Below the pieces are notes generated by a model. It was not told the origin of the DNA. It searched no databases and saw nothing but the letters and a program-made list of their open reading frames with translations. Below, piece by piece: positions 1-64,000 of a stretch of 64,000 nucleotides of DNA. Origin of the DNA: Phormidium tenue FACHB-886 (GTDB lineage Bacteria > Cyanobacteriota > Cyanobacteriia > Elainellales > Elainellaceae); the NCBI RefSeq assembly GCF_014764505.1, contig NZ_JACXWX010000002.1, forward strand, positions 124,001 through 188,000. The letters are read 5' to 3'. Positions within the stretch are counted from its first letter, which is position 1, and each line of letters starts with the position of its first letter. Position numbers and translations under genes: made by a program.

Positions 1-528
1 AACTACAAATGGCATTCCCCCTAAGCAGTACAGCACAACCCCCAGGACAATTTGCAGTTCGATGTAGTATCGGTGGCAAAACTGATAGAACGGATCATCG
101 TAAACATCTTTCGTCAACCGCTTTAGCTCTGTTTTAGCGGGAACATCGTGCATTAGCCAAGCAATGTGGCTCCACCAAAATCCTTGCGTTGAGTCGTGCG
201 GATCGGCAGCCTGATCGGAGTGTAAGTGGTGCATGCGGTGATAGCCGACCCAGCCCAGCACAGCACCTTGACCTGCTAATGTGCCACAAAGAATAAAGAA
301 GTACTCTAGCGCTCTGGGAACTTTGAAGCTGCGGTGAGTGGCTAAACGATGAAAGCCAAGAGAAATGCCCAAACCAATGGTGAGCCAATGCAGAAACACT
401 GCAACGCCAACTGCCGCCCAGCTAAAATATGCCGGAAGCAAGGCTAGCAGGGCTACAAGATGAAGGGCGATCGTAAAGCCGATCACATTCCAGCGTGGGC
501 GTGGCGGATTCAAACTTTCAAGCATCAT
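1..528 (-). CDS. desC: Acyl-lipid (delta-9 type) fatty acid desaturase, partial
   Basis: Membrane di-iron desaturase that would introduce the first double bond into membrane-lipid acyl chains. Reading the minus strand from ATG at 528 gives 176 codons that run off the left window edge, so the C-terminal half is missing. Two of the three histidine boxes are visible: HRLATH in the context GFHRLATHRSF, and HRMHH in the context GYHRMHHLHSD. Hydrophobic segments before the first box fit the first membrane hairpin. The pattern is that of cyanobacterial DesC / stearoyl-CoA desaturase-like enzymes; the exact regiospecificity is inferred from family resemblance. The start follows no strong ribosome binding site. 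Such genes are often cold-induced, but no specific cold element was recognised upstream. Confidence 0.88.
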   Translation of the reverse strand, partial: MMLESLNPPRPRWNVIGFTIALHLVALLALLPAYFSWAAVGVAVFLHWLTIGLGISLGFHRLATHRSFKVPRALEYFFILCGTLAGQGAVLGWVGYHRMHHLHSDQAADPHDSTQGFWWSHIAWLMHDVPAKTELKRLTKDVYDDPFYQFCHRYYIELQIVLGVVLYCLGGMPFVV

Positions 529-1216
529 TATGTTTAGATTTAGGCGACAAAGTGCTAAAGAATAGCGCTGTGATTGACAGCCCTATCGAGCGTAATCTTC
601 TTATTCACGGTATCTGGAGGAGATGCCAATCAAAGGACATCTAAACACCTCTCAGACGAAATCAGAAGAGATTAATAGAGATCAATAGGAGTGCATTGTC
701 TCTTTTTGGTTTTTGTCAGATGGTGAAGCCATTCCACAAAAACTGACACACTCCCTATCAATACCTATGGAGAGGTGAATCTATTCGAATGCCAGAAGTT
801 CCTAAAACCCTCCGACATCTAATTCGTTTAAGGTAGTGGCTAACAGCCAACATTAAGCGGATTCCACCTTCATTCATCGTTTAAGAGAATAACATGACCC
901 GGATGGAATCCCCTAGGTTGTCAAGCTGCCCCGAAGTAAGGAACATTTGCGTCCGATTAAGCTCTACTTTTTAAGCTTCACTTTAGACAACAACCAGAGG
1001 TGAAATCGGTTCTACGCTGAAGCGATATAGAATCACAGCAGATAATCACGACATTATTGCTATCTGCACCGAACCCATAGCGCTTTACGCTTGGATGAAT
1101 AGTGATTTTTGCTGTGTGCCGCGCTCCATTCAGCACACAGCAGAAAATCAGTACCTCACGCGATTGAAAATTACTACAGACAGCATTCTCCTGGAGAACT
1201 CAAACAAAACCCATGA
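529..1216. other. Gene-free region between the desaturase and cobL
   Basis: No convincing gene. It holds the desaturase promoter side and the 3' side of cobL. Short open frames here overlap cobL antisense and lack a ribosome binding site. Around 1076-1110 there is a weak resemblance (ATAGCGCTTTACGCTTGGAT) to the left end of the MITE-like repeat at 37232, probably a degenerate copy. Confidence 0.6.
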
Positions 1217-2419
1217 CTACTTCACTACAGTCCACTGGGTTACAGGAGACATTGCCTTCCAGCCCAAGAATTTGCCGATCGGTTCTGCTCGTTGGATCGC
1301 GATACGGGTTAGCTCTCCGCCTAGCTGATTGTGCCATTGAAATATCTGCTGTTCGCTTTCAACGGTCACTGCATTTGCAACTAACCGTCCCCCCACTGGC
1401 AGTGCATTCCAACAGGTTTGCAGCAGGTGATCTGTAGTCAGTCCGCCGCCAATGAAAATGGCATCTGGCTGCGGTAAGTCAGAAAGCACGGCGGGCGCTT
1501 TACCAGATACCAGATTTAGCGTGGGTGTGCCAAGCGCAGTTGCGTTATCAGTGATAAAGCGGAGGCGATCGGGATGCTGTTCGATGGCAATTGCCCGACA
1601 TCGAGGATGGCTCCGCATCCATTCAATGCCAATAGAACCACAGCCTGCCCCGACATCCCAAAGTAGCTGTCCGGGCAGGGGGGCAAGAGCAGCCAGCGTT
1701 ACAGCACGAATTTCTCGCTTTGTCAGCTGTCCATCGTGGTAATATGCGCTATCTGGTAGACCTGCCAACCGGCAGTAGGCTGATGTTTGGGCAGTCGCAA
1801 TACAATCGATCGCTATGGTATTCAAATCTGCCAGCTGAGTTTCTGTCCAGGTAGAAGCGATACCCTGAACGTTTCGCTCGTGAATTCCACCCATTCGTTC
1901 TAATACTGTGATTGAACTGTTGCCAAAGCCGCGATCGCTCAGCAGTTTGGCAACCGTGATAGGTGTATTGCTGCCCTCACTCAAAACTAATATTTTTGCG
2001 CCTGGGTAAAGGACTGCCTGAATCAAAGCTGGATCACGACCGCACAAGCTCAGCGTTTCTACTTCGGTTAACGACCAGCCCAACCGAGCACAAGCCAGGC
2101 TAAAGGCAGAAGGTGCAGGCAAGATGATCATTTCGGCGATCGAAACGTGCCGAAGCAGCGTTGTAGCAATGCCATAGCATAGGGGATCACCACTGGCTAG
2201 AACGCAAACCCTCTGCCCGCGACGGCGAATAATTTCTACTACTGTTTCAGCAATTGGTGAAGCCCAAGTGAGAGTTTCGCGGGAATCGTTTGGGAGTAGG
2301 GCAAGATGGCGCTTACCTCCCACTAGCAAATCTGCTTGCTCAACCAGCAAACGAGCAGCCGAACTTAATCCTGCCAGTCCGTCTTCACCAATGCCGACGA
2401 CCGAAAGCCATTTAGTCAT
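1217..2419 (-). CDS. cobL: Precorrin-6Y C5,15-methyltransferase (decarboxylating), CbiE-CbiT fusion
   Basis: Corrin-ring methyltransferase of cobalamin synthesis that methylates C5 and C15 and decarboxylates the C12 acetate side chain. The 400-residue protein is a fusion: residues ~1-200 are a CbiE-type tetrapyrrole methylase starting with VVGIGEDGLAGLS, and residues ~210-400 are a CbiT-type SAM methyltransferase with the motif WDVGAGCGSIGIEW. The length matches the fused CobL family. It is transcribed divergently from the riboswitch-cobG-cobH-cobI operon, which supports the pathway assignment. No B12 riboswitch was seen on its own short leader, so it may be regulated differently from the facing operon. 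Start is ATG at 2419. Confidence 0.93.
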   Translation of the reverse strand: MTKWLSVVGIGEDGLAGLSSAARLLVEQADLLVGGKRHLALLPNDSRETLTWASPIAETVVEIIRRRGQRVCVLASGDPLCYGIATTLLRHVSIAEMIILPAPSAFSLACARLGWSLTEVETLSLCGRDPALIQAVLYPGAKILVLSEGSNTPITVAKLLSDRGFGNSSITVLERMGGIHERNVQGIASTWTETQLADLNTIAIDCIATAQTSAYCRLAGLPDSAYYHDGQLTKREIRAVTLAALAPLPGQLLWDVGAGCGSIGIEWMRSHPRCRAIAIEQHPDRLRFITDNATALGTPTLNLVSGKAPAVLSDLPQPDAIFIGGGLTTDHLLQTCWNALPVGGRLVANAVTVESEQQIFQWHNQLGGELTRIAIQRAEPIGKFLGWKAMSPVTQWTVVK

Positions 2420-2612
2420 TTATGCTGATCTTTCTGGGTGCATAAGTTTGCGAGATCGTAGACTTTCCAAAAATCTTGAGCAAGACCCCAAGCTAGCTGG
2501 GCGCAATTAAACATTAAATGGAAAGGGGTATGGATCACTGGTTATCTGCGAATGACCCATGACAGATGACAAGCCTATCCAACGCTTATTTTCACCTAGC
2601 TATTTACTGCTC

Positions 2613-2640
2613 TTATGTTCCTACCTTTATGTTCTTACCT
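2613..2640. repeat. 14-bp tandem direct repeat upstream of the B12 riboswitch
   Basis: TTATGTTCYTACCT occurs twice head to tail (2613-2626 and 2627-2640, one mismatch). It lies about 130 bp before the riboswitch core, in the region where the promoter of the cobG operon should be. It could be a pair of operator half-sites or a slippage duplication. Confidence 0.85.
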
Positions 2641-2769
2641 TAATTGGTCTGCTTTATCCGATCAATTGGCAGTCATTGAAGGCGAATTTTAAGATTTTTT
2701 GTGTGAGTGGTGCTTGCGTGTCTCGCCTAAAAACCTGAACCGTTGGGTTAATAAGAAAGATTAGGCGAT

Positions 2770-2950
2770 CGAAGCAGGTGAATTGTGGTCGTGGTAGGCT
2801 CTATAAGCCGAAGCTGGGAAACTCTGGTGCAATTCCAGGACTGTGCCGCAACTGTGGTGAGGTTTGGTTAAGCCTCAAGTCAGAATGCCAGCTTGGGGTG
2901 TCTGGCGAAGGCTGAGACACTGTTCTTCTCAGATCCCTGCGTTGCACGGG
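2770..2950 (+). promoter_or_regulatory. Cobalamin (B12) riboswitch
   Basis: Recognised from the conserved core: GGGAAACTCTGGTGCAATTC, then CCAGGACTGTGCCGCAACTG, then the B12 box AAGTCAGAATGCCAGC at about 2876-2891. These match the adenosylcobalamin aptamer consensus. It leads the cobG-cobH-cobI operon, so bound B12 should repress synthesis genes. Downstream, CTCAGATCCC (~2927-2936) can pair with GGGGAAGGAG (~2948-2957), which contains the cobG Shine-Dalgarno. That suggests translational control by sequestering the ribosome site (inference). The outer ends are approximate. Confidence 0.93.
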
Positions 2951-2962
2951 GAAGGAGCCATC

Positions 2963-4459
2963 TTGTCTGTTCGATCGCCTGTAGGAGTCCACGATTCCTC
3001 GCTTCTCGCAAATTCGCCTACCTGCCCCGGCTTGTTCTACACTATCGCCGCGCAGGACGGGCAGCTAGTTCGCATTCGTATACCGGGCGGCTTGCTCAAC
3101 GGTTCGCAGTGTCGAGTGTTGGCAGAGGTTGCTGAGCAGCTGGGAAACGGAACAATTGACATTACAAACCGCGCCAATATACAAATCCGGGGGCTGCGAT
3201 CGGCAGTTCCAGCCACGATTTTGTCGCAGCTGCAGACGGCTAAACTGGCAGCGCCTTTAGGCGAAGTGGATCATCTCCGCAATATTATGGCAAGCCCAAC
3301 AGCGGGGATCGATCCAGCTCAGCTCCTGGATACCCGTCCCGCTGTGTGGGCGTTAGATGCGTATCTTGGCAGTGATGCTGCCTTGGCTGGGCTATCTCCC
3401 AAATTCAGCATTGGCTTAGATGGAGGCGAACAGGTTTCGATCGCCCAACAGCCCAATGACATTCGCTTGACGGCGATTGAGTATCCGGGTGATCTGGAGC
3501 TGGCGGCTGGGGTTTACTTCCGGCTAAGTTTAGCAAAAGCGGATGCAAGTCCGAACCCACAAATTTTGCTGAAACCAGAAGCCTGCGTTGCTGTGATAGC
3601 GGCGCTGGCAAACCTTTATCTCGCTCGGGTTCGCCAGATGCCAGAGGTACAGCTATCTGTTCGCAAACCGCGATTGAAACAAATTTTGACGAGCGTCGAT
3701 CTGACAAGCTATTTGGTTGGCAGCGTTGAGGGTGTTGCTGTTGTTCATCGCCCTGTAGATTCCCCTTGTGGTGCCGTCTGCGTGCCTTTAGGGATTCATC
3801 CCCAGCGAGATGGACGATCGTTCTTGGGGCTTGCCTTGCCCTTGGGACGGTTGCAAACTAGCCAGCTGCGGCAGCTTGCAGACTTAGCAGAACGCTACGG
3901 CAACGGCTGGCTCCGGCTGACGCCTTGGCGAAATTTGCTGCTTGCCGATTTACCGAACCACCACCTTGCCGCGGTGCAGCAAGCTATCGATCGGCTCGAC
4001 CTATCTGCAGCCGCAACTAGTGCTTGGGAGGGGATGGTTGCCTGTTCTGGCAGCACGGGCTGTGCCGCTTCTGCAACTGATACTCAGTCCGATGCCCTCA
4101 CCCTCGCTGCATCCCTAGAGCAACTGCCGTTAGATCAGCCCATTACGATCCATTTCAGCGGCTGTTCTAAGTCTTGTGCCCACCATGGCAGCAGCGACCT
4201 AACGCTTGTCGGGGTACAGAGCGAGACTGCGATCGCCAGCTATCAACTTTATGTGGGCGAGTTGGATGCAGCAGGCAAGGCGACCCAGCCTTTTGGGCGG
4301 CAGCTAGCAGCAGATTTGCTGCCGTCTGAGTTATCCCAGCGAGTGACTCAGCTATTGTCGCTGTATCAACAGCGGCGATCGCATTCCCGCCAAACTTTTC
4401 GGGAGTTTGCTAATCAGCACTTCACTCAACTGCAACACTGGTTCGATAGCGAGAAATAG
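2963..4459 (+). CDS. cobG: Precorrin-3B synthase-like protein (CobG family)
   Basis: Nitrite/sulfite-reductase-like iron-sulfur enzyme of cobalamin synthesis; the family makes precorrin-3B. The 498-residue protein has the duplicated ferredoxin-like half-domains (RIPGGLLNGSQCRVLAEVAE near the N-terminus and a second copy near LPLGRLQTSQLRQLA). It has the Cys pairs expected for the 4Fe-4S/siroheme site, CSGSTGC and CSKSC, at about residues 360-405. I chose TTG at 2963 because it follows GGGGAAGGAG at normal spacing. An in-frame ATG at 2864 lies inside the riboswitch aptamer and would add a non-conserved 33-residue leader. cobH follows 2 nt after the stop, indicating one operon. Confidence 0.88.
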   Translation: MSVRSPVGVHDSSLLANSPTCPGLFYTIAAQDGQLVRIRIPGGLLNGSQCRVLAEVAEQLGNGTIDITNRANIQIRGLRSAVPATILSQLQTAKLAAPLGEVDHLRNIMASPTAGIDPAQLLDTRPAVWALDAYLGSDAALAGLSPKFSIGLDGGEQVSIAQQPNDIRLTAIEYPGDLELAAGVYFRLSLAKADASPNPQILLKPEACVAVIAALANLYLARVRQMPEVQLSVRKPRLKQILTSVDLTSYLVGSVEGVAVVHRPVDSPCGAVCVPLGIHPQRDGRSFLGLALPLGRLQTSQLRQLADLAERYGNGWLRLTPWRNLLLADLPNHHLAAVQQAIDRLDLSAAATSAWEGMVACSGSTGCAASATDTQSDALTLAASLEQLPLDQPITIHFSGCSKSCAHHGSSDLTLVGVQSETAIASYQLYVGELDAAGKATQPFGRQLAADLLPSELSQRVTQLLSLYQQRRSHSRQTFREFANQHFTQLQHWFDSEK

Positions 4460-4461
4460 AA

Positions 4462-5091
4462 ATGCTGGACTACATCCGAGATGGAGATCAAATCTACCGC
4501 CATTCCTTTGCCATCATACGGGCAGAGGCAAATTTAGAACTGTTGCCTGCCGATCTGGTTTCGGTGGCGGTGCGGCTCATCCACACCTGTGGCATGACTG
4601 ACATTCCTACAGATTTGGTCGCTTCCCCCAACGCTGCCAGCCTCGGACGAGCTGCGCTAGCGGCGGGTTGCCCGATCCTCTGCGACTCGCAAATGGTTGC
4701 AGAGGGCATTACCCGCCGCCGCTTACCTGCCAACAATCGGGTGATTTGTACGCTGAATGCGCCAGATGTCCCTGCTTTGGCGCAGCAGTTAGAAAATACT
4801 CGATCGGCTGCGGCATTAGAGCTGTGGAAACCGCATCTGGCAGGAGCTGTAGTGGCGATCGGCAATGCTCCTACGGCTTTGTTTCGGCTGCTGGAACTGC
4901 TCGATGCAGGTGCTGCCAAACCAGCGCTCATTTTAGGATTTCCGGTTGGGTTTGTGGGGGCAGCAGAATCAAAGGCTGCTCTTGCAGCCGATAGTCGGGG
5001 AGTCCCCTTTATTACGCTGCAGGGACGGCGGGGCGGCAGCGCAATGGCGGCAGCGGCAGTTAATGCGTTGGCAAAAGAAGATGAGCTTTAA
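4462..5091 (+). CDS. cobH: Precorrin-8X methylmutase
   Basis: Catalyses the 1,5-methyl shift in precorrin-8X that gives hydrogenobyrinate or its cobalt counterpart (CobH/CbiC). The 209-residue length is normal for the family. Recognisable features are RHSFAIIRAEANL with the conserved His near the N-terminus, LIHTCGMTDI, the segment CDSQMVAEGITRRRL, and the C-terminal GFPVGFVGAAESKAAL typical of CbiC. It starts 2 nt after cobG and its end overlaps the cobI start, so translation is probably coupled and B12-controlled through the upstream riboswitch. Confidence 0.95.
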   Translation: MLDYIRDGDQIYRHSFAIIRAEANLELLPADLVSVAVRLIHTCGMTDIPTDLVASPNAASLGRAALAAGCPILCDSQMVAEGITRRRLPANNRVICTLNAPDVPALAQQLENTRSAAALELWKPHLAGAVVAIGNAPTALFRLLELLDAGAAKPALILGFPVGFVGAAESKAALAADSRGVPFITLQGRRGGSAMAAAAVNALAKEDEL

Positions 5092-5860
5092 ATCATTCAG
5101 AATGGAGAATGAGTCAGTGATTGATCAAGAGAACACACAGAAACAGACGATCGGACGGCTATATGGAATTGGTGTAGGACCAGGTGATCCAGAGCTGCTA
5201 ACTTTGAAAGCGCTACGGCGGCTGCAGGCTGCACCTGTCGTGGCTTATCCCGTCTCCAATGGCGGCAAAAGTTTGGCGCGATCAATCGTTGCAGGCTATT
5301 TACAAAGCCATCAAATTGAAGTGCCGCTGTGGTATCCCTTCAAGCTAGAGCAGTCCTCACAGCCCTACTACGACGAAGCTGCCCTGACGCTGGCAGGACA
5401 TCTGCAAGCAGGGCGCGATGTGGTGGTTCTTTGCGAAGGCGATCCATTTTTCTATGGTACGTTCATGTATTTGTTCACTCGGCTCAGCGATCGCTTTCCC
5501 ACCGAAGTGATTCCGGGTGTATCGAGCGTTATGGCAAATGCCGCCATGCTGGGAACGCCGCTGACCTATCGCAACGATATTTTTATGGTGATTCCAGCTA
5601 TTCTTCCGGCTGAGATTTTGGCAGAGCGGCTGGCGATCGCTGATGCGGCAGTAATTCTTAAGCTGGGTAGGCACTTTGCCAAGGTGTATGCTGTGCTTCA
5701 GCAATTAGGGCTGGCAGAACGGGCGCGCTATATTGAGCGGGCAACAATGCCAAACCAACGTATTGTGCCGCTGTCTGAAGTGGATCCAGAAGCAGTTCCC
5801 TATTTCTCGTTGATTTCAGTGCCAAGCCAGTGGCAGCCACAAGCTGAGACGGTTGGTTAA
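5081..5860 (+). CDS. cobI: Precorrin-2 C20-methyltransferase
   Basis: SAM-dependent tetrapyrrole methylase that methylates C20 of precorrin-2 (CobI/CbiL). Conserved motifs seen are GIGVGPGDPELLTLKA near the N-terminus, CEGDPFFYGTFMYL, and IPGVSSVMANAAMLGTPLTY. I placed the start at ATG 5081, which overlaps the last codons of cobH and follows AAAAGAAG, giving 259 residues. ATG 5102 is a reasonable alternative. Longer in-frame versions upstream are cobH sequence in another frame. It is the last gene of the riboswitch operon and is followed at once by a strong hairpin. Confidence 0.93.
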   Translation: MSFKSFRMENESVIDQENTQKQTIGRLYGIGVGPGDPELLTLKALRRLQAAPVVAYPVSNGGKSLARSIVAGYLQSHQIEVPLWYPFKLEQSSQPYYDEAALTLAGHLQAGRDVVVLCEGDPFFYGTFMYLFTRLSDRFPTEVIPGVSSVMANAAMLGTPLTYRNDIFMVIPAILPAEILAERLAIADAAVILKLGRHFAKVYAVLQQLGLAERARYIERATMPNQRIVPLSEVDPEAVPYFSLISVPSQWQPQAETVG

Positions 5861-5897
5861 GTACAGGTTTTGGAAGCCCCAAAACCTGTACAGTTCT
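5861..5897. terminator. Bidirectional terminator after cobI
   Basis: Perfect 13-bp stem GTACAGGTTTTGG / CCAAAACCTGTAC with a 5-nt loop, followed by TTCTTTT on the plus strand. It starts directly after the cobI stop and lies between convergent genes, so it can serve both. Confidence 0.85.
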
Positions 5898-5910
5898 TTT
5901 ACCATGCTGC

Positions 5911-6603
5911 CTACCGCCCAGCAGACTGCGGCCCTGCCCAGACGCTGTTGACCACACGACCAAAAGTGAGGGGGCGATCGTCTGCCGCCCTCACTGTCTT
6001 GGAGCTTTTGTCTACGGTATAGAGCGACCAATTTTCTTCGCCCATGATGCCTGCTCGGAAGAGAGCGCGATCGGGGTGGGCTTGGCTCCAGCCTAAGAGA
6101 ATCGCATTTGTATAGTTGAGCTGGGTGGGGGCAACGGTGTGGGTGGTATTGCTGCTTCGCTCCCAAATTACAGCGAAGTCTGTAGCGAGGCTGCTGCCAA
6201 ACAAAGATTCAAATTCTCGAATCAGCAGGCGATCGCCTGTTTCTGACCAGGCAACCGGAACCAGCATAGCGATCGTGCCAGACCAATCGGATAGGCTTGC
6301 TTCAGAGAAGGGATTGTCGGCAAACGGAGAACAGGCCAGGATGGTTTGTAGATCGCCTGTTTGCAGGTTTTCTAGCAGCAGAATACTGGTGATTCGGCTT
6401 CGCGTGAAATCTGTGGAAAGCTGCATTTGCATCCGGCTATAGGCAGCATATAAGCCATCGGGTGACACCAACGACGGACTGCGGTAATAGCGGACTCTGG
6501 GCGTGGCAGACGATTGCCCTTCCGAGAGCATCGACGCCACCCAACCCCATGGAACTGGATGAGGGCTACCAAGGGGATCAAGCTGGACAGGTTGGGAGAT
6601 CAT
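5911..6603 (-). CDS. Conserved hypothetical protein, beta-propeller-like
   Basis: A 230-residue protein I cannot name. It contains repeats reminiscent of PD40/WD-like blades: PSLVSPDGLYAAYSRMQMQL, then SILLLENLQTGDLQTIL, then VAWSETGDRLLIREFES and AVIWERSSNTTHTVAP. This alternation of genome-style 'as displayed versus as computed' strands suggests a partial propeller. There is no signal peptide or membrane segment, so it is probably cytoplasmic. It converges on cobI and ends at the shared terminator. The start ATG at 6603 is the first in frame; no strong ribosome site is visible. Confidence 0.7.
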   Translation of the reverse strand: MISQPVQLDPLGSPHPVPWGWVASMLSEGQSSATPRVRYYRSPSLVSPDGLYAAYSRMQMQLSTDFTRSRITSILLLENLQTGDLQTILACSPFADNPFSEASLSDWSGTIAMLVPVAWSETGDRLLIREFESLFGSSLATDFAVIWERSSNTTHTVAPTQLNYTNAILLGWSQAHPDRALFRAGIMGEENWSLYTVDKSSKTVRAADDRPLTFGRVVNSVWAGPQSAGR

Positions 6604-7148
6604 GGGATGTGTGAGGAGGGGGTAGACAGCAATGGGAAGCGGTGCGGCAAATAGTCAGAGAGTTGCCTAAGCAACTCCCCCCCACAAGGTTCAACTCTAG
6701 TGAACTTAGCGAGCCGACGGCTGAACTACGCTGAATGAATTAGTGTCTGGTGTAGCCTGATGGTGCTGAGTCGATGCAGTTGATCCGTACTGTATGGAAA
6801 CTATGCACTGAACCAATACAGACAGAATACATAAACAGCTTCTGGGCGTAACGCAGTGACACTCAGAAGCTGTTTCAATCTTTCCTGCCTACAGGTATAA
6901 CAATAGAGTTCGGCATCTGACAGCCGCCTCAGGAATGATTCTGCCAAAAATTGGCAAAAAGCTGGTTTGCTATAGATGTAATAGATGTAAGCTGACCAAC
7001 GGTATACCACAGAACCAAACAAGCAGTGCAGCCAGCGCTGATCACGTTGTGAATCTTAAGAAACAGGGCTCGTCCCCCAACACAGTTGCTCTTAACCCTA
7101 CCCCGGATGTGGGAGGATAAATGCTGTATGTTGCTGAGGAAGTTGGTA
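6604..7148. other. Gene-free region before rpiA with hairpins
   Basis: Divergent promoter region for the hypothetical at 5911 (-) and rpiA (+). It holds a small palindrome AGTTGC-CTAA-GCAACT near 6660-6675 and the larger inverted repeat at 6833-6875. Short open frames here have no coding character. Confidence 0.6.
6833..6875. repeat. 12-bp inverted repeat with an internal hairpin
   Basis: AAACAGCTTCTG (6833-6844) pairs perfectly with CAGAAGCTGTTT (6864-6875). The 19-nt loop contains GCGTAACGC, able to form a second short stem. There is no adjacent gene 3' end, so it is not an obvious terminator. It could be a leader structure, a small RNA or a remnant palindromic repeat. Confidence 0.75.
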
Positions 7149-7859
7149 ATGACGGCAGGACAAGATCCCATAAAGGTAATGAAGCAAGAGGTCGGCAGGG
7201 CGGCAGCGGCGCGGGTGCAGTCGGGGTCGATCGTGGGATTGGGAACGGGATCGACTACCGCCTTTGCGATTCAGTTTTTGGGTGATCGGCTGAAGTCTGG
7301 GGAACTCAAAGATATTAAAGGAGTGCCGACTTCATTTCAGGCATCTGTACTAGCGAAACAATATGGCATTCCGCTAACGACCTTAGATGAAGCAGATACG
7401 GTTGACATCGCGATCGACGGAGCCGACGAAGTAGATCCTCAGAAAAACTTGATCAAAGGCGGTGGCGCAGCTCACACGCGCGAAAAAATTGTGGATTCGC
7501 TGGCGACGCAGTTCATCGTAGTGGTAGACAGCAGCAAGATGGTCGATCGGCTTGGCTCCACGTTTGCGCTGCCGGTTGAGGTGCTGCCGATAGCATTGGC
7601 TCCGGTGACCCGGGCGATCGAGCGGCTAGGCGGTAAGCCAGAACTGCGGCTCGCCGTTAAGAAAGACGGCCCGGTGATCACTGACCAAGGCAACATGGTA
7701 CTGGATGTAACGTTCGACTCGATCGACAATCCGGCTGAGCTAGAGAAGACGCTGAACAACATTCCGGGTGTTTTGGAAAACGGTCTGTTTATTGGCGTGG
7801 CTGACTTGATCCTGATCGGTGAAATCAAAGACGGGCAGCCTAGCATCCGCGAGTTCTAG
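7149..7859 (+). CDS. rpiA: Ribose-5-phosphate isomerase A
   Basis: Interconverts ribose-5-phosphate and ribulose-5-phosphate in the Calvin and pentose-phosphate cycles; cytoplasmic. The 236-residue protein shows the family motifs [30 protein letters not shown] and [11 protein letters not shown], including the catalytic Asp/Lys region, and [11 protein letters not shown]-type sequence. I chose ATG 7149 because it follows GAGGAAG at good spacing and gives the usual start [16 protein letters not shown]. An upstream in-frame ATG at 7086 adds non-conserved sequence. It is monocistronic, ending at the hairpin at 7873. Confidence 0.97.
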
Positions 7860-7872
7860 ATGCTTATACTTC

Positions 7873-7897
7873 GAAAGCCGCGTATCGCGCGGCTTTC
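7873..7897. terminator. Terminator between rpiA and the DUF2325 gene
   Basis: Perfect 10-bp stem GAAAGCCGCG / CGCGGCTTTC with a 5-nt loop, 13 nt after the rpiA stop and between convergent genes. The T-tract is weak (AAAATGTAATTT). Confidence 0.75.
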
Positions 7898-7942
7898 AAA
7901 ATGTAATTTAGGTTTGTTTGGGCACAAAACGCCAGCTCGACG

Positions 7943-8986
7943 CTAAGCAGGCTTCGAGTAATGGTTCTTGAGCCGTTGTGCCAGCACCTGTGTTTTTAAG
8001 CCATATTCGATCGCCTCTAAAACCCGGACGACCCCAGTAGTGTTGATCATCTCTACGCTTTTTCCGGTGCGTTGAGCGGCTTGCATGGCTTTATCAGTTA
8101 GCTTATGGCTGGTGTAGCCCGTTATAACCAGGATTAGATCTGCTGTCGCAATGTGGCTTTCGGCTTGTCCGGCTATTTGCGGACCTGCCTGAGCTGTACA
8201 CCAGATTAAATTGACGTTAGCATCGCGCAGACGGTTACGAATGGCAGTTTCTAGACGATCGTGCCCGCCAAAGATCACGACTTTGCCTTCTAGAGCGTTG
8301 TAGGGAGTGGGGCGTTTGTCTGAAGAGCGATGACGAACGCGGGGCTGTACATCGGGGGCACGCTCAACGCGAGAACGGTTCTCTAGCGCTTTGTTGTAGA
8401 TAAAGGTGAGGGTCTGCTCATGGCTGCCGCGCAGGCGAGCCACCGGGCCTTCCTCACTATGGTCGTTAATTTGGGTGATCAGCGCATCCACGACTTCTTC
8501 AAGTGCGCCGATCGCCTTCAGGTCATGAACATGGACCCGGATGGCAATCGCAGCATCGGTGGCGCTAAAGAAATCTTCTTGCTCAGCGATCATCTCTAAC
8601 AGATCGGCTTTTAAGCCTTGCCGCCAGCGGTTGGTCTGCTCATTGAGGCGTTCGTCTAGCAGCCGTTCTTCGTTGAGGATGAGCTGGCGATCGACCGTTT
8701 GGGCTGCCAGCAGAGGGGCATCTGCTAGCTTTTGACGTAGATCTGTTGCTTTGTCTTCTAATTTTTGGCGAGTGACGCTATCTACAAAATCTTCAGCCGT
8801 AAGTTGGGCTAGCATCTGCTCTACTTGCCCTAATAAGGGTTCTAGCCGTTGTTTAATTCTGTCTATTTCCTGCTGAATTTGTTCATCGCGCTGTTGCTGT
8901 AGACGTTTTTCCTCTAGTTCTATCTTTGCCAGGGAAAGAAGATCCTGGACTGAATTCTCTAAGTCATCTAACTCTGAAAGATCCAT
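7943..8986 (-). CDS. Coiled-coil protein with C-terminal DUF2325 domain
   Basis: A 347-residue cytoplasmic protein. Residues ~1-130 are a charged coiled coil (LEEKRLQQQRDEQIQQEIDR and similar). Residues ~235-345 are a DUF2325-type Rossmann-like domain with GKVVIFGGHDRLETAIRNRL, then ADLILVITGYTSHKLTDKAM, then GKSVEMINTTGVVRVLEAI. The biochemical role of DUF2325 is not established as far as I know. The gene stands alone, converging on rpiA. No membrane segments or signal peptide. Confidence 0.8.
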   Translation of the reverse strand: MDLSELDDLENSVQDLLSLAKIELEEKRLQQQRDEQIQQEIDRIKQRLEPLLGQVEQMLAQLTAEDFVDSVTRQKLEDKATDLRQKLADAPLLAAQTVDRQLILNEERLLDERLNEQTNRWRQGLKADLLEMIAEQEDFFSATDAAIAIRVHVHDLKAIGALEEVVDALITQINDHSEEGPVARLRGSHEQTLTFIYNKALENRSRVERAPDVQPRVRHRSSDKRPTPYNALEGKVVIFGGHDRLETAIRNRLRDANVNLIWCTAQAGPQIAGQAESHIATADLILVITGYTSHKLTDKAMQAAQRTGKSVEMINTTGVVRVLEAIEYGLKTQVLAQRLKNHYSKPA

Positions 8987-9761
8987 AACAAGCGTTTTTA
9001 TGAAACGACAGGAACACGTTGATCAATATATGGCAATCCTAATCTTAGAAGGTCACAGCCGGTTTAGGGATCTCACCCGTACCCAGCCATCTGCTTTTTC
9101 AGGACAAATATTCAGGGTTAGGCGTTTGATGCGCCGGACGCCCATTCTACTGACCCAGTGATTATAAAGAGTGGAATGCATCCTGTAACTGATAAGGATT
9201 GAGATAAATCAATCTGTGTAGAAAGGTAGCTAAGCTATAAAACCAATGTTTCCCTCAGCGATCTGGCACTTGTCAAAGAATATTTGATGAAGAGTTTTGT
9301 GTTCACAACTTGTGATCACATCCGTTCACCAAAATCGACAAAGCGCTGGCTGAGGGAGAATGGCCCAATTTCGAGACGGAAATCAGGCAATTGCGGATAA
9401 AGAAGGGCAATTGGATAGTGAGGTTTAAAAGAGTCAGACTGTGAATGACTAAGGGTCGGGGAAGATAAGTAACGTTTACGGCGTAAAGGCAAGCTTCAAG
9501 AAAATACAAGTCGCTTTTAGGATAGGCTTTTGTAAGCGAACATTGTCTGCTGCCAAAAACCCGATTTGCCCCCACACGCCTTTAAAAGTTGAATGGAAAT
9601 CTGGGACGAAAGTTGCTGACTCTATCAAGTTTAGCTAACTTTATTATTGCTATTTTTATAGAGTCTTGGATCAATTGTGACAAGAGAGTTTTGGATCAAT
9701 TGTGACAGGGCAAACTTTTTGAGTAAATATTTCTCTTCCACGATAAGCTTTCCACAAGATT
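8987..9761. other. Gene-free region before the aldo/keto reductase
   Basis: About 775 bp forming the divergent promoter region of the DUF2325 gene (-) and the aldo/keto reductase (+). An open frame on the minus strand at 9303-9575 lacks a ribosome site and any recognisable sequence. The only clear structure is the direct repeat at 9666-9707. Confidence 0.6.
9666..9707. repeat. 17-bp direct repeat in the aldo/keto reductase promoter region
   Basis: TTGGATCAATTGTGACA occurs at 9666-9682 and 9691-9707, exact, with a 25-bp period, ending 54 bp before the reductase start. The copies contain the palindromic core TCAATTGA-like TCAATTGTGA. This could be two operator sites on nearly the same helix face plus 4 bp. 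Confidence 0.85.
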
Positions 9762-10943
9762 ATGCAATATAGGCGATTTGGGCGGACAGAACTTTCCATG
9801 CCAGTGTTCTCCTGTGGTGGAATGCGCTATCAATACAAATGGCAGGACGTGCCCCTGCGAGAAATCCCAGCAGATAACCAGGCAAATCTAGAGGCTACTA
9901 TCCGGCGATCGCTAGAGGTCGGCATCCATCATATCGAAACGGCTAGAGGCTATGGAACCTCTGAGCTGCAGTTGGGCAAGATCTTGCCGACCCTGCCGCG
10001 CGATCAAATTATTGTCCAGACTAAAGTTTCCCCCGAGCCTGACCCTAAGCAGTTTCAGCGCAATCTGGAGCAGTCGCTCAAGAATTTGCAGTTAGATTTC
10101 GTAGATTTGCTAGGGCTGCATGGTGTAAATACACCAGAGCTACTGGAGCAATGTACTCGCCCGGGTGGTTGTCTAGACATAGCCCGTAAATTTCAACAGC
10201 AGGGGCGAATTCGCTACATTGGCTTTTCAACGCATGGAGCCACCGAGACGATTGTTAAAGCGATCGAAACAAATCAGTTTGACTATGTCAATCTGCACTG
10301 GTACTACATCAACCAGTTCAACTGGCCGGCGATCGAGGCTGCAACCGAGCGGGATATGGGCGTGTTTATCATTAGCCCTGCCGATAAGGGCGGCAGGCTC
10401 TATAATCCGCCGCAGAAGCTAGTGGATCTGTGCTATCCGCTCAGTCCGATCGTCTTCAATAATCTGTTTTGCCTGAGCTATCCACAGGTACACACGCTCA
10501 GCGTTGGAGCGGCTCGTCCAGGAGATTTTGATGAACATCTGAAAACGCTGGCGTTGCTAGAGCAAGCATCAGAAATTCTGCCGCCTATCCTAGAACGACT
10601 GGAGCAGGCAGCAATCGCCCAATTCGGCGAAGATTGGGTGCAGACTTGGCATGTGGGCTTGCCTTCGCCCGAAGAAACGCCCGGAGGCATCAACATTCCG
10701 GTGATTCTCTGGCTAAGAAACTTAGCACTGGCATACGATATGGTTGATTATGGCAAAATGCGTTACAACCTGCTGACGAATGCGGGCCACTGGTTTCCCG
10801 GTGCAAAAGCCGATCGCGCCACGCAGCTAGATTTGCGGCGGTGTCTGGCAAACAGCCCTCATGCAGCCAAAATTCCTGCTCTGCTGGCAGAAGCACATCA
10901 GCTTTTGGCCGGCGCAGAGGTTAAACGACTGTCGCAGCAGTAG
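9762..10943 (+). CDS. Aldo/keto reductase family oxidoreductase
   Basis: NAD(P)H-dependent oxidoreductase with a TIM-barrel fold; the substrate is unknown. The 393-residue protein begins MQYRRFGRTELSMPV and contains the AKR active-site region IETARGYGTSE (Tyr in place), the catalytic Lys in VQTKVSP and the His in LLGLHGVN. The usual Asp of the tetrad is Glu here (IETA rather than IDTA). The cofactor end is VHTLSVGAARPGDFDEHL. The C-terminal ~100 residues (GGINIPVILWLRNLALAYDM onward) extend beyond the canonical barrel and lack the Cys-rich ferredoxin motif found in some relatives. It is monocistronic with a repeat-containing promoter region. Confidence 0.88.
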   Translation: MQYRRFGRTELSMPVFSCGGMRYQYKWQDVPLREIPADNQANLEATIRRSLEVGIHHIETARGYGTSELQLGKILPTLPRDQIIVQTKVSPEPDPKQFQRNLEQSLKNLQLDFVDLLGLHGVNTPELLEQCTRPGGCLDIARKFQQQGRIRYIGFSTHGATETIVKAIETNQFDYVNLHWYYINQFNWPAIEAATERDMGVFIISPADKGGRLYNPPQKLVDLCYPLSPIVFNNLFCLSYPQVHTLSVGAARPGDFDEHLKTLALLEQASEILPPILERLEQAAIAQFGEDWVQTWHVGLPSPEETPGGINIPVILWLRNLALAYDMVDYGKMRYNLLTNAGHWFPGAKADRATQLDLRRCLANSPHAAKIPALLAEAHQLLAGAEVKRLSQQ

Positions 10944-11440
10944 CTGAAACCAACAAAACACAGCCAACAGATTAAATAGACCACTCCCCTACTTCCCTAC
11001 GAGTGAAGGATCAGACAATGCGCTGGGCACTGCGAGAGAGACAGGGGCAAAGCTTCGAGACCACCGCTGTCTAAAACGCTTTGCCCCTGAGCCAATTGAC
11101 GATGGCGAAATCAGCCATATCGCCAATGGAATTGTCTGTGCTATGTGATAATGGGCTGTCCGGTAAAGAGGCTGCTTGCTCCTGCGATCTACTTAACGCT
11201 AGTTCTGTTGTGCTTTTAATGTTGGGTTAATACAGACGCGCTTGAGTCTTGTTTGTTGAGCAAATAGGTTGAGTTGGGATGCAGACTCGATTCAACTTTA
11301 GTAGAGCCGGCATTGTAACACTTCCATTCGCTGATAGAGGCACAGCTCATTCAAGCTAGTGTAGGCAGTGATTGTGTGCCAGATAGCTAGGCTTAATCTA
11401 AACACTCATCTTTTTGTTAATCCTAATTGCCGATCAAATT
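10944..11440. other. Gene-free leader region upstream of the ABC importer
   Basis: About 500 bp with no gene. It contains the large inverted repeat at 11042-11089 and presumably the promoter of the phnD-phnC-phnE operon. No known riboswitch class was recognised. Confidence 0.6.
11042..11089. repeat. 12-bp inverted repeat with an overlapping alternative stem
   Basis: CAGGGGCAAAGC (11042-11053) pairs with GCTTTGCCCCTG (11078-11089) across a 24-nt loop. AGACAG just before the left arm can instead pair with CTGTCT in the loop, so two mutually exclusive structures are possible. It may be the aldo/keto reductase terminator (about 100 nt downstream) or a leader switch for the importer operon. Confidence 0.7.
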
Positions 11441-12391
11441 ATGTATTCTTTAACGCGAAAATTGCTTCTACCTGCCGTTCTCTCTGTTTTGCTGCCTCTA
11501 GCTGCCTGTGCGCCCGGTGATAAGCCTGGTGCTACTTCTCCGTCTGGTTCCCCGGTGGCAAGCGGTTCCACAGAAGTTAAACCGTTCGTGACTGGAGCAA
11601 TTCCAGATCAAGATCCAGAAAAGCTACAGCGGCTTTATGGCAAGCTGGCAACATACTTGTCAGAAGAGTTGGGAGTTCCCGTTGAATACAAACCCGTCAC
11701 AGACTACACGGCAGCTGTAACTGCCTTTCGGGTGGGCGATCTGGACATGGTCTGGTTTGGCGGGCTGACTGGGGTGCAGGCGCGGCTGCAGGTGCCGGGC
11801 GCAGAGGCGATCGCCCAACGCGATATTGATGCCCAGTTCCACAGCGTATTTATTGCCAACAAGCAGGCAGGTATTGCACCCATTAGCAATACGAAGGGAC
11901 TGGAGACACTCAAGGGACATACGATGACCTTTGGCAGTGAGTCTTCCACATCCGGTCGGTTAATGCCGCAATACTTTTTGCAGCAGGCAGGCATAACGCT
12001 AGAGGATTTTAAGGGAGAGGTTGGTTTCTCCAAGTCGCACGATGCCACGATTCAGCTAGTAGAAGCGGGCACCTATGAGATAGGGGTTCTCAACCAGCAG
12101 GTCTGGCAAAAGCGGGTGGAGGCAAACGAAGTTGACCTGAGCAAGGTCGAGGTGCTGTGGGAAACGCCTGCCTATTTTGACTATCACTGGGTGATTCAGC
12201 CTAGTGTGAAAGAGCGCTATGGCGCAGATTTTGCCGAAAAGGTGCAGGCAGCACTGCTAAAGCTCGACCCCGGTGTGCCAGAACAAAAAGAGATTTTGGA
12301 TTTGTTCGGGGCGGGCAAGTTCATTTCGACCGAGAACAACAACTACAAGCAGATTGAGGAAGTCGGGCGGCAGCTTGGCAAGATTCAATAG
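11441..12391 (+). CDS. phnD: PhnD-family substrate-binding lipoprotein (phosphonate/phosphite/selenate type)
   Basis: Extracytoplasmic binding protein of an ABC importer. ATG 11441 gives 316 residues that begin with a lipoprotein signal ending LLPLAAC, with Cys as the lipid anchor. The binding-protein fold shows DYTAAVTAFRVGDLDMVWFG, FGSESSTSGRLMPQYFL, GVLNQQVWQKRV and KEILDLFGAGKF. These blocks resemble, from memory, the PhnD subfamily annotated as putative selenate binding (TIGR03431) more than classical phosphonate PhnD. No C-P lyase or phosphite dehydrogenase genes are nearby, so the ligand is open. It leads a tight three-gene operon with phnC 2 nt downstream. Confidence 0.88.
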   Translation: MYSLTRKLLLPAVLSVLLPLAACAPGDKPGATSPSGSPVASGSTEVKPFVTGAIPDQDPEKLQRLYGKLATYLSEELGVPVEYKPVTDYTAAVTAFRVGDLDMVWFGGLTGVQARLQVPGAEAIAQRDIDAQFHSVFIANKQAGIAPISNTKGLETLKGHTMTFGSESSTSGRLMPQYFLQQAGITLEDFKGEVGFSKSHDATIQLVEAGTYEIGVLNQQVWQKRVEANEVDLSKVEVLWETPAYFDYHWVIQPSVKERYGADFAEKVQAALLKLDPGVPEQKEILDLFGAGKFISTENNNYKQIEEVGRQLGKIQ

Positions 12392-12393
12392 CG

Positions 12394-13140
12394 ATGAATA
12401 ATCCTGTGTTGGAGCTACGGCAGGTGAGCCAGCGGTTTGGTCGAATGTCTGCGCTCAACGCGATCGATCTGCAGATTCAGGCGGGTGAGCGAGTGGCGCT
12501 GGTTGGTGTCAGCGGGGCGGGAAAAAGTACGCTGATTCGACTGCTGAATGGAACGCTGTTGCCTTCTGAAGGGGAGGTGTGCGTGCTGGGGCGATCGCTG
12601 AGTCGGCTGTCTGGACGACAGCTACAGCGGCTGCAGCGGCAGATCGGCACGATCTATCAGCAGTTTCAGCTCGTGGATAATCTGGCGGTGGTTCACAACG
12701 TCAATGCGGGGCAGTTGGGGCGGTGGTCTTTCTGCAAGGCGGTGGTGTCGTTGGTTTACCCAATGGAAGTGGAAACGGCAACACTGGCGCTGCAGCGGGT
12801 GGGCATTGCCGAAAAGCTATACGAACGAACCGATCGCCTATCTGGGGGGCAGCAGCAGCGGGTGGCGCTGGCGCGGGTGCTGGTGCAAGACCCGCAGATT
12901 ATTTTGGCAGATGAACCAGTGGCTAGCCTTGACCCAGAGCGCAGTCGTGAAATTATGGCGCTGCTGCGATCGCTGGTGCAAGAGGACAAAAAAACGCTGA
13001 TCGTGAGTTTGCACTCGATCGAGCTGGCGCGGCAGTTTTGCGATCGGATTGTGGGCTTGCGAGACGGGCAAATCTGGTTTGATGCGCCTCCCTCGGCAGT
13101 GTCGAACGAGCTGATTGACGAACTATATCGGCTGAGGTGA
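12394..13140 (+). CDS. phnC: PhnC-type ABC transporter ATP-binding protein
   Basis: Cytoplasmic ATPase that powers the importer encoded around it. The 248-residue protein has Walker A GVSGAGKST, Q-loop IYQQFQLVDNLAV, signature LSGGQQQRVALARVL, Walker B IILADEPVASLD and H-loop SLHSIE. The spacing between the Q-loop and signature includes the insertion typical of PhnC (HNVNAGQLGRWSF). It starts 2 nt after phnD and ends 3 nt before the permease. Confidence 0.93.
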   Translation: MNNPVLELRQVSQRFGRMSALNAIDLQIQAGERVALVGVSGAGKSTLIRLLNGTLLPSEGEVCVLGRSLSRLSGRQLQRLQRQIGTIYQQFQLVDNLAVVHNVNAGQLGRWSFCKAVVSLVYPMEVETATLALQRVGIAEKLYERTDRLSGGQQQRVALARVLVQDPQIILADEPVASLDPERSREIMALLRSLVQEDKKTLIVSLHSIELARQFCDRIVGLRDGQIWFDAPPSAVSNELIDELYRLR

Positions 13141-13143
13141 GGC

Positions 13144-14871
13144 ATGGAGCCAAAGGTGCGGCTGGCTCGTCCTGCTTTTTTCAACGCTGGCATCGGCTGG
13201 GGTTTGCTGGCGCTGACGGTGATCGGGTTATCTTTGGCGGCGGCAGGGTTATTTCAAAGAGAGCTGTTCAACCCGAATGGGCTGCCGCTGCTGGGGCGAT
13301 TCTGGGCGGCTAGCCTCCAGCCAGATTTGAGCCCAGAGTTTCTGCGGTTGGTGCTGAGTGCAGCATTGACGACGCTAGCCTATGCCGTTTGTGGGACGGC
13401 GCTCAGCGTTGCGCTGGGACTGGTGGGTGGTTTGCTAGCTTCGGAGGCGTGGTGGTCTGCGGTGTGGCGGCGATCGCGTCCTGGCTGGGTTGGCGGGACG
13501 GTGGCAGGAGTTCGGCTAGCGCTGGCAGTGCCACGATCGATCCATGAAATGATCTGGGGGTTGTTTTTTGTCAATATCTTTGGATTAGACCCGCTAGTGG
13601 CGGTGCTGGCGATCACCCTTCCCTATGGGGCGATCGTTGCCAAAATCTTTTCAGAAATCTTGGATGAAACGCCCCGTCAGCCGCTGGAGTCCCTGCTGAA
13701 TAGCGGGGTGGCTCCGCTAACGGCATTTTGCTATAGCCTGATTCCGCAGGCATTTTTGGATTTGCTTTCCTACACGTTTTATCGGTTTGAGTGTGCCATT
13801 CGATCGGCGGCAGTTTTAGGGATTATTGGCGCGGGTGGGCTGGGCTATGAAATTTTGCTGAGTTTGCAATCGTTGCGCTATGCCCAGCTCTGGACGCTAT
13901 TTTATTCGCTGTTCCTGCTAAACGGACTGGTAGACTGGGGCAGCGCCTGGCTGCGACAGCGGTTGGGTTCTCCCAGCCGGATTGAGCTAAATTTTCGGCA
14001 TCGTTCTGCTAAAGCCATGCCCCGTCCCTCTATCCGCCGCGACCCGTTGCTGGCGCTGGTGGGCGTTGGCATTGTGGCGTTGATTCCCGCTAGCTTCTGG
14101 TATATCCAAGCAGACTTTAGCAAACTGTGGGCGGCACGAACCCTGACGCTGCTGACAGACGTGGGACGATCGACTTTTCCCATCGCGCTGAATGCCGCTC
14201 AACTGCGGCAGCTTGTCGATCTATCGCTGCAAACCCTGGCGATGTCGGTGCTGGCAATTGCGATCGCCGCAGTCGGCGGGATGCTGCTGTCGTTTCCGGC
14301 AGCGCACAATTTCTTTTTGCCAGGTGGCTTACTGATGGCGCAGCGGCAGCGGGCGATCGGTAAGGTTGGCGCTTGGGCGTTGCTGTTGGTCAGTCGGGCA
14401 CTGCTGCTGATGGGACGGGCAATCCCTGCGCCGATTTGGGCATTGGTGGCGCTGTTTGTTTTGTTTCCAGGGATCTTGCCAGGTGCGATTGCCCTGGGGG
14501 TGCATAACCTGGGCATTGTCGGGCGGCTGATGGCAGAAGTGACCGAAAACCTGGATCAGCGTCCGCTGGCGGCCCTAAAAGCACAGGGGGTGCCTGCTCC
14601 ACTCATCTTCCTCTATGGCGTGCTGCCGCTGACCCTAACGCGATTTTTGGCTTATGTGCTATATCGCTGGGAGGTGTGTATGCGCGAAACGGTGATCGTT
14701 GGCTTGGTGGGGGCAGGCGGCTTGGGGCGAGTCCTCACCGAACAGCTCAGCAGCTTCGACTATGGCGGCATCCTGGTGACGCTGGGCTGCTTTGGGGTGC
14801 TGACGTTTGGCGTGGACTGGCTGAGTGGATCAGCAAGGCGAGCCTTCCGCGCGGGTGCTACGTCGCGCTGA
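13144..14871 (+). CDS. phnE: Fused double PhnE-type ABC permease
   Basis: Integral membrane permease of the same importer. At 575 residues it is twice the usual PhnE size and contains two permease units in tandem. Each unit has its own coupling (EAA-like) loop: LNSGVAPLTAFCYSLIPQAF in the first half and LKAQGVPAPLIFLYGVLPLT in the second. Both halves end in GAGGLG. A single gene can therefore supply both halves of the channel. The linker near residues 280-300 is basic. The 3' end overlaps the convergent DUF815 gene by 14 bp. Confidence 0.92.
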   Translation: MEPKVRLARPAFFNAGIGWGLLALTVIGLSLAAAGLFQRELFNPNGLPLLGRFWAASLQPDLSPEFLRLVLSAALTTLAYAVCGTALSVALGLVGGLLASEAWWSAVWRRSRPGWVGGTVAGVRLALAVPRSIHEMIWGLFFVNIFGLDPLVAVLAITLPYGAIVAKIFSEILDETPRQPLESLLNSGVAPLTAFCYSLIPQAFLDLLSYTFYRFECAIRSAAVLGIIGAGGLGYEILLSLQSLRYAQLWTLFYSLFLLNGLVDWGSAWLRQRLGSPSRIELNFRHRSAKAMPRPSIRRDPLLALVGVGIVALIPASFWYIQADFSKLWAARTLTLLTDVGRSTFPIALNAAQLRQLVDLSLQTLAMSVLAIAIAAVGGMLLSFPAAHNFFLPGGLLMAQRQRAIGKVGAWALLLVSRALLLMGRAIPAPIWALVALFVLFPGILPGAIALGVHNLGIVGRLMAEVTENLDQRPLAALKAQGVPAPLIFLYGVLPLTLTRFLAYVLYRWEVCMRETVIVGLVGAGGLGRVLTEQLSSFDYGGILVTLGCFGVLTFGVDWLSGSARRAFRAGATSR

Positions 14872-16165
14872 GTGGAGGCGCAACCCCTAGCCGCTGCTCT
14901 GCGCTCAAAAAGTCAATAAACTGGCGGGCTGTTCGTCCCGATCGCCCATTGTGCCGCGTTGCCCACTGCAGCGCTCGCTGCTCTAGCTCTTCGGCAGTAA
15001 GGCTGAGGTGGGCTTGCTGGGCTAAGTGACGCACGATGTCGAGATAAGCGGCTTGATCGACTGGCTCGAAGGTGAGCGTCAAGCCGAACCGATCGCTAAA
15101 CGACAGCTTCTCCTGCACCGTATCCCAGGCATGAATCTCATCGCCATCGCGGGGAACAGGACGATCGCCAAAAAATTCGCGGATCAGGTGGCGGCGATTA
15201 GAAGTGGCATAAACCACTACATTTTGCGGACGAGCAGTGAGGTTGCCTTCCAGCACCACTTTCAGCGCTTTGTAGGCATCGTCATCTTCTTCAAACGACA
15301 GATCATCTACAAACAAAATAAACTTTTGGGGCAGTGAGCGGAGGCGATCGGTAATCGCAGGCAGATCGCCCAGGTCGGCTTTGGCAACTTCGATCAGCCG
15401 CAGTCCGCGATCGCCATACTCATGCAGCAAACTTTTGACCAGCGAAGACTTACCAGAACCCCGACTGCCATACAGCAAAACATGCAGCGCCGCATAACCT
15501 GACAGCAGCGCTTCTGTATTTTTAACCAACGCTGCTTTTTGCCACTCATAGCGGGTGAGGTGGTGCAGCCGAATTGGGTCTGGATGCGAAATGCCTGCCA
15601 GCGTCCCAGCTTGCCAACGGAAGGCACGATAAGCGGCAAATAGCCCCGTTCCCATCTGGCGATAGTGCGCCGCCAGATCTGGCAAAGCCTCTGCCCAGTC
15701 CGGCAAGGATTGCAGCGCTGTATGAATGGAAGGGGCGGCAGCGAGGGGATGATTTTCCCAGGCGACAGGGGCAGCAGGCAGAGAAGCGGCTTCCTGCACC
15801 CACTGGCTCAGCTGGTTGCTGTCACAGCTATAGAGCATTTGCAGCGATCGCAGATCCTGACGAGCGGCTGCCACCAGCGGAGCGGGCAGATCGTTTAAAT
15901 GAGAGCGTTGGACTTGCTGCGTAAACGGATTTTCCGCCTGAAGCATCTCGGTTAGCAAAAACGATTGCCAGCTCACCCCTGTCGTAGCTAACGCCTGAAA
16001 CCACTGCCCATAAGCATGCAGGCTAGCAGTTCCAGTATCATCAGGCTGCTGAAGTGCCACCAGCAGCGCCAAAAACGCCCTACCAATGGTGTTCTCCAGA
16101 ACAGCTTGATAAAGCAGTAGTGAGGCTGCTTGCCGCTGTAAACCGAGGATTGCTTCAAATTTCAT
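14858..16165 (-). CDS. DUF815-family AAA-like ATPase
   Basis: A 435-residue cytoplasmic P-loop protein. The C-terminal half carries Walker A GSRGSGKSSLVKSLL, Walker B KFILFVDDLSFEEDDDAY and a sensor-like VVYATSNRRHLIREFF, the signature of DUF815 ATP-binding proteins. The N-terminal ~190 residues form a family-specific helical region. Function is not known; the family resembles AAA+ loaders. Its last 14 bp overlap antiparallel with the permease gene at 13144-14871. Start is ATG at 16165. Confidence 0.88.
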   Translation of the reverse strand: MKFEAILGLQRQAASLLLYQAVLENTIGRAFLALLVALQQPDDTGTASLHAYGQWFQALATTGVSWQSFLLTEMLQAENPFTQQVQRSHLNDLPAPLVAAARQDLRSLQMLYSCDSNQLSQWVQEAASLPAAPVAWENHPLAAAPSIHTALQSLPDWAEALPDLAAHYRQMGTGLFAAYRAFRWQAGTLAGISHPDPIRLHHLTRYEWQKAALVKNTEALLSGYAALHVLLYGSRGSGKSSLVKSLLHEYGDRGLRLIEVAKADLGDLPAITDRLRSLPQKFILFVDDLSFEEDDDAYKALKVVLEGNLTARPQNVVVYATSNRRHLIREFFGDRPVPRDGDEIHAWDTVQEKLSFSDRFGLTLTFEPVDQAAYLDIVRHLAQQAHLSLTAEELEQRALQWATRHNGRSGRTARQFIDFLSAEQRLGVAPPLSAT

Positions 16166-16358
16166 ACGATCCAGCCTTAATAGTCCTTTACCGAGCTTTG
16201 ACAGCAGTTATTGGTCTGTATCCTGGTCATCATGTTGTCGCTAGCCGCTGCAATTGACTTCGCCAGCAAAGTTTTGCCTTGAGTAATCTTAAATATTAAA
16301 CCTGGATAAAATATTTGGTTAGGCTGCAGCGAGTTTTGGTGGAGCGCAAGTTATGTAG

Positions 16359-17328
16359 ATGCAAGATTCCACAGAAATTGAAATACTTTCAGATGACATC
16401 TTTTTAGTTTCATATCCCAGGTCGGGCAGCACTTGGCTAAGGTTCTTGATCGCTAGCTATCTAGCCGATCAACAAACTGACTTCTTCAAGTTCATGAGGA
16501 TTGTTCCAGAATTCACTACAGCCCACAGCAGGTCAATCAACTCCAAAATACCAGAATCATTAAAAGTCATTTTCCTTATAACAAGAACTATAGGCGAGTT
16601 GTCTATCTGGTCAGAGATGGACGGAAGGAGCGGTGGATGAGTTCACGCGCTGGAGTAACCATGTCATTTCCTGGTGTAACGCTCCCGTCAAAAGCTTTTT
16701 GCTCCTGAAATACGAGGACATGCAGACTAACTGTGTTCAAGAACTGACCAGGTTTCTGAATTTTTCTAATATTCCCATAGACACTGCCCGGATACAACGC
16801 GTAGTTGCCGCCTGTGAATTCGACAGAATGCAAAAAATTGAAAAAGAACAAACTGCTCTAGCAGGGCTGTTTAGAGATAGTGATACAACCGCTTCCTTTA
16901 TTCGAGAGGGGCGAGCAGGTATATGGATGGAATTCTTCTCCAACGACTTACTAGTCCGGTTCATTGAAGTACACGGAGAAGCCTTGGAGCATTTAGGTTA
17001 TTTGTCTCCCCGAATTACCCAAGCAATCCAGCAGCTCCAGCAAAATTTGCAGCAAGCACAAGCAACACAGCAGCAAGCCGAGGCGGAATTAAAGAAATTG
17101 ACGATCGACTGCCAACAGCTAGGGACCGAGCTACAGCACTCCCAATCGCAAATTCAGCAGCTCCAGCTTACAATCCAGCAAATTGATCGGCAAGCACGGA
17201 AGCGCCGCGGGCACCTGAGAAAGAAAGTTAACAATCTAGAAGCAGAAATTGCGGCAATGAAATCTAGTAAATTTTGGAAACTCAGAAAGCTGTGGTTCCA
17301 GCTCAAAGGAATCTTCGATCCCAACTAG
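16359..17328 (+). pseudogene. Decayed sulfotransferase-domain gene with coiled-coil tail
   Basis: Sulfotransferase remnant spread over three frames. Frame 1 (from ATG 16359) carries the PAPS 5'-phosphosulfate loop SYPRSGSTWLRFL and breaks near 16550. Frame 2 then reads RIIKSHFPYNKNY and RVVYLVRDGRK, the 3'-phosphate-binding motif. From about 16625 frame 3 reads VDEFTRWSNHVISW and FLLLKYEDM, normally C-terminal to the PAPS motif. The usual ~40 residues between VRDGR and this region are missing, so there is a deletion as well as two frame changes. The rest is a Gln-rich coiled coil ending SSKFWKLRKLWFQLKG, a tail seen in cyanobacterial surface-polysaccharide enzymes. The 3' part could still be translated from GTG 16633. 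A sequencing error alone would not explain the missing block. Confidence 0.83.
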
Positions 17329-17525
17329 GAGCGAGTTACGTTCTGAGTTGGATGATATTACGCGATGAATCGAGATTCTCGCTGTGCAAAACTTCTACAC
17401 AAAAAAGCTTGTCCTCACCAATTTACCCATTCCAAAATTCCCCTTTGTACCCAACTGGGATAAACTCAAATCGCACCTCTCCACGGTGGCACGATCGATC
17501 CCAGCAGGTGATTCGGGGAATCAAT

Positions 17526-17840
17526 ATGAATTTAGGAGTATTTGCGGCGGTTGCCTATGGCATCCTGGCGATCGCTGGCGGCATCTTTGGTTATGTCAAA
17601 GCTAGAAGCAAGCCCTCTTTGATTTCGGGAATTGTCAGCGGGTTGCTGTTGCTGTTGGGCGGGTTGGGACAGCAGCAGGGAATGAGTTGGGGACTGCTGC
17701 TGTCCGTCGGGGTAACGATCGTCCTGATCGTGGTTTTCGCAATCCGCTTTGCCAAAACGCGCAAGTTTATGCCTGCCGGATTGATGATTCTGGCGGGCAT
17801 CTTGGCGCTTGTGGGACTGCTATCCGCCTCAGCGGGGTGA
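17526..17840 (+). CDS. TMEM14/FAX-like small membrane protein
   Basis: A 104-residue protein with four hydrophobic segments and the glycine-rich pattern of the TMEM14 (UPF0136) family: AVAYGILAIAGGIFGYVKA, then SLISGIVSGLLLLLGG, then VGVTIVLIVVFAIRFAKTRK, then FMPAGLMILAGILALVGL. Plastid relatives (FAX1) are linked to fatty-acid export; a similar role here is only inferred. I chose ATG 17526, which opens directly into the first membrane segment. A longer in-frame version from 17274 runs through the sulfotransferase tail and is not credible. It ends 5 bp before the convergent lycopene-cyclase gene. Confidence 0.85.
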   Translation: MNLGVFAAVAYGILAIAGGIFGYVKARSKPSLISGIVSGLLLLLGGLGQQQGMSWGLLLSVGVTIVLIVVFAIRFAKTRKFMPAGLMILAGILALVGLLSASAG

Positions 17841-17845
17841 GGGGT

Positions 17846-19927
17846 TCAAACGTTAGAGACTGGCGTTGATTCGGGTTGGGTCGATCGCCCTCTGCCCCCC
17901 TGCTGTAGTTCAGCCAGCGGCTTGCCCATGCCATAAGTCAGCGCATAGCTTTGAGCCAGTAGCCATAGCCACACCGCTGGATAGCGCGGTTCTAGCCAAG
18001 GTTGGATCGATCGCGCAAACGCAGGAACCCAGGCAAATAGCCAGCTCAGCAAAGCGCTCATCGTGAAATTCAGGTAGCTTCCTACCCAGCGGATCAGGTC
18101 TTTAGCGCCTGCTAGCTCCCAGATCCATAGCAGCAGTGCTGGATTTTGCAATGCCGCTTTGATCGCCATTCGGTTAAAGGGTATCCAGCCTGCCCGGTCT
18201 TTGATGAAGCGATCGGCGACCGCAGGGGTCTCGTTTGCCAGAATTCCAAAGAATGTATTCAGCATCGAGTTAACCCGTTGGGCGGCAATCGTTTTGCCCG
18301 TGGGAACCATCATCCCTTTGGAGAATAACCAGGTGACGGCAATGTTGCTTTGAAACGCCCGGATTTGGTTAAGGTGCTTGGCATCTAGCAAATCATGCCG
18401 CAGGGCAGTATCAAGCAGATCGGTGAGGCGCGGCAGATTGCGCACCAGAGAGCCAAACCCTGTGAACACCAGCGGCGACTGCAGCGATGCCGCATCGCCG
18501 ATCGCCACTAGCCGATCAAATGCCACTTGGCGATCGCCGCTGCGGATGCTGAAATAGCCAGGAATATAGCCAAACGTTGCTTTGCGCCACTTCAGCTTGT
18601 CCAAGTCGCAGCGGCGATACTCCGGCAAAATGGTGAAAAAGTCTTCATACATTTCTAACAGCGAACCGGGATTCGCCGGATGCACCTGATGGTAGTGAAA
18701 TAGATAAAAAGTTAACTCTTCGTCTCTGCCCGGAAACAGCTCCCAAATTAGCTGTCTCCCCCGCGAGAGATCGCCGTGCGTATTCAGCACATCTCCATAG
18801 TTGGAATCCCACACTCCGGGTTCAAAGCCGCTTTCAATCACAGCGCCCACGGTAGGACAAACGCTGTCGAACGCGCGACCGTGGTTGAGCTGCCAAGCGA
18901 TCGGCGATGCAGTTCCCATGGCATCGACCAGCAAGCGTGCAGTTGTGTGTCGTGCCGCTTGGGTAGGCAAATGCTTTGTCTGCACGGTGACCGTTTGCGT
19001 TCCCACCTCTGCCCGCAAAAACTCTGTCTCATCCCAGATTTCGCCACCATGCGCTCGCAGCTTTTCGCCGCACAGCTTTAAGAATTTCTCGGCATCGATC
19101 GCTATGTTCAGCACGGTTGGGGTATGTAGCACAGGCGCTTTCGCCTGAGGCGGGTTGTTCGCATCAAAAAATTTATTAAACCCGTCCACATACTCGCGGG
19201 CAATGACGCTTTCAAACTCGGCAGAGGTAAATAGCCCCAAATCGATCAGCGTCTGGAATTCTGCCCGTGAAATATTCCACTCGCGGTTCATCCGTCCAAA
19301 CGACAGTCGCTCTAGCAGCAACACTCGATAGCCCAGCCGCGCCATTACTGCCGCATGGATGACGCCCAACGCCCCACCTACGTAAATCAAATCATAGGAG
19401 GTGGGTACAGCGCTGACGGCATCCGTTTGCCGAAACACCACTTGCTTTGGAGTCTGCGGGTTTCTGACGCCTTCCCGCCAGCGCTGCTCCCACCAGTAGA
19501 CCCGGTTGAGGTCATATTCGCCGTTGGGAATAGCGCGAAAATAGTGGACAGTCTTGGGGTAGTAAGGAGCGAGCGCCTCGAAGATCGACTGCTGCGGGTC
19601 GAGCGCCGGAGGTTCTGGGTAGCGCTGCGGAAACTGGAGCTGTAAGGCGGCTTTTAGCTGCTGCAAAATTTGCCGCTCTCGAGGTAGGGGCTGGTCTGCC
19701 CAGCGGAACGCCTTCAAGTAGGTGGTGCGCTGTAGCGACCAGACGAAGATCGAGAGTTCATTTGGCAAGGCTGCAGGGACACCTGTGCCGTCTGCAAAGC
19801 TGACCTGCACCCCGTTGGGAGTCGATCGCTGCTCAACGCCTGCCAGCCCAAGCTGAAATTGCTGTAGCCACTGGCGTACAGCCGCTGTATCTGGCGTTGG
19901 AACCTCAAGGTATAGAACTTCTCGCAT
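17846..19927 (-). CDS. cruA: CruA-type lycopene cyclase / FAD-dependent oxidoreductase
   Basis: A 693-residue flavoprotein of the CruA/CruP family, which in cyanobacteria and green sulfur bacteria cyclises lycopene to carotenes. A Rossmann motif YDLIYVGGALGVIHAAVMA sits near residue 185, followed by the family block FGRMNREWNISRAEFQTLID and the substrate-side segment NNPPQAKAPVLHTPTVLNI. A second FAD motif is LVAIGDAASLQSPLVFTGFG. The C-terminus has hydrophobic helices (YLNFTMSALLSWLFAWVPAF) that fit membrane association. CruP is the main alternative; length and the NREWNISR context made me prefer CruA. It is monocistronic, converging on the TMEM14-like gene. Confidence 0.78.
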   Translation of the reverse strand: MREVLYLEVPTPDTAAVRQWLQQFQLGLAGVEQRSTPNGVQVSFADGTGVPAALPNELSIFVWSLQRTTYLKAFRWADQPLPRERQILQQLKAALQLQFPQRYPEPPALDPQQSIFEALAPYYPKTVHYFRAIPNGEYDLNRVYWWEQRWREGVRNPQTPKQVVFRQTDAVSAVPTSYDLIYVGGALGVIHAAVMARLGYRVLLLERLSFGRMNREWNISRAEFQTLIDLGLFTSAEFESVIAREYVDGFNKFFDANNPPQAKAPVLHTPTVLNIAIDAEKFLKLCGEKLRAHGGEIWDETEFLRAEVGTQTVTVQTKHLPTQAARHTTARLLVDAMGTASPIAWQLNHGRAFDSVCPTVGAVIESGFEPGVWDSNYGDVLNTHGDLSRGRQLIWELFPGRDEELTFYLFHYHQVHPANPGSLLEMYEDFFTILPEYRRCDLDKLKWRKATFGYIPGYFSIRSGDRQVAFDRLVAIGDAASLQSPLVFTGFGSLVRNLPRLTDLLDTALRHDLLDAKHLNQIRAFQSNIAVTWLFSKGMMVPTGKTIAAQRVNSMLNTFFGILANETPAVADRFIKDRAGWIPFNRMAIKAALQNPALLLWIWELAGAKDLIRWVGSYLNFTMSALLSWLFAWVPAFARSIQPWLEPRYPAVWLWLLAQSYALTYGMGKPLAELQQGGRGRSTQPESTPVSNV

Positions 19928-20188
19928 TACAAATTCTAAAACTCCAATTAAATGCTGACAGAGATTAATAAATTTCTAGTGAATAAGTGTTGACAGCTCC
20001 AAAAAGTGCGCTACACTTCCCGATACATTCTCCTATTTAACTAAGAAACTTTACACGTTTCTCATAATTCTTGAGAATGCACCTCCGGTCTATCTTCGGC
20101 TTGCACTTTGGTTTTGTGGAAGGCAGATCGCCCTTTTCAACCAGGACATGAAGCAGCACTGAGGTACACCCCTTTCACGGCATCAGCA

Positions 20189-20422
20189 ATGAATTATCCC
20201 ATCCCGGCAAACCCTCAAGAAATACTTAATCTTGGTCAAAAGCAGATCAATGAAGAATTGATTGCGACTGCGATCGCCGGTGTCGTGCAAATTGCCCGCT
20301 CCAAAGGGCAATCGCTAGAGGATCTAACGGCTGAAGTATTAGCCGACGACAGCCTACTCGATCGCGAATCTCGTCGCCGTCTCAGTGATATTGTGGCGCA
20401 AGCTTGGCAAACACTGCCTTAA
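20189..20422 (+). CDS. Small conserved cyanobacterial protein
   Basis: A 77-residue protein, not recognised by name. It begins MNYPIPANPQEILNLGQKQI and is largely alpha-helical and acidic (SLEDLTAEVLADDSLLD, then RRRLSDIVAQAWQTLP). No signal or membrane segment. I chose ATG 20189 over upstream starts because the sequence before it (from 20108) has no coding character. It sits alone upstream of dps in the same direction, 142 bp away. Confidence 0.65.
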   Translation: MNYPIPANPQEILNLGQKQINEELIATAIAGVVQIARSKGQSLEDLTAEVLADDSLLDRESRRRLSDIVAQAWQTLP

Positions 20423-20564
20423 TGCGCCCTATTCGCTCAATTTCGCTGCATTGTTAGCATATCCTTACAAAATCTCAACCCTTTGCGCCATTCTCTGAGT
20501 TTTCAACTATGGTGGGGCTAATAGTCTCTTGTGGTTGTAAATTAAATTTCTCAGAGGGGGGCTT

Positions 20565-21155
20565 ATGGGTAGCAATGGTCGGACGCAACATCTGCATCCT
20601 ACACGAATTGATTTGCCGCAAAACATGCGGGAAGAGGTAATCGCCATCCTCAACCAGTCTCTAGCCTCCACGCTTGACCTAAAAACTCAGGTCAAGCAAG
20701 CCCATTGGAATGTTAAAGGGATGGATTTTTATCAGCTCCATGAGCTGTTTGATGAGCTGGCATCGGAGCTAGAAGAGTTCATTGACTTAATTGCCGAGCG
20801 CGTCACCGCCTTAGGTGGCACAGCGATGGGCACGGCTCGGGTTGCCGCCAGCAGTTCTATCCTGCCAGAATACCCGTTTAACATTTTAGACGGCAAAGAC
20901 CACGTCACAGCGCTTGCCGATCGCTATGCGCTCTATGCCAAAGAACTCCGCACGGCGATCGACACTACAGATGACCTGGGAGATGCCGATACTGCCGATC
21001 TCTACACCGAGATTTCGCGGGTAATCGACAAACGCCTCTGGTTCCTAGAAGCTCATCTGCAGGCTTCAGTCCAAACCATTTCGCTTAACGGGGTTGAGAC
21101 GAACGGCAAAAGTGGCGAAGCCAAAGACAAGAAGGGCAGGACCAAAAGTAAGTAG
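20565..21155 (+). CDS. dps: Dps-family ferritin-like DNA-protection protein
   Basis: Iron-storing, DNA-binding dodecamer that protects against oxidative stress. The 196-residue protein has the Dps ferroxidase pattern KQAHWNVKGMDFYQLHELFD followed by ELEEFIDLIAERVTALGG, which supplies the His, Asp and Glu ligands at the subunit interface. The last ~20 residues are Lys-rich (GEAKDKKGRTKSK), a tail that in other Dps proteins binds DNA. The start ATG follows AGAGGGGGG, a strong ribosome site. An 8-bp inverted repeat CTGCCCTG / CAGGGCAG lies at 21178-21218 behind the gene. Confidence 0.95.
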   Translation: MGSNGRTQHLHPTRIDLPQNMREEVIAILNQSLASTLDLKTQVKQAHWNVKGMDFYQLHELFDELASELEEFIDLIAERVTALGGTAMGTARVAASSSILPEYPFNILDGKDHVTALADRYALYAKELRTAIDTTDDLGDADTADLYTEISRVIDKRLWFLEAHLQASVQTISLNGVETNGKSGEAKDKKGRTKSK

Positions 21156-21231
21156 AAGTAGAAAGGTAAGTAGTTAGCTGCCCTGACCCATCTGTTTGCG
21201 GCTGGTTTAACAGGGCAGGCTGATAAACCTT

Positions 21232-21266
21232 TAGCTTGATAGACTAGAGTAGCTTGATAGACTAGA
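21232..21266. repeat. 18-bp tandem repeat in the rpoZ leader
   Basis: TAGCTTGATAGACTAGAG at 21232-21249 is followed directly by TAGCTTGATAGACTAGA at 21250-21266. It ends 26 bp before rpoZ. Each unit contains TAGACTAGA, near -10-like AT-rich sequence, so two overlapping promoters or operators are possible. Confidence 0.85.
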
Positions 21267-21292
21267 AAGAATCACTTTAGCGAGTTCCGTTC

Positions 21293-21535
21293 ATGAAGCA
21301 AGTTTCTGTGCTGAAGCGCTCCGCGCTAGACACCGCTCAACTAATGCGGCGAGCCGAAGATTTGATCGGCGCTGCCTCCAACCGCTACCGCATCACTGTA
21401 CAAGTAGCAAATCGGGCACAGCGCCGTCGCTTTGAGGAATTTGACAGCCTGGACGACCCCAAAATGAAACCCGTCATTCGGGCGATCATCGAAATGTCTG
21501 ATGAGCTAACGCAGCCAGAGATTATTGGCGAATAG
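21293..21535 (+). CDS. rpoZ: RNA polymerase omega subunit
   Basis: Small subunit that helps assemble RNA polymerase, in cyanobacteria around the split gamma/beta-prime subunits. The 80-residue protein shows the omega signature [20 protein letters not shown] followed by ANRAQRRR. Length agrees with cyanobacterial RpoZ. It is monocistronic and ends at a perfect 14-bp hairpin. Confidence 0.93.
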
Positions 21536-21587
21536 GCCACTGAATTTAATCTGTCTTGGTCTGGCAATAGCCGATTAGGACCATTTC

Positions 21588-21626
21588 TTATTGGGAGCCA
21601 TACCGCATGGCTCCCAATAAAATTTT
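21588..21626 (+). terminator. Intrinsic terminator after rpoZ
   Basis: Perfect 14-bp stem TTATTGGGAGCCAT / ATGGCTCCCAATAA with a 5-nt loop, followed by AATTTT, 52 bp after the rpoZ stop. Confidence 0.88.
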
Positions 21627-21736
21627 GGAGCGATGGTATCGCCACGGCGGTTAAAGTAAGAACATCATTGTGTTGTGGTCGCAAGCGTAATGGCGACAGC
21701 TATACTTGATCGGCTAGCGCTGTAGCGGATAGGGCA

Positions 21737-22366
21737 ATGGGCAAAACAAAATTTGGATTCTGGACAAGGATACAGAGGCGATCGAGCCACCGCCAACTCC
21801 TCCGAGCTGCCTGCCTCTTTCTGGTTGTGGGGCTGCTGGTGCTGATGACTCGATCGCCCGTAACCGCCCAGCCTGCCATTAGAACTGACGACCTGTGGCG
21901 GCAGGTTTATCAGCTTGTGCCAGAGCTGCCGTTAGAGAACCAGTACGTCAATCAAGAGACGGGCAATGTGTCGGAAAATAACACGTTGATTAGCCGTTTA
22001 ATCCGCTATCACCTCAACACCAAAGGGCGTCCTCCACTCTACCGACTAGATTGGAAGCTGACCTTGGCAGACTACCTCGGCGCAAACGAGCGAATTTCTA
22101 CGTCGGTTTATCCGGGTGCTGACGTCCTCCGCCCCAATCCGGTGCAGGGAGACATTGCTGCTATTCAAAAGCTGAACCGCACTCAGCGAGATGCCCTTGT
22201 GCAAGCGCTGGTGACAGTTTTCAACCAAACTGTGTCTCAAGTTAATCCTGTGGCTGCTCCATCGCCACAGCCACAGCCTACTCTAGCTCCTAGCCCTGCC
22301 CCTAACAACACAGCTCCCCGCCGAGAGCCCCGCCCCGGCGATGCTCAACTGCTGATTACGCCTTAG
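21737..22366 (+). CDS. Exported hypothetical protein with Pro-rich tail
   Basis: A 209-residue protein with an N-terminal signal or anchor (LLRAACLFLVVGLLVLMT, then RSPVTAQPA, a plausible cleavage site). The middle part (DDLWRQVYQLVPELPLENQY, then ENNTLISRLIRYHLNTKGRP) looks like a small folded domain common in cyanobacteria but unnamed to me. The last ~45 residues are Pro/Ala-rich (PSPQPQPTLAPSPAPNN), suggesting a flexible periplasmic tail. It is 42 bp upstream of the DUF1818 gene and may be co-transcribed with it. Confidence 0.72.
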   Translation: MGKTKFGFWTRIQRRSSHRQLLRAACLFLVVGLLVLMTRSPVTAQPAIRTDDLWRQVYQLVPELPLENQYVNQETGNVSENNTLISRLIRYHLNTKGRPPLYRLDWKLTLADYLGANERISTSVYPGADVLRPNPVQGDIAAIQKLNRTQRDALVQALVTVFNQTVSQVNPVAAPSPQPQPTLAPSPAPNNTAPRREPRPGDAQLLITP

Positions 22367-22408
22367 CCTTAGTTCACCTCAAGCCATCGTCCTTCTAAAC
22401 ACTGCTCC

Positions 22409-22774
22409 ATGCCACTCCAACTGAAACAAGGCACAGACTGGCGCTTGGGTTGGAATCCAGAAGCAGAAGTTTTCACTGGGCTGGTGGGAACTGACGCATG
22501 GGCAATTGAACTGACCGAAGCAGAGCTAGAAGATTTCTGTCGCCTGATTGTGCAAATTTCAGAAACAATGCAGCAGCTTAGCTCAGAGCTGATGGACGAA
22601 GAGCGCATTAGCTGTGAAGTGGAAAGCGAGCGACTGTGGCTGAAAGCCGAAGGATTTCCTCATGCTTTTAACCTGCGTCTGATTGTGCTGACGGGTCGCC
22701 GCGCCGAAGCAGCTTGGACAGAAGCGGCTGTTCCAGACTTAATTCAAGCGGCACAAACTCTGAAGGTGTTCTAA
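22409..22774 (+). CDS. DUF1818 family protein
   Basis: A 121-residue soluble protein of a family largely restricted to cyanobacteria and plastids. Family features are WRLGWNPEAEVFTGLVG, WAIELTEAELEDFCRL, LMDEERISCEVESERLWL and the closing AVPDLIQAAQ. Function is not known. It follows the exported hypothetical in the same direction. Confidence 0.85.
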   Translation: MPLQLKQGTDWRLGWNPEAEVFTGLVGTDAWAIELTEAELEDFCRLIVQISETMQQLSSELMDEERISCEVESERLWLKAEGFPHAFNLRLIVLTGRRAEAAWTEAAVPDLIQAAQTLKVF

Positions 22775-22890
22775 GCTTAAGCTTGCCTTATCGATCTCCT
22801 GACGATCTGCAAAAAATTTAGAATCCACGCCTAACCTTTCTAATTTTTGCGTTCCAAATGCTATGCTTGAAAAGCACTAAACGAGTGCAT

Positions 22891-22964
22891 CGGGGCGTAG
22901 CGCAGCTTGGTAGCGCACTACTTTGGGGTAGTAGGGGTCGTGGGTTCAAATCCCGCCGCTCCGA
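22891..22964 (+). tRNA. tRNA-Pro(GGG)
   Basis: 74-nt cloverleaf. Acceptor CGGGGCG pairs with CGCTCCG (one G-U), the D arm is GCGCAGCTTGGTAGCGC, the anticodon stem CTACT/AGTAG encloses the loop TTGGGGT with anticodon GGG, and the T arm is GTGGG TTCAAAT CCCGC. Discriminator A; CCA not encoded. A hairpin terminator follows 6 nt downstream. Confidence 0.93.
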
Positions 22965-22970
22965 TTGATT

Positions 22971-22998
22971 GAAAGCCGCTTTTTAAGCGGCTTTCGGT
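22971..22998 (+). terminator. Terminator after tRNA-Pro
   Basis: 11-bp stem GAAAGCCGCTT / AAGCGGCTTTC around a 3-nt loop, followed by GGTGTTTT. Its left arm resembles that of the rpiA terminator (GAAAGCCGC). Confidence 0.75.
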
Positions 22999-23114
22999 GT
23001 TTTAAAGTCTGTTTTGCTGATGGCAACAAAACCTCTCCATTAACGCGCATGAAACGCGGAAGCCCCGGATTACGGAGCTTCTACATGAAAAGTCTTCACT
23101 TTAGCTAGTTAGAG

Positions 23115-23197
23115 TTAGGACAAACCTTTTGGTGTAAAAGTCCTGCGTAGCGGAACTTTTACACAAAAGAATTTTAATCCAGGTGCGTAGCACCCTA
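23115..23197 (+). repeat. MITE-like palindromic repeat, copy A
   Basis: Member of a dispersed family in this window. It reads TTAGGACAAACC...GGTGTAAAAGTCC, then an inverted arm GGAACTTTTACACAAAAGAA, then TTTTAATCCAGG and the right end TGCGTAGCACCCTATA. The inner arms GTGTAAAAGT (23132-23141) and ACTTTTACAC (23155-23164) are a perfect 10-bp inverted repeat. It abuts the 3' end of tRNA-Leu. Confidence 0.75.
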
Positions 23198-23199
23198 TA

Positions 23200-23283
23200 T
23201 GGGGGCAGAGGGACTTGAACCCTCACGACTTCATCAGTCAACGGATTTTAAGTCCGCAGCGTCTACCATTCCGCCATGCCCCC
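23200..23283 (-). tRNA. tRNA-Leu(UAA), intronless
   Basis: 84-nt class II tRNA on the minus strand. Acceptor GGGGGCA pairs with TGCCCCC, the anticodon stem GCGGA/TCCGT encloses CTTAAAA with anticodon TAA, there is a long variable arm, and the T arm is GAGGG TTCAAGT CCCTC. Many cyanobacterial trnL(UAA) genes carry a group I intron in the anticodon; here the loop is uninterrupted. CCA is not encoded. Confidence 0.93.
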
Positions 23284-23543
23284 AAGGTCTGCAGTCCTAA
23301 ATTAGCCAGGAATGCGATCGGAGTTCAAACATTATTGCATTACTCTGTCGCGAGTTTAAGCAATAAATGGGTTTTGCTTAATTTATCTTGTCACGTTTGC
23401 CGACGGCATCGGTTAAATATTATCGGTTAAATGTCATGCCCACAGACTAATCGCCTGCAATGGCTTTAGCTGAACGGCGTTGTGAAGCATCCAAAGCTTT
23501 GAGTATCACGCTCACAACCGCAGTCTAACCGCCACCAGTCTTG

Positions 23544-24083
23544 CTAGAAGCGAACGCCCAAACCGCCCTGCACCGAAGCTGCTGTGCCGCCCTCATCGCG
23601 ATAAGCATCGAAGGCGATCACTGCATTACCAAACAGAACTAGGTCGCTGTAGGGAAAGGTATAGTCGATACCGGGTTGAATGACGAAGCTGGTTTGGTCG
23701 CCTAGCACAGATGCTTCGTCGCCATTGCCCGTCTGGAAGGCAACACCTGCTCCAATGTAGGCATCTGTTTGCCAGTTGAGCGGGATGTCATAGGAAACCG
23801 TTGGGACGATCGCCGTGCTGTCGCTGATTAAAGCTTGGGCACGCAAGGAGATCGGCACTTCTAGCAGCCGATAGCGCACCGCCACCACACCCCCTGCCTG
23901 ATTGCCGTCACCGCTATCGTTATCGCTAACCCCAAGCGAACCCCCGACACCGATATAGCTGCCATATGCTGCTTGGGCAGAAGCGGGGGCAGGATGGGTC
24001 ATTAACAGCCCTGCTCCTAGCGCTAGGCTAGTCAGCGCTGCTAAACCCGCAGGTTTGCCACGCCGATCGAATGGATTGTGCAT
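23544..24083 (-). CDS. Outer-membrane beta-barrel-like exported protein
   Basis: A 179-residue protein with a signal peptide (SLALGAGLLMTHPAPASA, cleavage after ASA) followed by alternating amphipathic strands rich in Gly, Tyr and Asp (YGSYIGVGGSLGVSDNDSGD, DAYIGAGVAFQTGNGDEA) and ending GGLGVRF with the C-terminal Phe typical of outer-membrane barrels. Similar small barrels are common in cyanobacteria; the role is unknown. I chose ATG 24083, which follows GAGGAG; an upstream start at 24158 would add residues before the signal peptide. Four pairs of strands could make an eight-stranded barrel (inference). Confidence 0.78.
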   Translation of the reverse strand: MHNPFDRRGKPAGLAALTSLALGAGLLMTHPAPASAQAAYGSYIGVGGSLGVSDNDSGDGNQAGGVVAVRYRLLEVPISLRAQALISDSTAIVPTVSYDIPLNWQTDAYIGAGVAFQTGNGDEASVLGDQTSFVIQPGIDYTFPYSDLVLFGNAVIAFDAYRDEGGTAASVQGGLGVRF

Positions 24084-24451
24084 GAGAAGTCTCCTCGACA
24101 GAGATAAAGTTGCTACTAGATCTGAGTATTTTTGGAAGCGTGAATAGTAGCACAGCAAAGCTGTGCTGTAATTCGCACAAAAGATCTAATAGACAACAAA
24201 CAATAGCTCAATCCTAAGGGAAATTCCACTATATATCCAGTTAAAGCCTGATTTCGAGCCTTCGGAACTAGATATATAGCGTTTTTTGGCAGTTAAAGAA
24301 GTTTCAAGGAAGTTGATTTTATCTCAATCTTTGCGGTGTAATTGTGGCGCTATGCGCCTGCATTAAAATTCTTTTTGTGTAAAAATTTTGTCCTACTGTA
24401 TGCACGTAGCGCTATATCTTTGCAGGGTGATTGTGGCTGATTGTGGCTGGC
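24084..24451. other. Intergenic region with MITE-like repeat B
   Basis: Promoter side of the outer-membrane protein gene and 3' side of ureB. It holds CTATATATC (24229-24237) facing GATATATAG (24271-24279), and the repeat copy at 24346-24417. No gene seen. Confidence 0.6.
24346..24417 (-). repeat. MITE-like palindromic repeat, copy B
   Basis: Reverse orientation relative to copy A. On the minus strand it reads ATAGCGCTACGTGCATAC, then AGTAGGACAAA, then TTTTTACACAAAAAGAATTT and TAATGCAGGCGCATAGCGCC. It lacks part of the central palindrome of copies A and C and shows the terminal inverted repeat clearly. Confidence 0.78.
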
Positions 24452-24835
24452 TCACTTCTTCTTCTTACTGCCTTTCTTCTTGCCCCCAAGCTTATCAGCG
24501 CTGCCAGCATCAGCAGTATTAGCGACTGCATCCAGTGCGCCATTAATTAGCCCATTTAGCCCATACACCTGCCGACTACCCACAAACGGCACAAGAGTCA
24601 CCTGCCGTTCATCTCCCGGCTCAAATCGCACTGCTGTTCCGGCTGGAATATCTAGCCGCATTCCTTTTGCTTGGTCTCGATCGAACGACAGCGCCCGATT
24701 CACCTCAAAAAAGTGAAAATGTGAGCCAACTTGAATGGGACGATCGCCCGTGTTAGCTACGGTCAGCGTTACCGTCTGGCGTCCAGCATTAAGCTCAATC
24801 TCGCCAGGTTCGACAAACAGCTCTCCAGGAATCAT
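24452..24835 (-). CDS. ureB: Urease beta subunit, with Lys-rich tail
   Basis: Structural subunit of nickel urease; the active site is in UreC, which is not in this window. Residues ~1-100 match Ure[61 protein letters not shown] and [20 protein letters not shown]. The protein is 127 residues, with ~25 extra C-terminal residues ending [12 protein letters not shown], an unusual basic tail. Neither ureA nor ureC is adjacent; urease genes can be scattered in cyanobacteria. The gene stands alone downstream of the PMT-family glycosyltransferase. Confidence 0.94.
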
Positions 24836-24929
24836 AGGGCTTCAGGTGCAAGACTGTAGGAATTGTAATAGATTTTGCTCTGGAGAGCGATTGTTGGTAT
24901 CCCGATCGCAACCTTGAGATTTCAAGGTT

Positions 24930-26462
24930 TTAGATCCAGGATGGCAACCAGCGACGGAGCTGAATTTCCAGCGGCGACAGCGGCAAGCCTAGATAAATTG
25001 GCATCCAGAACACAAAACCAGCAAGCACCAGCACGAGCACCGCCATGCCCAGCTGCCGTCGCGGCTGCAAAGAGCTTCGCAGCCAGCGATCGACCAGTAG
25101 CGCTAGCGCCAGCAGCGAAAACACAAACGACTCCATGTAGTGATACAAGAACGCGCAGCGCGAAATGCTGAACCACGGCAGCAAATTTGCTACCCAGTTC
25201 AGCCCGATATAGAGCGCGATCCAGCTAGTGCCGTTGAAAGACGGCAGTACGGCAGATTCGCCATCAATTCTTTCATCAACTACCATCCGCCAAAGCTGAT
25301 GCAGGAGCAACCCGACTACCAGGATGAGCGCCGCTGTGGAACACCACCAGAGAATTGGGTTGCCCATCGCATGGACATCGTAGATTACATTGGCTGCCTG
25401 CGGCTGTGGACCTACAACCACCGGCAGCTCATTCGTGCTGTTGGAAGTTTTGTAGAAATAGGCGATCGGACGCAGCATCAGCGGCCAAGAAAACCACAGC
25501 GAACAGTAGGGATGGGCACTCAGTCCACCGACCCGCTTGTGGTAGTCAAACGTTTTGACTTGCAGCGTCCAGAAATTATCAGCCGTTGCATCCAGATGGA
25601 GATAGGGAAGCCAGCTCGCATAGTAGACGAGCACTGGAATCGCAGCAAAACAGAGAAGAATGTGTCCTAGATGAATCTGCGTCAGATTCTGCAGAGGGAG
25701 TTGCAGCAGAGAACGCTTCCCTATGTTTGGTGTAGAGCTTGTGGCACCAGCCTCTTGAGGTGCTGCCGCTGCATCAACGCGCAGCCAGCGCAACACCCAA
25801 GCGGCAGCCCAAATCATCAGCGCTCCCAGCAAAAAACCCAGGCCATTCCACTTAATTGCAGCAGAGCAGCCAAAGCCAACGCCTGCCAAAACCAACCAGC
25901 TCCAGCGGCGAATTCCCTGAGTTTTGAGAGCTAACAGAAAAAACAGATGCCCCAGCAAGCCAAACAGCAGCAGGTAGACATTGTTCAGCGCATAGCGCGA
26001 CTCCACTAGAAACAAACCATCCATTGCCAGCAGTAGTCCGGCAATCAGAGCATAGGTACGGCGCTGGCTGAGCTGATAGGCGATCGCTGCCACCAGCAGC
26101 GGCAAAAAAGACCCTGTAACTGCATTCAACCAACGGTAGCTAAACGGCGAAATCAACAGCCCGGTTAAGCCATTCTTGAGGCTGTGATCGCCAAACGGCA
26201 GCTTTTCGCCTAGCCAAATCCCAAAGGCGATGATGTAGGTGCTCAGCGGCGGATGCCCTGTAAAGACAATTTCATTTCTCAAAAAGGCGCTAGCAAATTT
26301 GGCGTAGTAGACCTCATCAAACACCAGCGTGTTGAAGCGGCTCAATCCCCAAAATCTGAGTGCCAAAGAAGCAAAAAAAATCCCAGTCAGCCCCAGCCAG
26401 AACCACAGCGAGAAGCGGCTGGACTTGCCAGAAGATAGAGCTTTGGGAGCGATCGCAGGCAT
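24930..26462 (-). CDS. PMT-family (GT39) glycosyltransferase
   Basis: Polytopic membrane glycosyltransferase related to dolichyl-phosphate-mannose protein mannosyltransferases. The 510-residue protein has about ten hydrophobic segments. The first external loop carries the acidic pair in FDEVYYAKFASAFL, the family's catalytic Asp-Glu, and GHPPLSTYIIAFG follows. A C-terminal RCAFLYHYMESFVFSLLALA block matches bacterial PMT enzymes. It would glycosylate proteins or lipids on the outer face of the plasma membrane using a polyprenyl-phosphate sugar; the acceptor is unknown. It is 94 bp upstream of ureB in the same direction. Confidence 0.88.
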   Translation of the reverse strand: MPAIAPKALSSGKSSRFSLWFWLGLTGIFFASLALRFWGLSRFNTLVFDEVYYAKFASAFLRNEIVFTGHPPLSTYIIAFGIWLGEKLPFGDHSLKNGLTGLLISPFSYRWLNAVTGSFLPLLVAAIAYQLSQRRTYALIAGLLLAMDGLFLVESRYALNNVYLLLFGLLGHLFFLLALKTQGIRRWSWLVLAGVGFGCSAAIKWNGLGFLLGALMIWAAAWVLRWLRVDAAAAPQEAGATSSTPNIGKRSLLQLPLQNLTQIHLGHILLCFAAIPVLVYYASWLPYLHLDATADNFWTLQVKTFDYHKRVGGLSAHPYCSLWFSWPLMLRPIAYFYKTSNSTNELPVVVGPQPQAANVIYDVHAMGNPILWWCSTAALILVVGLLLHQLWRMVVDERIDGESAVLPSFNGTSWIALYIGLNWVANLLPWFSISRCAFLYHYMESFVFSLLALALLVDRWLRSSLQPRRQLGMAVLVLVLAGFVFWMPIYLGLPLSPLEIQLRRWLPSWI

Positions 26463-26515
26463 GGTGATATAGAGTGCTTATTCTCTAACCTACTTTACTC
26501 CCTAACCCAAAATTT

Positions 26516-26546
26516 TTGGCGGGGAGGGCACTGCCCCCCCCGCCAA
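26516..26546 (-). terminator. GC-rich hairpin after ctaB
   Basis: TTGGCGGGG pairs with CCCCGCCAA, with an inner GGGC/GCCC extension. It sits 28 bp past the ctaB stop on the minus strand and is followed there by AAAAATTTT. It lies just upstream of the PMT-family gene. Confidence 0.7.
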
Positions 26547-26573
26547 CTGCAAAGGTTCATTGAATTCACAAGC

Positions 26574-27545
26574 CTACAGCACCTGCGCCAGAATTGTTAG
26601 CCGCTCGCTCAGGTGGTTGACGAGCTGGTGAGTAATCGGCAAACTGTCGATCGCCATGCCTGCCGACAGCAGCATCATATACAAAATCGAGTATTTAAAC
26701 AGCGAGCGGGCGACCTGCAAATCAGTAGGAGCTTGCAGCAGCAGCCAGGCCTTCTGCACAAAAATGCCACCCAGGAAGAGGGCGATCGCGGCATACACTG
26801 CGCCCATCACATGCAGCGGGTAGACTAGCAGCAGCGTTACCGGAATCAGCAGCAGCGTATAGATCCAAATTTGCCGTGCCGTTTCTTCCTCTCCCACCAC
26901 GACAGGCAGCATCGGCACGCCCACCTTTGCGTAATCTTGGCGGATCATCATTGCCAGCGCCCAGAAGTGAGGCGGTGTCCACAGAAAGATAATCGCAAAA
27001 TAGATCCAGGCTGCCCAGCTCAAATTACCTGTGACAGCAGCCCAGCCCACCAGCGGCGGAATTGCCCCCGCAGCACCGCCAATCACAATATTTTGGGTGC
27101 TATGCCGCTTCAACCAGTGCGTATAGACCAGCACATAGGTGACAATGCCAGACATCGCCAAACAGGCGCTCAGCAAATTGGCAAATACCGTTAGCAGCGT
27201 AAAAGACAAGCTTGCCAGCCCGATCGCAAACAACAGTGCATCTCGTGGCTGAATCCGTCCAGAAGGCAACGGACGATGGCGTGTCCGCTCCATTTCGTAA
27301 TCAATGTCTCGATCGTATAGACAGTTGATTGTATTCGCAGATGCCGATGCCAAAGCACCGCTCAGCAAGGTAATTAACAGCAAAAAGGGATCAACTTCAC
27401 CTTCAGCCGCAATCCACATACTGCCTGCCGTAGTCACCAGCAGCAGCACAATAATCCGCGGCTTCGTCAACTGCCAGTAGCTCCGGATGACCTGCCAGAG
27501 GTTCTGGTGATGGCGAGTTGATTGAGTCCAAGTCGTTTCGTGCAT
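26574..27545 (-). CDS. ctaB: Protoheme IX farnesyltransferase (heme O synthase)
   Basis: UbiA-family membrane prenyltransferase that converts heme B to heme O for the aa3-type oxidase. The 323-residue protein has the prenyl-diphosphate motif [20 protein letters not shown] and RPLPSGRI in the first cytoplasmic loop, [16 protein letters not shown], and the second motif [14 protein letters not shown] with [13 protein letters not shown]. Eight or nine hydrophobic segments are visible. It follows ctaA by 127 bp on the same strand and is divergent from ctaCDE, the enzyme it serves. Confidence 0.96.
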
Positions 27546-27672
27546 GAGGAAAGGATAGGGAATGAAGAACTAGAGAGGCGGGATGGGGTGAGAGATGAGG
27601 AGTGAGAGCCGGAGAGACCGAAATGAACAGAACAAAAACCCTGCTTTTCTTTCATCCCTCATCCTTATGCCC

Positions 27673-28617
27673 TTATCCCTCCACAAGGCTGCGTCGATCG
27701 CGCCATGCCAGCACAGTGAAGCAAACTAGTGTACCGAGCAGAGTCGCGCCAATCGCCTGATGGCTAACTGTCAGGAGTTCCACCTGCAGATGAAGGCGGA
27801 AGGTTGCAACGCCTAACGCAATTTGCAGCAACAGCAGCAGCCCGGCTAGTCTAGCGAGGAAACGAAGAGCAGTGGGTAAGGCAGGGGTGCGCCAAGCAAC
27901 GATCACCACCAGCAAAGTTGCCAGACTGGCAGGCACAACGCCCAGCAGGTGAGTGTTCATAACACTGCAGAGCTGCGAAACCAGCAGGCATTGATGCACT
28001 GCCCAGCGGGAGCCCACTAAGCCACCCGACAGGCTCTGCAGGTAAACCAAGAGTGCTGCCGCTAGACTGAACCAGGGCAGCTTACCGGCTGTACCAGTTG
28101 CTTGAAAGGGGAGCAGCAGAACGCCCATTACCAGCAGAGTCATGAAGAACAGCAGCGCTGTCCCCAAATGCGCCGTGACAATATCGAAGCGCAGGAGCTG
28201 TGTCACCGTTAGCCCACCCAGCACCCCTTGAAAGAGGATTAAGCCCAGAGCCAGCAGCGATGCCCAAGGCGTCCAAGCGGGTAGGACGCGGCGATACCAA
28301 ATGCTAAGCCCTACTAGAGCGATCGTTGAAATCCCAATTAGCGCAGCATCTAGGCGGTGAAACCACTCTAGAAACACCTGCAAATTCATTTGCTGGCTGG
28401 GGATCAGAGTGCCGTAGCAGAGGGGCCAATCGGGACAAGCAAGTCCAGCGTTCATGACGCGGGTAGCACTGCCGATCGCCATCAGAATTACTGTGGCGAT
28501 TGCAATCTTCCAGATGAGCCGTCTGACCCAATCCTGCGGTGTGGCTGACTGAGTTGAAGGGAGGGTAGAGCGATCGTTACTAGGAGGAACAAGGGGATGA
28601 AGACTTGAATCAGTCAT
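27673..28617 (-). CDS. ctaA: Heme A synthase (COX15/CtaA family)
   Basis: Membrane enzyme that oxidises the C8 methyl of heme O to give heme A. The 314-residue protein has eight predicted helices and the family signature SATRVMNAGLACPDWPLCYG, including the conserved Cys pair. Heme-ligand histidines are in EWFHRLDA, VTAHLGTAL, MNTHLLGV and VSHQAIGA. The ATG at 28617 follows AAGGAGGTG, a strong ribosome site. It is the first gene of a ctaA-ctaB unit divergent from ctaCDE. Confidence 0.96.
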   Translation of the reverse strand: MTDSSLHPLVPPSNDRSTLPSTQSATPQDWVRRLIWKIAIATVILMAIGSATRVMNAGLACPDWPLCYGTLIPSQQMNLQVFLEWFHRLDAALIGISTIALVGLSIWYRRVLPAWTPWASLLALGLILFQGVLGGLTVTQLLRFDIVTAHLGTALLFFMTLLVMGVLLLPFQATGTAGKLPWFSLAAALLVYLQSLSGGLVGSRWAVHQCLLVSQLCSVMNTHLLGVVPASLATLLVVIVAWRTPALPTALRFLARLAGLLLLLQIALGVATFRLHLQVELLTVSHQAIGATLLGTLVCFTVLAWRDRRSLVEG

Positions 28618-29359
28618 CAGAGAGCACCTCCTTCATAAATTGTAACCATTACACACAACTAAATACACAGTTTAATAAAACAGCAGATTGGGTGAAAGCT
28701 GTGACTCCAACAATTGCCAAATATTTTTACAACAGGTCCTGTCACTACTCTAGTGAACGCCTCCAGAGAATGAAGAAGCCTTAGGGATTTCTTCGGATTG
28801 TCAGCAACAGACTGTATTCTAGATTTCACTCTCTGGGGAGAGGTGAACTGGGTTAAATTGCAGAGCTTGTTAATTAAAGATATTCGGTGGTCGTTCTGCA
28901 ATCAGTTCGTTAGGCTGAAGAAGCAGCTTAATTTTTAACGGTATAACGTTGACCTGTGGCTATTAACCAGCCATCAAAAGATAAAACTTGGGAAAGTCTC
29001 GGTAGCTAAACTTACACAAACCTGGATCGATCCCAAAGATAAGGTTAAGGATCATCACAACGATCGATTCGAGTTTTGCAATCCCTTTCAATATCTTGGT
29101 CGAAACCTGCGGATTGGTTTAACGTGTTAGGTGAATTGTCCCTACCAAGGTCATCTTTCACTAAAGCCAAAGACTCTCTTAACTCTTTCTGGAATTTCTT
29201 CCTTGGTAGCCTTTCACACTCTTAAATGGGGAGTGTGGCTGTTTGAATGGAGGAGCAATGATGCAAAGTAATGCCCTAGCAGGTCAAAACTTGGCGCGAT
29301 CAACAGCGCATACCCTTTAGATATTCCACTGCCTCACCTACGTTCTTAATCTGATAGCC
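28618..29359. other. Divergent regulatory region between ctaA and ctaC
   Basis: About 740 bp holding the promoters of both oxidase units. A hairpin CACACTC / GAGTGTG (29215-29237) lies about 125 nt before ctaC. An open frame on the minus strand at 28659-28901 has no supporting features. No known regulator site recognised. Confidence 0.6.
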
Positions 29360-30424
29360 GTGAAGATTCCAAGTAGTATCCTGACAATGCTGGCTGGCAT
29401 TACCCTCACTTTAGTCAGCCTGTGGTACGGGCAAAACCATGGACTGTTGCCTATCGAAGCATCTGAAGATGCCGAGGTGGTTGATGGTTTATTCAATACC
29501 ATGATGACGATCGGCACAGCCATCTTTTTGCTGGTTTGGGGGACGCTAATTATTGCTGTTTTTAAATATCGCCGGCGAGCGGGCGACGAAACAGATGGTC
29601 CGCCGATCGAAGGCAATATCCCACTAGAAATTGTCTGGACGGCAATTCCGACAGTCATCGTGCTGGTGCTGGGAGTCTATAGCTTCGATGTCTACAACAA
29701 CATGGGTGGCTTTGACCCAGATGCCGCAGATGACCCTGGTCGCGCGGTTCAAGTGGCAATGGCTCCTAACGAAGACGGCTCGATGCCCCTCGTGAACAAC
29801 ATTACGCCCAGCCCTGCGCCCAGACCGCACCACCATCTAGCGCTGGGGATTGGCGCTGCTCCCAGTCGGGTTGATCAAATGCCTGATGTCACCGTAGAGG
29901 TGCTGGGGCTGCAGTACGCCTGGATTTTTACTTATCCACAGTACGGCATTACGTCGGGTGAACTGCACCTACCCGCTGGCAAAAATTCGCAGCTCAACAT
30001 GAAAGCGCAAGATGTGATTCACGCTTTCTGGCTGCCAGAGTTTCGCCTAAAGCAGGACGTGATCCCCAATGTGCCGACCGAGCTTCGGTTTACGCCCAAA
30101 CGAATAGGTGACTATCCCATCATCTGCGCTGAGCTATGTGGACCTTACCACGGCGGCATGGCATCTCGGCTGTACGTACAGGCTCCCGAAGAGTTTGACC
30201 AGTGGGTGAAAGACCAGATGCCCGCTGTCACAGGCGAAACTGCGCTCGCTCCGGTGGAGCAGCTGAAGCTTGGAGAAGCCCGCACCGATGCAGAATATCT
30301 TGAACCGATCGATCAGATCATGGGCGATCGGCTGGGTATCGATGCCAAAACACTAGAACAGCTCCATTCCCATCCGGCTGCCGATGTTGAACAAGCAGCT
30401 GCCGCTACACCACCCGCCGCCTAA
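29360..30424 (+). CDS. ctaC: Cytochrome c oxidase subunit II
   Basis: Membrane-anchored CuA subunit that takes electrons from cytochrome c6 or plastocyanin. The 354-residue protein starts with GTG (MKIPSSILTMLAGITLTLV), typical of cyanobacterial CtaC, has two membrane helices, and a CuA domain with VIHAFWLPEFRLKQD and the ligand cluster ICAELCGPYHGGM. An insertion rich in Pro/His (PSPAPRPHHHLALG, about residues 150-160) precedes the CuA domain. The C-terminal ~60 residues are an acidic/Ala-rich tail. First gene of ctaCDE. Confidence 0.96.
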   Translation: MKIPSSILTMLAGITLTLVSLWYGQNHGLLPIEASEDAEVVDGLFNTMMTIGTAIFLLVWGTLIIAVFKYRRRAGDETDGPPIEGNIPLEIVWTAIPTVIVLVLGVYSFDVYNNMGGFDPDAADDPGRAVQVAMAPNEDGSMPLVNNITPSPAPRPHHHLALGIGAAPSRVDQMPDVTVEVLGLQYAWIFTYPQYGITSGELHLPAGKNSQLNMKAQDVIHAFWLPEFRLKQDVIPNVPTELRFTPKRIGDYPIICAELCGPYHGGMASRLYVQAPEEFDQWVKDQMPAVTGETALAPVEQLKLGEARTDAEYLEPIDQIMGDRLGIDAKTLEQLHSHPAADVEQAAAATPPAA

Positions 30425-30518
30425 GCTGGCTGAATTTGCCAGGCATTATGTGAAGTTGCTAAGCCGTGTCTGCCCTCCTAGCTCAAGCCCCTTAAGACTG
30501 TTACTCTAACGAAGCTTT

Positions 30519-32195
30519 ATGACCCAAGCAGAAATGCAGGTGACTCCCCCCATCGCCCATCCCCACGGTGAGCGCAAGTGGTGGCACTATTTCACCTTTA
30601 GTGAAGACCACAAGGTGATTGGCATTCAATACCTTGTAACTTCCTTCATCTTTTACATGATTGGCGGAGCGCTGGCGACTGCAATTCGCACCGAGCTAGC
30701 CACGCCTGCCTCTGATTTTGTTAGCCCAGAAACTTATAACAATTTGCTGACGCTGCACGGCACGATCATGATCTTCTTGTGGATCATTCCTGCCGGAGCA
30801 GGGCTGGCAAACTACTTGATTCCGCTGATGATTGGGGCGCGAGATATGGCGTTCCCCAAGATGAATGCGGTTGCATTTTGGATGGTGCCGCCTGCGGGCT
30901 TGGCGCTGGTTGCCAGCTTCTTTATTGAGGCTCCGCAAGCAGGCTGGACTTCTTACCCGCCGCTGAGCCTGATGACGGGCAAAATTGGCGAAGGCATCTG
31001 GATCTTTAGCCTGCTGGTGCTGGGAACCTCTTCAATTCTAGGCGGCATCAACTTTGTGGTGACGATCATTAAGATGCGCGTTCCATCGATGCCGTTTAAT
31101 AAAATGCCGCTGTTCTGCTGGTCAATGCTGGCAACGGGCGCACTGATTTTAATTGGAACACCCGTTCTGGCAGGGGCGTTGATTTTGCTCGCCTTTGACC
31201 TGCTGGCGGGAACTGCCTTCTTCAACCCTACGGGCGGCGGCGATCCGATCGTCTATCAGCACATGTTCTGGTTCTATTCCCACCCGGCGGTTTACATCAT
31301 GATTCTGCCGCTGTTTGGGGCGATCTCAGATATTCTACCGGTGCATGCCCGCAAGCCTGTGTTTGGCTATCAGGCGATCGCCTATTCCAGTTTGGCGATT
31401 TCGTTCTTGGGTTTGATCGTGTGGGCACACCACATGTTTACCAGCGGTACGCCGGCGTGGCTGCGGATGTTCTTCATGATCACCACCATGATCATTGCCG
31501 TTCCCACAGGCATTAAGGTGTTTGGCTGGCTGGCAACGATCTGGGGCGGCAAGATTTCCTTCAACAGCGCCATGCTGTTTGCGATGGGCTTCATTGCCGT
31601 GTTTGTGATTGGCGGCATTAGCGGTGTGATGCTGGCGGCAGTGCCGTTTGATATTCACGTCCACGATACCTATTTTGTGGTGGCGCACCTGCACTATGTG
31701 CTATTTGGTGGCTCTGTGTTTGGGCTGTATGCGGCGATCTACCACTGGTATCCCAAGATGACAGGTCGGATGATCAACGAAACTTGGGGACGAGTGCATT
31801 TTGTGCTGACGTTTATTGGGATGAACCTGACGTTTATGCCGATGCATCAGCTAGGCTTGCTGGGCATGAACCGCCGTATTGCCCTTTATGATCCACGCTT
31901 CACTCAGCTAAACCAGCTCGCCACGATCGGGGCATACATTTTGGCAGTTTCGACCGTGCCGTTTCTGGTGAATGCCGTCTGGTGCTGGTTTAAGGGAGCT
32001 AAAGCCCCTGACAACCCCTGGAGAGCGCTGACCTTTGAATGGCAAACGACTTCACCTCCCGCGATCGAAAACTTTGAAGTGTTGCCCGTCCTCACGTCTG
32101 GACCCTACGACTATGGCGTTGAGCATACGGCTGAACCTGCAGGAATCGCCCCAGACGGGAATGTCCAGGTTCTCACAAGCACTCCAAGTTCTTAA
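30519..32195 (+). CDS. ctaD: Cytochrome c oxidase subunit I
   Basis: Catalytic heme a / heme a3-CuB subunit, with 12 membrane helices in 558 residues. Key landmarks are LTLHGTIMIFLWIIPAGAG with a heme a ligand, the CuB/Tyr block MFWFYSHPAVYIMILPLFG, the pair VWAHHMFTSG, and VVAHLHYVLFGGSVFG with the a3 and second heme a ligands. The motif FWFYSHPAVY marks an A-type oxidase. It follows ctaC by 94 bp. Confidence 0.98.
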   Translation: MTQAEMQVTPPIAHPHGERKWWHYFTFSEDHKVIGIQYLVTSFIFYMIGGALATAIRTELATPASDFVSPETYNNLLTLHGTIMIFLWIIPAGAGLANYLIPLMIGARDMAFPKMNAVAFWMVPPAGLALVASFFIEAPQAGWTSYPPLSLMTGKIGEGIWIFSLLVLGTSSILGGINFVVTIIKMRVPSMPFNKMPLFCWSMLATGALILIGTPVLAGALILLAFDLLAGTAFFNPTGGGDPIVYQHMFWFYSHPAVYIMILPLFGAISDILPVHARKPVFGYQAIAYSSLAISFLGLIVWAHHMFTSGTPAWLRMFFMITTMIIAVPTGIKVFGWLATIWGGKISFNSAMLFAMGFIAVFVIGGISGVMLAAVPFDIHVHDTYFVVAHLHYVLFGGSVFGLYAAIYHWYPKMTGRMINETWGRVHFVLTFIGMNLTFMPMHQLGLLGMNRRIALYDPRFTQLNQLATIGAYILAVSTVPFLVNAVWCWFKGAKAPDNPWRALTFEWQTTSPPAIENFEVLPVLTSGPYDYGVEHTAEPAGIAPDGNVQVLTSTPSS

Positions 32196-32275
32196 GCAAC
32201 TTAAACAGGCGCTGAGTAAATTGGTCTACTCAGCGCCAACACTCAATGCCCTGACGTTCATTCCACTAATGGTCT

Positions 32276-32899
32276 ATGCAAGGTTCCACCGTTGATCCCT
32301 CCAAAGCTGCTCTAAATTATCACGGCGAAGCTGCTGCCGCTGATCCGCATGAGGCGCATCCCGATCACCGCATCTTCGGGCTGTTTGTCTTCCTGGGTGC
32401 AGAAAGTATGATCTTTCTGGGTTTGTTTGCGGCGTATCTCACGTTCCGAGCAGTGTATCCTAGCTGGCCCCCTACAGGTACTCCTGAACGAGAACTGCTG
32501 CTTCCTAGCATCAACACGGTTATTCTGATCGCCAGCAGCTTTGTGATTCACAATGCCGAGGCAGCCATTAAAAAGAACGATGTCAAAGGCTTGCGGCTTT
32601 GGTTTGCGATCACAGCGCTGATGGGCATCGTGTTTTTAGCAGGACAGGTTTTTGAATATAACAATCTGGAGTTTGGCTTAAAAACTAATCTCTATGCCAG
32701 CACCTTTTATGTGCTCACGGGTTTTCACGGGCTGCACGTGCTGCTGGGCGTTTGTTTAATCTTGGCAGTGCTGTGGCGCTCGCGCAAAGCCGATCACTAT
32801 TCCGAAGAGCATCGCTTTGGCGTGGAAGCCGCCGAGCTGTATTGGCACTTTGTGGATGTGATCTGGATTGTGCTATTTATCTTGCTGTATTTGCTGTAG
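32276..32899 (+). CDS. ctaE: Cytochrome c oxidase subunit III
   Basis: Third core subunit of the aa3 oxidase, in the plasma or thylakoid membrane. The 207-residue protein has the five-helix short form, with FVFLGAESMIFLGLFAAYL, VLTGFHGLHVLLGV and the closing AAELYWHFVDVIWIVLFILL, which carries the conserved Glu and His residues. It ends the ctaCDE operon just before a strong terminator. Confidence 0.97.
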   Translation: MQGSTVDPSKAALNYHGEAAAADPHEAHPDHRIFGLFVFLGAESMIFLGLFAAYLTFRAVYPSWPPTGTPERELLLPSINTVILIASSFVIHNAEAAIKKNDVKGLRLWFAITALMGIVFLAGQVFEYNNLEFGLKTNLYASTFYVLTGFHGLHVLLGVCLILAVLWRSRKADHYSEEHRFGVEAAELYWHFVDVIWIVLFILLYLL

Positions 32900-32916
32900 T
32901 TTACAAGGCGCAAAAG

Positions 32917-32952
32917 AATACCGCCGCTGCCTAGGCAGCGGCGGTATTTTTC
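32917..32952. terminator. Terminator between ctaE and tmRNA
   Basis: Near-perfect palindrome: AATACCGCCGCTGCC (32917-32931), TA loop, GGCAGCGGCGGTATT (32934-32948), followed by TTT. It ends 18 nt after the ctaE stop and directly abuts the tmRNA 3' end, so it can terminate both converging transcripts (A-rich flank on the other side). Confidence 0.92.
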
Positions 32953-32953
32953 A

Positions 32954-33339
32954 TGGAGCTGACGGGAGTCGAACCCGTGTCCGCCATGGTTATTAGGACT
33001 CCATTCATTCACAGGTTTAGCTTCGGTTACCCTCGAAGCGGGGATCGCCTCTTATCCCAAGCGATGGGATTCTCTGGTAAAGTCTTAGTCAGTAGCCAAC
33101 CAGAGGTGGCTAGCTGAAGCATCCGTTGGGGGTAGTTCCACAGTCCTTAACGGAGTCAAACTGCAGAAGCTCGAACCTATGAGAGGTTTTTAGGCAGCAA
33201 CTAGTGCTTGCTTACGAGCAAAGGGTACGATGTTGTTCGCATGTACACTGTTTGAGCCTTGGATTTGCGAGAGGAGACTCACTCTCGACCTGCATCACAA
33301 AGTCTCGTTCGCCAAAACGTCGAAACCGTTACAGCCCCG
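32954..33339 (-). ncRNA. ssrA: Transfer-messenger RNA (tmRNA)
   Basis: One-piece tmRNA, about 386 nt. The 5' end GGGGCTGTAACGGTTTCGAC pairs with the 3' end GTCAGCTCC(A); the T arm is ACGGG TTCGACT CCCGT. The tag reading frame (33190-33240) encodes ANNIVPFARKQALVAA followed by TAA, close to the typical cyanobacterial tag ANNIVPFARKAAPVAA. It releases stalled ribosomes and tags products for ClpXP-type proteolysis. CCA is not encoded. Confidence 0.98.
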
Positions 33340-33357
33340 CACTTTGCTATCAAACGA

Positions 33358-33363
33358 TTATAG
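33358..33363 (-). promoter_or_regulatory. Probable -10 element of the tmRNA gene
   Basis: On the minus strand a perfect TATAAT lies 19 nt upstream of the mature tmRNA 5' end, in AT-rich sequence (TTTATTAAATTTGCTATAAT). No good -35 consensus is visible. Confidence 0.6.
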
Positions 33364-33426
33364 CAAATTTAATAAATTCGTGTGGAATCATAGCGCGACA
33401 GGACTATTTATTTTTGCAGCAAAACT

Positions 33427-34191
33427 CTATTGAGCCGTCATGCCGCCATCGGCAGCGATGATCGCCCCTGTAATAAAAGAAGCTTCGTCTGATGCCAGAA
33501 ATAGCGCCAAGTGGGCGATCTCACGCGGCTCCCCCGGACGACCAATCGGCTGGAAAGAGTCAATTGAGGCATAAACCTTGTCCAAACCGCCCAGCATCTC
33601 AGCGTGAGCATAGTTAATGGGCGTATCAACCCAACCCGGACAGATAGCATTGCAGCGAATTTTTTGTTTAGCGTAATCCAGCGCCACCCCTTTCGTTAGC
33701 ATGACGATCGCCCCTTTGGAGGCAGAGTACACCGCCAAAAATGGTTCAGAAACCAATCCATTTACGCTAGAGATATTGACAATGGAACCGCCGCCCTGCC
33801 GTAGCATATGCGGAAGTGCTGCCCGACAGCCATAGATCGCTCCTTTCACATTCACGTTCAGCGTCTTGTCGATCACCTCATTGGGCACTTCATGCAAAAC
33901 GCCAGGAATATTCACGCCAGCATTGTTGACGAGTACATCAATTTTTCCATAGAGCTCTAGGCAGCGCTGCACAAAGGCATCAACCTGCGTTGAATCACTC
34001 ACATCGGCTGCCATTGCGGCAGCAGTTCCGCCGCTTTGCTGAATCTGCTGGGCGACTGCAGCAGCCGTTTCAGAATTAATATCGACACAAAGCACGCTGC
34101 CACCTTCTTCCGCTAGCCGTTCAGCGATCGCCTTGCCAATTCCCGAACCCGCTCCTGTTACGATGCAAGCTTTACCCGCTACTCTTGCCAT
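33427..34191 (-). CDS. Short-chain dehydrogenase/reductase (SDR)
   Basis: NAD(P)-dependent oxidoreductase of the classical SDR family; substrate unknown. The protein has the cofactor motif [16 protein letters not shown], the acidic residue after beta-2 (VLCVDINS, suggesting NAD preference), NNAGVNIPG, the catalytic Ser/Tyr/Lys in NISSVNG and YSASKGA, and CPGWVDTP. It ends in ADGGMTAQ. I chose ATG 34191, which follows GAGAGG; a TTG start at 34212 is possible. 254 residues is normal. It lies 88 bp upstream of tmRNA on the same strand. Confidence 0.92.
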
Positions 34192-34449
34192 TGCTACGCC
34201 TCTCAAAGCCAATGTTGCCCGTGGAACTAGAAGGGGATATACCCCCTAAAATCGTACCTCGGGGCTGTAGCAAAAGCCCCAGCTTTGTTGATTCTGCTGC
34301 ATTTCACTGTAAACGCAAACTTGAAGGCTCAGCGACTATTTTGGTCTCCATCTTTTGAATCCGCTGAGTCCTTCTTTCTATAGGTGAACGGCTTTAGCAA
34401 CCTTTGTAGGCTAGTTCAAGCAAAGACGAAAGAGATAGAGAGCCGCAAA

Positions 34450-34953
34450 ATGCAACAGCTTGATCGTAGCCATTCTTACCCCGTTGCGGCGTTTCCCGAA
34501 CAGCCGAGTGCAGAACACGCAAAGGACGTGCTGCTTCAGTCTGGATTTGCAGACCGGCAGCTTTCGATCGTGTCCCAATCGCTGCCGCCTGCCGTCAAAG
34601 AAACCAAGCTTGCTGAAAGCGCCAGAGGTGGAGCGCTTGTCGGGACTGTATTTGGCACCTTAGTGGGCTTTGTGCTGGGCTATTTCAGCTTAGCCAGCGG
34701 CGTTTTTGGTGATTTAAACCCGCTCCAGCATTTGCTGGGAGTAAGTCTGGCTGGAAGTGCAGTTGGTACCGCGGGCGGTGCGTTAATTGCGGCGGTTGCA
34801 GGTGCTCAGGTCGTTAAAGGGGACGCAGGAGCAGATTACATCAGCCGTACCCAAAGATACGTAATTTTCCTCGAAGGCAATGCTGAAGAAGTTTTGCAGG
34901 CAAAAAATGTGCTTCAAGAGAAGGGTATTGAGGCTCAACTCGAAGAAATTTGA
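34450..34953 (+). CDS. Small membrane protein with Gly-zipper segments
   Basis: A 167-residue protein, unnamed. An N-terminal soluble part (YPVAAFPEQPSAEHAKDVLL, then QSGFADRQLSIVSQSL) resembles the general-stress or ACT-like fold seen in heat-induced membrane proteins. It is followed by two Gly-rich hydrophobic segments (GGALVGTVFGTLVGFVLGYF and GSAVGTAGGALIAAVAG) and a C-terminal amphipathic strand-helix (RYVIFLEGNAEEVLQAKNVL). The Gly-zipper segments could insert in membranes as hairpins. A GTG at 34384 in frame would add 22 residues; I prefer ATG 34450. It converges on the REC-kinase gene. Confidence 0.7.
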   Translation: MQQLDRSHSYPVAAFPEQPSAEHAKDVLLQSGFADRQLSIVSQSLPPAVKETKLAESARGGALVGTVFGTLVGFVLGYFSLASGVFGDLNPLQHLLGVSLAGSAVGTAGGALIAAVAGAQVVKGDAGADYISRTQRYVIFLEGNAEEVLQAKNVLQEKGIEAQLEEI

Positions 34954-34987
34954 AGTACTGCAGTTAAAAGCAACAGCGCACTCTAGT

Positions 34988-35019
34988 GTCCTAGCTGGGG
35001 TTACCACCTTAGCTAGGAC
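34988..35019. terminator. Hairpin between convergent genes
   Basis: GTCCTAGCT (34988-34996) pairs perfectly with AGCTAGGAC (35011-35019) across a 14-nt loop, between the stops at 34953 (+) and 35027 (-). No T-tract, so termination is uncertain. Confidence 0.5.
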
Positions 35020-35026
35020 TCTGATC

Positions 35027-36169
35027 CTAACTAATGGGTAAGCAAACGATGAATAAGCTGCCTTTGCCCAACTGGGACTTGACCTCGATCGAGCCATTAT
35101 GCGCTTCCACAATTCGTCGGGAGAGATACATCCCCAAGCCACTTCCCGATCGTTTGTGGTTTCCCTGCCGGAATCGTTCAAACAGTGTTGCTTGATCTTC
35201 CGCCGAAATTCCGGCTCCGGTATCTTCTACCTCAACGACTGCACAGCGCACCAGCTGTGCAACTTGTTCACCCTCTTTTCGGAAGGGGCGATGATCTTCG
35301 GTTAAACGAATGGTTACAGATCCTTTGTCAGTAAACTTAATAGCGTTTCCAACTAGGTTTATCAATAAACGCCGCAGTTCCATACAGTCGCCCTGAACGA
35401 TGCCTTTCGTTTGATCGTCGGCATCTAGCTTCATGTCCAAGCTGCGCTCTTGCGCTAGTGGCGAGAGTTCTTGCAAAACTTGAGTAATCACATCGCGCAG
35501 TCCGCAAGCCTCGAAGTTGAGAGTTTTTCGACCTGCATCATGGCGATACACTTCTAAGATGGTGTTTACCATTTGCAGCAGGTTTTGATTGCTGCGAACC
35601 ATGGTGACTAGCACCTCTTGCATCTCGGGCGAAATATCTCCAAATGCACCTTCCTGAAACAGGCTGAGCATGCGATCGGCTGCTACCAATGGCGTTCGTA
35701 GATCGTGCGTGAGGCGAGAGACAAAATCCTCACGCTGCCGCGCTAGCTGCTCTTTTTGCTGCTCTGCTAACTCTGCCTGCTGCTGCGCTTGATAAAGCCG
35801 CACAGCGCTACGCAAAACCTGCGCCAAAGCTTCTGGAGAAAGCCGCCCCTTGGCAATATAGTCCGAAGCGCCCGCTTTCATTAGCTCAACGGCGATCTGT
35901 TCGTCGCCTTGTCCGGTAAGGATGATCAACGGCATCTTGACGTTGCTGCCTCGGAGCTGCTGCACCAGCCCTAGCCCGTCCATGTCGGGCAGCCGGTAAT
36001 CAATAAAAGCGCAGTCAAATTTTTTATCTTTTACTTCTGAAATGGCCATGGCACAGTCGTAAGCTTCGACTGTTTCGGCTTTAATTCCTGCAGATTTAAG
36101 CAGCCGCCGGAGCGCCATGCGATCGACTTCATCGTCGTCTACAATCAAAATTTTCAAAGCTTCTTCCAT
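35027..36169 (-). CDS. Hybrid sensor: N-terminal REC domain and histidine kinase
   Basis: A 380-residue cytoplasmic signalling protein. Residues ~1-125 are a receiver domain (ILIVDDDEVDR, phospho-acceptor in CAFIDYRLPDMDG, ILTGQG, final Lys in DYIAKGRLSPE). Residues ~145-380 are a HisKA-HATPase kinase with the H-box FVSRLTHDLRTPLVA, N-box LINLVGNAIKFTDKGS, G1 EDTGAGISAED and G2 SGSGLGMYLSRRIVEAH. There is no input domain other than REC, so it is probably driven by an upstream kinase. I chose ATG 36169; the longer frame to 36211 adds a Cys-rich leader. The Rcp1-like regulator 348 bp upstream is on the same strand. Confidence 0.92.
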   Translation of the reverse strand: MEEALKILIVDDDEVDRMALRRLLKSAGIKAETVEAYDCAMAISEVKDKKFDCAFIDYRLPDMDGLGLVQQLRGSNVKMPLIILTGQGDEQIAVELMKAGASDYIAKGRLSPEALAQVLRSAVRLYQAQQQAELAEQQKEQLARQREDFVSRLTHDLRTPLVAADRMLSLFQEGAFGDISPEMQEVLVTMVRSNQNLLQMVNTILEVYRHDAGRKTLNFEACGLRDVITQVLQELSPLAQERSLDMKLDADDQTKGIVQGDCMELRRLLINLVGNAIKFTDKGSVTIRLTEDHRPFRKEGEQVAQLVRCAVVEVEDTGAGISAEDQATLFERFRQGNHKRSGSGLGMYLSRRIVEAHNGSIEVKSQLGKGSLFIVCLPIS

Positions 36170-36517
36170 AAACCTGCAGCTCACACAGAGTTTGCACAAC
36201 CGCCGCCTCAATTCTCCTACATGTACCTGCTCCTGAATTTAGCCATCTAGAACGGTTAAGCTGCTAAATTCCGGCAAATTAAGGCAATTGCAGGTGGAGA
36301 CACAGGTGGAACCCACCTCTTAGGAGATATAAAAATAAATGCTTAATTCACTATCCGGTTTTCATGATCTGACTTTAGAGGGATGAATAATATTTCATGC
36401 GAAGGAGGCAGCCAGGGCAACCTTCTGCTACGGCATTAGTACTATAATGGAGAGATTTTTTAGAATCTTGATCTGCTCAAAGGAGGATATCTCTACCCCA
36501 CTTTCATGCTGACACTT
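36170..36517. other. Intergenic region between the response regulator and the REC-kinase
   Basis: About 350 bp, AT-rich, probably the promoter of the REC-kinase. No repeat or RNA gene was recognised. Confidence 0.6.
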
Positions 36518-36958
36518 CTAGCCCTCATGAGGCATTTCGCAGAGGGCCCAGTATCTATTTAGCGTTGCCATTACTTCTGCAAAGTTAGAGAAGGTAACAG
36601 GTTTAAGAATATATCCCGCTACATTGAGGTTATACGCCTCCACACGATCTTTGTCCTGGTTAGAGGTGGTCAGGACGATCACAGGAGTCATCCTCAGCTG
36701 AGAATCAGCCCGCAGCTCATGCAAAAACTCTATACCGCCCATTCTGGGCATATTTAGATCAAGCAAGACTAGACGACGGCTAAAAGGAACAGAGGCAGCT
36801 TTCTCTGCACTGCCTCTCAGCATTGCCAGCGCTTCCAGTCCATTAGAGGCTACATAAAGCGGGTTCGTGATATTGTTCTTCTTGAATGCCCGCCTCACAT
36901 TCATCACATCGACTTCGTCGTCCTCCACTAATAGGACGTTGATGATCCGGTCTTGCAT
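36518..36958 (-). CDS. Rcp1-like single-domain response regulator
   Basis: A 146-residue stand-alone receiver of the type paired with cyanobacterial phytochromes (Rcp1). Acidic pocket VLLVEDDEVDVMNVRRAF, phospho-acceptor in LVLLDLNMPRMGGIEFL, Thr in VLTTSNQDKD and Lys in YILKPVTF are all present. No output domain, so it acts by protein contact. No phytochrome is adjacent; the nearest kinase is the REC-HisKA protein downstream. Its upstream region holds the 62-bp tandem repeat. Confidence 0.92.
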   Translation of the reverse strand: MQDRIINVLLVEDDEVDVMNVRRAFKKNNITNPLYVASNGLEALAMLRGSAEKAASVPFSRRLVLLDLNMPRMGGIEFLHELRADSQLRMTPVIVLTTSNQDKDRVEAYNLNVAGYILKPVTFSNFAEVMATLNRYWALCEMPHEG

Positions 36959-37052
36959 TTTCTCTAAACCGAAGTTAACAACTCGGACAGTTATATAATT
37001 AAGTTTTATTACCTATGCAAGATTCTACACAAGCTTTCATCGGATCTTCCTC

Positions 37053-37177
37053 ACCCAAGAGTAAGAGGTTTACATCCAGGAGCTATCTATAAACAGTTCA
37101 CCTTAACCATAACTACCCAAGAGTAAGAGGTTTACATCCAGGAGCTATCTATAAAGCAGTCCACCCTAACCATAACT
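37053..37177. repeat. 62/63-bp tandem duplication
   Basis: Copy 1 at 37053-37114 and copy 2 at 37115-37177 start ACCCAAGAGTAAGAGGTTTA and end AACCATAACT. They differ by a few bases and one 1-bp insertion near the 3' part. They lie 95-220 bp upstream of the Rcp1-like regulator start. Confidence 0.92.
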
Positions 37178-37231
37178 CCAAATCTAGCAGACCCCGTATT
37201 GTTTGCCGCAAGCTATAGTTGCAAGCTTAGT

Positions 37232-37323
37232 TATAGCGCTCTGCGCTTAGATTGAAATCGTTTTCGTGTAAAAACTTGTCCTTCTTGAGAAATTTCCTAG
37301 AAGCAAACTTTCTCAAGAAGGAC
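37232..37323 (-). repeat. MITE-like palindromic repeat, copy D, with a 15-bp inverted repeat
   Basis: Left end TATAGCGCTCTGCGCTTAGA and the run TTTTCGTGTAAAAACTTGTC match copy B. It continues into a perfect inverted repeat GTCCTTCTTGAGAAA (37278-37292) / TTTCTCAAGAAGGAC (37309-37323) that is not shared with the other copies. Confidence 0.72.
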
Positions 37324-37360
37324 ACCAGAGCTAACTCAACCCAAGCTGGTTTGGCAAAAG

Positions 37361-37397
37361 TAGAGGGCAGAAGGATTCATCTACCTTCTGCCCTCTA
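37361..37397 (-). terminator. Terminator of the pentapeptide gene
   Basis: Perfect 14-bp stem TAGAGGGCAGAAGG / CCTTCTGCCCTCTA with a 9-nt loop, 35 bp past the stop of the pentapeptide gene. On the minus strand it is followed by CTTTTGCC. Confidence 0.8.
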
Positions 37398-37431
37398 CCT
37401 TCTGTCTTTTGTCTTCTCCCACCGGAGAGTT

Positions 37432-38160
37432 TTAATACCTGGGTTGCCCAGTGTACCCTTTGCCATCCGGCATGATTGCAAAATCTAACCGTGCATTGTT
37501 TAGATTGGCGTTTTCCAAGTTTGCCCGTGATAGATTGGCATAGCGCAAATCGGCTCCACTCAGATCGGCTCCACTCAGGTCGGCGTTTTGAAGGAGCGCC
37601 CCATAAAGACTCGCATCCTGTAGGTTGGCGTTATGCAGCTTGGCAAAGGTGAGGTCTGCATCTCGCAGTTCTGCTTGCTGCAGACTAGCATTGCGGAGGT
37701 CGGCTCTGGAGAGGCTGCTGCTAAGTAGTTCTGCTTGACTGAGGACAGCGCGGCGCAGATCGGCTTCTTTCAAATCGGCTCCATAAAGATGTGCCTGCGT
37801 TAGGTTGGCTTGCTGCAGGTTGGCGTTGGGGAGGAGCGCGTTAATCAGTTTTGTATTCGTGAGGTTGGCTTGGCTTAGATCGGTCTGCGTCAAATCTGCA
37901 CGGCTCAAATCTTGGTCGTGCAGATCGACTTTGGTTAAGTCGCACTGTACACAGCGATTATTTTCTGTCAGCCGTTGCTGTGCTGCATCGCCTCTTAATC
38001 CATCGGGAGGCAGCAATCGTGGCTGTTCTGTATCGGCGCCTGCTGCTTGAGCAGACGATGGCTGGACGGGCTGCGGCGCAAACCTTTCAGACAGATGGAT
38101 CGCTAAAGGCAGGATAGCAGCAAGAATTGCAACAGTAGTAAGTAGTGTCTGGATGTTCAT
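37432..38160 (-). CDS. Pentapeptide-repeat protein with N-terminal membrane anchor
   Basis: A 242-residue protein. An N-terminal hydrophobic segment (IQTLLTTVAILAAILPLAIH) and a linker to about residue 60 precede a run of A(D/N)LXX pentapeptides from NNRCVQCDLTKVDL to the end (for example ANLTNTKLINALLPNANLQQ and ADLSGADLSGADLRYANLSR), forming a right-handed quadrilateral beta-helix. The NRCVQCDL start, with two Cys, is typical of cyanobacterial members. The start ATG overlaps the stop of the CheW-like gene (TGATG), so translation is coupled. Its place at the end of a chemotaxis-like operon suggests a scaffold or signalling role (inference). Confidence 0.9.
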   Translation of the reverse strand: MNIQTLLTTVAILAAILPLAIHLSERFAPQPVQPSSAQAAGADTEQPRLLPPDGLRGDAAQQRLTENNRCVQCDLTKVDLHDQDLSRADLTQTDLSQANLTNTKLINALLPNANLQQANLTQAHLYGADLKEADLRRAVLSQAELLSSSLSRADLRNASLQQAELRDADLTFAKLHNANLQDASLYGALLQNADLSGADLSGADLRYANLSRANLENANLNNARLDFAIMPDGKGYTGQPRY

Positions 38161-38738
38161 CAAAATCTGGGGGGAAGCGATCGCGACAGAGTTTGTAGCA
38201 GCAGATCAGGATTGAGCAGAAACATTGGGGGCTGATCCGCCACAACAACCAAAGCACTGACACACTGGATAGCTCCTTCTGCTAGATAAGCAGAAGGCAA
38301 TGGCTTAAACGCAGATAGCGGTACCTGCTGAAGTGAAGGCGGTGTATACAAAGGAATACCTACTCGTTCCTGCGTAACGTTCTGTGTGCCGTTCTGCAGA
38401 ATCAGCAGAAAAGAGGGGCGGGGCAAAGGCTGAGCTGCCGTATGCGAGGATGCCTGCAGGCGCGGTAGCGTATCTCCAGAGGAGAATTGCTCCGCTTCGG
38501 CATTTTGGTTACCAAAAATGCGCTGAGCCGCATCGATTACCAAAATTTCTCGATCTCGATAATGTGTGAACTGTAGCCCATTGCCTGTAGGCGCACCATA
38601 AACTTGTTCCACTTCCAATACTCTTTCAGCCGCCTGAATTGGCAAAGCAAACCACTCTTGCTGAATGTAAAACACAATCAGCTTCTGGGTGGCTTCAACC
38701 CGGCGATTCGCAAGGCGGTAAGAAAGGGCGGAGGACAT
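38160..38738 (-). CDS. CheW-like protein downstream of pixL
   Basis: A 192-residue CheW-domain protein. EATQKLIVFYIQQEWFALPI, then AAERVLEVEQVYGAPTGN and YRDREILVIDAAQRIFG match the CheW/CheA coupling fold. An insertion of ~40 residues (SSGDTLPRLQASSHTAAQPL) follows the first half, and LLILQNGTQNVTQERVGIPL with MFLLNPDLLLQTLSR completes the fold. It is 260 bp after pixL and directly coupled to the pentapeptide gene. It could be an alternative coupling protein to PixI for the CheA-like kinase (inference). Confidence 0.82.
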   Translation of the reverse strand: MSSALSYRLANRRVEATQKLIVFYIQQEWFALPIQAAERVLEVEQVYGAPTGNGLQFTHYRDREILVIDAAQRIFGNQNAEAEQFSSGDTLPRLQASSHTAAQPLPRPSFLLILQNGTQNVTQERVGIPLYTPPSLQQVPLSAFKPLPSAYLAEGAIQCVSALVVVADQPPMFLLNPDLLLQTLSRSLPPRF

Positions 38739-38998
38739 AGGAAGGGCTGAAGAAGAACTGCGGCTTGCTTATGCGGAGCAATGCTACGGTGTCTACACAA
38801 ATTTTTGGTTTTAGGCTTGAGGCTTTCCCCTCTAAATTTTCCATTGGTGGGGAGGTTTTGAACTGCTCAAAGTTTGCCGGCATGGAGATTTAGTCGTCCA
38901 ATGCAGGATGAAGTTGGCATAAGAAATCTACGGTAGGCGAGACTATGGAAGGAGGCTGGAGCAATTGCTTCAAATTTGCTCTAAATTGCTCAGAGGAA

Positions 38999-41900
38999 TT
39001 ACTCCACCAAAGTTCCTAGCGTTTGCAGTAACACTTGTTCGTTGTAAGGTTTGGAGAAGTAAGCACTGGCTCCCAAATTCATGGCAAGCTGTCGGTGTTT
39101 CTCGCCGCTGCGAGAGGTGAGCATGGCAACAGGGATACTCTCTAGCGGTGGGCTGGATTTAACTTTGGCAAGGAAGCCGTAGCCGTCGAGCCGGGGCATT
39201 TCAATATCGCAGATGACTGCATTAACCTGCAACCCGGCACTAAGCTTGTCGAGGGCATCTTGTCCGTCTTTGGCTTGGGCAACCTGGTATCCAGCTTTTT
39301 CAAGGGTGAGCGCCAGCAGGCGACGAACATTGATTGAGTCGTCGATGATTAGAATAGTGGGCGGGCGTTCGGGCGTGTAACTCGAAAATTCGGGGGGGAA
39401 TGAGCTAGAGAGGGGGGTGTCGGGGCGGGCGGTGGGCAGCAGTGGGGCAGTGGGATAGGAGACGGCATCGGCTTGTGACCGTTCGCAGCTAGCGATCCAA
39501 CGCAGTAGCTCAGGTAAGTTGACCAGCGGAACGACGCGCCCATCACCGAGGATGGTGCAGTTAGAGAAGCCCGGAGGCATCGGTAAACCGCCTTCAACTC
39601 TGCGAATGGCGACCTCTTGCTCGCCCCAGCTTCGATCGACCTGTAGCCCGACAATTTGATTGCCCTGCGACAGCAGCAGCACAGTGGGTACAGAGATCGA
39701 CGCCTGAGTATCTAGTCCTTCGGGTGGGTAGGTACGGCGAAACTCTAGCCAGCGCGAGAGGCGAATGAGCTGCACCATAATTCCTTCCCAGGTGAAGGCT
39801 TCGCTGCCTGCAGTGGTAATCACCTGCTCTGGGGGCAGCAGCAGCATTTCTTCGATCGCGTCGATGGGAAATGCCATTAGCATGCCGTTGCTTTCGGCGA
39901 TCAGAACGCGGGCAACTGAGAGCGTAAAGGGAACCGACAGCGTGAAGGTTGTACCCACGTTAGGCTGTGTGTCTACCTTTATTTCGCCATGGATTTGCCG
40001 GAGATGATCGCGCACCACATCCATCCCCACCCCCCGACCTGAGAGAGGAGTCACTTCGTCGTTCGTGCTAAAGCCCGGCTCAAAGATTAGCGACAGCAGT
40101 TCCTCGTCGCTGGCAGCCGCGAGTAGCATCTCATCGAGTCCCATTTGCCGCGCTTTAGCCCGGATCTTCTCTAGCGGGATACCGCCACCATCGTCCCGCA
40201 GGGTGATAACCGTGCGGTTATTGCGGTGAAAGGCGCGGATTTCGATCAGCCCTTCTGCAGCTTTGCCCCGCTCACGGCGGATTTGGGGAGCCTCGATGCC
40301 ATGATCGAAGGCATTTCTCAGCAGGTGCAGCAGCGGATCGCTCAAGGCTTCCAACACATTGCGATCGATCGGTGTATTGGCTCCATGAATCTGAAGCTGC
40401 ACGGGCTTGTGGTATTGCAGAGACAGCTCACGGATTGCTCTAGGAAAGCGATCGGTAATATCAGAGAGGGGACGCATCCGCACTTGGTTCAGCTTCGTGC
40501 GGAGCTGGCGAGAGGTTTTGTTGAGTTCTCTAGAGGTTTGTTCGGTGTCGTCTAGGCTCAGCTCAATATCGCTATTGATCTCCTGAATCTGGACAATGGT
40601 TTCCATTACTTCTTGAGACAGCAGATGGAGATCGTCATAGCGATCCATTTCTAAGCTGTCGAAGCGGTGCAGCACTGCGCTAGAAGGGTTAGCAGTGGGC
40701 GGAGTGCCGTTGCCAACCTGCGAGGCATGGGGCGATCGCCAGTCGGGTAACGAGAAACGGGAATCGGGCTGATGAGTAATGCGATCGTAGGCGTCCCGCA
40801 GTTCGGAATTAGATTGTTCTAAAATTTGTACCCGCTGAGTCAGGGAAACGGCTAGGTTGCGTAACCGCTTCAGGTGCAGATCTAAGCCATTCCGTTCAAT
40901 GGTCAGTTCACCAAATAGATCATTGAGCTGGTCTAATTGCTTGGTGGAGACACGCACCGAATTTTCAGGCGCTTCTCTTACAGTGGCTGAGTCTAAACTG
41001 ACTTCAGGCACCCGAAATTCAGTCACTTTGCCGGCCGTCATGATCGGCTGCTGCGACCGTACTGGTGGAGCCTGTAGCTGGGAGCGCTGGCTGCCCGGCT
41101 GGGAAAGGTCTGAGGGAACGACTTCAGAAATAACTTCTGCTTCAGTAAGGTTTGCTTCAGTTTCAGAGTACGCAGAGTACAATGGCACAACTTCTGAATC
41201 TGCGATCGTCACTTCTGCAAAATCATCTGCGATCGCTGCTGCCCCAAAGTCTTGAGTCCCAAGGTCTTGTGTCTCAAAGTCTTGTACCTCAAAACCTTGC
41301 GCTTCAAAAACTTGGGCAACTTCAGAGACCAAAGCAGCGTCAGAGACTGAAGCAGGGTCAGAAACCGGATCAAAGCCAGAAACCGAACCAAAGTCAGAAA
41401 CCGGATCAAATGTAGAAGCTTGAGCCACCTCAGAGTCCAGCTCGAACTCAGATTGAGGCACCTCAGCCTCAGCAGCTTGGTCGAACTCAGAAACCGGATC
41501 AAATCCAGCCTCAGAGTCTTGAGCCACCTCAGAGACCGGACCGAACAATGATTCTGTGATCTCAGCCGCTTCCCAATCCATCCAGGCTGGCTCTACTAGC
41601 TCTATTGGCTCTACTTCAAAGCTGAGTCCATCTAGCGCACTGGGTAGTGCCTCAAAATTTCCTGTGAGCACAAGCGCTTGCGATCGCCGCCACGTTTGCA
41701 GCGCTAGCTGCGCTACCTCTGCCACTTGCTCAGCTGGGGCAGCCATAATCGCCTGTGCTACAGAAACGCAAAGATGGCTAAAAGCAGTGAGCTGCAGCAT
41801 TTCGCCCAGTCCGCCTAGCTCTTGCGCCAAAATCTCTACTTCCTCGCGCAGGCAGGGCGACTGCTCCTCAATCACCGATTCCAGCCGGATCAAGCAGCCC

Positions 41901-42415
41901 TCTACTTCCGTTTGGAACAGCATTGGGATGATTTCTTGCCCTTCTTCCGGAGAAAGAATCGAGTTGGCATCTTCGGCTTCTGGATCGCCTAAGCGGTCAT
42001 GTAGCCGCTCAAAGATGGGAGTGGCATGTTGCTCTAGCCAGTGGAAGTCGGTGGATGCGCTGCTATCACCGGACTGTGAAGTAGCTGCCCGGTCGTAGAC
42101 GATCACCTGCCGCAAGCAATCAACAGCGTTGAGCAACAAGCCTTCTAGCTCTGCATCTGCATCAACAGTATGGCGCTGAACTTTCAAAACCTTGAATGAG
42201 TCTTCTAGGCGGTGTGCCATTTCGCTCAAGGTTTGGAAACCCATCATGCCTGCTCCTCCTTTGATGGAGTGAGCCGATCGCAGGGCTGCATTCACCTTGT
42301 CAATATCAACGCCGCTTGATGCCAAGCCCAATAGCGCCGCATCCAGCACCCCCAGGTACTCCTGCGCTTCATCGAGAAACTGAAGCCGAATTTCAAGTTC
42401 CTTATCCTGTGACAT
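38999..42415 (-). CDS. pixL: PixL: CheA-type hybrid histidine kinase with C-terminal receiver
   Basis: Central kinase of the phototaxis-like pathway. ATG 42415 gives 1138 residues; a GTG at 42445 would add 10. Order: Hpt domain with phospho-His 49 in RSAHSIKGGAGMMGF; a second degenerate Hpt-like region to ~280; an acidic low-complexity linker (~285-397) with repeats of FDPVS(D/E)F; dimerisation and HATPase (LLHLLRNAFDHGIE, LRDDGGGIP, GRGVGMDVVRDHL); CheW domain (VLIAESNGMLMAFPIDAIEE); receiver (~1010-1138: LIIDDSINVRR, phospho-Asp in ICDIEMPRLDG, Lys in FSKPYNE). This matches Synechocystis PixL. It lies 58 bp after pixJ. Confidence 0.9.
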   Translation of the reverse strand: MSQDKELEIRLQFLDEAQEYLGVLDAALLGLASSGVDIDKVNAALRSAHSIKGGAGMMGFQTLSEMAHRLEDSFKVLKVQRHTVDADAELEGLLLNAVDCLRQVIVYDRAATSQSGDSSASTDFHWLEQHATPIFERLHDRLGDPEAEDANSILSPEEGQEIIPMLFQTEVEGCLIRLESVIEEQSPCLREEVEILAQELGGLGEMLQLTAFSHLCVSVAQAIMAAPAEQVAEVAQLALQTWRRSQALVLTGNFEALPSALDGLSFEVEPIELVEPAWMDWEAAEITESLFGPVSEVAQDSEAGFDPVSEFDQAAEAEVPQSEFELDSEVAQASTFDPVSDFGSVSGFDPVSDPASVSDAALVSEVAQVFEAQGFEVQDFETQDLGTQDFGAAAIADDFAEVTIADSEVVPLYSAYSETEANLTEAEVISEVVPSDLSQPGSQRSQLQAPPVRSQQPIMTAGKVTEFRVPEVSLDSATVREAPENSVRVSTKQLDQLNDLFGELTIERNGLDLHLKRLRNLAVSLTQRVQILEQSNSELRDAYDRITHQPDSRFSLPDWRSPHASQVGNGTPPTANPSSAVLHRFDSLEMDRYDDLHLLSQEVMETIVQIQEINSDIELSLDDTEQTSRELNKTSRQLRTKLNQVRMRPLSDITDRFPRAIRELSLQYHKPVQLQIHGANTPIDRNVLEALSDPLLHLLRNAFDHGIEAPQIRRERGKAAEGLIEIRAFHRNNRTVITLRDDGGGIPLEKIRAKARQMGLDEMLLAAASDEELLSLIFEPGFSTNDEVTPLSGRGVGMDVVRDHLRQIHGEIKVDTQPNVGTTFTLSVPFTLSVARVLIAESNGMLMAFPIDAIEEMLLLPPEQVITTAGSEAFTWEGIMVQLIRLSRWLEFRRTYPPEGLDTQASISVPTVLLLSQGNQIVGLQVDRSWGEQEVAIRRVEGGLPMPPGFSNCTILGDGRVVPLVNLPELLRWIASCERSQADAVSYPTAPLLPTARPDTPLSSSFPPEFSSYTPERPPTILIIDDSINVRRLLALTLEKAGYQVAQAKDGQDALDKLSAGLQVNAVICDIEMPRLDGYGFLAKVKSSPPLESIPVAMLTSRSGEKHRQLAMNLGASAYFSKPYNEQVLLQTLGTLVE

Positions 42416-42473
42416 AAAGTGATGCTTCCTAGAGAATTTTGGCACTCAGACAGCGGGTTACACCATCTGAACG

Positions 42474-45400
42474 CTACAAGTTGCCCACCTCGAACTCATC
42501 CACCGATGCCTGCAGCTCCTGAGCCACTTCTACCGTTTGCCGCAAAGCGCGGGAGACTTGGCGAGAGGAGTTGGAGGTTTCTTCGGAGATAGCGGCAATT
42601 TGTTTCATTAGCTGAGCAACAACGCCAGAGGTTTCTACTTGAGAGACAGTGGCACTGGAGATAGACTGCACCAGATCGTCGATTTGACGGGAAACTTCCA
42701 GAATTTGACCGAGGCTGTCTTTGGCATCTTCTACGAGCTGCGTTCCCTCAACCACTTGGGCGGTGCTTTGCTCCATAGCTTCCACCACCTGAGTGGTTTC
42801 GCGCTGGATCGTATCAACAATCTTTTCGATCTCCTGAGTTGCGGCAGCACTGCGGGCAGCCAGTTCGCCCACTTCTTCTGCCACCACCGCAAAGCCCTGC
42901 CCTTCTTCTCCGGCACGGGCCGCTTCAATGCCTGCGTTGATCGCCAGCAGGTTGGTTTGCATAGCGATTTGGTTAATCAACGAAACCACTTTGGAGATCT
43001 GCTGCGACGATTCACCGAGGCGCTTCACTTTCTTTGCCGTTTCGCCAACGGTTTCGCGCAGCGCCAGGATATTTCGCACGGTCAGATCCATCGCTGTGCC
43101 GCCTGCTTCTGCTGTTTGGGAAGCGTTACGAGCAACCTGTGCCGCTTGATGAGCGCTATCTGCCACTACCTGCATCGATCGGGTCATTTGCTCCACTGAG
43201 TTGAGGGTGCGCGTAGTTTCCTCAGCTTGGCGTAGTGCTTCATCGGCTAAGTGATGAATCGCTCCTTCGTTCTCGCCCAGTGAAACGTTGACACGCTCAG
43301 CAGATTCTTTGACTTTGGCAACGATTTGCCGCAGGCTCTCTACAATCGAGTTGAAGAAGTCGGCAACTGTACCAATTTCGCCAGCCGTGACATCTGCCCG
43401 CACCGTGAGATCGCCCCGCGTTGCGCCTTCAACATCCGTCAGCAGGTTAATCAGCTGGATCTGCAAAGATTCGCGCTGCTGGCGCTGTTCTTCTGACAGT
43501 GCTTCTGCAGCAAGACGGGCTTCCTCCCGCTCCGCAAACAGATCTGCTTGATCCAGCGAAAAGCCGAGCTGAGATGCCACCTCGCGAATCAAGTTAATTT
43601 CGCCTTCTTGCCAAACTCGAGGGGCATCGCACTGATGGGCAATCAACAAACCAGCTAGCTCTTTTTGAGCCAGGATGGGAGCGATGAGATTGGCTTTGAC
43701 TTTGAGTGGCTCTAGCTGCCCGATGTGGCAAGGTGTCAACTCGGCTTCGTAGATGTCATTGATGGCTTTGACACGTCCCAAGCGATACGGCTCGATAAAC
43801 TTCTCAGCAAAGCAAGGATCGGCAATTGTGGAGTAGAGCGCAGTTGGATAGCGAGAATCGACTGATTCTGCAACAAAGGTGCCTTCCCATTTCTCGTTAA
43901 ACAGATAGAGCGCCACACGATCTGTTTTCAGCGATTCGCGCAAATTGTTGACCACGGTGGAATAAATGTCCTCCCGCTTCAGCGACCGCCGCATCTGCGA
44001 GATGATGCGGTTTGCTTCCTGCTCTTGGTAGGCGATGGCTTGTTGCTGCTGCAACAGCTTGGCTTGCGTTAGCGCATAGCCAACCTGCGTGGTGAGCTGC
44101 TGCATCAGGTCGATATCTTCTTGCTCCCAGACGCGTGGACCAGAACACTGGTGGGCGCAGAGCAAGCCAATTAGCGTATCACCCGTGATGATCGGCGACA
44201 CCAGATTGGCTTGCACTTCCAGCCGCTCCAAAATCTCACAGTGGCAGCGGCTTAGATTTGCTGTTGCCAAATCTTCGATTTTAGAGATCTTGCCGCTGCG
44301 GAAGCGCTCAACTGAACCTGGAAGCAGCGGGTCGTGAATTGTCTGACCGAGTGCTTTCACCCATCCCTCGCCCACAGACTCTGCCGTAATTTCGCCGCTC
44401 TTGTAGTCAGGTGCAAACCTGTAGATCAGCACCCGATCAACCTGAAGAAGTGCTCGCACCCCTTCCACAGAGGTTGACAAAATCTTTTTGGCGTCTAGCG
44501 ATTGCCGGATCTGCAGCGTCACATCGGTAAGCATTTTGGCACGGCTGGTTACCAACTCTTGGCGACGGCTTTGCTCCTGTAGCATTGACTCACTTGCCAC
44601 CATCGTGTCTGCTAGATCGTTAAAGGCAATTGCCAGTTCGCCGACTTCATCCCGCGCAAAAACTTCGGCTCTGGCTTGTCGATCGCCCTCCGTAAACTTC
44701 TGGGTTGCCCGTCTGAGCGTTTGGATCGGACTCACAATTGAGCGTCCTAAAATTACTGCCAGCCACACATCAAGGATGATTGCAATTGCTGCAATCACAA
44801 GTTGCAGCAGCAGGCTATCTCGTAGAGTTTGGTTTAGCGCCGCTTCGGACGTGCCGCGTGCCAAAATGGCCACAGGCTGCCCTTTGAAGTCATTCAATGC
44901 CTGCATCGACAGCGTGTAGGTTTCGCCGTTGATCTCAACGCGATCGCTGACAACTTCACCCTCAGCGCTAACGGCAGCTTGCAGCAGGTCTGTATTAGGG
45001 AGCCGTACGCCCGATTCTGCTTGCTCTAGGTCTGCTTCGTCTTGCAGATATAGCGAGCTAGAGAGCGAAAAATTTCCGGTTGCTTCACGCTGATAAACAG
45101 CGCTGTAGCCATTCTTAAATGTCTGCAGCGCTCCCTCAACAATCGGCGTTTTGCTATTGACGACATCACCTGCTACCAGCGCACCGATCGTCGCCCCGCT
45201 ATCTGGATCTTTAACAGGCGTGACCACATAGCGAATTAGCGAATCTTGTTCGTTGAATCCTTCGGGGAGCGATGGTGCTTCCTTTTCTAGCTCCGACCAG
45301 GTAACAATTGCACTCGTTTTAACTTGGCGTGGATTGGCGAGCACAGTGCCCACCAATCCTTCCGGATCAAATCGATCACCTGCCCGATTTTTGTTGGCAT

Positions 45401-46013
45401 TGGCAATGATTCTTAAATCAGTGCCCACCAGCGTCGCATATTCAATGTCGCGAGCTGCTACTTCGTTGGCAAGCAGGTCTTGCAGGCGAGAGCGGGTATC
45501 TGCAGAGAGCGATCGTCCGGCAGCGCTGTCTCGGGCTGCTTGCACTACGGCAGAATTGCCAACCTGCTCCCGGAAGCTGGAACCTATCTGATTGAGTTTA
45601 GTGTTGTATGCCAGATCGGTGACGGCAAGTTCAGTCTGTGACTGGTTTACTAGCTGCGCATGACCGCTGCGGATAATTAACCAAGTCCCTACCCCCACCA
45701 GACCAACGATCGAAATTACCTCAGAGGCAATCAGCGCGATCAGCTGCTTGCGGCGGATGGGTTGTTCATAAAACCAGCGCAACCGTGAACCTTCAGCCTT
45801 TGTGCTGGCAGAAACGCCAGGATAAAAGACAGCTTTGTTGCTAACCAGCGGAGCGGGCTGGTTTGTGCCGTTTGTACTTGCAATTACATCCTGGGTAACG
45901 CTTTCATTAGAATTTGTGCCATTCACTGAGCCGTTAACAGAGCCGTTGGCAGCCGACAGCGAATCTTCTGCGGAAGTCCGATTGGAAGGAGCTTGACGAG
46001 GGTGGAGGGTCAT
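42474..46013 (-). CDS. pixJ: PixJ: phototaxis receptor, GAF-GAF methyl-accepting chemotaxis protein
   Basis: Membrane photoreceptor and chemoreceptor-like protein of 1179 residues (ATG 46013). Order: variable Asn/Ser-rich N-terminus, TM1 (~90-114), periplasmic domain (~115-397), TM2 (~398-420), HAMP, GAF1 (~500-650), GAF2 (~670-830), then HAMP-like region and MCP signalling hairpin ([20 protein letters not shown]). GAF2 has the bilin-binding Cys-His ([10 protein letters not shown], Cys ~762) and a DXCF motif (IADPCFAEK, Cys ~734) 28 residues before it. This is the arrangement of DXCF blue/green cyanobacteriochromes such as TePixJ. GAF1 has Cys-His (SRCHCEIL, Cys ~590) but DPLL in place of DXCF. 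It follows pixI by 1 nt. Confidence 0.92.
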
Positions 46014-46014
46014 A

Positions 46015-46521
46015 TCACGAGTTTCGAGTTTGGAGGACGGGAGATTGGGCGATCGCTTCAGCATCCAGTACCAGCAGCACTTCTTTTGTTTGCTGCTGCA
46101 AAACACAACCGCGTAGATAAGGCAGTAGCGTTGTTGAAACCTGACCGACGGGCGATTGGATTGTGTCTGCTTCTAGCCGCATGATGCCCTCCACCTGGTA
46201 GACTGCCAATCCCAGCGGCACAGATCCTACCTGGATCAATATCAATGTGTACTGCTGGCTGCTAGCGGCATCGAACACGGCAAGCCCCAGAAGCTGTGCT
46301 AGATCAACCACCCAAATGACGCGGCTACGGCGGTTCATCAATCCCATCATGGGTGCAGGCACGTTGGGCATTGGCGTTAGGCGGCGCGATGGCAAGATCA
46401 TTGCCTCTTGGATATACCGCATCGACAGCACAGCCGGAATTTGCCGCGATAGATGAAATTTGAGATAAGTTTCCCCAGCTTTATGCAGGCTACTGGCAGG
46501 GGCGATCGCAGAAGAAGTCAT
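46015..46521 (-). CDS. pixI: PixI: CheW-type coupling protein
   Basis: Adaptor that links PixJ to the kinase PixL. From ATG 46521 the protein has 168 residues. [20 protein letters not shown], then [20 protein letters not shown] and [20 protein letters not shown] match the two-barrel CheW fold. The stop and the pixJ start are 1 nt apart (TGATATG), so translation is coupled. An in-frame ATG further upstream (46596) lies in low-quality sequence and is not preferred. Confidence 0.85.
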
Positions 46522-46620
46522 AGAGGGGGAAGGAGACAGAATGGGGGAACAGAGGAGAGGAGAATGACTTGGATGGGGCGTAAGCAACAGACGCAAAGGC
46601 TGGCTTCCCCCACTTTTTTG

Positions 46621-46998
46621 CTAATTGGCGACAGACTTAATCACGCGCACAAGCTGTTCTCTAGTGAACGGCTTGGTAATATACGCATCTGCGCCTTGCT
46701 TCATTCCCCACAGCCGATCAATTTCCTGATTCTTGGAGGTACAAATAACGATCGGTGTCGTTTCTGTTGCCGGGTTTTTTTTGAGGCTGCGACAAAGCTC
46801 AAAACCACTCATTCCAGGCATTACCACATCTGTGATAATGACATCTGGCTTTTGATCGATCGCTTTATTCAAGGCTTCCTTAGCGCTAACTGCATTGATC
46901 ACAAAGTAGCCACTTTCCCGAAGATAATAGCTCATCAGCTCCATTTCTGATGGAGTGTCTTCAACGACTAGAATCGTGTCCATTAACGTGGTACTCAT
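46621..46998 (-). CDS. pixH: PixH: CheY-type response regulator
   Basis: Stand-alone receiver of 125 residues from ATG 46998. TILVVEDTPSEMELM supplies the acidic pocket, VIITDVVMPGMSGFEL the phospho-Asp, VICTSKNQE the Thr position and YITKPFTREQ the Lys. It matches the PixH/PilH position in the operon, upstream of the CheW gene. The longer frame to 47136 adds residues without similarity. Output is by contact with pilus or motor components (family knowledge). Confidence 0.9.
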   Translation of the reverse strand: MSTTLMDTILVVEDTPSEMELMSYYLRESGYFVINAVSAKEALNKAIDQKPDVIITDVVMPGMSGFELCRSLKKNPATETTPIVICTSKNQEIDRLWGMKQGADAYITKPFTREQLVRVIKSVAN

Positions 46999-47175
46999 TC
47001 TCAATATCCTGTAACGACCTAAAAGGATCAAAAGATCAAGTGGTTTGATGCTGTTAAAAGACTGCTCAGGGCAACTCAATTTCTGATTGCAGCTACATAT
47101 TTCAGGGATAAAAGCTTGAATCCGGAGATTGAGCAAACGAAGGAGACAAATTTTGTGCTCTCACTCCTGGCTTGC

Positions 47176-48240
47176 CTAGTTCAAGTGTTTGAACACCATC
47201 TTAATTAAGTCAGGCTGTGTGAAAGGCTTAGTCAAATACCCCGATGCGCCCACCAGTTTGGCTTTTGCGCGATCGATGAAGCCGGTGTTGCCTGTCACCA
47301 TGATGATTGGGGTTTGTCTGAAGCTGGGGTGCTTTCGTAGCAGTGAGCAAAGCTCGTAGCCGTCTAGATTAGGCATGGTGACATCAAGCAAGATGAGATC
47401 TGGCTTGGTGCGGATCACCTGCATCAGCGCTTTGATTGGGTCGTTGATGAGCACAACTGAGAAGCTTTTGTCATCCAGGAAGGAGTTGATGGCTTGCAGC
47501 ACAGTTGGGCTGTCGTCGATGCAGGCGATCGTGAAGGTTGTTTTGCCAGAACCATCAGCCGGACGCGGAGCAGGCGGACGATAGGCAGACTGTCCCTGCG
47601 GCTGAGAACCTTGAGCAACATCTTGGCTTGGGTTGGCAGCAGGATTCTGGATGCGGCTCTGCAGATTGGAGCTAAGCGTTCGCGCAGCGATGCTGGATTG
47701 CCCCGTCGAGCGGCGGCGAAGATTCGTTTGGCAGTGTTCTACTAAAGGACGCGGATCAAGTTGGCAAAATTTGGGAAAACCGCTGAGGAGGTCTTGCTCG
47801 ATCAGTTCGTAGCTGCCCGTTTGCACAACTAGGAATGATTCCAGCACCTCTTTTGCCAGTTCTTCAATAAGTCCAACGGCTTGCTCTGGAGTAAGGTGCT
47901 GCTGTTCTACGAGCCAGCAGATCGCCTCATAATCTCGACCGTGGGGCAAGTGATTGTCTGAGTTGTTCTCAAACAGCAGGCGCACCTGAACTCGCACTGC
48001 ACTCACCAAACTGGGAACCTGGCTACTGAGACGGCGGAGTTGGCGATCAAGCCGTCCAAATGGATCAACAGTGTTGGAAGTGTAGAGAATCTTACCGTGT
48101 TCCAGATAGATTGCCCAGGTTGTTGTATTGCTCATCACCTGCAAACAGCCATTGGTTTGGCGGCTGTTGAGTTGAGCAATTAGGCTAAGGGGGTGCAGTT
48201 TTTGAGAAGGCTTATATGTGCCCACGGGGAGAGTGTTCAT
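47176..48240 (-). CDS. pixG: PixG: PATAN-domain response regulator
   Basis: First gene of the operon. From ATG 48240, 354 residues. The N-terminal ~200 residues are a PATAN/DUF4388-type domain (LIAQLNSRQTNGCLQVMSNT, then WAIYLEHGKILYTSNTVDPF); a Pro/Gln-rich linker follows; the C-terminal ~120 residues are a receiver (IACIDDSPTVLQAINSF, phospho-Asp in LILLDVTMPNLDGYE, Lys in YLTKPFTQPD). PatA/PixG-type regulators control the site of pilus extension in phototaxis. It is separated from the divergent cellulose operon by 1.5 kb. Confidence 0.9.
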   Translation of the reverse strand: MNTLPVGTYKPSQKLHPLSLIAQLNSRQTNGCLQVMSNTTTWAIYLEHGKILYTSNTVDPFGRLDRQLRRLSSQVPSLVSAVRVQVRLLFENNSDNHLPHGRDYEAICWLVEQQHLTPEQAVGLIEELAKEVLESFLVVQTGSYELIEQDLLSGFPKFCQLDPRPLVEHCQTNLRRRSTGQSSIAARTLSSNLQSRIQNPAANPSQDVAQGSQPQGQSAYRPPAPRPADGSGKTTFTIACIDDSPTVLQAINSFLDDKSFSVVLINDPIKALMQVIRTKPDLILLDVTMPNLDGYELCSLLRKHPSFRQTPIIMVTGNTGFIDRAKAKLVGASGYLTKPFTQPDLIKMVFKHLN

Positions 48241-49814
48241 GACGATGCTCCGGCTCAATTCTAAGGAGGTGGGGAGAAGGCAAAATTGACAGTGCGCCTT
48301 ACAAAAATCGAAGTTTGTTTGAGATGGGTAAAAGCCGATCTCAACTCGCTAGAATGCACCCCGCAACTCTAAAAAATGATTGCACAGGGGCAAATAGCCT
48401 CCGGCATTCGAGCAACAGAAATTGCGTTTAATCTTGCTTTAACTCAAAAGAAAAGTAGAATGGCAGATCTAATAAATCAGGCTACGTCTTGTTGGCAGAT
48501 GACTACCCTTTTTAATCGGAGCAGAAATTCACTGCGCTTGAGCTTTAAACTCCGAGCCTAGTGAATTCATTAGGTAGTAATGCATTCTTTAAATCGATTT
48601 ATTGGTCGATCTGTCAAATTTGCTGAAAGCAACACAGCCTTAGCTGTAAGTTAAGCTATTAGCCGCAAATTAAGCTACTTAGATAACAACGCTCCTCACT
48701 TTCACCTTAAGACTACCAATTTTTACAGATGCCGCTGTAGGAGATTGATAAAGATCCCAGCCTCAACCGTAAAGATAAGATAATTCCAACCGCTCTACCG
48801 CAAATTAGCTAAATAGCTAAGAGCCTGGCGAAGTCAAGGCTGGTGCAAACTGATTCCTTATACTGAGACGATCGCCCATATCCGGAGAATGGAGAAGTAA
48901 TTGCCAACAAAGCCTTTGGAGACAACCCTTCTGAGAATCATTGCCGCTTGAGCAGATGCCCTAAAAACTAGAGGCAAGAACAATTAGCTTAATCCTACAG
49001 CAGCAGGGTTTTAGCTGCTTCCTGCCAGAAAACGTCGAGTTTCGTCTCGGTATTTCTTCCTCGATATTTATTACAGTCGCCTGGCTGCAGTGAAGACTTT
49101 TGTATTTTAGGATACAATATATCGTCGTTCCAGTAAAGTTTGTGTTGCCTTCACATAAAACCTTAAAATTGCTTACACATTCCTTAATTGGACTGCGTTA
49201 AGACTGAATAGAATTCAGCCAGATGAAAGGATAGTTCACGCCAAAAAGCGGTGAAGAAGCTGTCACAAAATCTGATACGATCTAAAGCCGATTCTTTAAC
49301 CCTTGGTTGATTTTTAGCAACTGCTGCTCGAAGTTTTTTCTACTCAATCGGCAATTTTTTCAGCTTGCATTCTTTTTTGTTGCCATTTCTATCCTGAGCG
49401 CGTCTACCCTGATTCGTAAAACAAGTTAGGGGTATTGCATCAAAAATTTTATCTACGGTCGCAGCTTTAACTAGAACCAGCATTGGAATCTAGCATTTCT
49501 GATTAATTTGCATCAGAAATATCGTTGCAACGTCTCACGCAAGGAAGCCTGTCTCGTTTGTATTGAGCTATTTACTTAAAATTGCAAACTGACAAGCATT
49601 CCGCCAAAGCTTTTTGGGGTAGGCATCAACGTTGTTAACAGGATGAATCCTGATTAATGCAGCAAACGCCTCTACCCGCTGGGCGCATCCATACCTATGT
49701 TTGCAAGGGTGATCAGGGTTATTCAACCGGGTAGCCATCTGCATGATCTAGCAATTTGCAAGGGGGTTTGGTGCGCTCCAATTGGAACTGTTTCAGAATT
49801 CTGTGGTAGAAACA
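48241..49814. other. 1.5-kb gene-free gap between the pix and bcs operons
   Basis: AT-rich divergent regulatory region. A short plus-strand frame at 48376-48561 has no ribosome site or recognisable sequence. Small repeats occur (TTAAGCTA near 48650-48680, the palindrome TTAGCT-AAAT-AGCTAA near 48805-48820). It is unusually long for this chromosome and could hold a small RNA or complex promoters; none can be demonstrated from the sequence alone. Confidence 0.65.
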
Positions 49815-51404
49815 ATGTGTCCCCAAGCGACTCACCCTGAACGTCTTGAACCCTCTAACATAATCCGGCTTAGTCATCTACTGCTAGTCGGCGCAATTTC
49901 CACTCTGATCGGCATCGGACTCGATAGCAACCCTGCCCAAGCTACCCAAACTAGCCCATCTGCAACCGATGAGAATACAGCAGCAATTCCCGAATTTTCT
50001 CTAACAGTTCAACCAGATTTGACTGCGGCAGGCGATACAGCAGCAGACGCTAGCGCGACTGAAATAACTGAAACAGATGTAACCCCAGTTGATGCCAGCG
50101 TGACGAATGCGACGGATACAGCCCTAGTCGAAATTGGGGCTGCAGATAGCACATTCTTGCCCAGCTTGCAGCCTGCTGAAGTCAGCTCTGATCCGGAGAA
50201 CTTATACACACCCACAGCGATCGCTGATCAAACGTTGCCTACTTCGGAAGTGACGCTGGAATCCACAGCACAACCTGCAGCAGAACCCGCAGCCCAACCC
50301 CCAGCACAATCCGCAGCCCAACCCCCAGCACAATCCGCAGCAGAATTCACCTCCAACCCCCCCGCTGAAACGCTCAATGCCCAAACCAGTAGCCAAGCGC
50401 CCCCATCCAGCAGCGACAGCCGCATAGAAGCAGACAGCCAAGTGTTAGGCACACCGATCGTCCGAGCACAGGCAGCCTACATTCTGCAAGACGGCGATTC
50501 TTCCGCGCGGCTGCGCCTTACAGGAGCATATCCGGTAACGCCCAATTTGCTGTTTGGTGCAACGCTTGATCTGGTGACAGGCGATGACTTCACTGACTCA
50601 GAAGATGTCGGGTTTGATGTCAATGAACTGTATGTCACCCTAAGCCCAGAAGGGCTGTCCAATGTGCGCCTGACAGTTGGCATGGTGGACTTGACCTCTT
50701 ATTTCGATCGCAACAGCTTCGCCAAAGACTCTGTCACACACTTTTTCAATCCTGTGTTTCAAACCAATCCGGCACTTGCTGCCACGGGGATTGGTTCTCG
50801 CCCGACGCTGCTACTGAACTGGGACATCACCGATGATCTGAACGTGAGAGCCGCTGGCTTTTCTTCGAGCCGCGATTTAGGCAACTTAGACCTCGATGGC
50901 TTTGCAGGGGAAGTGGCGCTCCGCTTGGGCACTTTGATTGTGCGCGGCACTTATGCGACCGATCGTGATGCCGGACAAGACGATGGCTTCCGGGAAATCT
51001 TCCAGTTCAACCGGGGCGACAATCGCTTTGGGCTCCGGTCGGGCGATCGAGAAGAAGCGTTTGGCATTAATGCGGAGTTGTTCATTCCCGAACTCAATCT
51101 GGGTTTGTTTGGGCGATATGGACACTACCAAAATTTGGAACTCGATCGCGGCGGCGACACCTACAGCTTTGGTTTGAATTTATTGGATGTCTTCATGGCA
51201 GACGATCGGCTGGGGCTTGCTTATGGTCGGCAGTTGTCCAACAGCAATCTGCGCGGCGACGACAAAATTCCTGATGTTTTAGAAGCTTTCTATGATGTCC
51301 GCCTGACCCCCAACCTGCGGGCAGGCGTTTCTTTTCAAGAGCGAAATGGCTTCTCAGACACTGTGCTGGGCTTACGCATTCGCGCCGATTTTAACGTCAG
51401 GTAG
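49815..51404 (+). CDS. Outer-membrane beta-barrel protein of the cellulose operon
   Basis: Probably the outer-membrane pore for the polysaccharide. From ATG 49815 the protein has 529 residues: a signal peptide (LSHLLLVGAISTLIGIGLDS, cleavage near AQA), a disordered Ala/Thr/Glu-rich region to ~200 with a 24-bp DNA repeat coding for QPPAQSAA (50289-50336), then barrel strands such as LRLTGAYPVTPNLLFGATLD and LEAFYDVRLTPNLRAGVSFQ. An in-frame TTG at 49782 is an alternative start. The next gene is the TPR protein 13 bp away. In the canonical system TPR and barrel are one BcsC protein; here they seem split. Confidence 0.78.
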   Translation: MCPQATHPERLEPSNIIRLSHLLLVGAISTLIGIGLDSNPAQATQTSPSATDENTAAIPEFSLTVQPDLTAAGDTAADASATEITETDVTPVDASVTNATDTALVEIGAADSTFLPSLQPAEVSSDPENLYTPTAIADQTLPTSEVTLESTAQPAAEPAAQPPAQSAAQPPAQSAAEFTSNPPAETLNAQTSSQAPPSSSDSRIEADSQVLGTPIVRAQAAYILQDGDSSARLRLTGAYPVTPNLLFGATLDLVTGDDFTDSEDVGFDVNELYVTLSPEGLSNVRLTVGMVDLTSYFDRNSFAKDSVTHFFNPVFQTNPALAATGIGSRPTLLLNWDITDDLNVRAAGFSSSRDLGNLDLDGFAGEVALRLGTLIVRGTYATDRDAGQDDGFREIFQFNRGDNRFGLRSGDREEAFGINAELFIPELNLGLFGRYGHYQNLELDRGGDTYSFGLNLLDVFMADDRLGLAYGRQLSNSNLRGDDKIPDVLEAFYDVRLTPNLRAGVSFQERNGFSDTVLGLRIRADFNVR

Positions 51405-51417
51405 GGGGAATGGTGCC

Positions 51418-53688
51418 ATGATTTCAAAAAAAGTTCGACGGCTGTTAGCGGGTGCAATGCTAGGATTCCTATTCACTGCCCTGCCCGTCTCTGCCCAAAC
51501 GTCCAATGCCCCTGCGATCGTCCGCCAAGGCTATGCCCTCCTGAATCGCGGCTGGGTCGATGATGCGATCGACACCTTCCGGCAAGCGCTGCAAGCTTAT
51601 CCGCAGTCGCTGGATGCCAAGTTGGGGCTGGCAATTGCCTATCAAAAAGCCGGACGCGATACAGATGCTTGGCAAGCCTATCAGCAAGTGCTGACTCAAG
51701 CCCCCAGCAATCGCTCCGCCTTGGCTGCCATAGGACAATTGGGCAGCTACCGCCCGGAGTGGCAACAGGGCGGCATTGCCGCGTTAACCACGCTGCTTGA
51801 GCTAACGCCAAACGATGCTGCAGCTAGAGCCCAGAGAGCGCAGCTCTACGCCTATCAAGGCGAGTTTGCAGAGGCGATCGCCGACTACGAAGTTTTGCTG
51901 TCTGCCACGCCTACGCCAGAGACACTGCTGGGCGCAGCACAGGCATATACCTACAGCGGCGACTATCAGCAAGGCGTCGCGTTATTCGATCGCTACCAAG
52001 CCTCTGGCAAACCGATTCCGGACAGCGCCGCCACTGCCTATGCCTTTGCGCTGCAGCAGGTAGGTAACCCAAAAGCGGCAATTCAGTTTCTAGAACCCCG
52101 TCTCAAGCCATCGCTCGATGAAACTTCCATCCAAGTCCGGGCAGCTTTGGCATCTGCCTATGCTGCCGATCGGCAAATTCAGCAGGCAATTTCAACGCTA
52201 GAGCCGCTGCAAGATCGCCCAGAAGCGGTACTGCCGCTTGCCCGCAGCCTTAGCTCGATCGGGCGGCAGGCGCAGGATGAAACTCTTTATGAAGGGGCGG
52301 TGCTGCTGTATCAGCGCGTTTTGCAGCAGACTAGTAATCCGTCTGCCACATTGCTAATCGAAGCAGCAGATGTGCTGAGTGATGCCCCAGAACATCAGGA
52401 CCAGGCGTTGCAGCTCTATGAGCAGGCGCTGGCGCTGCAGGCAGATAACTCCAGCGTGCAGGTGAAGCAGCTGGTGTTGCAGCAGCAGTTGGGGCAAATT
52501 TCTAGAGCGGACTTGCAGCAGCAGCTCAAAACCCTCTTAGGTGGGCTGCCCACCGAAGCCGGAGAACAGCGATCGCTTGCTTTGGCGCTGCTACGAATCG
52601 ACCCGCCCAATCCAGAATTTCTGCCGCTGTTCCAATCTGCCCTGCAAAACGGCGCAGATGTACCCTTTTTCAATTTTCGTATCGCCCAGATTTATCTGCA
52701 GCAAAACGATCTAGCCGCTGCCCGCACAGCAGCTTCTGCTTATGGAGCCACGCCGGTTGGCACACAAGACCCTGCCACCGAATTTTTGCTGGCAGAGATC
52801 GACCGCCTGGAAGGCAACCTGGATGGCAGCGCCCAGCGCTATCAGACGGTGATCGATCGCAGCTTGGGCGATGAAGTGACCAGAGATGCTACGCGTGGAT
52901 TAGCAGGAATTCGGCTGGCGCAAGCACAGCCCGGAGCCGCTCTCCAGCTCTACAAGCAGCTGCTTGCCGCCAATCCCAAAGACGCAGTTAGCCAGCTCGG
53001 AGAAGCTGCAATCTCCTATCAGCTGCAGCAGATTTCTGAAGCAGATGCCACTGCTGTTCTCGATCGCTGGCAGCAAACGCAGCCGCGATCGGCGACCCCA
53101 CCGGAGCTGTTCACGCTCGTCGGCGTTTTGCCTGCCGACACACAGCGTGAAGCAATTTACGATCGCCTTTTAGAAGCTGATCCTCAGAATATTCCTGTGA
53201 ATCTTCGCTGGGTACAGCTCTGGGCAATCCGCGACCCGGACAAAGCAAAAGCAAGAGTAGAACAGCTTTTGGCAAGCGATCGCATTGGCGCTTATTTCGT
53301 ACAGGGTGAGCTAGGGCAAACCTTGGGCGATCTAACATTGGCAGCTCAGTCGTATGAAGCGATTCTGGCGGCACAGCCCAACAATCCCAACGCCCTGTCT
53401 GCTCTCGGTGGTGTTCGCTTCCAGCAAAGACGCTTCAACGATGCCGTTGCCCTTTACAGCCGTGTCTTGGAGCTACGTCCTAACGACCTGGATACCCGCC
53501 GTATCCTGGCAGAGCTGCGTTTGGCTCAAGACCGCCCCTTCACTGCCCTGCAAGAGCTACAGAACTTGCAGCACTCCGACCAATCTTCTGACCAACCTGC
53601 CGACTCAGCTACCAGCGAGCGTGTCCAGCGCTTGCAGGTAGACATCCTTAGACGGCGCGGCTTCCAGCCCTCCTGGGAACGATACTAG
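51418..53688 (+). CDS. TPR-rich periplasmic protein, BcsC N-terminal-like
   Basis: Probable periplasmic guide for the glucan chain. From ATG 51418, after AGGGGGA, it has 756 residues: a signal peptide (RLLAGAMLGFLFTALPVSA, cleavage after VSA) and about fifteen TPR helices (GYALLNRGWVDDAIDTFRQA, AIAYQKAGRDTDAWQAYQQV, ALASAYAADRQIQQAISTLE, AVALYSRVLELRPNDLDTRR). It resembles the TPR half of BcsC, but no C-terminal barrel follows; the protein ends RRRGFQPSWERY. Its upstream neighbour may be the missing barrel. Confidence 0.82.
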   Translation: MISKKVRRLLAGAMLGFLFTALPVSAQTSNAPAIVRQGYALLNRGWVDDAIDTFRQALQAYPQSLDAKLGLAIAYQKAGRDTDAWQAYQQVLTQAPSNRSALAAIGQLGSYRPEWQQGGIAALTTLLELTPNDAAARAQRAQLYAYQGEFAEAIADYEVLLSATPTPETLLGAAQAYTYSGDYQQGVALFDRYQASGKPIPDSAATAYAFALQQVGNPKAAIQFLEPRLKPSLDETSIQVRAALASAYAADRQIQQAISTLEPLQDRPEAVLPLARSLSSIGRQAQDETLYEGAVLLYQRVLQQTSNPSATLLIEAADVLSDAPEHQDQALQLYEQALALQADNSSVQVKQLVLQQQLGQISRADLQQQLKTLLGGLPTEAGEQRSLALALLRIDPPNPEFLPLFQSALQNGADVPFFNFRIAQIYLQQNDLAAARTAASAYGATPVGTQDPATEFLLAEIDRLEGNLDGSAQRYQTVIDRSLGDEVTRDATRGLAGIRLAQAQPGAALQLYKQLLAANPKDAVSQLGEAAISYQLQQISEADATAVLDRWQQTQPRSATPPELFTLVGVLPADTQREAIYDRLLEADPQNIPVNLRWVQLWAIRDPDKAKARVEQLLASDRIGAYFVQGELGQTLGDLTLAAQSYEAILAAQPNNPNALSALGGVRFQQRRFNDAVALYSRVLELRPNDLDTRRILAELRLAQDRPFTALQELQNLQHSDQSSDQPADSATSERVQRLQVDILRRRGFQPSWERY

Positions 53689-53718
53689 CTCTTTCTGCCT
53701 ACCCGTGTTTCTACAGCC

Positions 53719-56142
53719 ATGAAATCCCCCTTTCAGTCCCTCTTGCCGGCAAAATCTCGATCGCGTTCTGTCAAACGGTTCTATGCCATTACCTTTCTGG
53801 TGGTGCTGGCCTGCAGCCTGACGATCGTTTGGAAGATGCCACTGGTGCAGGCACAAACACAGACACAACCTGAAACCATCGAGACGCCCCTGCCCGAAAC
53901 CTCTAACGACAATCCGCCTGCTGAACCTAGCCAGCAACCGCAGAGCGTAGAAGGCACTCAGTCGTTTGCGCTGCCCAATCCTCTACCGGAAACTCCCATG
54001 CTAGCAACCCCAGAGCGGGGGCAATATGTTTTGGAGTTCAACCGCAGTCCTTTGGTGGGCAATCGGCTGCGGCTAGAGAGTATTTATGACGAAGCTCGGC
54101 TGCGGTTTACCCGTCCACGCAACTGGCAACCAGAGTCGGTGAAGGTGCTGCTGCGCTATCGTCATTCTCCAGCGCTGTATGCCAGCCGATCGAATCTGAC
54201 GCTGCTGCTCAATGGCACCAGTATCGGCAGTGTGCCAATGAATCAGCCAGAGGCAAAGGTTGCCAATGTGGTGTTTAACGTGCCGGTTGGCTTGATCGAA
54301 GACTACAACGAATTGACGATTGCCGCGCTGCAAAACAATTCGCCCACCTGTACTCAAGACCCCTACGATCCGTCGCTGTGGACGGAAGTTCTGCCCGATT
54401 CCAAGCTGGTGTTTGACTTCCAGCCGCAGCCGATCGCGATGGACTTCAGCCGCTACCCTTACCCAATTTTTGACACCCTGAGCTTAGAGGCAAACCAGAT
54501 CGCCTATCTACAGCCAGAGGAGATCGATGAAACTTGGATGACTGCTGCCGCTCGCATGCAGGCAGCCTTGGGACGGGTGGCAGTGTATCGGGAAATGGAA
54601 ACTCGATTGGTGGGCGCGATCGATCAGGTAGACCCCAACGAGCGCCTGATCCTGATTGGCACGCCCGAAACACAGCCAGCGCTTGCCTCGCTCAATCTGC
54701 CACTGTCGGTGAAAGGCAATCGGGTGCTGGACGGCGATGGCAACGCTTTTCCGGATGAAGTCGGCGTTTTGATGCTAACTACTGCCGTCGATAGCCGCAC
54801 CCCTGTACTGGTGGCAACGGGCAACAGCGCTGCTGGCGTTGCCAAAGCAGTACAGTTTTTGGTGCAGTCACCCGATCGCCAAATTGGGACAGGCAACGTG
54901 ATCGTGGTCAACGAAGTAGCAGCTCTGCCAGCCCCTCCACCGCGAGAATGGCTGGGCTACCTGCCAACCCAGAACCAATTCAGGCTCAGCGATCTCCGCA
55001 CCTACGACGACAAACCCTACACCGATGTGTCGGTGCGAGGCTCACATTCACCTGCTCTAGAGTTCGATTTTCGGGCACTGCCGGACGATGAGTTTCTGCA
55101 GGGCAGCAGCATGACGCTCAACTACAGCTATGGGGCACAGGTCAATCCACTGACCTCGCTGGTGGAAGTGCAGCTCGATGGAGTGCCTTTGGCGGGTAGC
55201 CGTTTAGCTTCTGTAGATGGAGCCACTCGCCAATCGCTGCGGATTGACCTGCCGCCCGATCAAATCAAGCCGACCTCCAAGATGCAGATCAACTTCCGCC
55301 TCGACCCACGCGAACGACGCTCGTGCAGCCGAGTCACCGATCAGCAGCTCTGGGGCACCATTCACAGCACTACCAACTTTGACCTCAAACGTGAGCAGGT
55401 TGCCCGTCTGCCTGATCTACGGCTGCTGCAAGCGGCTTATCCCTTTGCCGAACCGCAGGATCTGTCGAATACGGCAATCGTTCTGCCCAACAAACCAACC
55501 AGCAAGGATCTACTGCTGATGCTGGAAACTAGCGAACGGCTGGGGCGGCTCAGTCGATCGGATGCGGTGCAGCTCACTGCGGCACCTGCCAACCAGTTTC
55601 CGCCTGACCAGCGTAAAACGCACCACTTGGTTGGGATTGGTACTCAGGTAAACTTCCCATTTCCAGAAGCCTTTAGCGCAGATGGATTGGCGCTGCAAGA
55701 ACTGCTGTCTCGGCAGCGGGGGCAGAGCCAAGTCCAAACGCTTCCCGATTCCGAAGGCGTGATGAAAGAAATGACTTCACCCTGGAATAGCGATCGCGTT
55801 TTGCTTGCCCTGACAGCGCAAACAGAAACAGGACTAGATCAGCTCAAGGCGCTGCTTGAACATGATTCGCTGTTTTACCAAATTGAGAACGACACAGTGC
55901 TAATAAGCGCGAATAAAGAAGACCCTTCACCTTACAATATCCAGGACTACAATTTGGAATTTCTGCAGCAATCCCCGCAACGAGAAGTTTCCAACACAAA
56001 CCGCTTCGATCGCTTCGTGACGATGCTTCGTAGCAACTGGTTCGTGCTAGCTCCTGGCTTAGTGGCTGCTGCGCTCATGCTATATGGCGTCCTGCAGCTC
56101 TATCTCAAGAAGTTTACAGGGCAGGAGCAGGAGCATGGTTAA
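53719..56142 (+). CDS. bcsB: BcsB-like cellulose synthase periplasmic subunit
   Basis: Periplasmic, membrane-anchored partner of BcsA. The 807-residue protein has an N-terminal signal (AITFLVVLACSLTIVWKM), a Pro/Glu-rich stretch, two carbohydrate-binding jelly-roll/flavodoxin-like repeats (LLRYRHSPALYASRSNLTLL, GSSMTLNYSYGAQVNPLTSL) and a C-terminal membrane helix (SNWFVLAPGLVAAALMLYGV) that docks on BcsA. NNSPTCTQDPYDPSLWTEV is the conserved block of BcsB. It is 30 bp downstream of the TPR gene and overlaps bcsA by 8 bp. Confidence 0.9.
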   Translation: MKSPFQSLLPAKSRSRSVKRFYAITFLVVLACSLTIVWKMPLVQAQTQTQPETIETPLPETSNDNPPAEPSQQPQSVEGTQSFALPNPLPETPMLATPERGQYVLEFNRSPLVGNRLRLESIYDEARLRFTRPRNWQPESVKVLLRYRHSPALYASRSNLTLLLNGTSIGSVPMNQPEAKVANVVFNVPVGLIEDYNELTIAALQNNSPTCTQDPYDPSLWTEVLPDSKLVFDFQPQPIAMDFSRYPYPIFDTLSLEANQIAYLQPEEIDETWMTAAARMQAALGRVAVYREMETRLVGAIDQVDPNERLILIGTPETQPALASLNLPLSVKGNRVLDGDGNAFPDEVGVLMLTTAVDSRTPVLVATGNSAAGVAKAVQFLVQSPDRQIGTGNVIVVNEVAALPAPPPREWLGYLPTQNQFRLSDLRTYDDKPYTDVSVRGSHSPALEFDFRALPDDEFLQGSSMTLNYSYGAQVNPLTSLVEVQLDGVPLAGSRLASVDGATRQSLRIDLPPDQIKPTSKMQINFRLDPRERRSCSRVTDQQLWGTIHSTTNFDLKREQVARLPDLRLLQAAYPFAEPQDLSNTAIVLPNKPTSKDLLLMLETSERLGRLSRSDAVQLTAAPANQFPPDQRKTHHLVGIGTQVNFPFPEAFSADGLALQELLSRQRGQSQVQTLPDSEGVMKEMTSPWNSDRVLLALTAQTETGLDQLKALLEHDSLFYQIENDTVLISANKEDPSPYNIQDYNLEFLQQSPQREVSNTNRFDRFVTMLRSNWFVLAPGLVAAALMLYGVLQLYLKKFTGQEQEHG

Positions 56143-58798
56143 TAGAAACAGCGTGAACCCACGCCGCCGCTGGTATTCTCGCAGTCGCACTGCCACCCGC
56201 CTCAGTAACTTTTTGACGGTAACACTGGTAGACAATCTGCCGTTCACGTTTGATCAGATGCTCAAATGGTTGAGCAAATGGCAGCTAATTCTGCTGCTGG
56301 TCTCGCTGATCATGTTCTTCCTGCCGCTGGTCACAATCCGTCCGAATCTGTGGCAGCAGAGTATCATCGGGGCGATCGTGATTGCGATGGGACGTTGGAT
56401 TCTCTATCTCGAGGAACGCAAACCCAACGAAGCACGCGTTAGCCAAAATCTGCATCTGTTGATTATGGCGCTCAGCGCCATGACGACTCTGCGCTATCTT
56501 TACTATCGCGCCAGCTACACGCTCAACTTCGACGAATGGATTGATACTTTCTTTTCACTGCTGCTATTTTTGGCAGAACTCTATGGCGTTCTAACACTGG
56601 TGCTGGCCTATTTCCAAACGCTGAAGCTGACCAATCGCACTCCTATTGATCTGGACACTCTACCGCCTGAGCAGTGGCTCTCGGTCGATGTCTATATTCC
56701 CACTTACAACGAAGAAGTTGAGATCGTCCGCAAAACAGCATTAGGTGCGCTGGCGATCGACTATGCCCCCGGTAAGAAAACAGTTTACGTTCTAGATGAT
56801 GGACGCAAGCTTCCCGAACGGCGGCAGCAGATTCAGCAAATGTGCGAAGAATTAGGATGTGTTCTGCTGACTCGTGATAATAACGATCATGCGAAAGCCG
56901 GAAATATCAACACAGCCCTTCAAAAAACGAATGGCGATCTGGTGTTGATCCTGGACTGTGACCATATTCCAGTCCGGAAATTTCTCAAAGAAACCGTTGG
57001 TTTCTTCCTCAACCAAAACGTATCGTTGGTGCAAACGCCTCACTGGTTCTATAACCCTGACCCATTCGAACGCAACTTATTCACTGAAGGGCGCGTTCCT
57101 GTGGGCAATGAGCTATTTTACAAAGTGCTGCAGCGCGGCAACGATGCCTGGAACGCAGCTTTCTTCTGTGGTTCTGCGGCAGTCGTGCGGCGATCGCATC
57201 TCCTAGAGGTCGGCGGCATCGCTATAGAAACCGTCACCGAAGATTGCCATACCTCGCTGCGGCTGCATTCCAGAGGCTACCGCACCATCTACTACGACAA
57301 AATTATGGTGGCAGGGCTTGCCCCGGAACGCTTTTCGTCCTATGTGGGGCAGCAAGTTCGCTGGGCACGCGGAATGGCGCAAATTCTGCGGCTAGAAAAT
57401 CCGCTGTTCAACCCCAAGCTAAAGCTGCGGCTGTCACAGCGAGTTTGCTATTTCAGCGCCACGCTGCATTTCTTTTTTGGCTTTCCTCGGCTTATGTATG
57501 CGGTCGCCCCAACGATGTTTTTGCTGTTTGGCATTAACCCCGTCAAGGGTTTAGGCGTAGAAACGCTTGCCTATGCGCTGCCTCACATTGTGCTGTCGAT
57601 GCAGACAAACCACATTCCCTATAAGCATGTCCGCTTCTCGTTCTGGAATGAGATCTATGAGTTCGCTATGTCGTTTCAGGCGGGCATTGTCACACTGCTG
57701 GCATTGGCGAATCCAAAACTGGGTAAATTTAATGTCACCGATAAAGGATTAGTAGTTACCGAGCGCAGTTTTGATCTGGAATCGATGCGGTATCTGGTGA
57801 TGCTAGGCGCAATCACTGGTGCTGCGCTGATTGCCGTTCCTTTTTGGCTAATCATCAGCCCTCTAGAGACACAGGCTGTCCTGATTAACGCTCTCTGGAG
57901 TTTGTTTAACTTACTATTAGTTTCTGCTGCCTGCCTCGCTGCTTTTGAACAACCCCAGCTCCGCCGCGCCCATCGTCTGCCGCGCAAGCTCACGGCGATC
58001 GTCCACGGTGATCGAGAAAGCTGGGGAGGTAAGACGATCGACATCAGCGAATCTGGTGCCCAGATCATCATCGAGCAATGGCCCAACATTCCCGATGAAG
58101 TGCGGCTGGAGGTTGTGGGTGATTACGGCGCTCGAGTGCTGCTCGATGCACGAGTAGTGCGGGCAACTGCCACCAATCAGCTGCAAGCGATCTTGTTTGT
58201 TGATTTCATTGAGCCCAGCCGGACGCAGCTAGATGATCTGGCGATTGTCCTCTACTGCGATGTGCGAGAGTGGTACTCGCAGCGCCGCACCGATATTGAC
58301 AAGCCATTTCAGTCGCTGCGCTTCATTGCTACCAGCCTGAAACGGGCCTTCCGTGAGCTGAAGCCTGCCGATGCAGTAAGAATCCGCAAGCAAGTTAGCG
58401 CCACCGCAGAACTGTTTTGGGAGGATTGGGAGGGCGAACACCCTGCCAAAGTAACTGAAATCGGGACACACGATCTCAGCTTGGAGGTTGCAAATCTCTC
58501 AATGCTTCAACTCGGTAAGCTCCAGTATGAGCAACCGATTCTGGCACTGCTGATGAACGTGGGTGATGGTAGAACTGAACAGCACAGCCTGCTCGCTAAA
58601 GTCCAAAGTGTGAGAGTGCTGGGAACTTTGCCAAATGCCAGTGTGGATGCCAGCTTAGAAGGCATGAGTGGCAACTCGCTCGCTACGCTGAACGAAACTA
58701 TGCCCATCCTCCGAGTTGCCCTAGAGCTTAGCTTTCCGCCAGACCTCGATCGCCAACAGCGGACAAAGATCCGTCGAGTGCTAAAGGCCGTGGGCTAA
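56135..58798 (+). CDS. bcsA: BcsA cellulose synthase catalytic subunit with PilZ domain
   Basis: GT2 synthase that makes and extrudes beta-1,4-glucan. From ATG 56135 (after GGAGCAGGAGC, within the last codons of bcsB) it has 887 residues. Active-site motifs: DDGRKLPERR (~220), LDCDHIP (~272), TEDCHTS (~367) and QQVRWARG (~405). Six to eight membrane helices flank the catalytic loop. The C-terminal PilZ domain has RRAHR and DISESG (~609-638), the residues that bind cyclic di-GMP. An extra ~130-residue domain follows PilZ. Activity should therefore depend on c-di-GMP. A terminator follows 42 bp downstream. Confidence 0.95.
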   Translation: MVNRNSVNPRRRWYSRSRTATRLSNFLTVTLVDNLPFTFDQMLKWLSKWQLILLLVSLIMFFLPLVTIRPNLWQQSIIGAIVIAMGRWILYLEERKPNEARVSQNLHLLIMALSAMTTLRYLYYRASYTLNFDEWIDTFFSLLLFLAELYGVLTLVLAYFQTLKLTNRTPIDLDTLPPEQWLSVDVYIPTYNEEVEIVRKTALGALAIDYAPGKKTVYVLDDGRKLPERRQQIQQMCEELGCVLLTRDNNDHAKAGNINTALQKTNGDLVLILDCDHIPVRKFLKETVGFFLNQNVSLVQTPHWFYNPDPFERNLFTEGRVPVGNELFYKVLQRGNDAWNAAFFCGSAAVVRRSHLLEVGGIAIETVTEDCHTSLRLHSRGYRTIYYDKIMVAGLAPERFSSYVGQQVRWARGMAQILRLENPLFNPKLKLRLSQRVCYFSATLHFFFGFPRLMYAVAPTMFLLFGINPVKGLGVETLAYALPHIVLSMQTNHIPYKHVRFSFWNEIYEFAMSFQAGIVTLLALANPKLGKFNVTDKGLVVTERSFDLESMRYLVMLGAITGAALIAVPFWLIISPLETQAVLINALWSLFNLLLVSAACLAAFEQPQLRRAHRLPRKLTAIVHGDRESWGGKTIDISESGAQIIIEQWPNIPDEVRLEVVGDYGARVLLDARVVRATATNQLQAILFVDFIEPSRTQLDDLAIVLYCDVREWYSQRRTDIDKPFQSLRFIATSLKRAFRELKPADAVRIRKQVSATAELFWEDWEGEHPAKVTEIGTHDLSLEVANLSMLQLGKLQYEQPILALLMNVGDGRTEQHSLLAKVQSVRVLGTLPNASVDASLEGMSGNSLATLNETMPILRVALELSFPPDLDRQQRTKIRRVLKAVG

Positions 58799-58839
58799 GT
58801 CAGGCAATGACCTGCCGCTCCCAAAATCCCCTCAATAGC

Positions 58840-58870
58840 AAGGACTGCTGGCGCATCAGCAGTCCTTTTT
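58840..58870 (+). terminator. Terminator of the cellulose operon
   Basis: 11-bp stem AAGGACTGCTG / CAGCAGTCCTT with a 6-nt loop, followed by TTTT, 42 bp after the bcsA stop. Confidence 0.9.
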
Positions 58871-58874
58871 TACA

Positions 58875-58974
58875 TAGCACTACGTGTATACGTTAAGACA
58901 AACCTTTCTGCGCAAAAACCTGCCTAGCACGGTTTCTACATAAAAGAGTTTCAACCTAGACTCGTAGCGCCATA
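58875..58974 (+). repeat. MITE-like palindromic repeat, copy C
   Basis: The most complete copy. Left end ATAGCACTACGTGTATACG, then TTAAGACAAACC, a central palindrome (AACCTGCC...GGTTTCT), then ACATAAAAGAGTTTCAACC and the right end CTCGTAGCGCCATAG. The two ends are an imperfect inverted repeat of about 12 bp (TATAGCGCTACG type). Same orientation as copy A. Confidence 0.78.
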
Positions 58975-59101
58975 GCAACTTCGGCAGGGCTTGTAAGGGC
59001 TAGCTATCACCGAATGCATAGATAAAACCTAATTCTGCTTTGGTAATCAATTGAAGAAACTCTGGGTTGCTTTCTGATGGGTTTACTGTACACTGGCTAT
59101 T

Positions 59102-59131
59102 AGTTCAAGCGTACTAAAGTTCAAGCGTACT
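59102..59131. repeat. 14-bp direct repeat before a small ORF
   Basis: AGTTCAAGCGTACT at 59102-59115 and 59118-59131, exact, separated by AA, ending 11 bp before the ATG of the small ORF. The junction reads GTAC-TAAA-GTTC, which fits the core of the cyanobacterial LexA-type box (GTAC, 4 nt, GTTC). Confidence 0.85.
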
Positions 59132-59142
59132 TCTTCACCGCT

Positions 59143-59301
59143 ATGACCCAACTTCACTTGTTCCCTACCGATTCTAATCACACACTTCTGCAAGAGACCC
59201 GTGAACTCTTCCAGCATCAAGGCTCTACCGAGGAGCTTATTCAGCGGGTTCTCGCCGCTGCCAAAGTGTTAGAGTCGCTCAACGAGAAGCAGCCCCATTA
59301 G
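59143..59301 (+). CDS. Small ORF of 52 residues
   Basis: ATG 59143 opens MTQLHLFPTDSNHTLLQETR and continues to ELFQHQGSTEELIQRVLAAA and KVLESLNEKQPH. It has the amino acid balance of a real protein (amphipathic helices, no rare-residue clusters). It is preceded by the direct repeats at 59102-59131. No family recognised. The stop is TAG at 59299-59301. The ORF is short enough to be missed by size filters. No strong Shine-Dalgarno is seen. Confidence 0.6.
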   Translation: MTQLHLFPTDSNHTLLQETRELFQHQGSTEELIQRVLAAAKVLESLNEKQPH

Positions 59302-59483
59302 GTTGCACAGTTGAATCGTCAGTCTACAGCCTCGCTCTTTCAATCACAATCACAACTTAGCCAAACTTCACAATCACGCTCGATTGGATGCTAGCTGCGA
59401 TCGCTCTATTAAGATGCGATCGCAGTTTTCTTTTCAAGCCTCCTTCCCCTAGGCAGCGCTACCAGGTGCTTATAGCTGAGTTT

Positions 59484-60977
59484 TTAGACTGCGTTGAAAT
59501 CGCTCCGCTGCTCCCGTACAAACATCAGCGGCAACAGTGCCACCAACCGCAGTGCAGACGATAGGGCAAACAGCCCCAGCAAACCACCGACCAGCGAAGA
59601 TTCTGCTAGAAAGCCGCCGACGATCGTTCCTAAGGCACTGCTTGCACCCACCACAGCCGCCACCAGCCCAAAATAAGCTGCCTGCTTCTCTGGCGGAGCC
59701 ACTCCAATCTGGAGATTGTTATTGCATAGGTCGAGCGCTGCCCAAGTGCCGCCTGTTAGCAGGTGCAGCAGCGGAATCCAGAGCCAGATCGATAGCGAGT
59801 TTGCATCCGTCACCAACCACAGGACGGGGGTAAGGGCTGCAAAAATTCCAACGCCAATTAGAATGGGGCGATTGCCAATTCGATCGGCTAGCTTGCCCCA
59901 AAACAGCAGCGTTAGCAAGTTGGCTGCCGCCGTCAGGCAGTTATACAGTGACACCTGGCTCAGGTTGATTTTCAAATCGTTCAGCAAATACAGGTTGAAG
60001 AACGGTCCACTGAGGCTGACTGAGAACATCCAGAATGCTGCAAATCCCAGGAAAATCCAGGCTGAGGAATGCAGGGCAGGCTCCGGCTGGTTTTCTGCCA
60101 CCCCTAAATCCACTGCCGTGTCTTCCAATGCCGCCTCGTTCAACATCACTGTCGATCGCTGCTCCTGCGGGTTGATATCTGTCATGAAATTCTGAAACCA
60201 GAGGCTAAACAGCCCAAAGACCACCCCCAGCACCAGCATCAGCCCAAAGCCCTGCTGCGAGCCACCTACCCAATGCGCCACCAGCCAGCCCGTCAGCGGA
60301 ATCGAGATCAGATTCACCAGGTTTGCCGCACTATTGCGAGTGCCAAAGTAACGTCCCCGGAGGCGGCGGGGCACTAGGGCTGCCATCCAACTCAACCAGG
60401 GAGCACTGCCCAACGCGCCTAGAAAATAGCTGAGCAGGGCGATCGCCAGCGTCCAGGTAACCAGCGTGTGAGGATTACTCCACTGAATTGCCAGAACCCC
60501 GAAGGCTAGGATTAGCCAGAGCGAGCGGGAAACAGTATAGATCCACAGACAGTAGAAGTGGCGGCTGGTCATTTTGTCTGCCCAGTGTGCGCCGAGCGGC
60601 TGCAGCAAATTTGCCCACATGGGAATTGACGCCAGCATGCCGATCTCAGAAGGACTCGCGCCCAGCTCCATCAGAAAGTTGGTCAGCAGTACGCCACCCG
60701 TGATGTTGGAAAACAGCGTGGCAAACACACCATCCCAGGTGGAGGCTTGCAAGCTCTGGCGAATTGCTGGCTTGGAGAGCTTAGTCGGCGGCTTAGCGGG
60801 TGGCGGCGCGAGGGGCGCAGGAGCGATCGCCTCTAGTTGAAGCGGGGACTCTGCAACCGCTTCTGGCAACACTGGCTCCACAGCCGATGAAACGGGAATT
60901 GAAGCAGACACCAGAGGGGCTTGTGCCTCAAGCCGATTTCCAAAAGGCAACCAATTTACAGCCATACCTAACCGCAT
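59484..60977 (-). CDS. MFS transporter
   Basis: A 497-residue major facilitator. The first ~75 residues form an unusual cytoplasmic Ala/Pro/Glu-rich extension (AIAPAPLAPPPAKPPTKLSK). Twelve membrane helices follow; between helices 2 and 3 is the MFS motif region LGAHWADKMTSRHFY, and helix 8-9 has FWGKLADRIGNRP. A central loop (ALEDTAVDLGVAENQPEPAL) links the two halves. Substrate cannot be inferred. ATG 60977 and ATG 60965 are both possible starts. It is divergent from the sugar ABC importer. Confidence 0.88.
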   Translation of the reverse strand: MRLGMAVNWLPFGNRLEAQAPLVSASIPVSSAVEPVLPEAVAESPLQLEAIAPAPLAPPPAKPPTKLSKPAIRQSLQASTWDGVFATLFSNITGGVLLTNFLMELGASPSEIGMLASIPMWANLLQPLGAHWADKMTSRHFYCLWIYTVSRSLWLILAFGVLAIQWSNPHTLVTWTLAIALLSYFLGALGSAPWLSWMAALVPRRLRGRYFGTRNSAANLVNLISIPLTGWLVAHWVGGSQQGFGLMLVLGVVFGLFSLWFQNFMTDINPQEQRSTVMLNEAALEDTAVDLGVAENQPEPALHSSAWIFLGFAAFWMFSVSLSGPFFNLYLLNDLKINLSQVSLYNCLTAAANLLTLLFWGKLADRIGNRPILIGVGIFAALTPVLWLVTDANSLSIWLWIPLLHLLTGGTWAALDLCNNNLQIGVAPPEKQAAYFGLVAAVVGASSALGTIVGGFLAESSLVGGLLGLFALSSALRLVALLPLMFVREQRSDFNAV

Positions 60978-61155
60978 CACGCTTTAATTTCGGTTCTGAT
61001 TTGTAAAGCAAAACTCAGGTTCAGCTTCACAAGTCAATACATTTAGAATAGTGCCCTGAGACCAATCCTCTAACACAACTTCTAAAGGCAGAGTTTTTAG
61101 AGGGCACAAATCACCAAACGGGTCACTAAACTGGCTCAAGCTATTGGTTCTATTC

Positions 61156-62421
61156 ATGTTCCGCCACTGGTTCCGATCGCTCATTTTAGTCGCCTTTTCC
61201 GCGCTGTTGGTAATTAGCTGTCACGGTGACGATCGCCTGCTGAATCGTCCTGTTACGCTCAAGTTGGGCGGCTGGGGGTCTAGCCCAGCTGAACAGCGGC
61301 TGTTCCAGCAGGTGTTGACAAAGTTTCAAGACACTCATCCTCACATCCGCATCAAATTTGAAACGGTTGCTGATCAGTATATGGACGTGCTAAAAACCCG
61401 TCTGATTGGCGATGCTGCTCCTGATGTGTTTTTTCTAGACAGCTTCGAGGCACCCTTTTTGATGGAGAACGATGTCCTGGAGCCGCTTGATGCTTATCTA
61501 ACACCTGCCTTCGACTTTGCCGACTTTGATCAAACCCTTGTGGCACCCTTTCGCCATAATGGAACGCTCTACGGCTTGCCCAAAGACTGCTCCACGCTGG
61601 CGCTATTTTATAGCCCTAAAGCCTTTGCTGAAGCAGGGCTTACCCAGCCGCCAACCACTTGGGACGAACTGCTGGCAGCCTCTAAAGCGCTGACGATCGA
61701 TCGTAATCAAGACAGCAGGGTTGACCAATATGGCCTGGGCGTGTTGCCCGATCTTGCACGACAGGTCTACATCATGCAGGCGTTTGGCGGCGAAGCGGTA
61801 GACGATCGGGGCCATGCTGCCTTTGCCTCTAAGGAGTCCCTGCAAGGGCTTGAATTAGTGACAGGGCAAATCCGAGACGATCGCACGGCGGCCCGTCCGC
61901 CGGATGTAGGAGCAAATTCTGGAACTGAAATGTTTGGGCAGGGCAAAGCGGCAATGGTGATCGAGGGTAATTGGGCGATTTCATTTCTCAAAGACACCTT
62001 TCCAGAGCTAGACTTTGCCACCGCAGAAGTACCACGCATTAATGATCAAGCCGGAACCATGGTATACACCGTTGGCTATGTGATGAACCGCCAGTCGGCG
62101 CACAAGCGAGAAGCGTGGGAATTCATTGAGTACGTTACGGGCAAAGAAGGCATGACGACCTGGACAAGTGCAGGACTGGCGTTGCCGACTCGTCGATCGG
62201 TCGCTGCCCAGCTCCAGTATGACCGCGACCCTTTGCGGGCTCCGCTCGTTGCTGGCATTTCCTACGCCACCCCTTGGCAGCTTGGCAGCTATCCCGCTCC
62301 GGTTATGAACAGCTTCAACAACCAATTCATCAGCGCCCTCCTGGGTGAGCAATCGCTTGCCCAAGCTATGCAAACTGCCCAAGCTAGCGCCAATAGCCAG
62401 ATTCAAGCCGCTGAACTATAG
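61156..62421 (+). CDS. Sugar-type ABC transporter substrate-binding lipoprotein
   Basis: Extracytoplasmic binding protein (family 1). From ATG 61156 it has 421 residues: a lipoprotein signal ending LLVISC, with Cys as the lipid anchor, then the MalE/UgpB-like fold (LKLGGWGSSPAEQRLFQQVL, APDVFFLDSFEAPFLMENDV, LYGLPKDCSTLALFYSPKAF, KAAMVIEGNWAISFLKDTFP). It is the first of three genes of a carbohydrate importer; the ligand is not evident. The permease follows 4 nt after its stop. Confidence 0.92.
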   Translation: MFRHWFRSLILVAFSALLVISCHGDDRLLNRPVTLKLGGWGSSPAEQRLFQQVLTKFQDTHPHIRIKFETVADQYMDVLKTRLIGDAAPDVFFLDSFEAPFLMENDVLEPLDAYLTPAFDFADFDQTLVAPFRHNGTLYGLPKDCSTLALFYSPKAFAEAGLTQPPTTWDELLAASKALTIDRNQDSRVDQYGLGVLPDLARQVYIMQAFGGEAVDDRGHAAFASKESLQGLELVTGQIRDDRTAARPPDVGANSGTEMFGQGKAAMVIEGNWAISFLKDTFPELDFATAEVPRINDQAGTMVYTVGYVMNRQSAHKREAWEFIEYVTGKEGMTTWTSAGLALPTRRSVAAQLQYDRDPLRAPLVAGISYATPWQLGSYPAPVMNSFNNQFISALLGEQSLAQAMQTAQASANSQIQAAEL

Positions 62422-62425
62422 TTTT

Positions 62426-63337
62426 ATGATCGCCCGTCAAATCCGCACTGCTTCAGCTGCTCGCCGCTCGCCCCACACCAACGGGATCGCCTACCTCTTT
62501 ATGGCTCCCGCCCTCTTTGTCTTGGGTACTTTTGTGATTTTGCCCATTCTCTTTGCTATCTTCCTCTCTTTGCAAAAGGTAAGGCTGCTAGGCGGCATCG
62601 AGTTTGAATTCATTGGCACTCGCAACTTTAGCCGCTTGCTCTTAGACGATCGTCTCTGGATTGCGCTAAAAAATACGGCTGAATATGTGGCGATCGTGGT
62701 GCCAGCACAGACGGTGCTAGCCCTGCTGCTAGCGGTAACGCTAAATGCTGGCATCCGGGGACAGAATATTTGGCGTGTTTTGCTCTTTTTGCCAACTATC
62801 ACCTCATCCGCAGTCCTGACGCTGATTTTTATGTGGATTTACAACAGCAACGGGTTGTTAAATCAACTTTTGGGACTGGTGGGCTTGCCGACCTACAACT
62901 GGCTGGGTGATCCAAGCGTGGCGCTTAAAGGCATCATGCTGATGAATATTTGGTCAACCGCCCCATTTTTCATGGTGATTTACTTAGCAGCACTGCAGGA
63001 TATTCCGCGATCGCTCTATGAAGCGGCAGCGATCGATGGCGCCAATGCCTGGCAGCAGTTTTGGCACGTTACCCTGCCGCAGCTTAAGCCTGTGACGTTC
63101 TTTGTGATTGCAATGGGCATCATTGGTACATTTCAATTATTTGATCAGTCTTATATCTTCTCGGGTGGCTCTGGTGGACCCAATAATGCAACTCTAACGG
63201 TCGTTCTGCTCATCTACCAAGCTGTATTTCGAGATCTACAGCTAGGGTATGGAGCGGCGATCGCCTTTGTGCTTGCCCTCGTTATTATTACCTTCACTAC
63301 AGTCCAGCAGCGTTTATTCAATCGGGACTCTGCTTAA
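62426..63337 (+). CDS. Sugar-type ABC transporter permease (MalF/UgpA-like)
   Basis: Six-helix permease of the carbohydrate importer. From ATG 62426 it has 303 residues: AYLFMAPALFVLGTFVILPI at the start and the coupling motif SLYEAAAIDGANAWQQFWHV followed by TLPQLKPVTFF. No long periplasmic loop as in E. coli MalF, so it is of the UgpA type. The frame can be opened further upstream into the binding-protein gene, but that sequence is not permease-like. The second permease follows 4 nt after the stop. Confidence 0.94.
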   Translation: MIARQIRTASAARRSPHTNGIAYLFMAPALFVLGTFVILPILFAIFLSLQKVRLLGGIEFEFIGTRNFSRLLLDDRLWIALKNTAEYVAIVVPAQTVLALLLAVTLNAGIRGQNIWRVLLFLPTITSSAVLTLIFMWIYNSNGLLNQLLGLVGLPTYNWLGDPSVALKGIMLMNIWSTAPFFMVIYLAALQDIPRSLYEAAAIDGANAWQQFWHVTLPQLKPVTFFVIAMGIIGTFQLFDQSYIFSGGSGGPNNATLTVVLLIYQAVFRDLQLGYGAAIAFVLALVIITFTTVQQRLFNRDSA

Positions 63338-63341
63338 TGCT

Positions 63342-64000
63342 ATGAAACCTGCATTTCGCCCAAACCTGCAATGGTTGCTTTATCTGCTGTTGACGCTATA
63401 TGCGATCGTAACGCTGCTCCCTTTCATTTGGGCGCTTTCTGCTTCCTTTAAGCCACTCTCTGAGATTATTGCGGGCGGACTTAATCTGATTCCACGTCAG
63501 TTTACGCTAGAAAATTATCGTCAGATTTTTCTAGAGCAACCTTTATTTCTGCGCTGGTTATTCAACAGTGTATTTGTTGCTCTAATGGTGACGCTGCTGA
63601 ATCTTTTGTTTAACTCAATGGCAGGATATGCGCTGGCTCGTTTGCGATTTCGTGGGCGACGCTTCTGGTTTCTGCTGATTTTGGCGATGCTGGCAGTTCC
63701 GGCGCAGGTCACGTTGATTCCAACGTTTTTGATCCTCAAAAGTTTGGGCTGGCTCAATTCTTATCAGGGCATGATTGTGCCTGCGATGATTAATGCAACT
63801 TTCATCTTTATGATGCGGCAGTTTTTCTTGAACTTTCCGCGATCGCTGGAAGAAGCGGCTGCCCTAGATGGACTTAACCCTTTCCAGATTTTCTGGCACA
63901 TCGTCTTGCCCCTTGCCAAGCCAGCTCTAGCTGCCCAGGCGATCTTTGTATTTATGGGCAGTTGGAATAACTTTCTGTTGCCCGTAGTGATATTGTTTGA
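63342..64000 (+). CDS. Sugar-type ABC transporter permease (MalG/UgpE-like), partial
   Basis: Second permease of the same importer, open to the right window edge (219 codons seen). It begins MKPAFRPNLQWLLYLLLTLY and carries SFKPLSEIIAGGLNLIP, then NYRQIFLEQP and the EAA loop SLEEAAALDGLNPFQIFWHI followed by VLPLAKPALA. The EAA loop is near residue 170, as expected. The ATP-binding subunit was not seen; cyanobacterial sugar importers often use an unlinked ATPase. Confidence 0.93.
   Translation, partial: MKPAFRPNLQWLLYLLLTLYAIVTLLPFIWALSASFKPLSEIIAGGLNLIPRQFTLENYRQIFLEQPLFLRWLFNSVFVALMVTLLNLLFNSMAGYALARLRFRGRRFWFLLILAMLAVPAQVTLIPTFLILKSLGWLNSYQGMIVPAMINATFIFMMRQFFLNFPRSLEEAAALDGLNPFQIFWHIVLPLAKPALAAQAIFVFMGSWNNFLLPVVILF

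Follow-up and report, generated by a model that had tools for sequence, protein, structure and literature searches.

The window analysed here, a stretch of 64,000 nucleotides from Phormidium tenue FACHB-886, carries a same-strand series of genes that encode, in turn, a receiver protein with DUF4388, a receiver of CheY type, a CheW protein, an MCP-type photoreceptor and a CheA hybrid kinase (Table 1). This is also the gene order of the Synechocystis tax1 cluster, and DUF4388 corresponds to the PATAN domain. The photoreceptor frame was read from the ATG at 46013; starting at the GTG of the program-made ORF would lengthen the protein by 31 residues. Two TM-like segments are followed by HAMP, GAF1, GAF2 and the MCP domain (Pfam reports GAF in two stretches), and the cysteines of the protein are residues 590, 592, 619, 623, 734, 762 and 795. 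Residues 110-404, between the two TM-like segments, would be periplasmic. Both the domain set of a tax1-type phototaxis MCP (two TM segments, HAMP, one or more GAFs and MCP) and the company of PixG, PixH, PixI and PixL genes were found, in agreement with an earlier note on this DNA that had called the protein a PixJ with two bilin-type GAF domains. It looks like PixJ, the membrane-bound light receptor encoded in operons for phototaxis by type IV pili, with a predicted role in phototaxis. Elsewhere in the genome, bilin supply is represented by one match to a ferredoxin-dependent bilin reductase and one to a haem oxygenase, and there are five matches to T2SSE, the family of PilB and PilT; the operon is predicted to act on pili. 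Some of the related loci likewise have a match to the second CheW-like protein after pixL.

Table 1. Features of the pix-type operon and its photoreceptor (positions in the window; aa, residues of the photoreceptor).
Feature	Position	Strand	Basis
pixG-like response regulator with DUF4388 (start codon uncertain)	47176..48258	-	Pfam, gene order
pixH-like CheY-type response regulator (start codon uncertain)	46621..47004	-	Pfam, gene order
pixI-like CheW (start codon uncertain)	46015..46533	-	Pfam, gene order
pixJ, MCP-type photoreceptor, 1179 aa	42474..46013	-	ORF and domains
TM-like segment 1, aa 91-109	45687..45743	-	Kyte-Doolittle 2.29
TM-like segment 2, aa 405-423	44745..44801	-	Kyte-Doolittle 2.77
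HAMP, aa 422-470	44604..44750	-	PF00672
GAF1, aa 493-655, DP-L / CHC / GLLC class	44049..44537	-	
Asp561 codon, equivalent of TePixJ D492	44331..44333	-	
Cys590 codon, canonical bilin cysteine position; His591 next	44244..44246	-	
Cys592 codon, third residue of the CHC signature	44238..44240	-	
Cys619 codon, GLLC of GAF1	44157..44159	-	
GAF2, aa 656-829, DXCF class	43527..44048	-	
Cys734 codon, DXCF second cysteine (TePixJ C494)	43812..43814	-	
Cys762 codon, canonical cysteine of GAF2 (TePixJ C522)	43728..43730	-	
MCP signalling domain, aa 959-1142	42588..43139	-	PF00015, E=1.6e-41 for the protein
pixL-like CheA hybrid kinase (Hpt, HATPase, CheW, receiver)	38999..42445	-	Pfam, gene order
Second CheW-like protein, downstream of pixL	38160..38738	-	Pfam

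GAF2 carries D732-P733-C734-F735 and C762-H763 with the two cysteines 28 residues apart, as the earlier note had read them, and the same spacing, which it gave for Cys494 and Cys522 of TePixJ, is present in the TePixJ chain; these are the two residues that couple the bilin (PMC6955287). TePixJ is also the best solved relative of GAF2 (E=8.8e-41) and shares one clade with it (UFBoot 86-96). The note had proposed an alignment of the other bilin-pocket residues as a test of its reading; six of the eight residues named for TePixJ in the text consulted are retained in GAF2 (D492, C494, C522, H523, Q526 and N535), with H498 and W499 replaced by Lys738 and Phe739. Further, DPCF occurs in 24/24 aligned GAF2 domains, the window's included, which were picked as the domain after a CHC GAF regardless of the DPCF motif. 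The assignment of GAF2 to the DXCF class, as a TePixJ-like sensor, is well supported by these sequence comparisons. Typical DXCF GAFs bind phycoviolobilin (PVB) and cycle between blue and green (excerpt of PMC11284453), and GAF2, whose best solved relative is TePixJ, should accordingly show a blue/green photocycle with phycoviolobilin. The green state is the least certain part of this prediction because DXCF photoproducts span teal to orange (excerpt of PMC6628166).

GAF1 reads D561-P-L-L and C590-H591. The Cys-His with DPLL that the earlier note described is correct as a motif, but the note missed that the DXCF cysteine position has been lost through a one-residue deletion and not a substitution (profile alignment; Asp-to-Cys distance 29 vs 30). 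Its view that the two GAFs differ in class is supported by this loss and by a clade of GAF1's own. Asp561, Cys590, His591 and Asn603 are retained; the Q526 equivalent is absent (Ile594 instead), as are the H498 and W499 residues. Two additional cysteines mark the class, Cys592 (CHC) and Cys619 (GLLC). By sequence, the best solved relative is PPHK (E=8.2e-38), and an AlphaFold model of GAF1 (mean pLDDT 93.3) resembles bilin GAFs in fold, with PPHK chains as the top matches (TM 0.88-0.89, 41% identity). GAF1 has the canonical Cys-His and the GAF fold of a bilin-binding GAF and lacks the cysteine of a DXCF cyanobacteriochrome; it is a relative of the DXCF GAFs, yet outside the DXCF class proper, and a covalent bilin on it is plausible. 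The class cysteines, and a two-GAF arrangement common among relatives, had also escaped the note.

A CHC GAF is encoded by 25 of the 30 loci fetched (L001-L025, but not L026-L030). All 25 aligned GAF1 domains, chosen for CHC regardless of DPL, contain DPL, and all have cysteine at the 619 position. Asp561 and His591 have invariant counterparts in 45 GAF1-class domains chosen for presence of the canonical cysteine, where the counterpart of Asn603 is at least 90% conserved. Among 51 distinct tandem proteins (CHC then DPCF required; 71 found, 20 with duplicate GAF1 removed), mean identity over 1275 pairs is 0.579 for GAF1 and 0.576 for GAF2, and GAF1 is conserved to the same degree as GAF2. A stronger statement, that GAF1 is the more conserved domain, was dropped: it holds for the window's protein in 46 of 50 comparisons, but overall for 658 of the 1275 pairs.

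The wider distribution was tallied over 80 named loci, the best 80 of 424 found with the GAF1 alignment; one of the two search patterns contains LLC[AVG]HQC, and the set is therefore enriched for Cys619 and GAF1-like loci. The genes G-H-I and then L occur in order in 51/80, G-H-I only in 11 and less in 18, as counted from plus-strand BLAST matches inside the fetched flanks, where several of the 18 are cut by contig ends. Each locus contributed one ORF to the tally, namely its longest ORF encoding any such GAF, and in 46 loci one or more intact DPCF GAFs follow or accompany a CHC GAF: CHC-DPCF in 31, CHC-DPCF-DPCF in nine and CHC otherwise combined with one or more intact DPCF in six. The remaining ORFs comprise CHC with a broken fragment (2), CHC alone (15), CHx alone (5), CHx arrays (4), DPCF alone (5), five DPCF (1) and a Cys-less GAF1 with DPCF (2). 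Nine of the 15 CHC-alone loci have pixG, H and I before and pixL after (L074, L077, L079, L081-L084, L089 and L091); of the other six, L069 breaks off where its contig ends, and the full set is missing from the fetched DNA of L101 and four Moorena loci. Pfam returned HAMP-GAF-MCP with a single GAF for five CHC-alone proteins (L090, L082, L083, L091 and L101). Similarly, DPCF alone occurs within the whole pix order in L100, L103 and L108. Judged from these sequences, the colour class appears to have been switched or doubled at a conserved pixJ locus. A separate count with the DNA pattern CHC-[EQK]-I-L, which matched 132/388 genomes, was set aside, as the pattern is short and its reversed control also matches.

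Phylogenetic analysis placed the GAF1-type domains (CHC, and CHx with the deletion) in one clade (UFBoot 91), whose CHC core (UFBoot 100) contains Cys-less members and the three CHx domains of L107. This clade joins the single-GAF DPCF PixJ group, represented by L103 in IQ-TREE (UFBoot 100) and by L100, L103, L104, L105 and L108 in FastTree (support 0.977), and lies away from both the XRG references and the branch of GAF2 and TePixJ. The FastTree analysis covered 195 domains (those of L001-L110 of at least 141 aa, duplicates removed), and IQ-TREE 97 of these, thinned at 72% identity with L029 and short rows left out; XRG was represented in both by three references serving as outgroup. The most economical account derives the GAF1 class from a DXCF PixJ GAF in which the second cysteine was deleted. 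This polarity, loss and not gain, rests on parsimony because the outgroup XRG is itself held to descend from DXCF (excerpt of PMC11284453). We tentatively suggest, at somewhat less than even odds, that the clade is a separate single-Cys class from a DXCF ancestor through which PixJ changed colour class, with pixJ lineages that have DXCF alone, the GAF1 class alone or both in series, and that it produced here a two-band receptor with a yellow-to-red channel and a blue channel on one CheA output.

Our main reading, to which we assign a probability of about 0.6, is a two-sensor PixJ with a blue/green GAF2 and, in GAF1, a bilin sensor working at longer wavelength. In GAF2, phycocyanobilin would be attached to Cys762 and converted to phycoviolobilin. 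Reversible addition of Cys734 to C10 would then produce a dark state that absorbs blue light, with a photoproduct in the green (or teal). In GAF1, the bilin would most likely sit at Cys590, and because there is no DXCF cysteine to add to C10, the dark state should lie at longer wavelength, at about 540-650 nm (yellow-to-red) by our own estimate. Placed one after the other on the way from HAMP to the MCP tip, either GAF could bias the same CheA (PixL): isomerisation in either would alter helix packing along one coiled-coil axis and thereby PixL activity, and the output would be relayed through PixI to PixG and PixH. The kinase signal would then be a function of two colour bands, added or opposed. 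Bilin on either GAF, all colours, the polarity and integration of the signal, and the comparison of two colours that the note suggested are predictions.

The same observations could be read with a GAF1 that binds no chromophore, an apo, structural or dimerisation domain in a receptor that senses a single blue/green colour pair. We consider this unlikely. SyPixJ1 carries chromophore only on GAF2 (excerpt of PMC5812497), and the Cys590 equivalent is lost in L072 (RHC), L086 (SHR) and L028 (RHY), the first two of which sit between pixG-H-I and pixL; the canonical cysteine is also lost in neighbouring degenerate paralogues of L074, L077, L081 and L082. Nor did L072, L086 and L028 clearly change in rate once the cysteine was gone: their branch lengths rank 59, 72 and 14 of 77, with relatives of L086 equally long, so branch lengths fail to tie GAF1 conservation to bilin binding; faster evolution after cysteine loss was considered and rejected, as the longest branches (top 3 of 77) are only the paralogues in L074, L077 and L081. 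Set against this are conservation on a par with GAF2, the near-invariance of the Asp561, His591 and Asn603 equivalents in domains chosen for the canonical cysteine, and the nine intact pix operons in which PixJ has no such GAF besides the CHC one. If the class were dark, those nine PixJs would be blind, which argues that the class senses light. For some members of the group, a GAF1 that is structural or can be dispensed with has a chance of about one in four.

Other identities for the bilin chemistry of GAF1 fare worse. As an ordinary XRG red/green domain, GAF1 would share the absence of the second cysteine and the CHxEI after the canonical cysteine seen in AnPixJg2, but Ile559 stands at the XRG Trp position, so that Ile559-His560-Asp561 departs from WXDXXL, the extra residues before the Asp of AnPixJg2 and NpR6012g4 are absent, and both trees group GAF1 with DXCF GAFs away from the three XRG outgroup references; this identity is very improbable. 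No likelier is a Cys619 that acts from the D-ring face as a relocated second cysteine, adding to the bilin and giving an unusual short-wavelength state. Its position corresponds to A350 of AnPixJg2, on the D-ring beta-face; the sites named for second cysteines are DXCF, an insert loop and helix alpha3 (excerpts of PMC6628166 and PMC5240096). In a control set of 235 distinct GAFs of at least 130 aa, drawn by likeness to the window's GAF1-GAF2 without a Cys-containing pattern, cysteine occupies the position in 25/28 GAFs with the deletion and the canonical cysteine, a count weakened because all 25 are PixJ GAF1 orthologues of one lineage. The same cysteine occurs in 4/46 other GAFs and also in 32/112 GAFs that retain the DXCF cysteine. 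Further, it is kept in 7/7 recognisable GAF1-class domains lacking the canonical cysteine (L028, L072, L074, L077, L081, L082 and L086), of which L072 and L086 entered via the scan favouring Cys619; across both sets, it is found in 9/19 deletion-type domains without the canonical cysteine, 7 of the 19 being GAF1-class and 12 more distant. Cys619 therefore survives loss of the bilin anchor, which makes a role in bilin chemistry unlikely. On the GAF2 side, degeneration, or a failure to form phycoviolobilin, would agree with Lys738 and Phe739 and with the lower mean identity of the window's protein to orthologues in GAF2 (0.527, vs 0.605 in GAF1; GAF1 higher in 46/50). Against it, both cysteines and the named pocket residues apart from H498 and W499 are present, and Ile791 stands at a site that, elsewhere, lends minor support to PVB formation. 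We regard it as scarcely credible.

What makes the receptor interesting is GAF1, whose class is conserved in a photoreceptor that has been studied well. The receptor architecture is already known, and the GAF1 class is the new part: neither a spectrum nor a characterised member of the CHC-class GAFs was found in solved structures or in the open-licence literature searched. PixJ orthologues with DXCF alone, CHC alone or both at one operon position form a natural series that could reveal which domain sets which action-spectrum band, and that perhaps shows a DXCF photoreceptor losing its second cysteine outside the XRG lineage.

Several known systems resemble the receptor in part. SyPixJ1 (TaxD1) of Synechocystis PCC 6803, an MCP with two transmembrane and two GAF domains encoded in the tax1 cluster with PixG, PixH, PixI and PixL (excerpt of PMC5812497), has, by that description, the same domains and gene set. 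Its chromophore is described on GAF2 only, whereas GAF1 here keeps Cys-His, and a bilin on this GAF1 is therefore rated plausible at most. Phormidium lacuna responds to yellow light through PixJ (WP_087710364.1; excerpt of PMC13383048), which fits but does not prove a longer-wavelength GAF1; the closest PixJ homologue has four GAFs (excerpt of PMC8794177). The DXCF cysteine is dispensable for bilin binding and even for PVB formation, as described for the Cys-to-Ser mutant of AM1_6305g1 and for the XRG domain MCC3606390g2, and XRG relatives without the Trp, which is likewise missing from GAF1, show yellow-orange absorption or PVB formation (excerpt of PMC11284453). By description, the AM1_6305g1 mutant and MCC3606390g2 are like GAF1 in the absent second cysteine, but they belong to other lineages. 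TePixJ of Thermosynechococcus (3vv4, 4fof, 4glq and 6pru) shares with GAF2 the DPCF...CH arrangement and its spacing and differs in H498/W499 against Lys/Phe; its structures span one GAF. PPHK, a dual-sensor histidine kinase of Leptolyngbya JSC-1 (6oap), lacks the DXCF cysteine as GAF1 does and binds PCB, with 562 nm listed for its Pg state (excerpt of PMC11480761). Unlike PixJ it is a histidine kinase and not an MCP, and its GAF has DQYF without a deletion and lies outside the GAF1 clade.

Degenerate domains of the GAF1 class occur beside pixJ genes that carry a single CHC motif. At six related loci (L074, L077, L081, L082, L084 and L089), such a pixJ is adjoined by a second ORF bearing one of these domains, in which the canonical Cys is absent and RYR, SYR, RHR or HHR is found. 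The longest branches of the tree are those of the degenerate paralogue domains, three of which were included in it. The second ORF of L082 encodes HAMP and GAF domains and is cut by the end of the locus. A GAF1-clade domain also occurs in a receptor of an architecture other than that of PixJ, the L097 protein of Nostoc sp. PA-18-2419 (MHYT-GAF-PAS-MCP), whose GAF carries CHR and DP-F.

Among the DXCF GAFs of the control set, the D-ring position is occupied by an additional Cys in 32 of 112 (loci L029 and L112-L165), and the motif is DHCF in 26 of these 32. The FACHB-886 genome itself (8.93 Mb) yields 126 GAF matches, a large set of possible photoreceptors.

Features of the window outside the phototaxis operon
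Feature	Position	Strand	Basis
AdoCbl-II riboswitch match	2799-2898	+	match
tmRNA gene match	32951-33338	-	match
Cellulose-type operon	49782-58798	opposite to pixG-like gene	gene content

The riboswitch match and the mechanical start of the 2864-4459 ORF overlap. The gene set at 49782-58798, separated from the pixG-like gene by about 1.5 kb, encodes a protein with weak likeness to OprB, a TPR protein, BcsB, and a glycosyltransferase that resembles cellulose synthase and carries PilZ; its predicted content marks it as a cellulose-type operon adjoining the phototaxis operon. Within the short flanks searched at the 80 related loci, L031 alone has a match to these genes, namely to the porin-like one.
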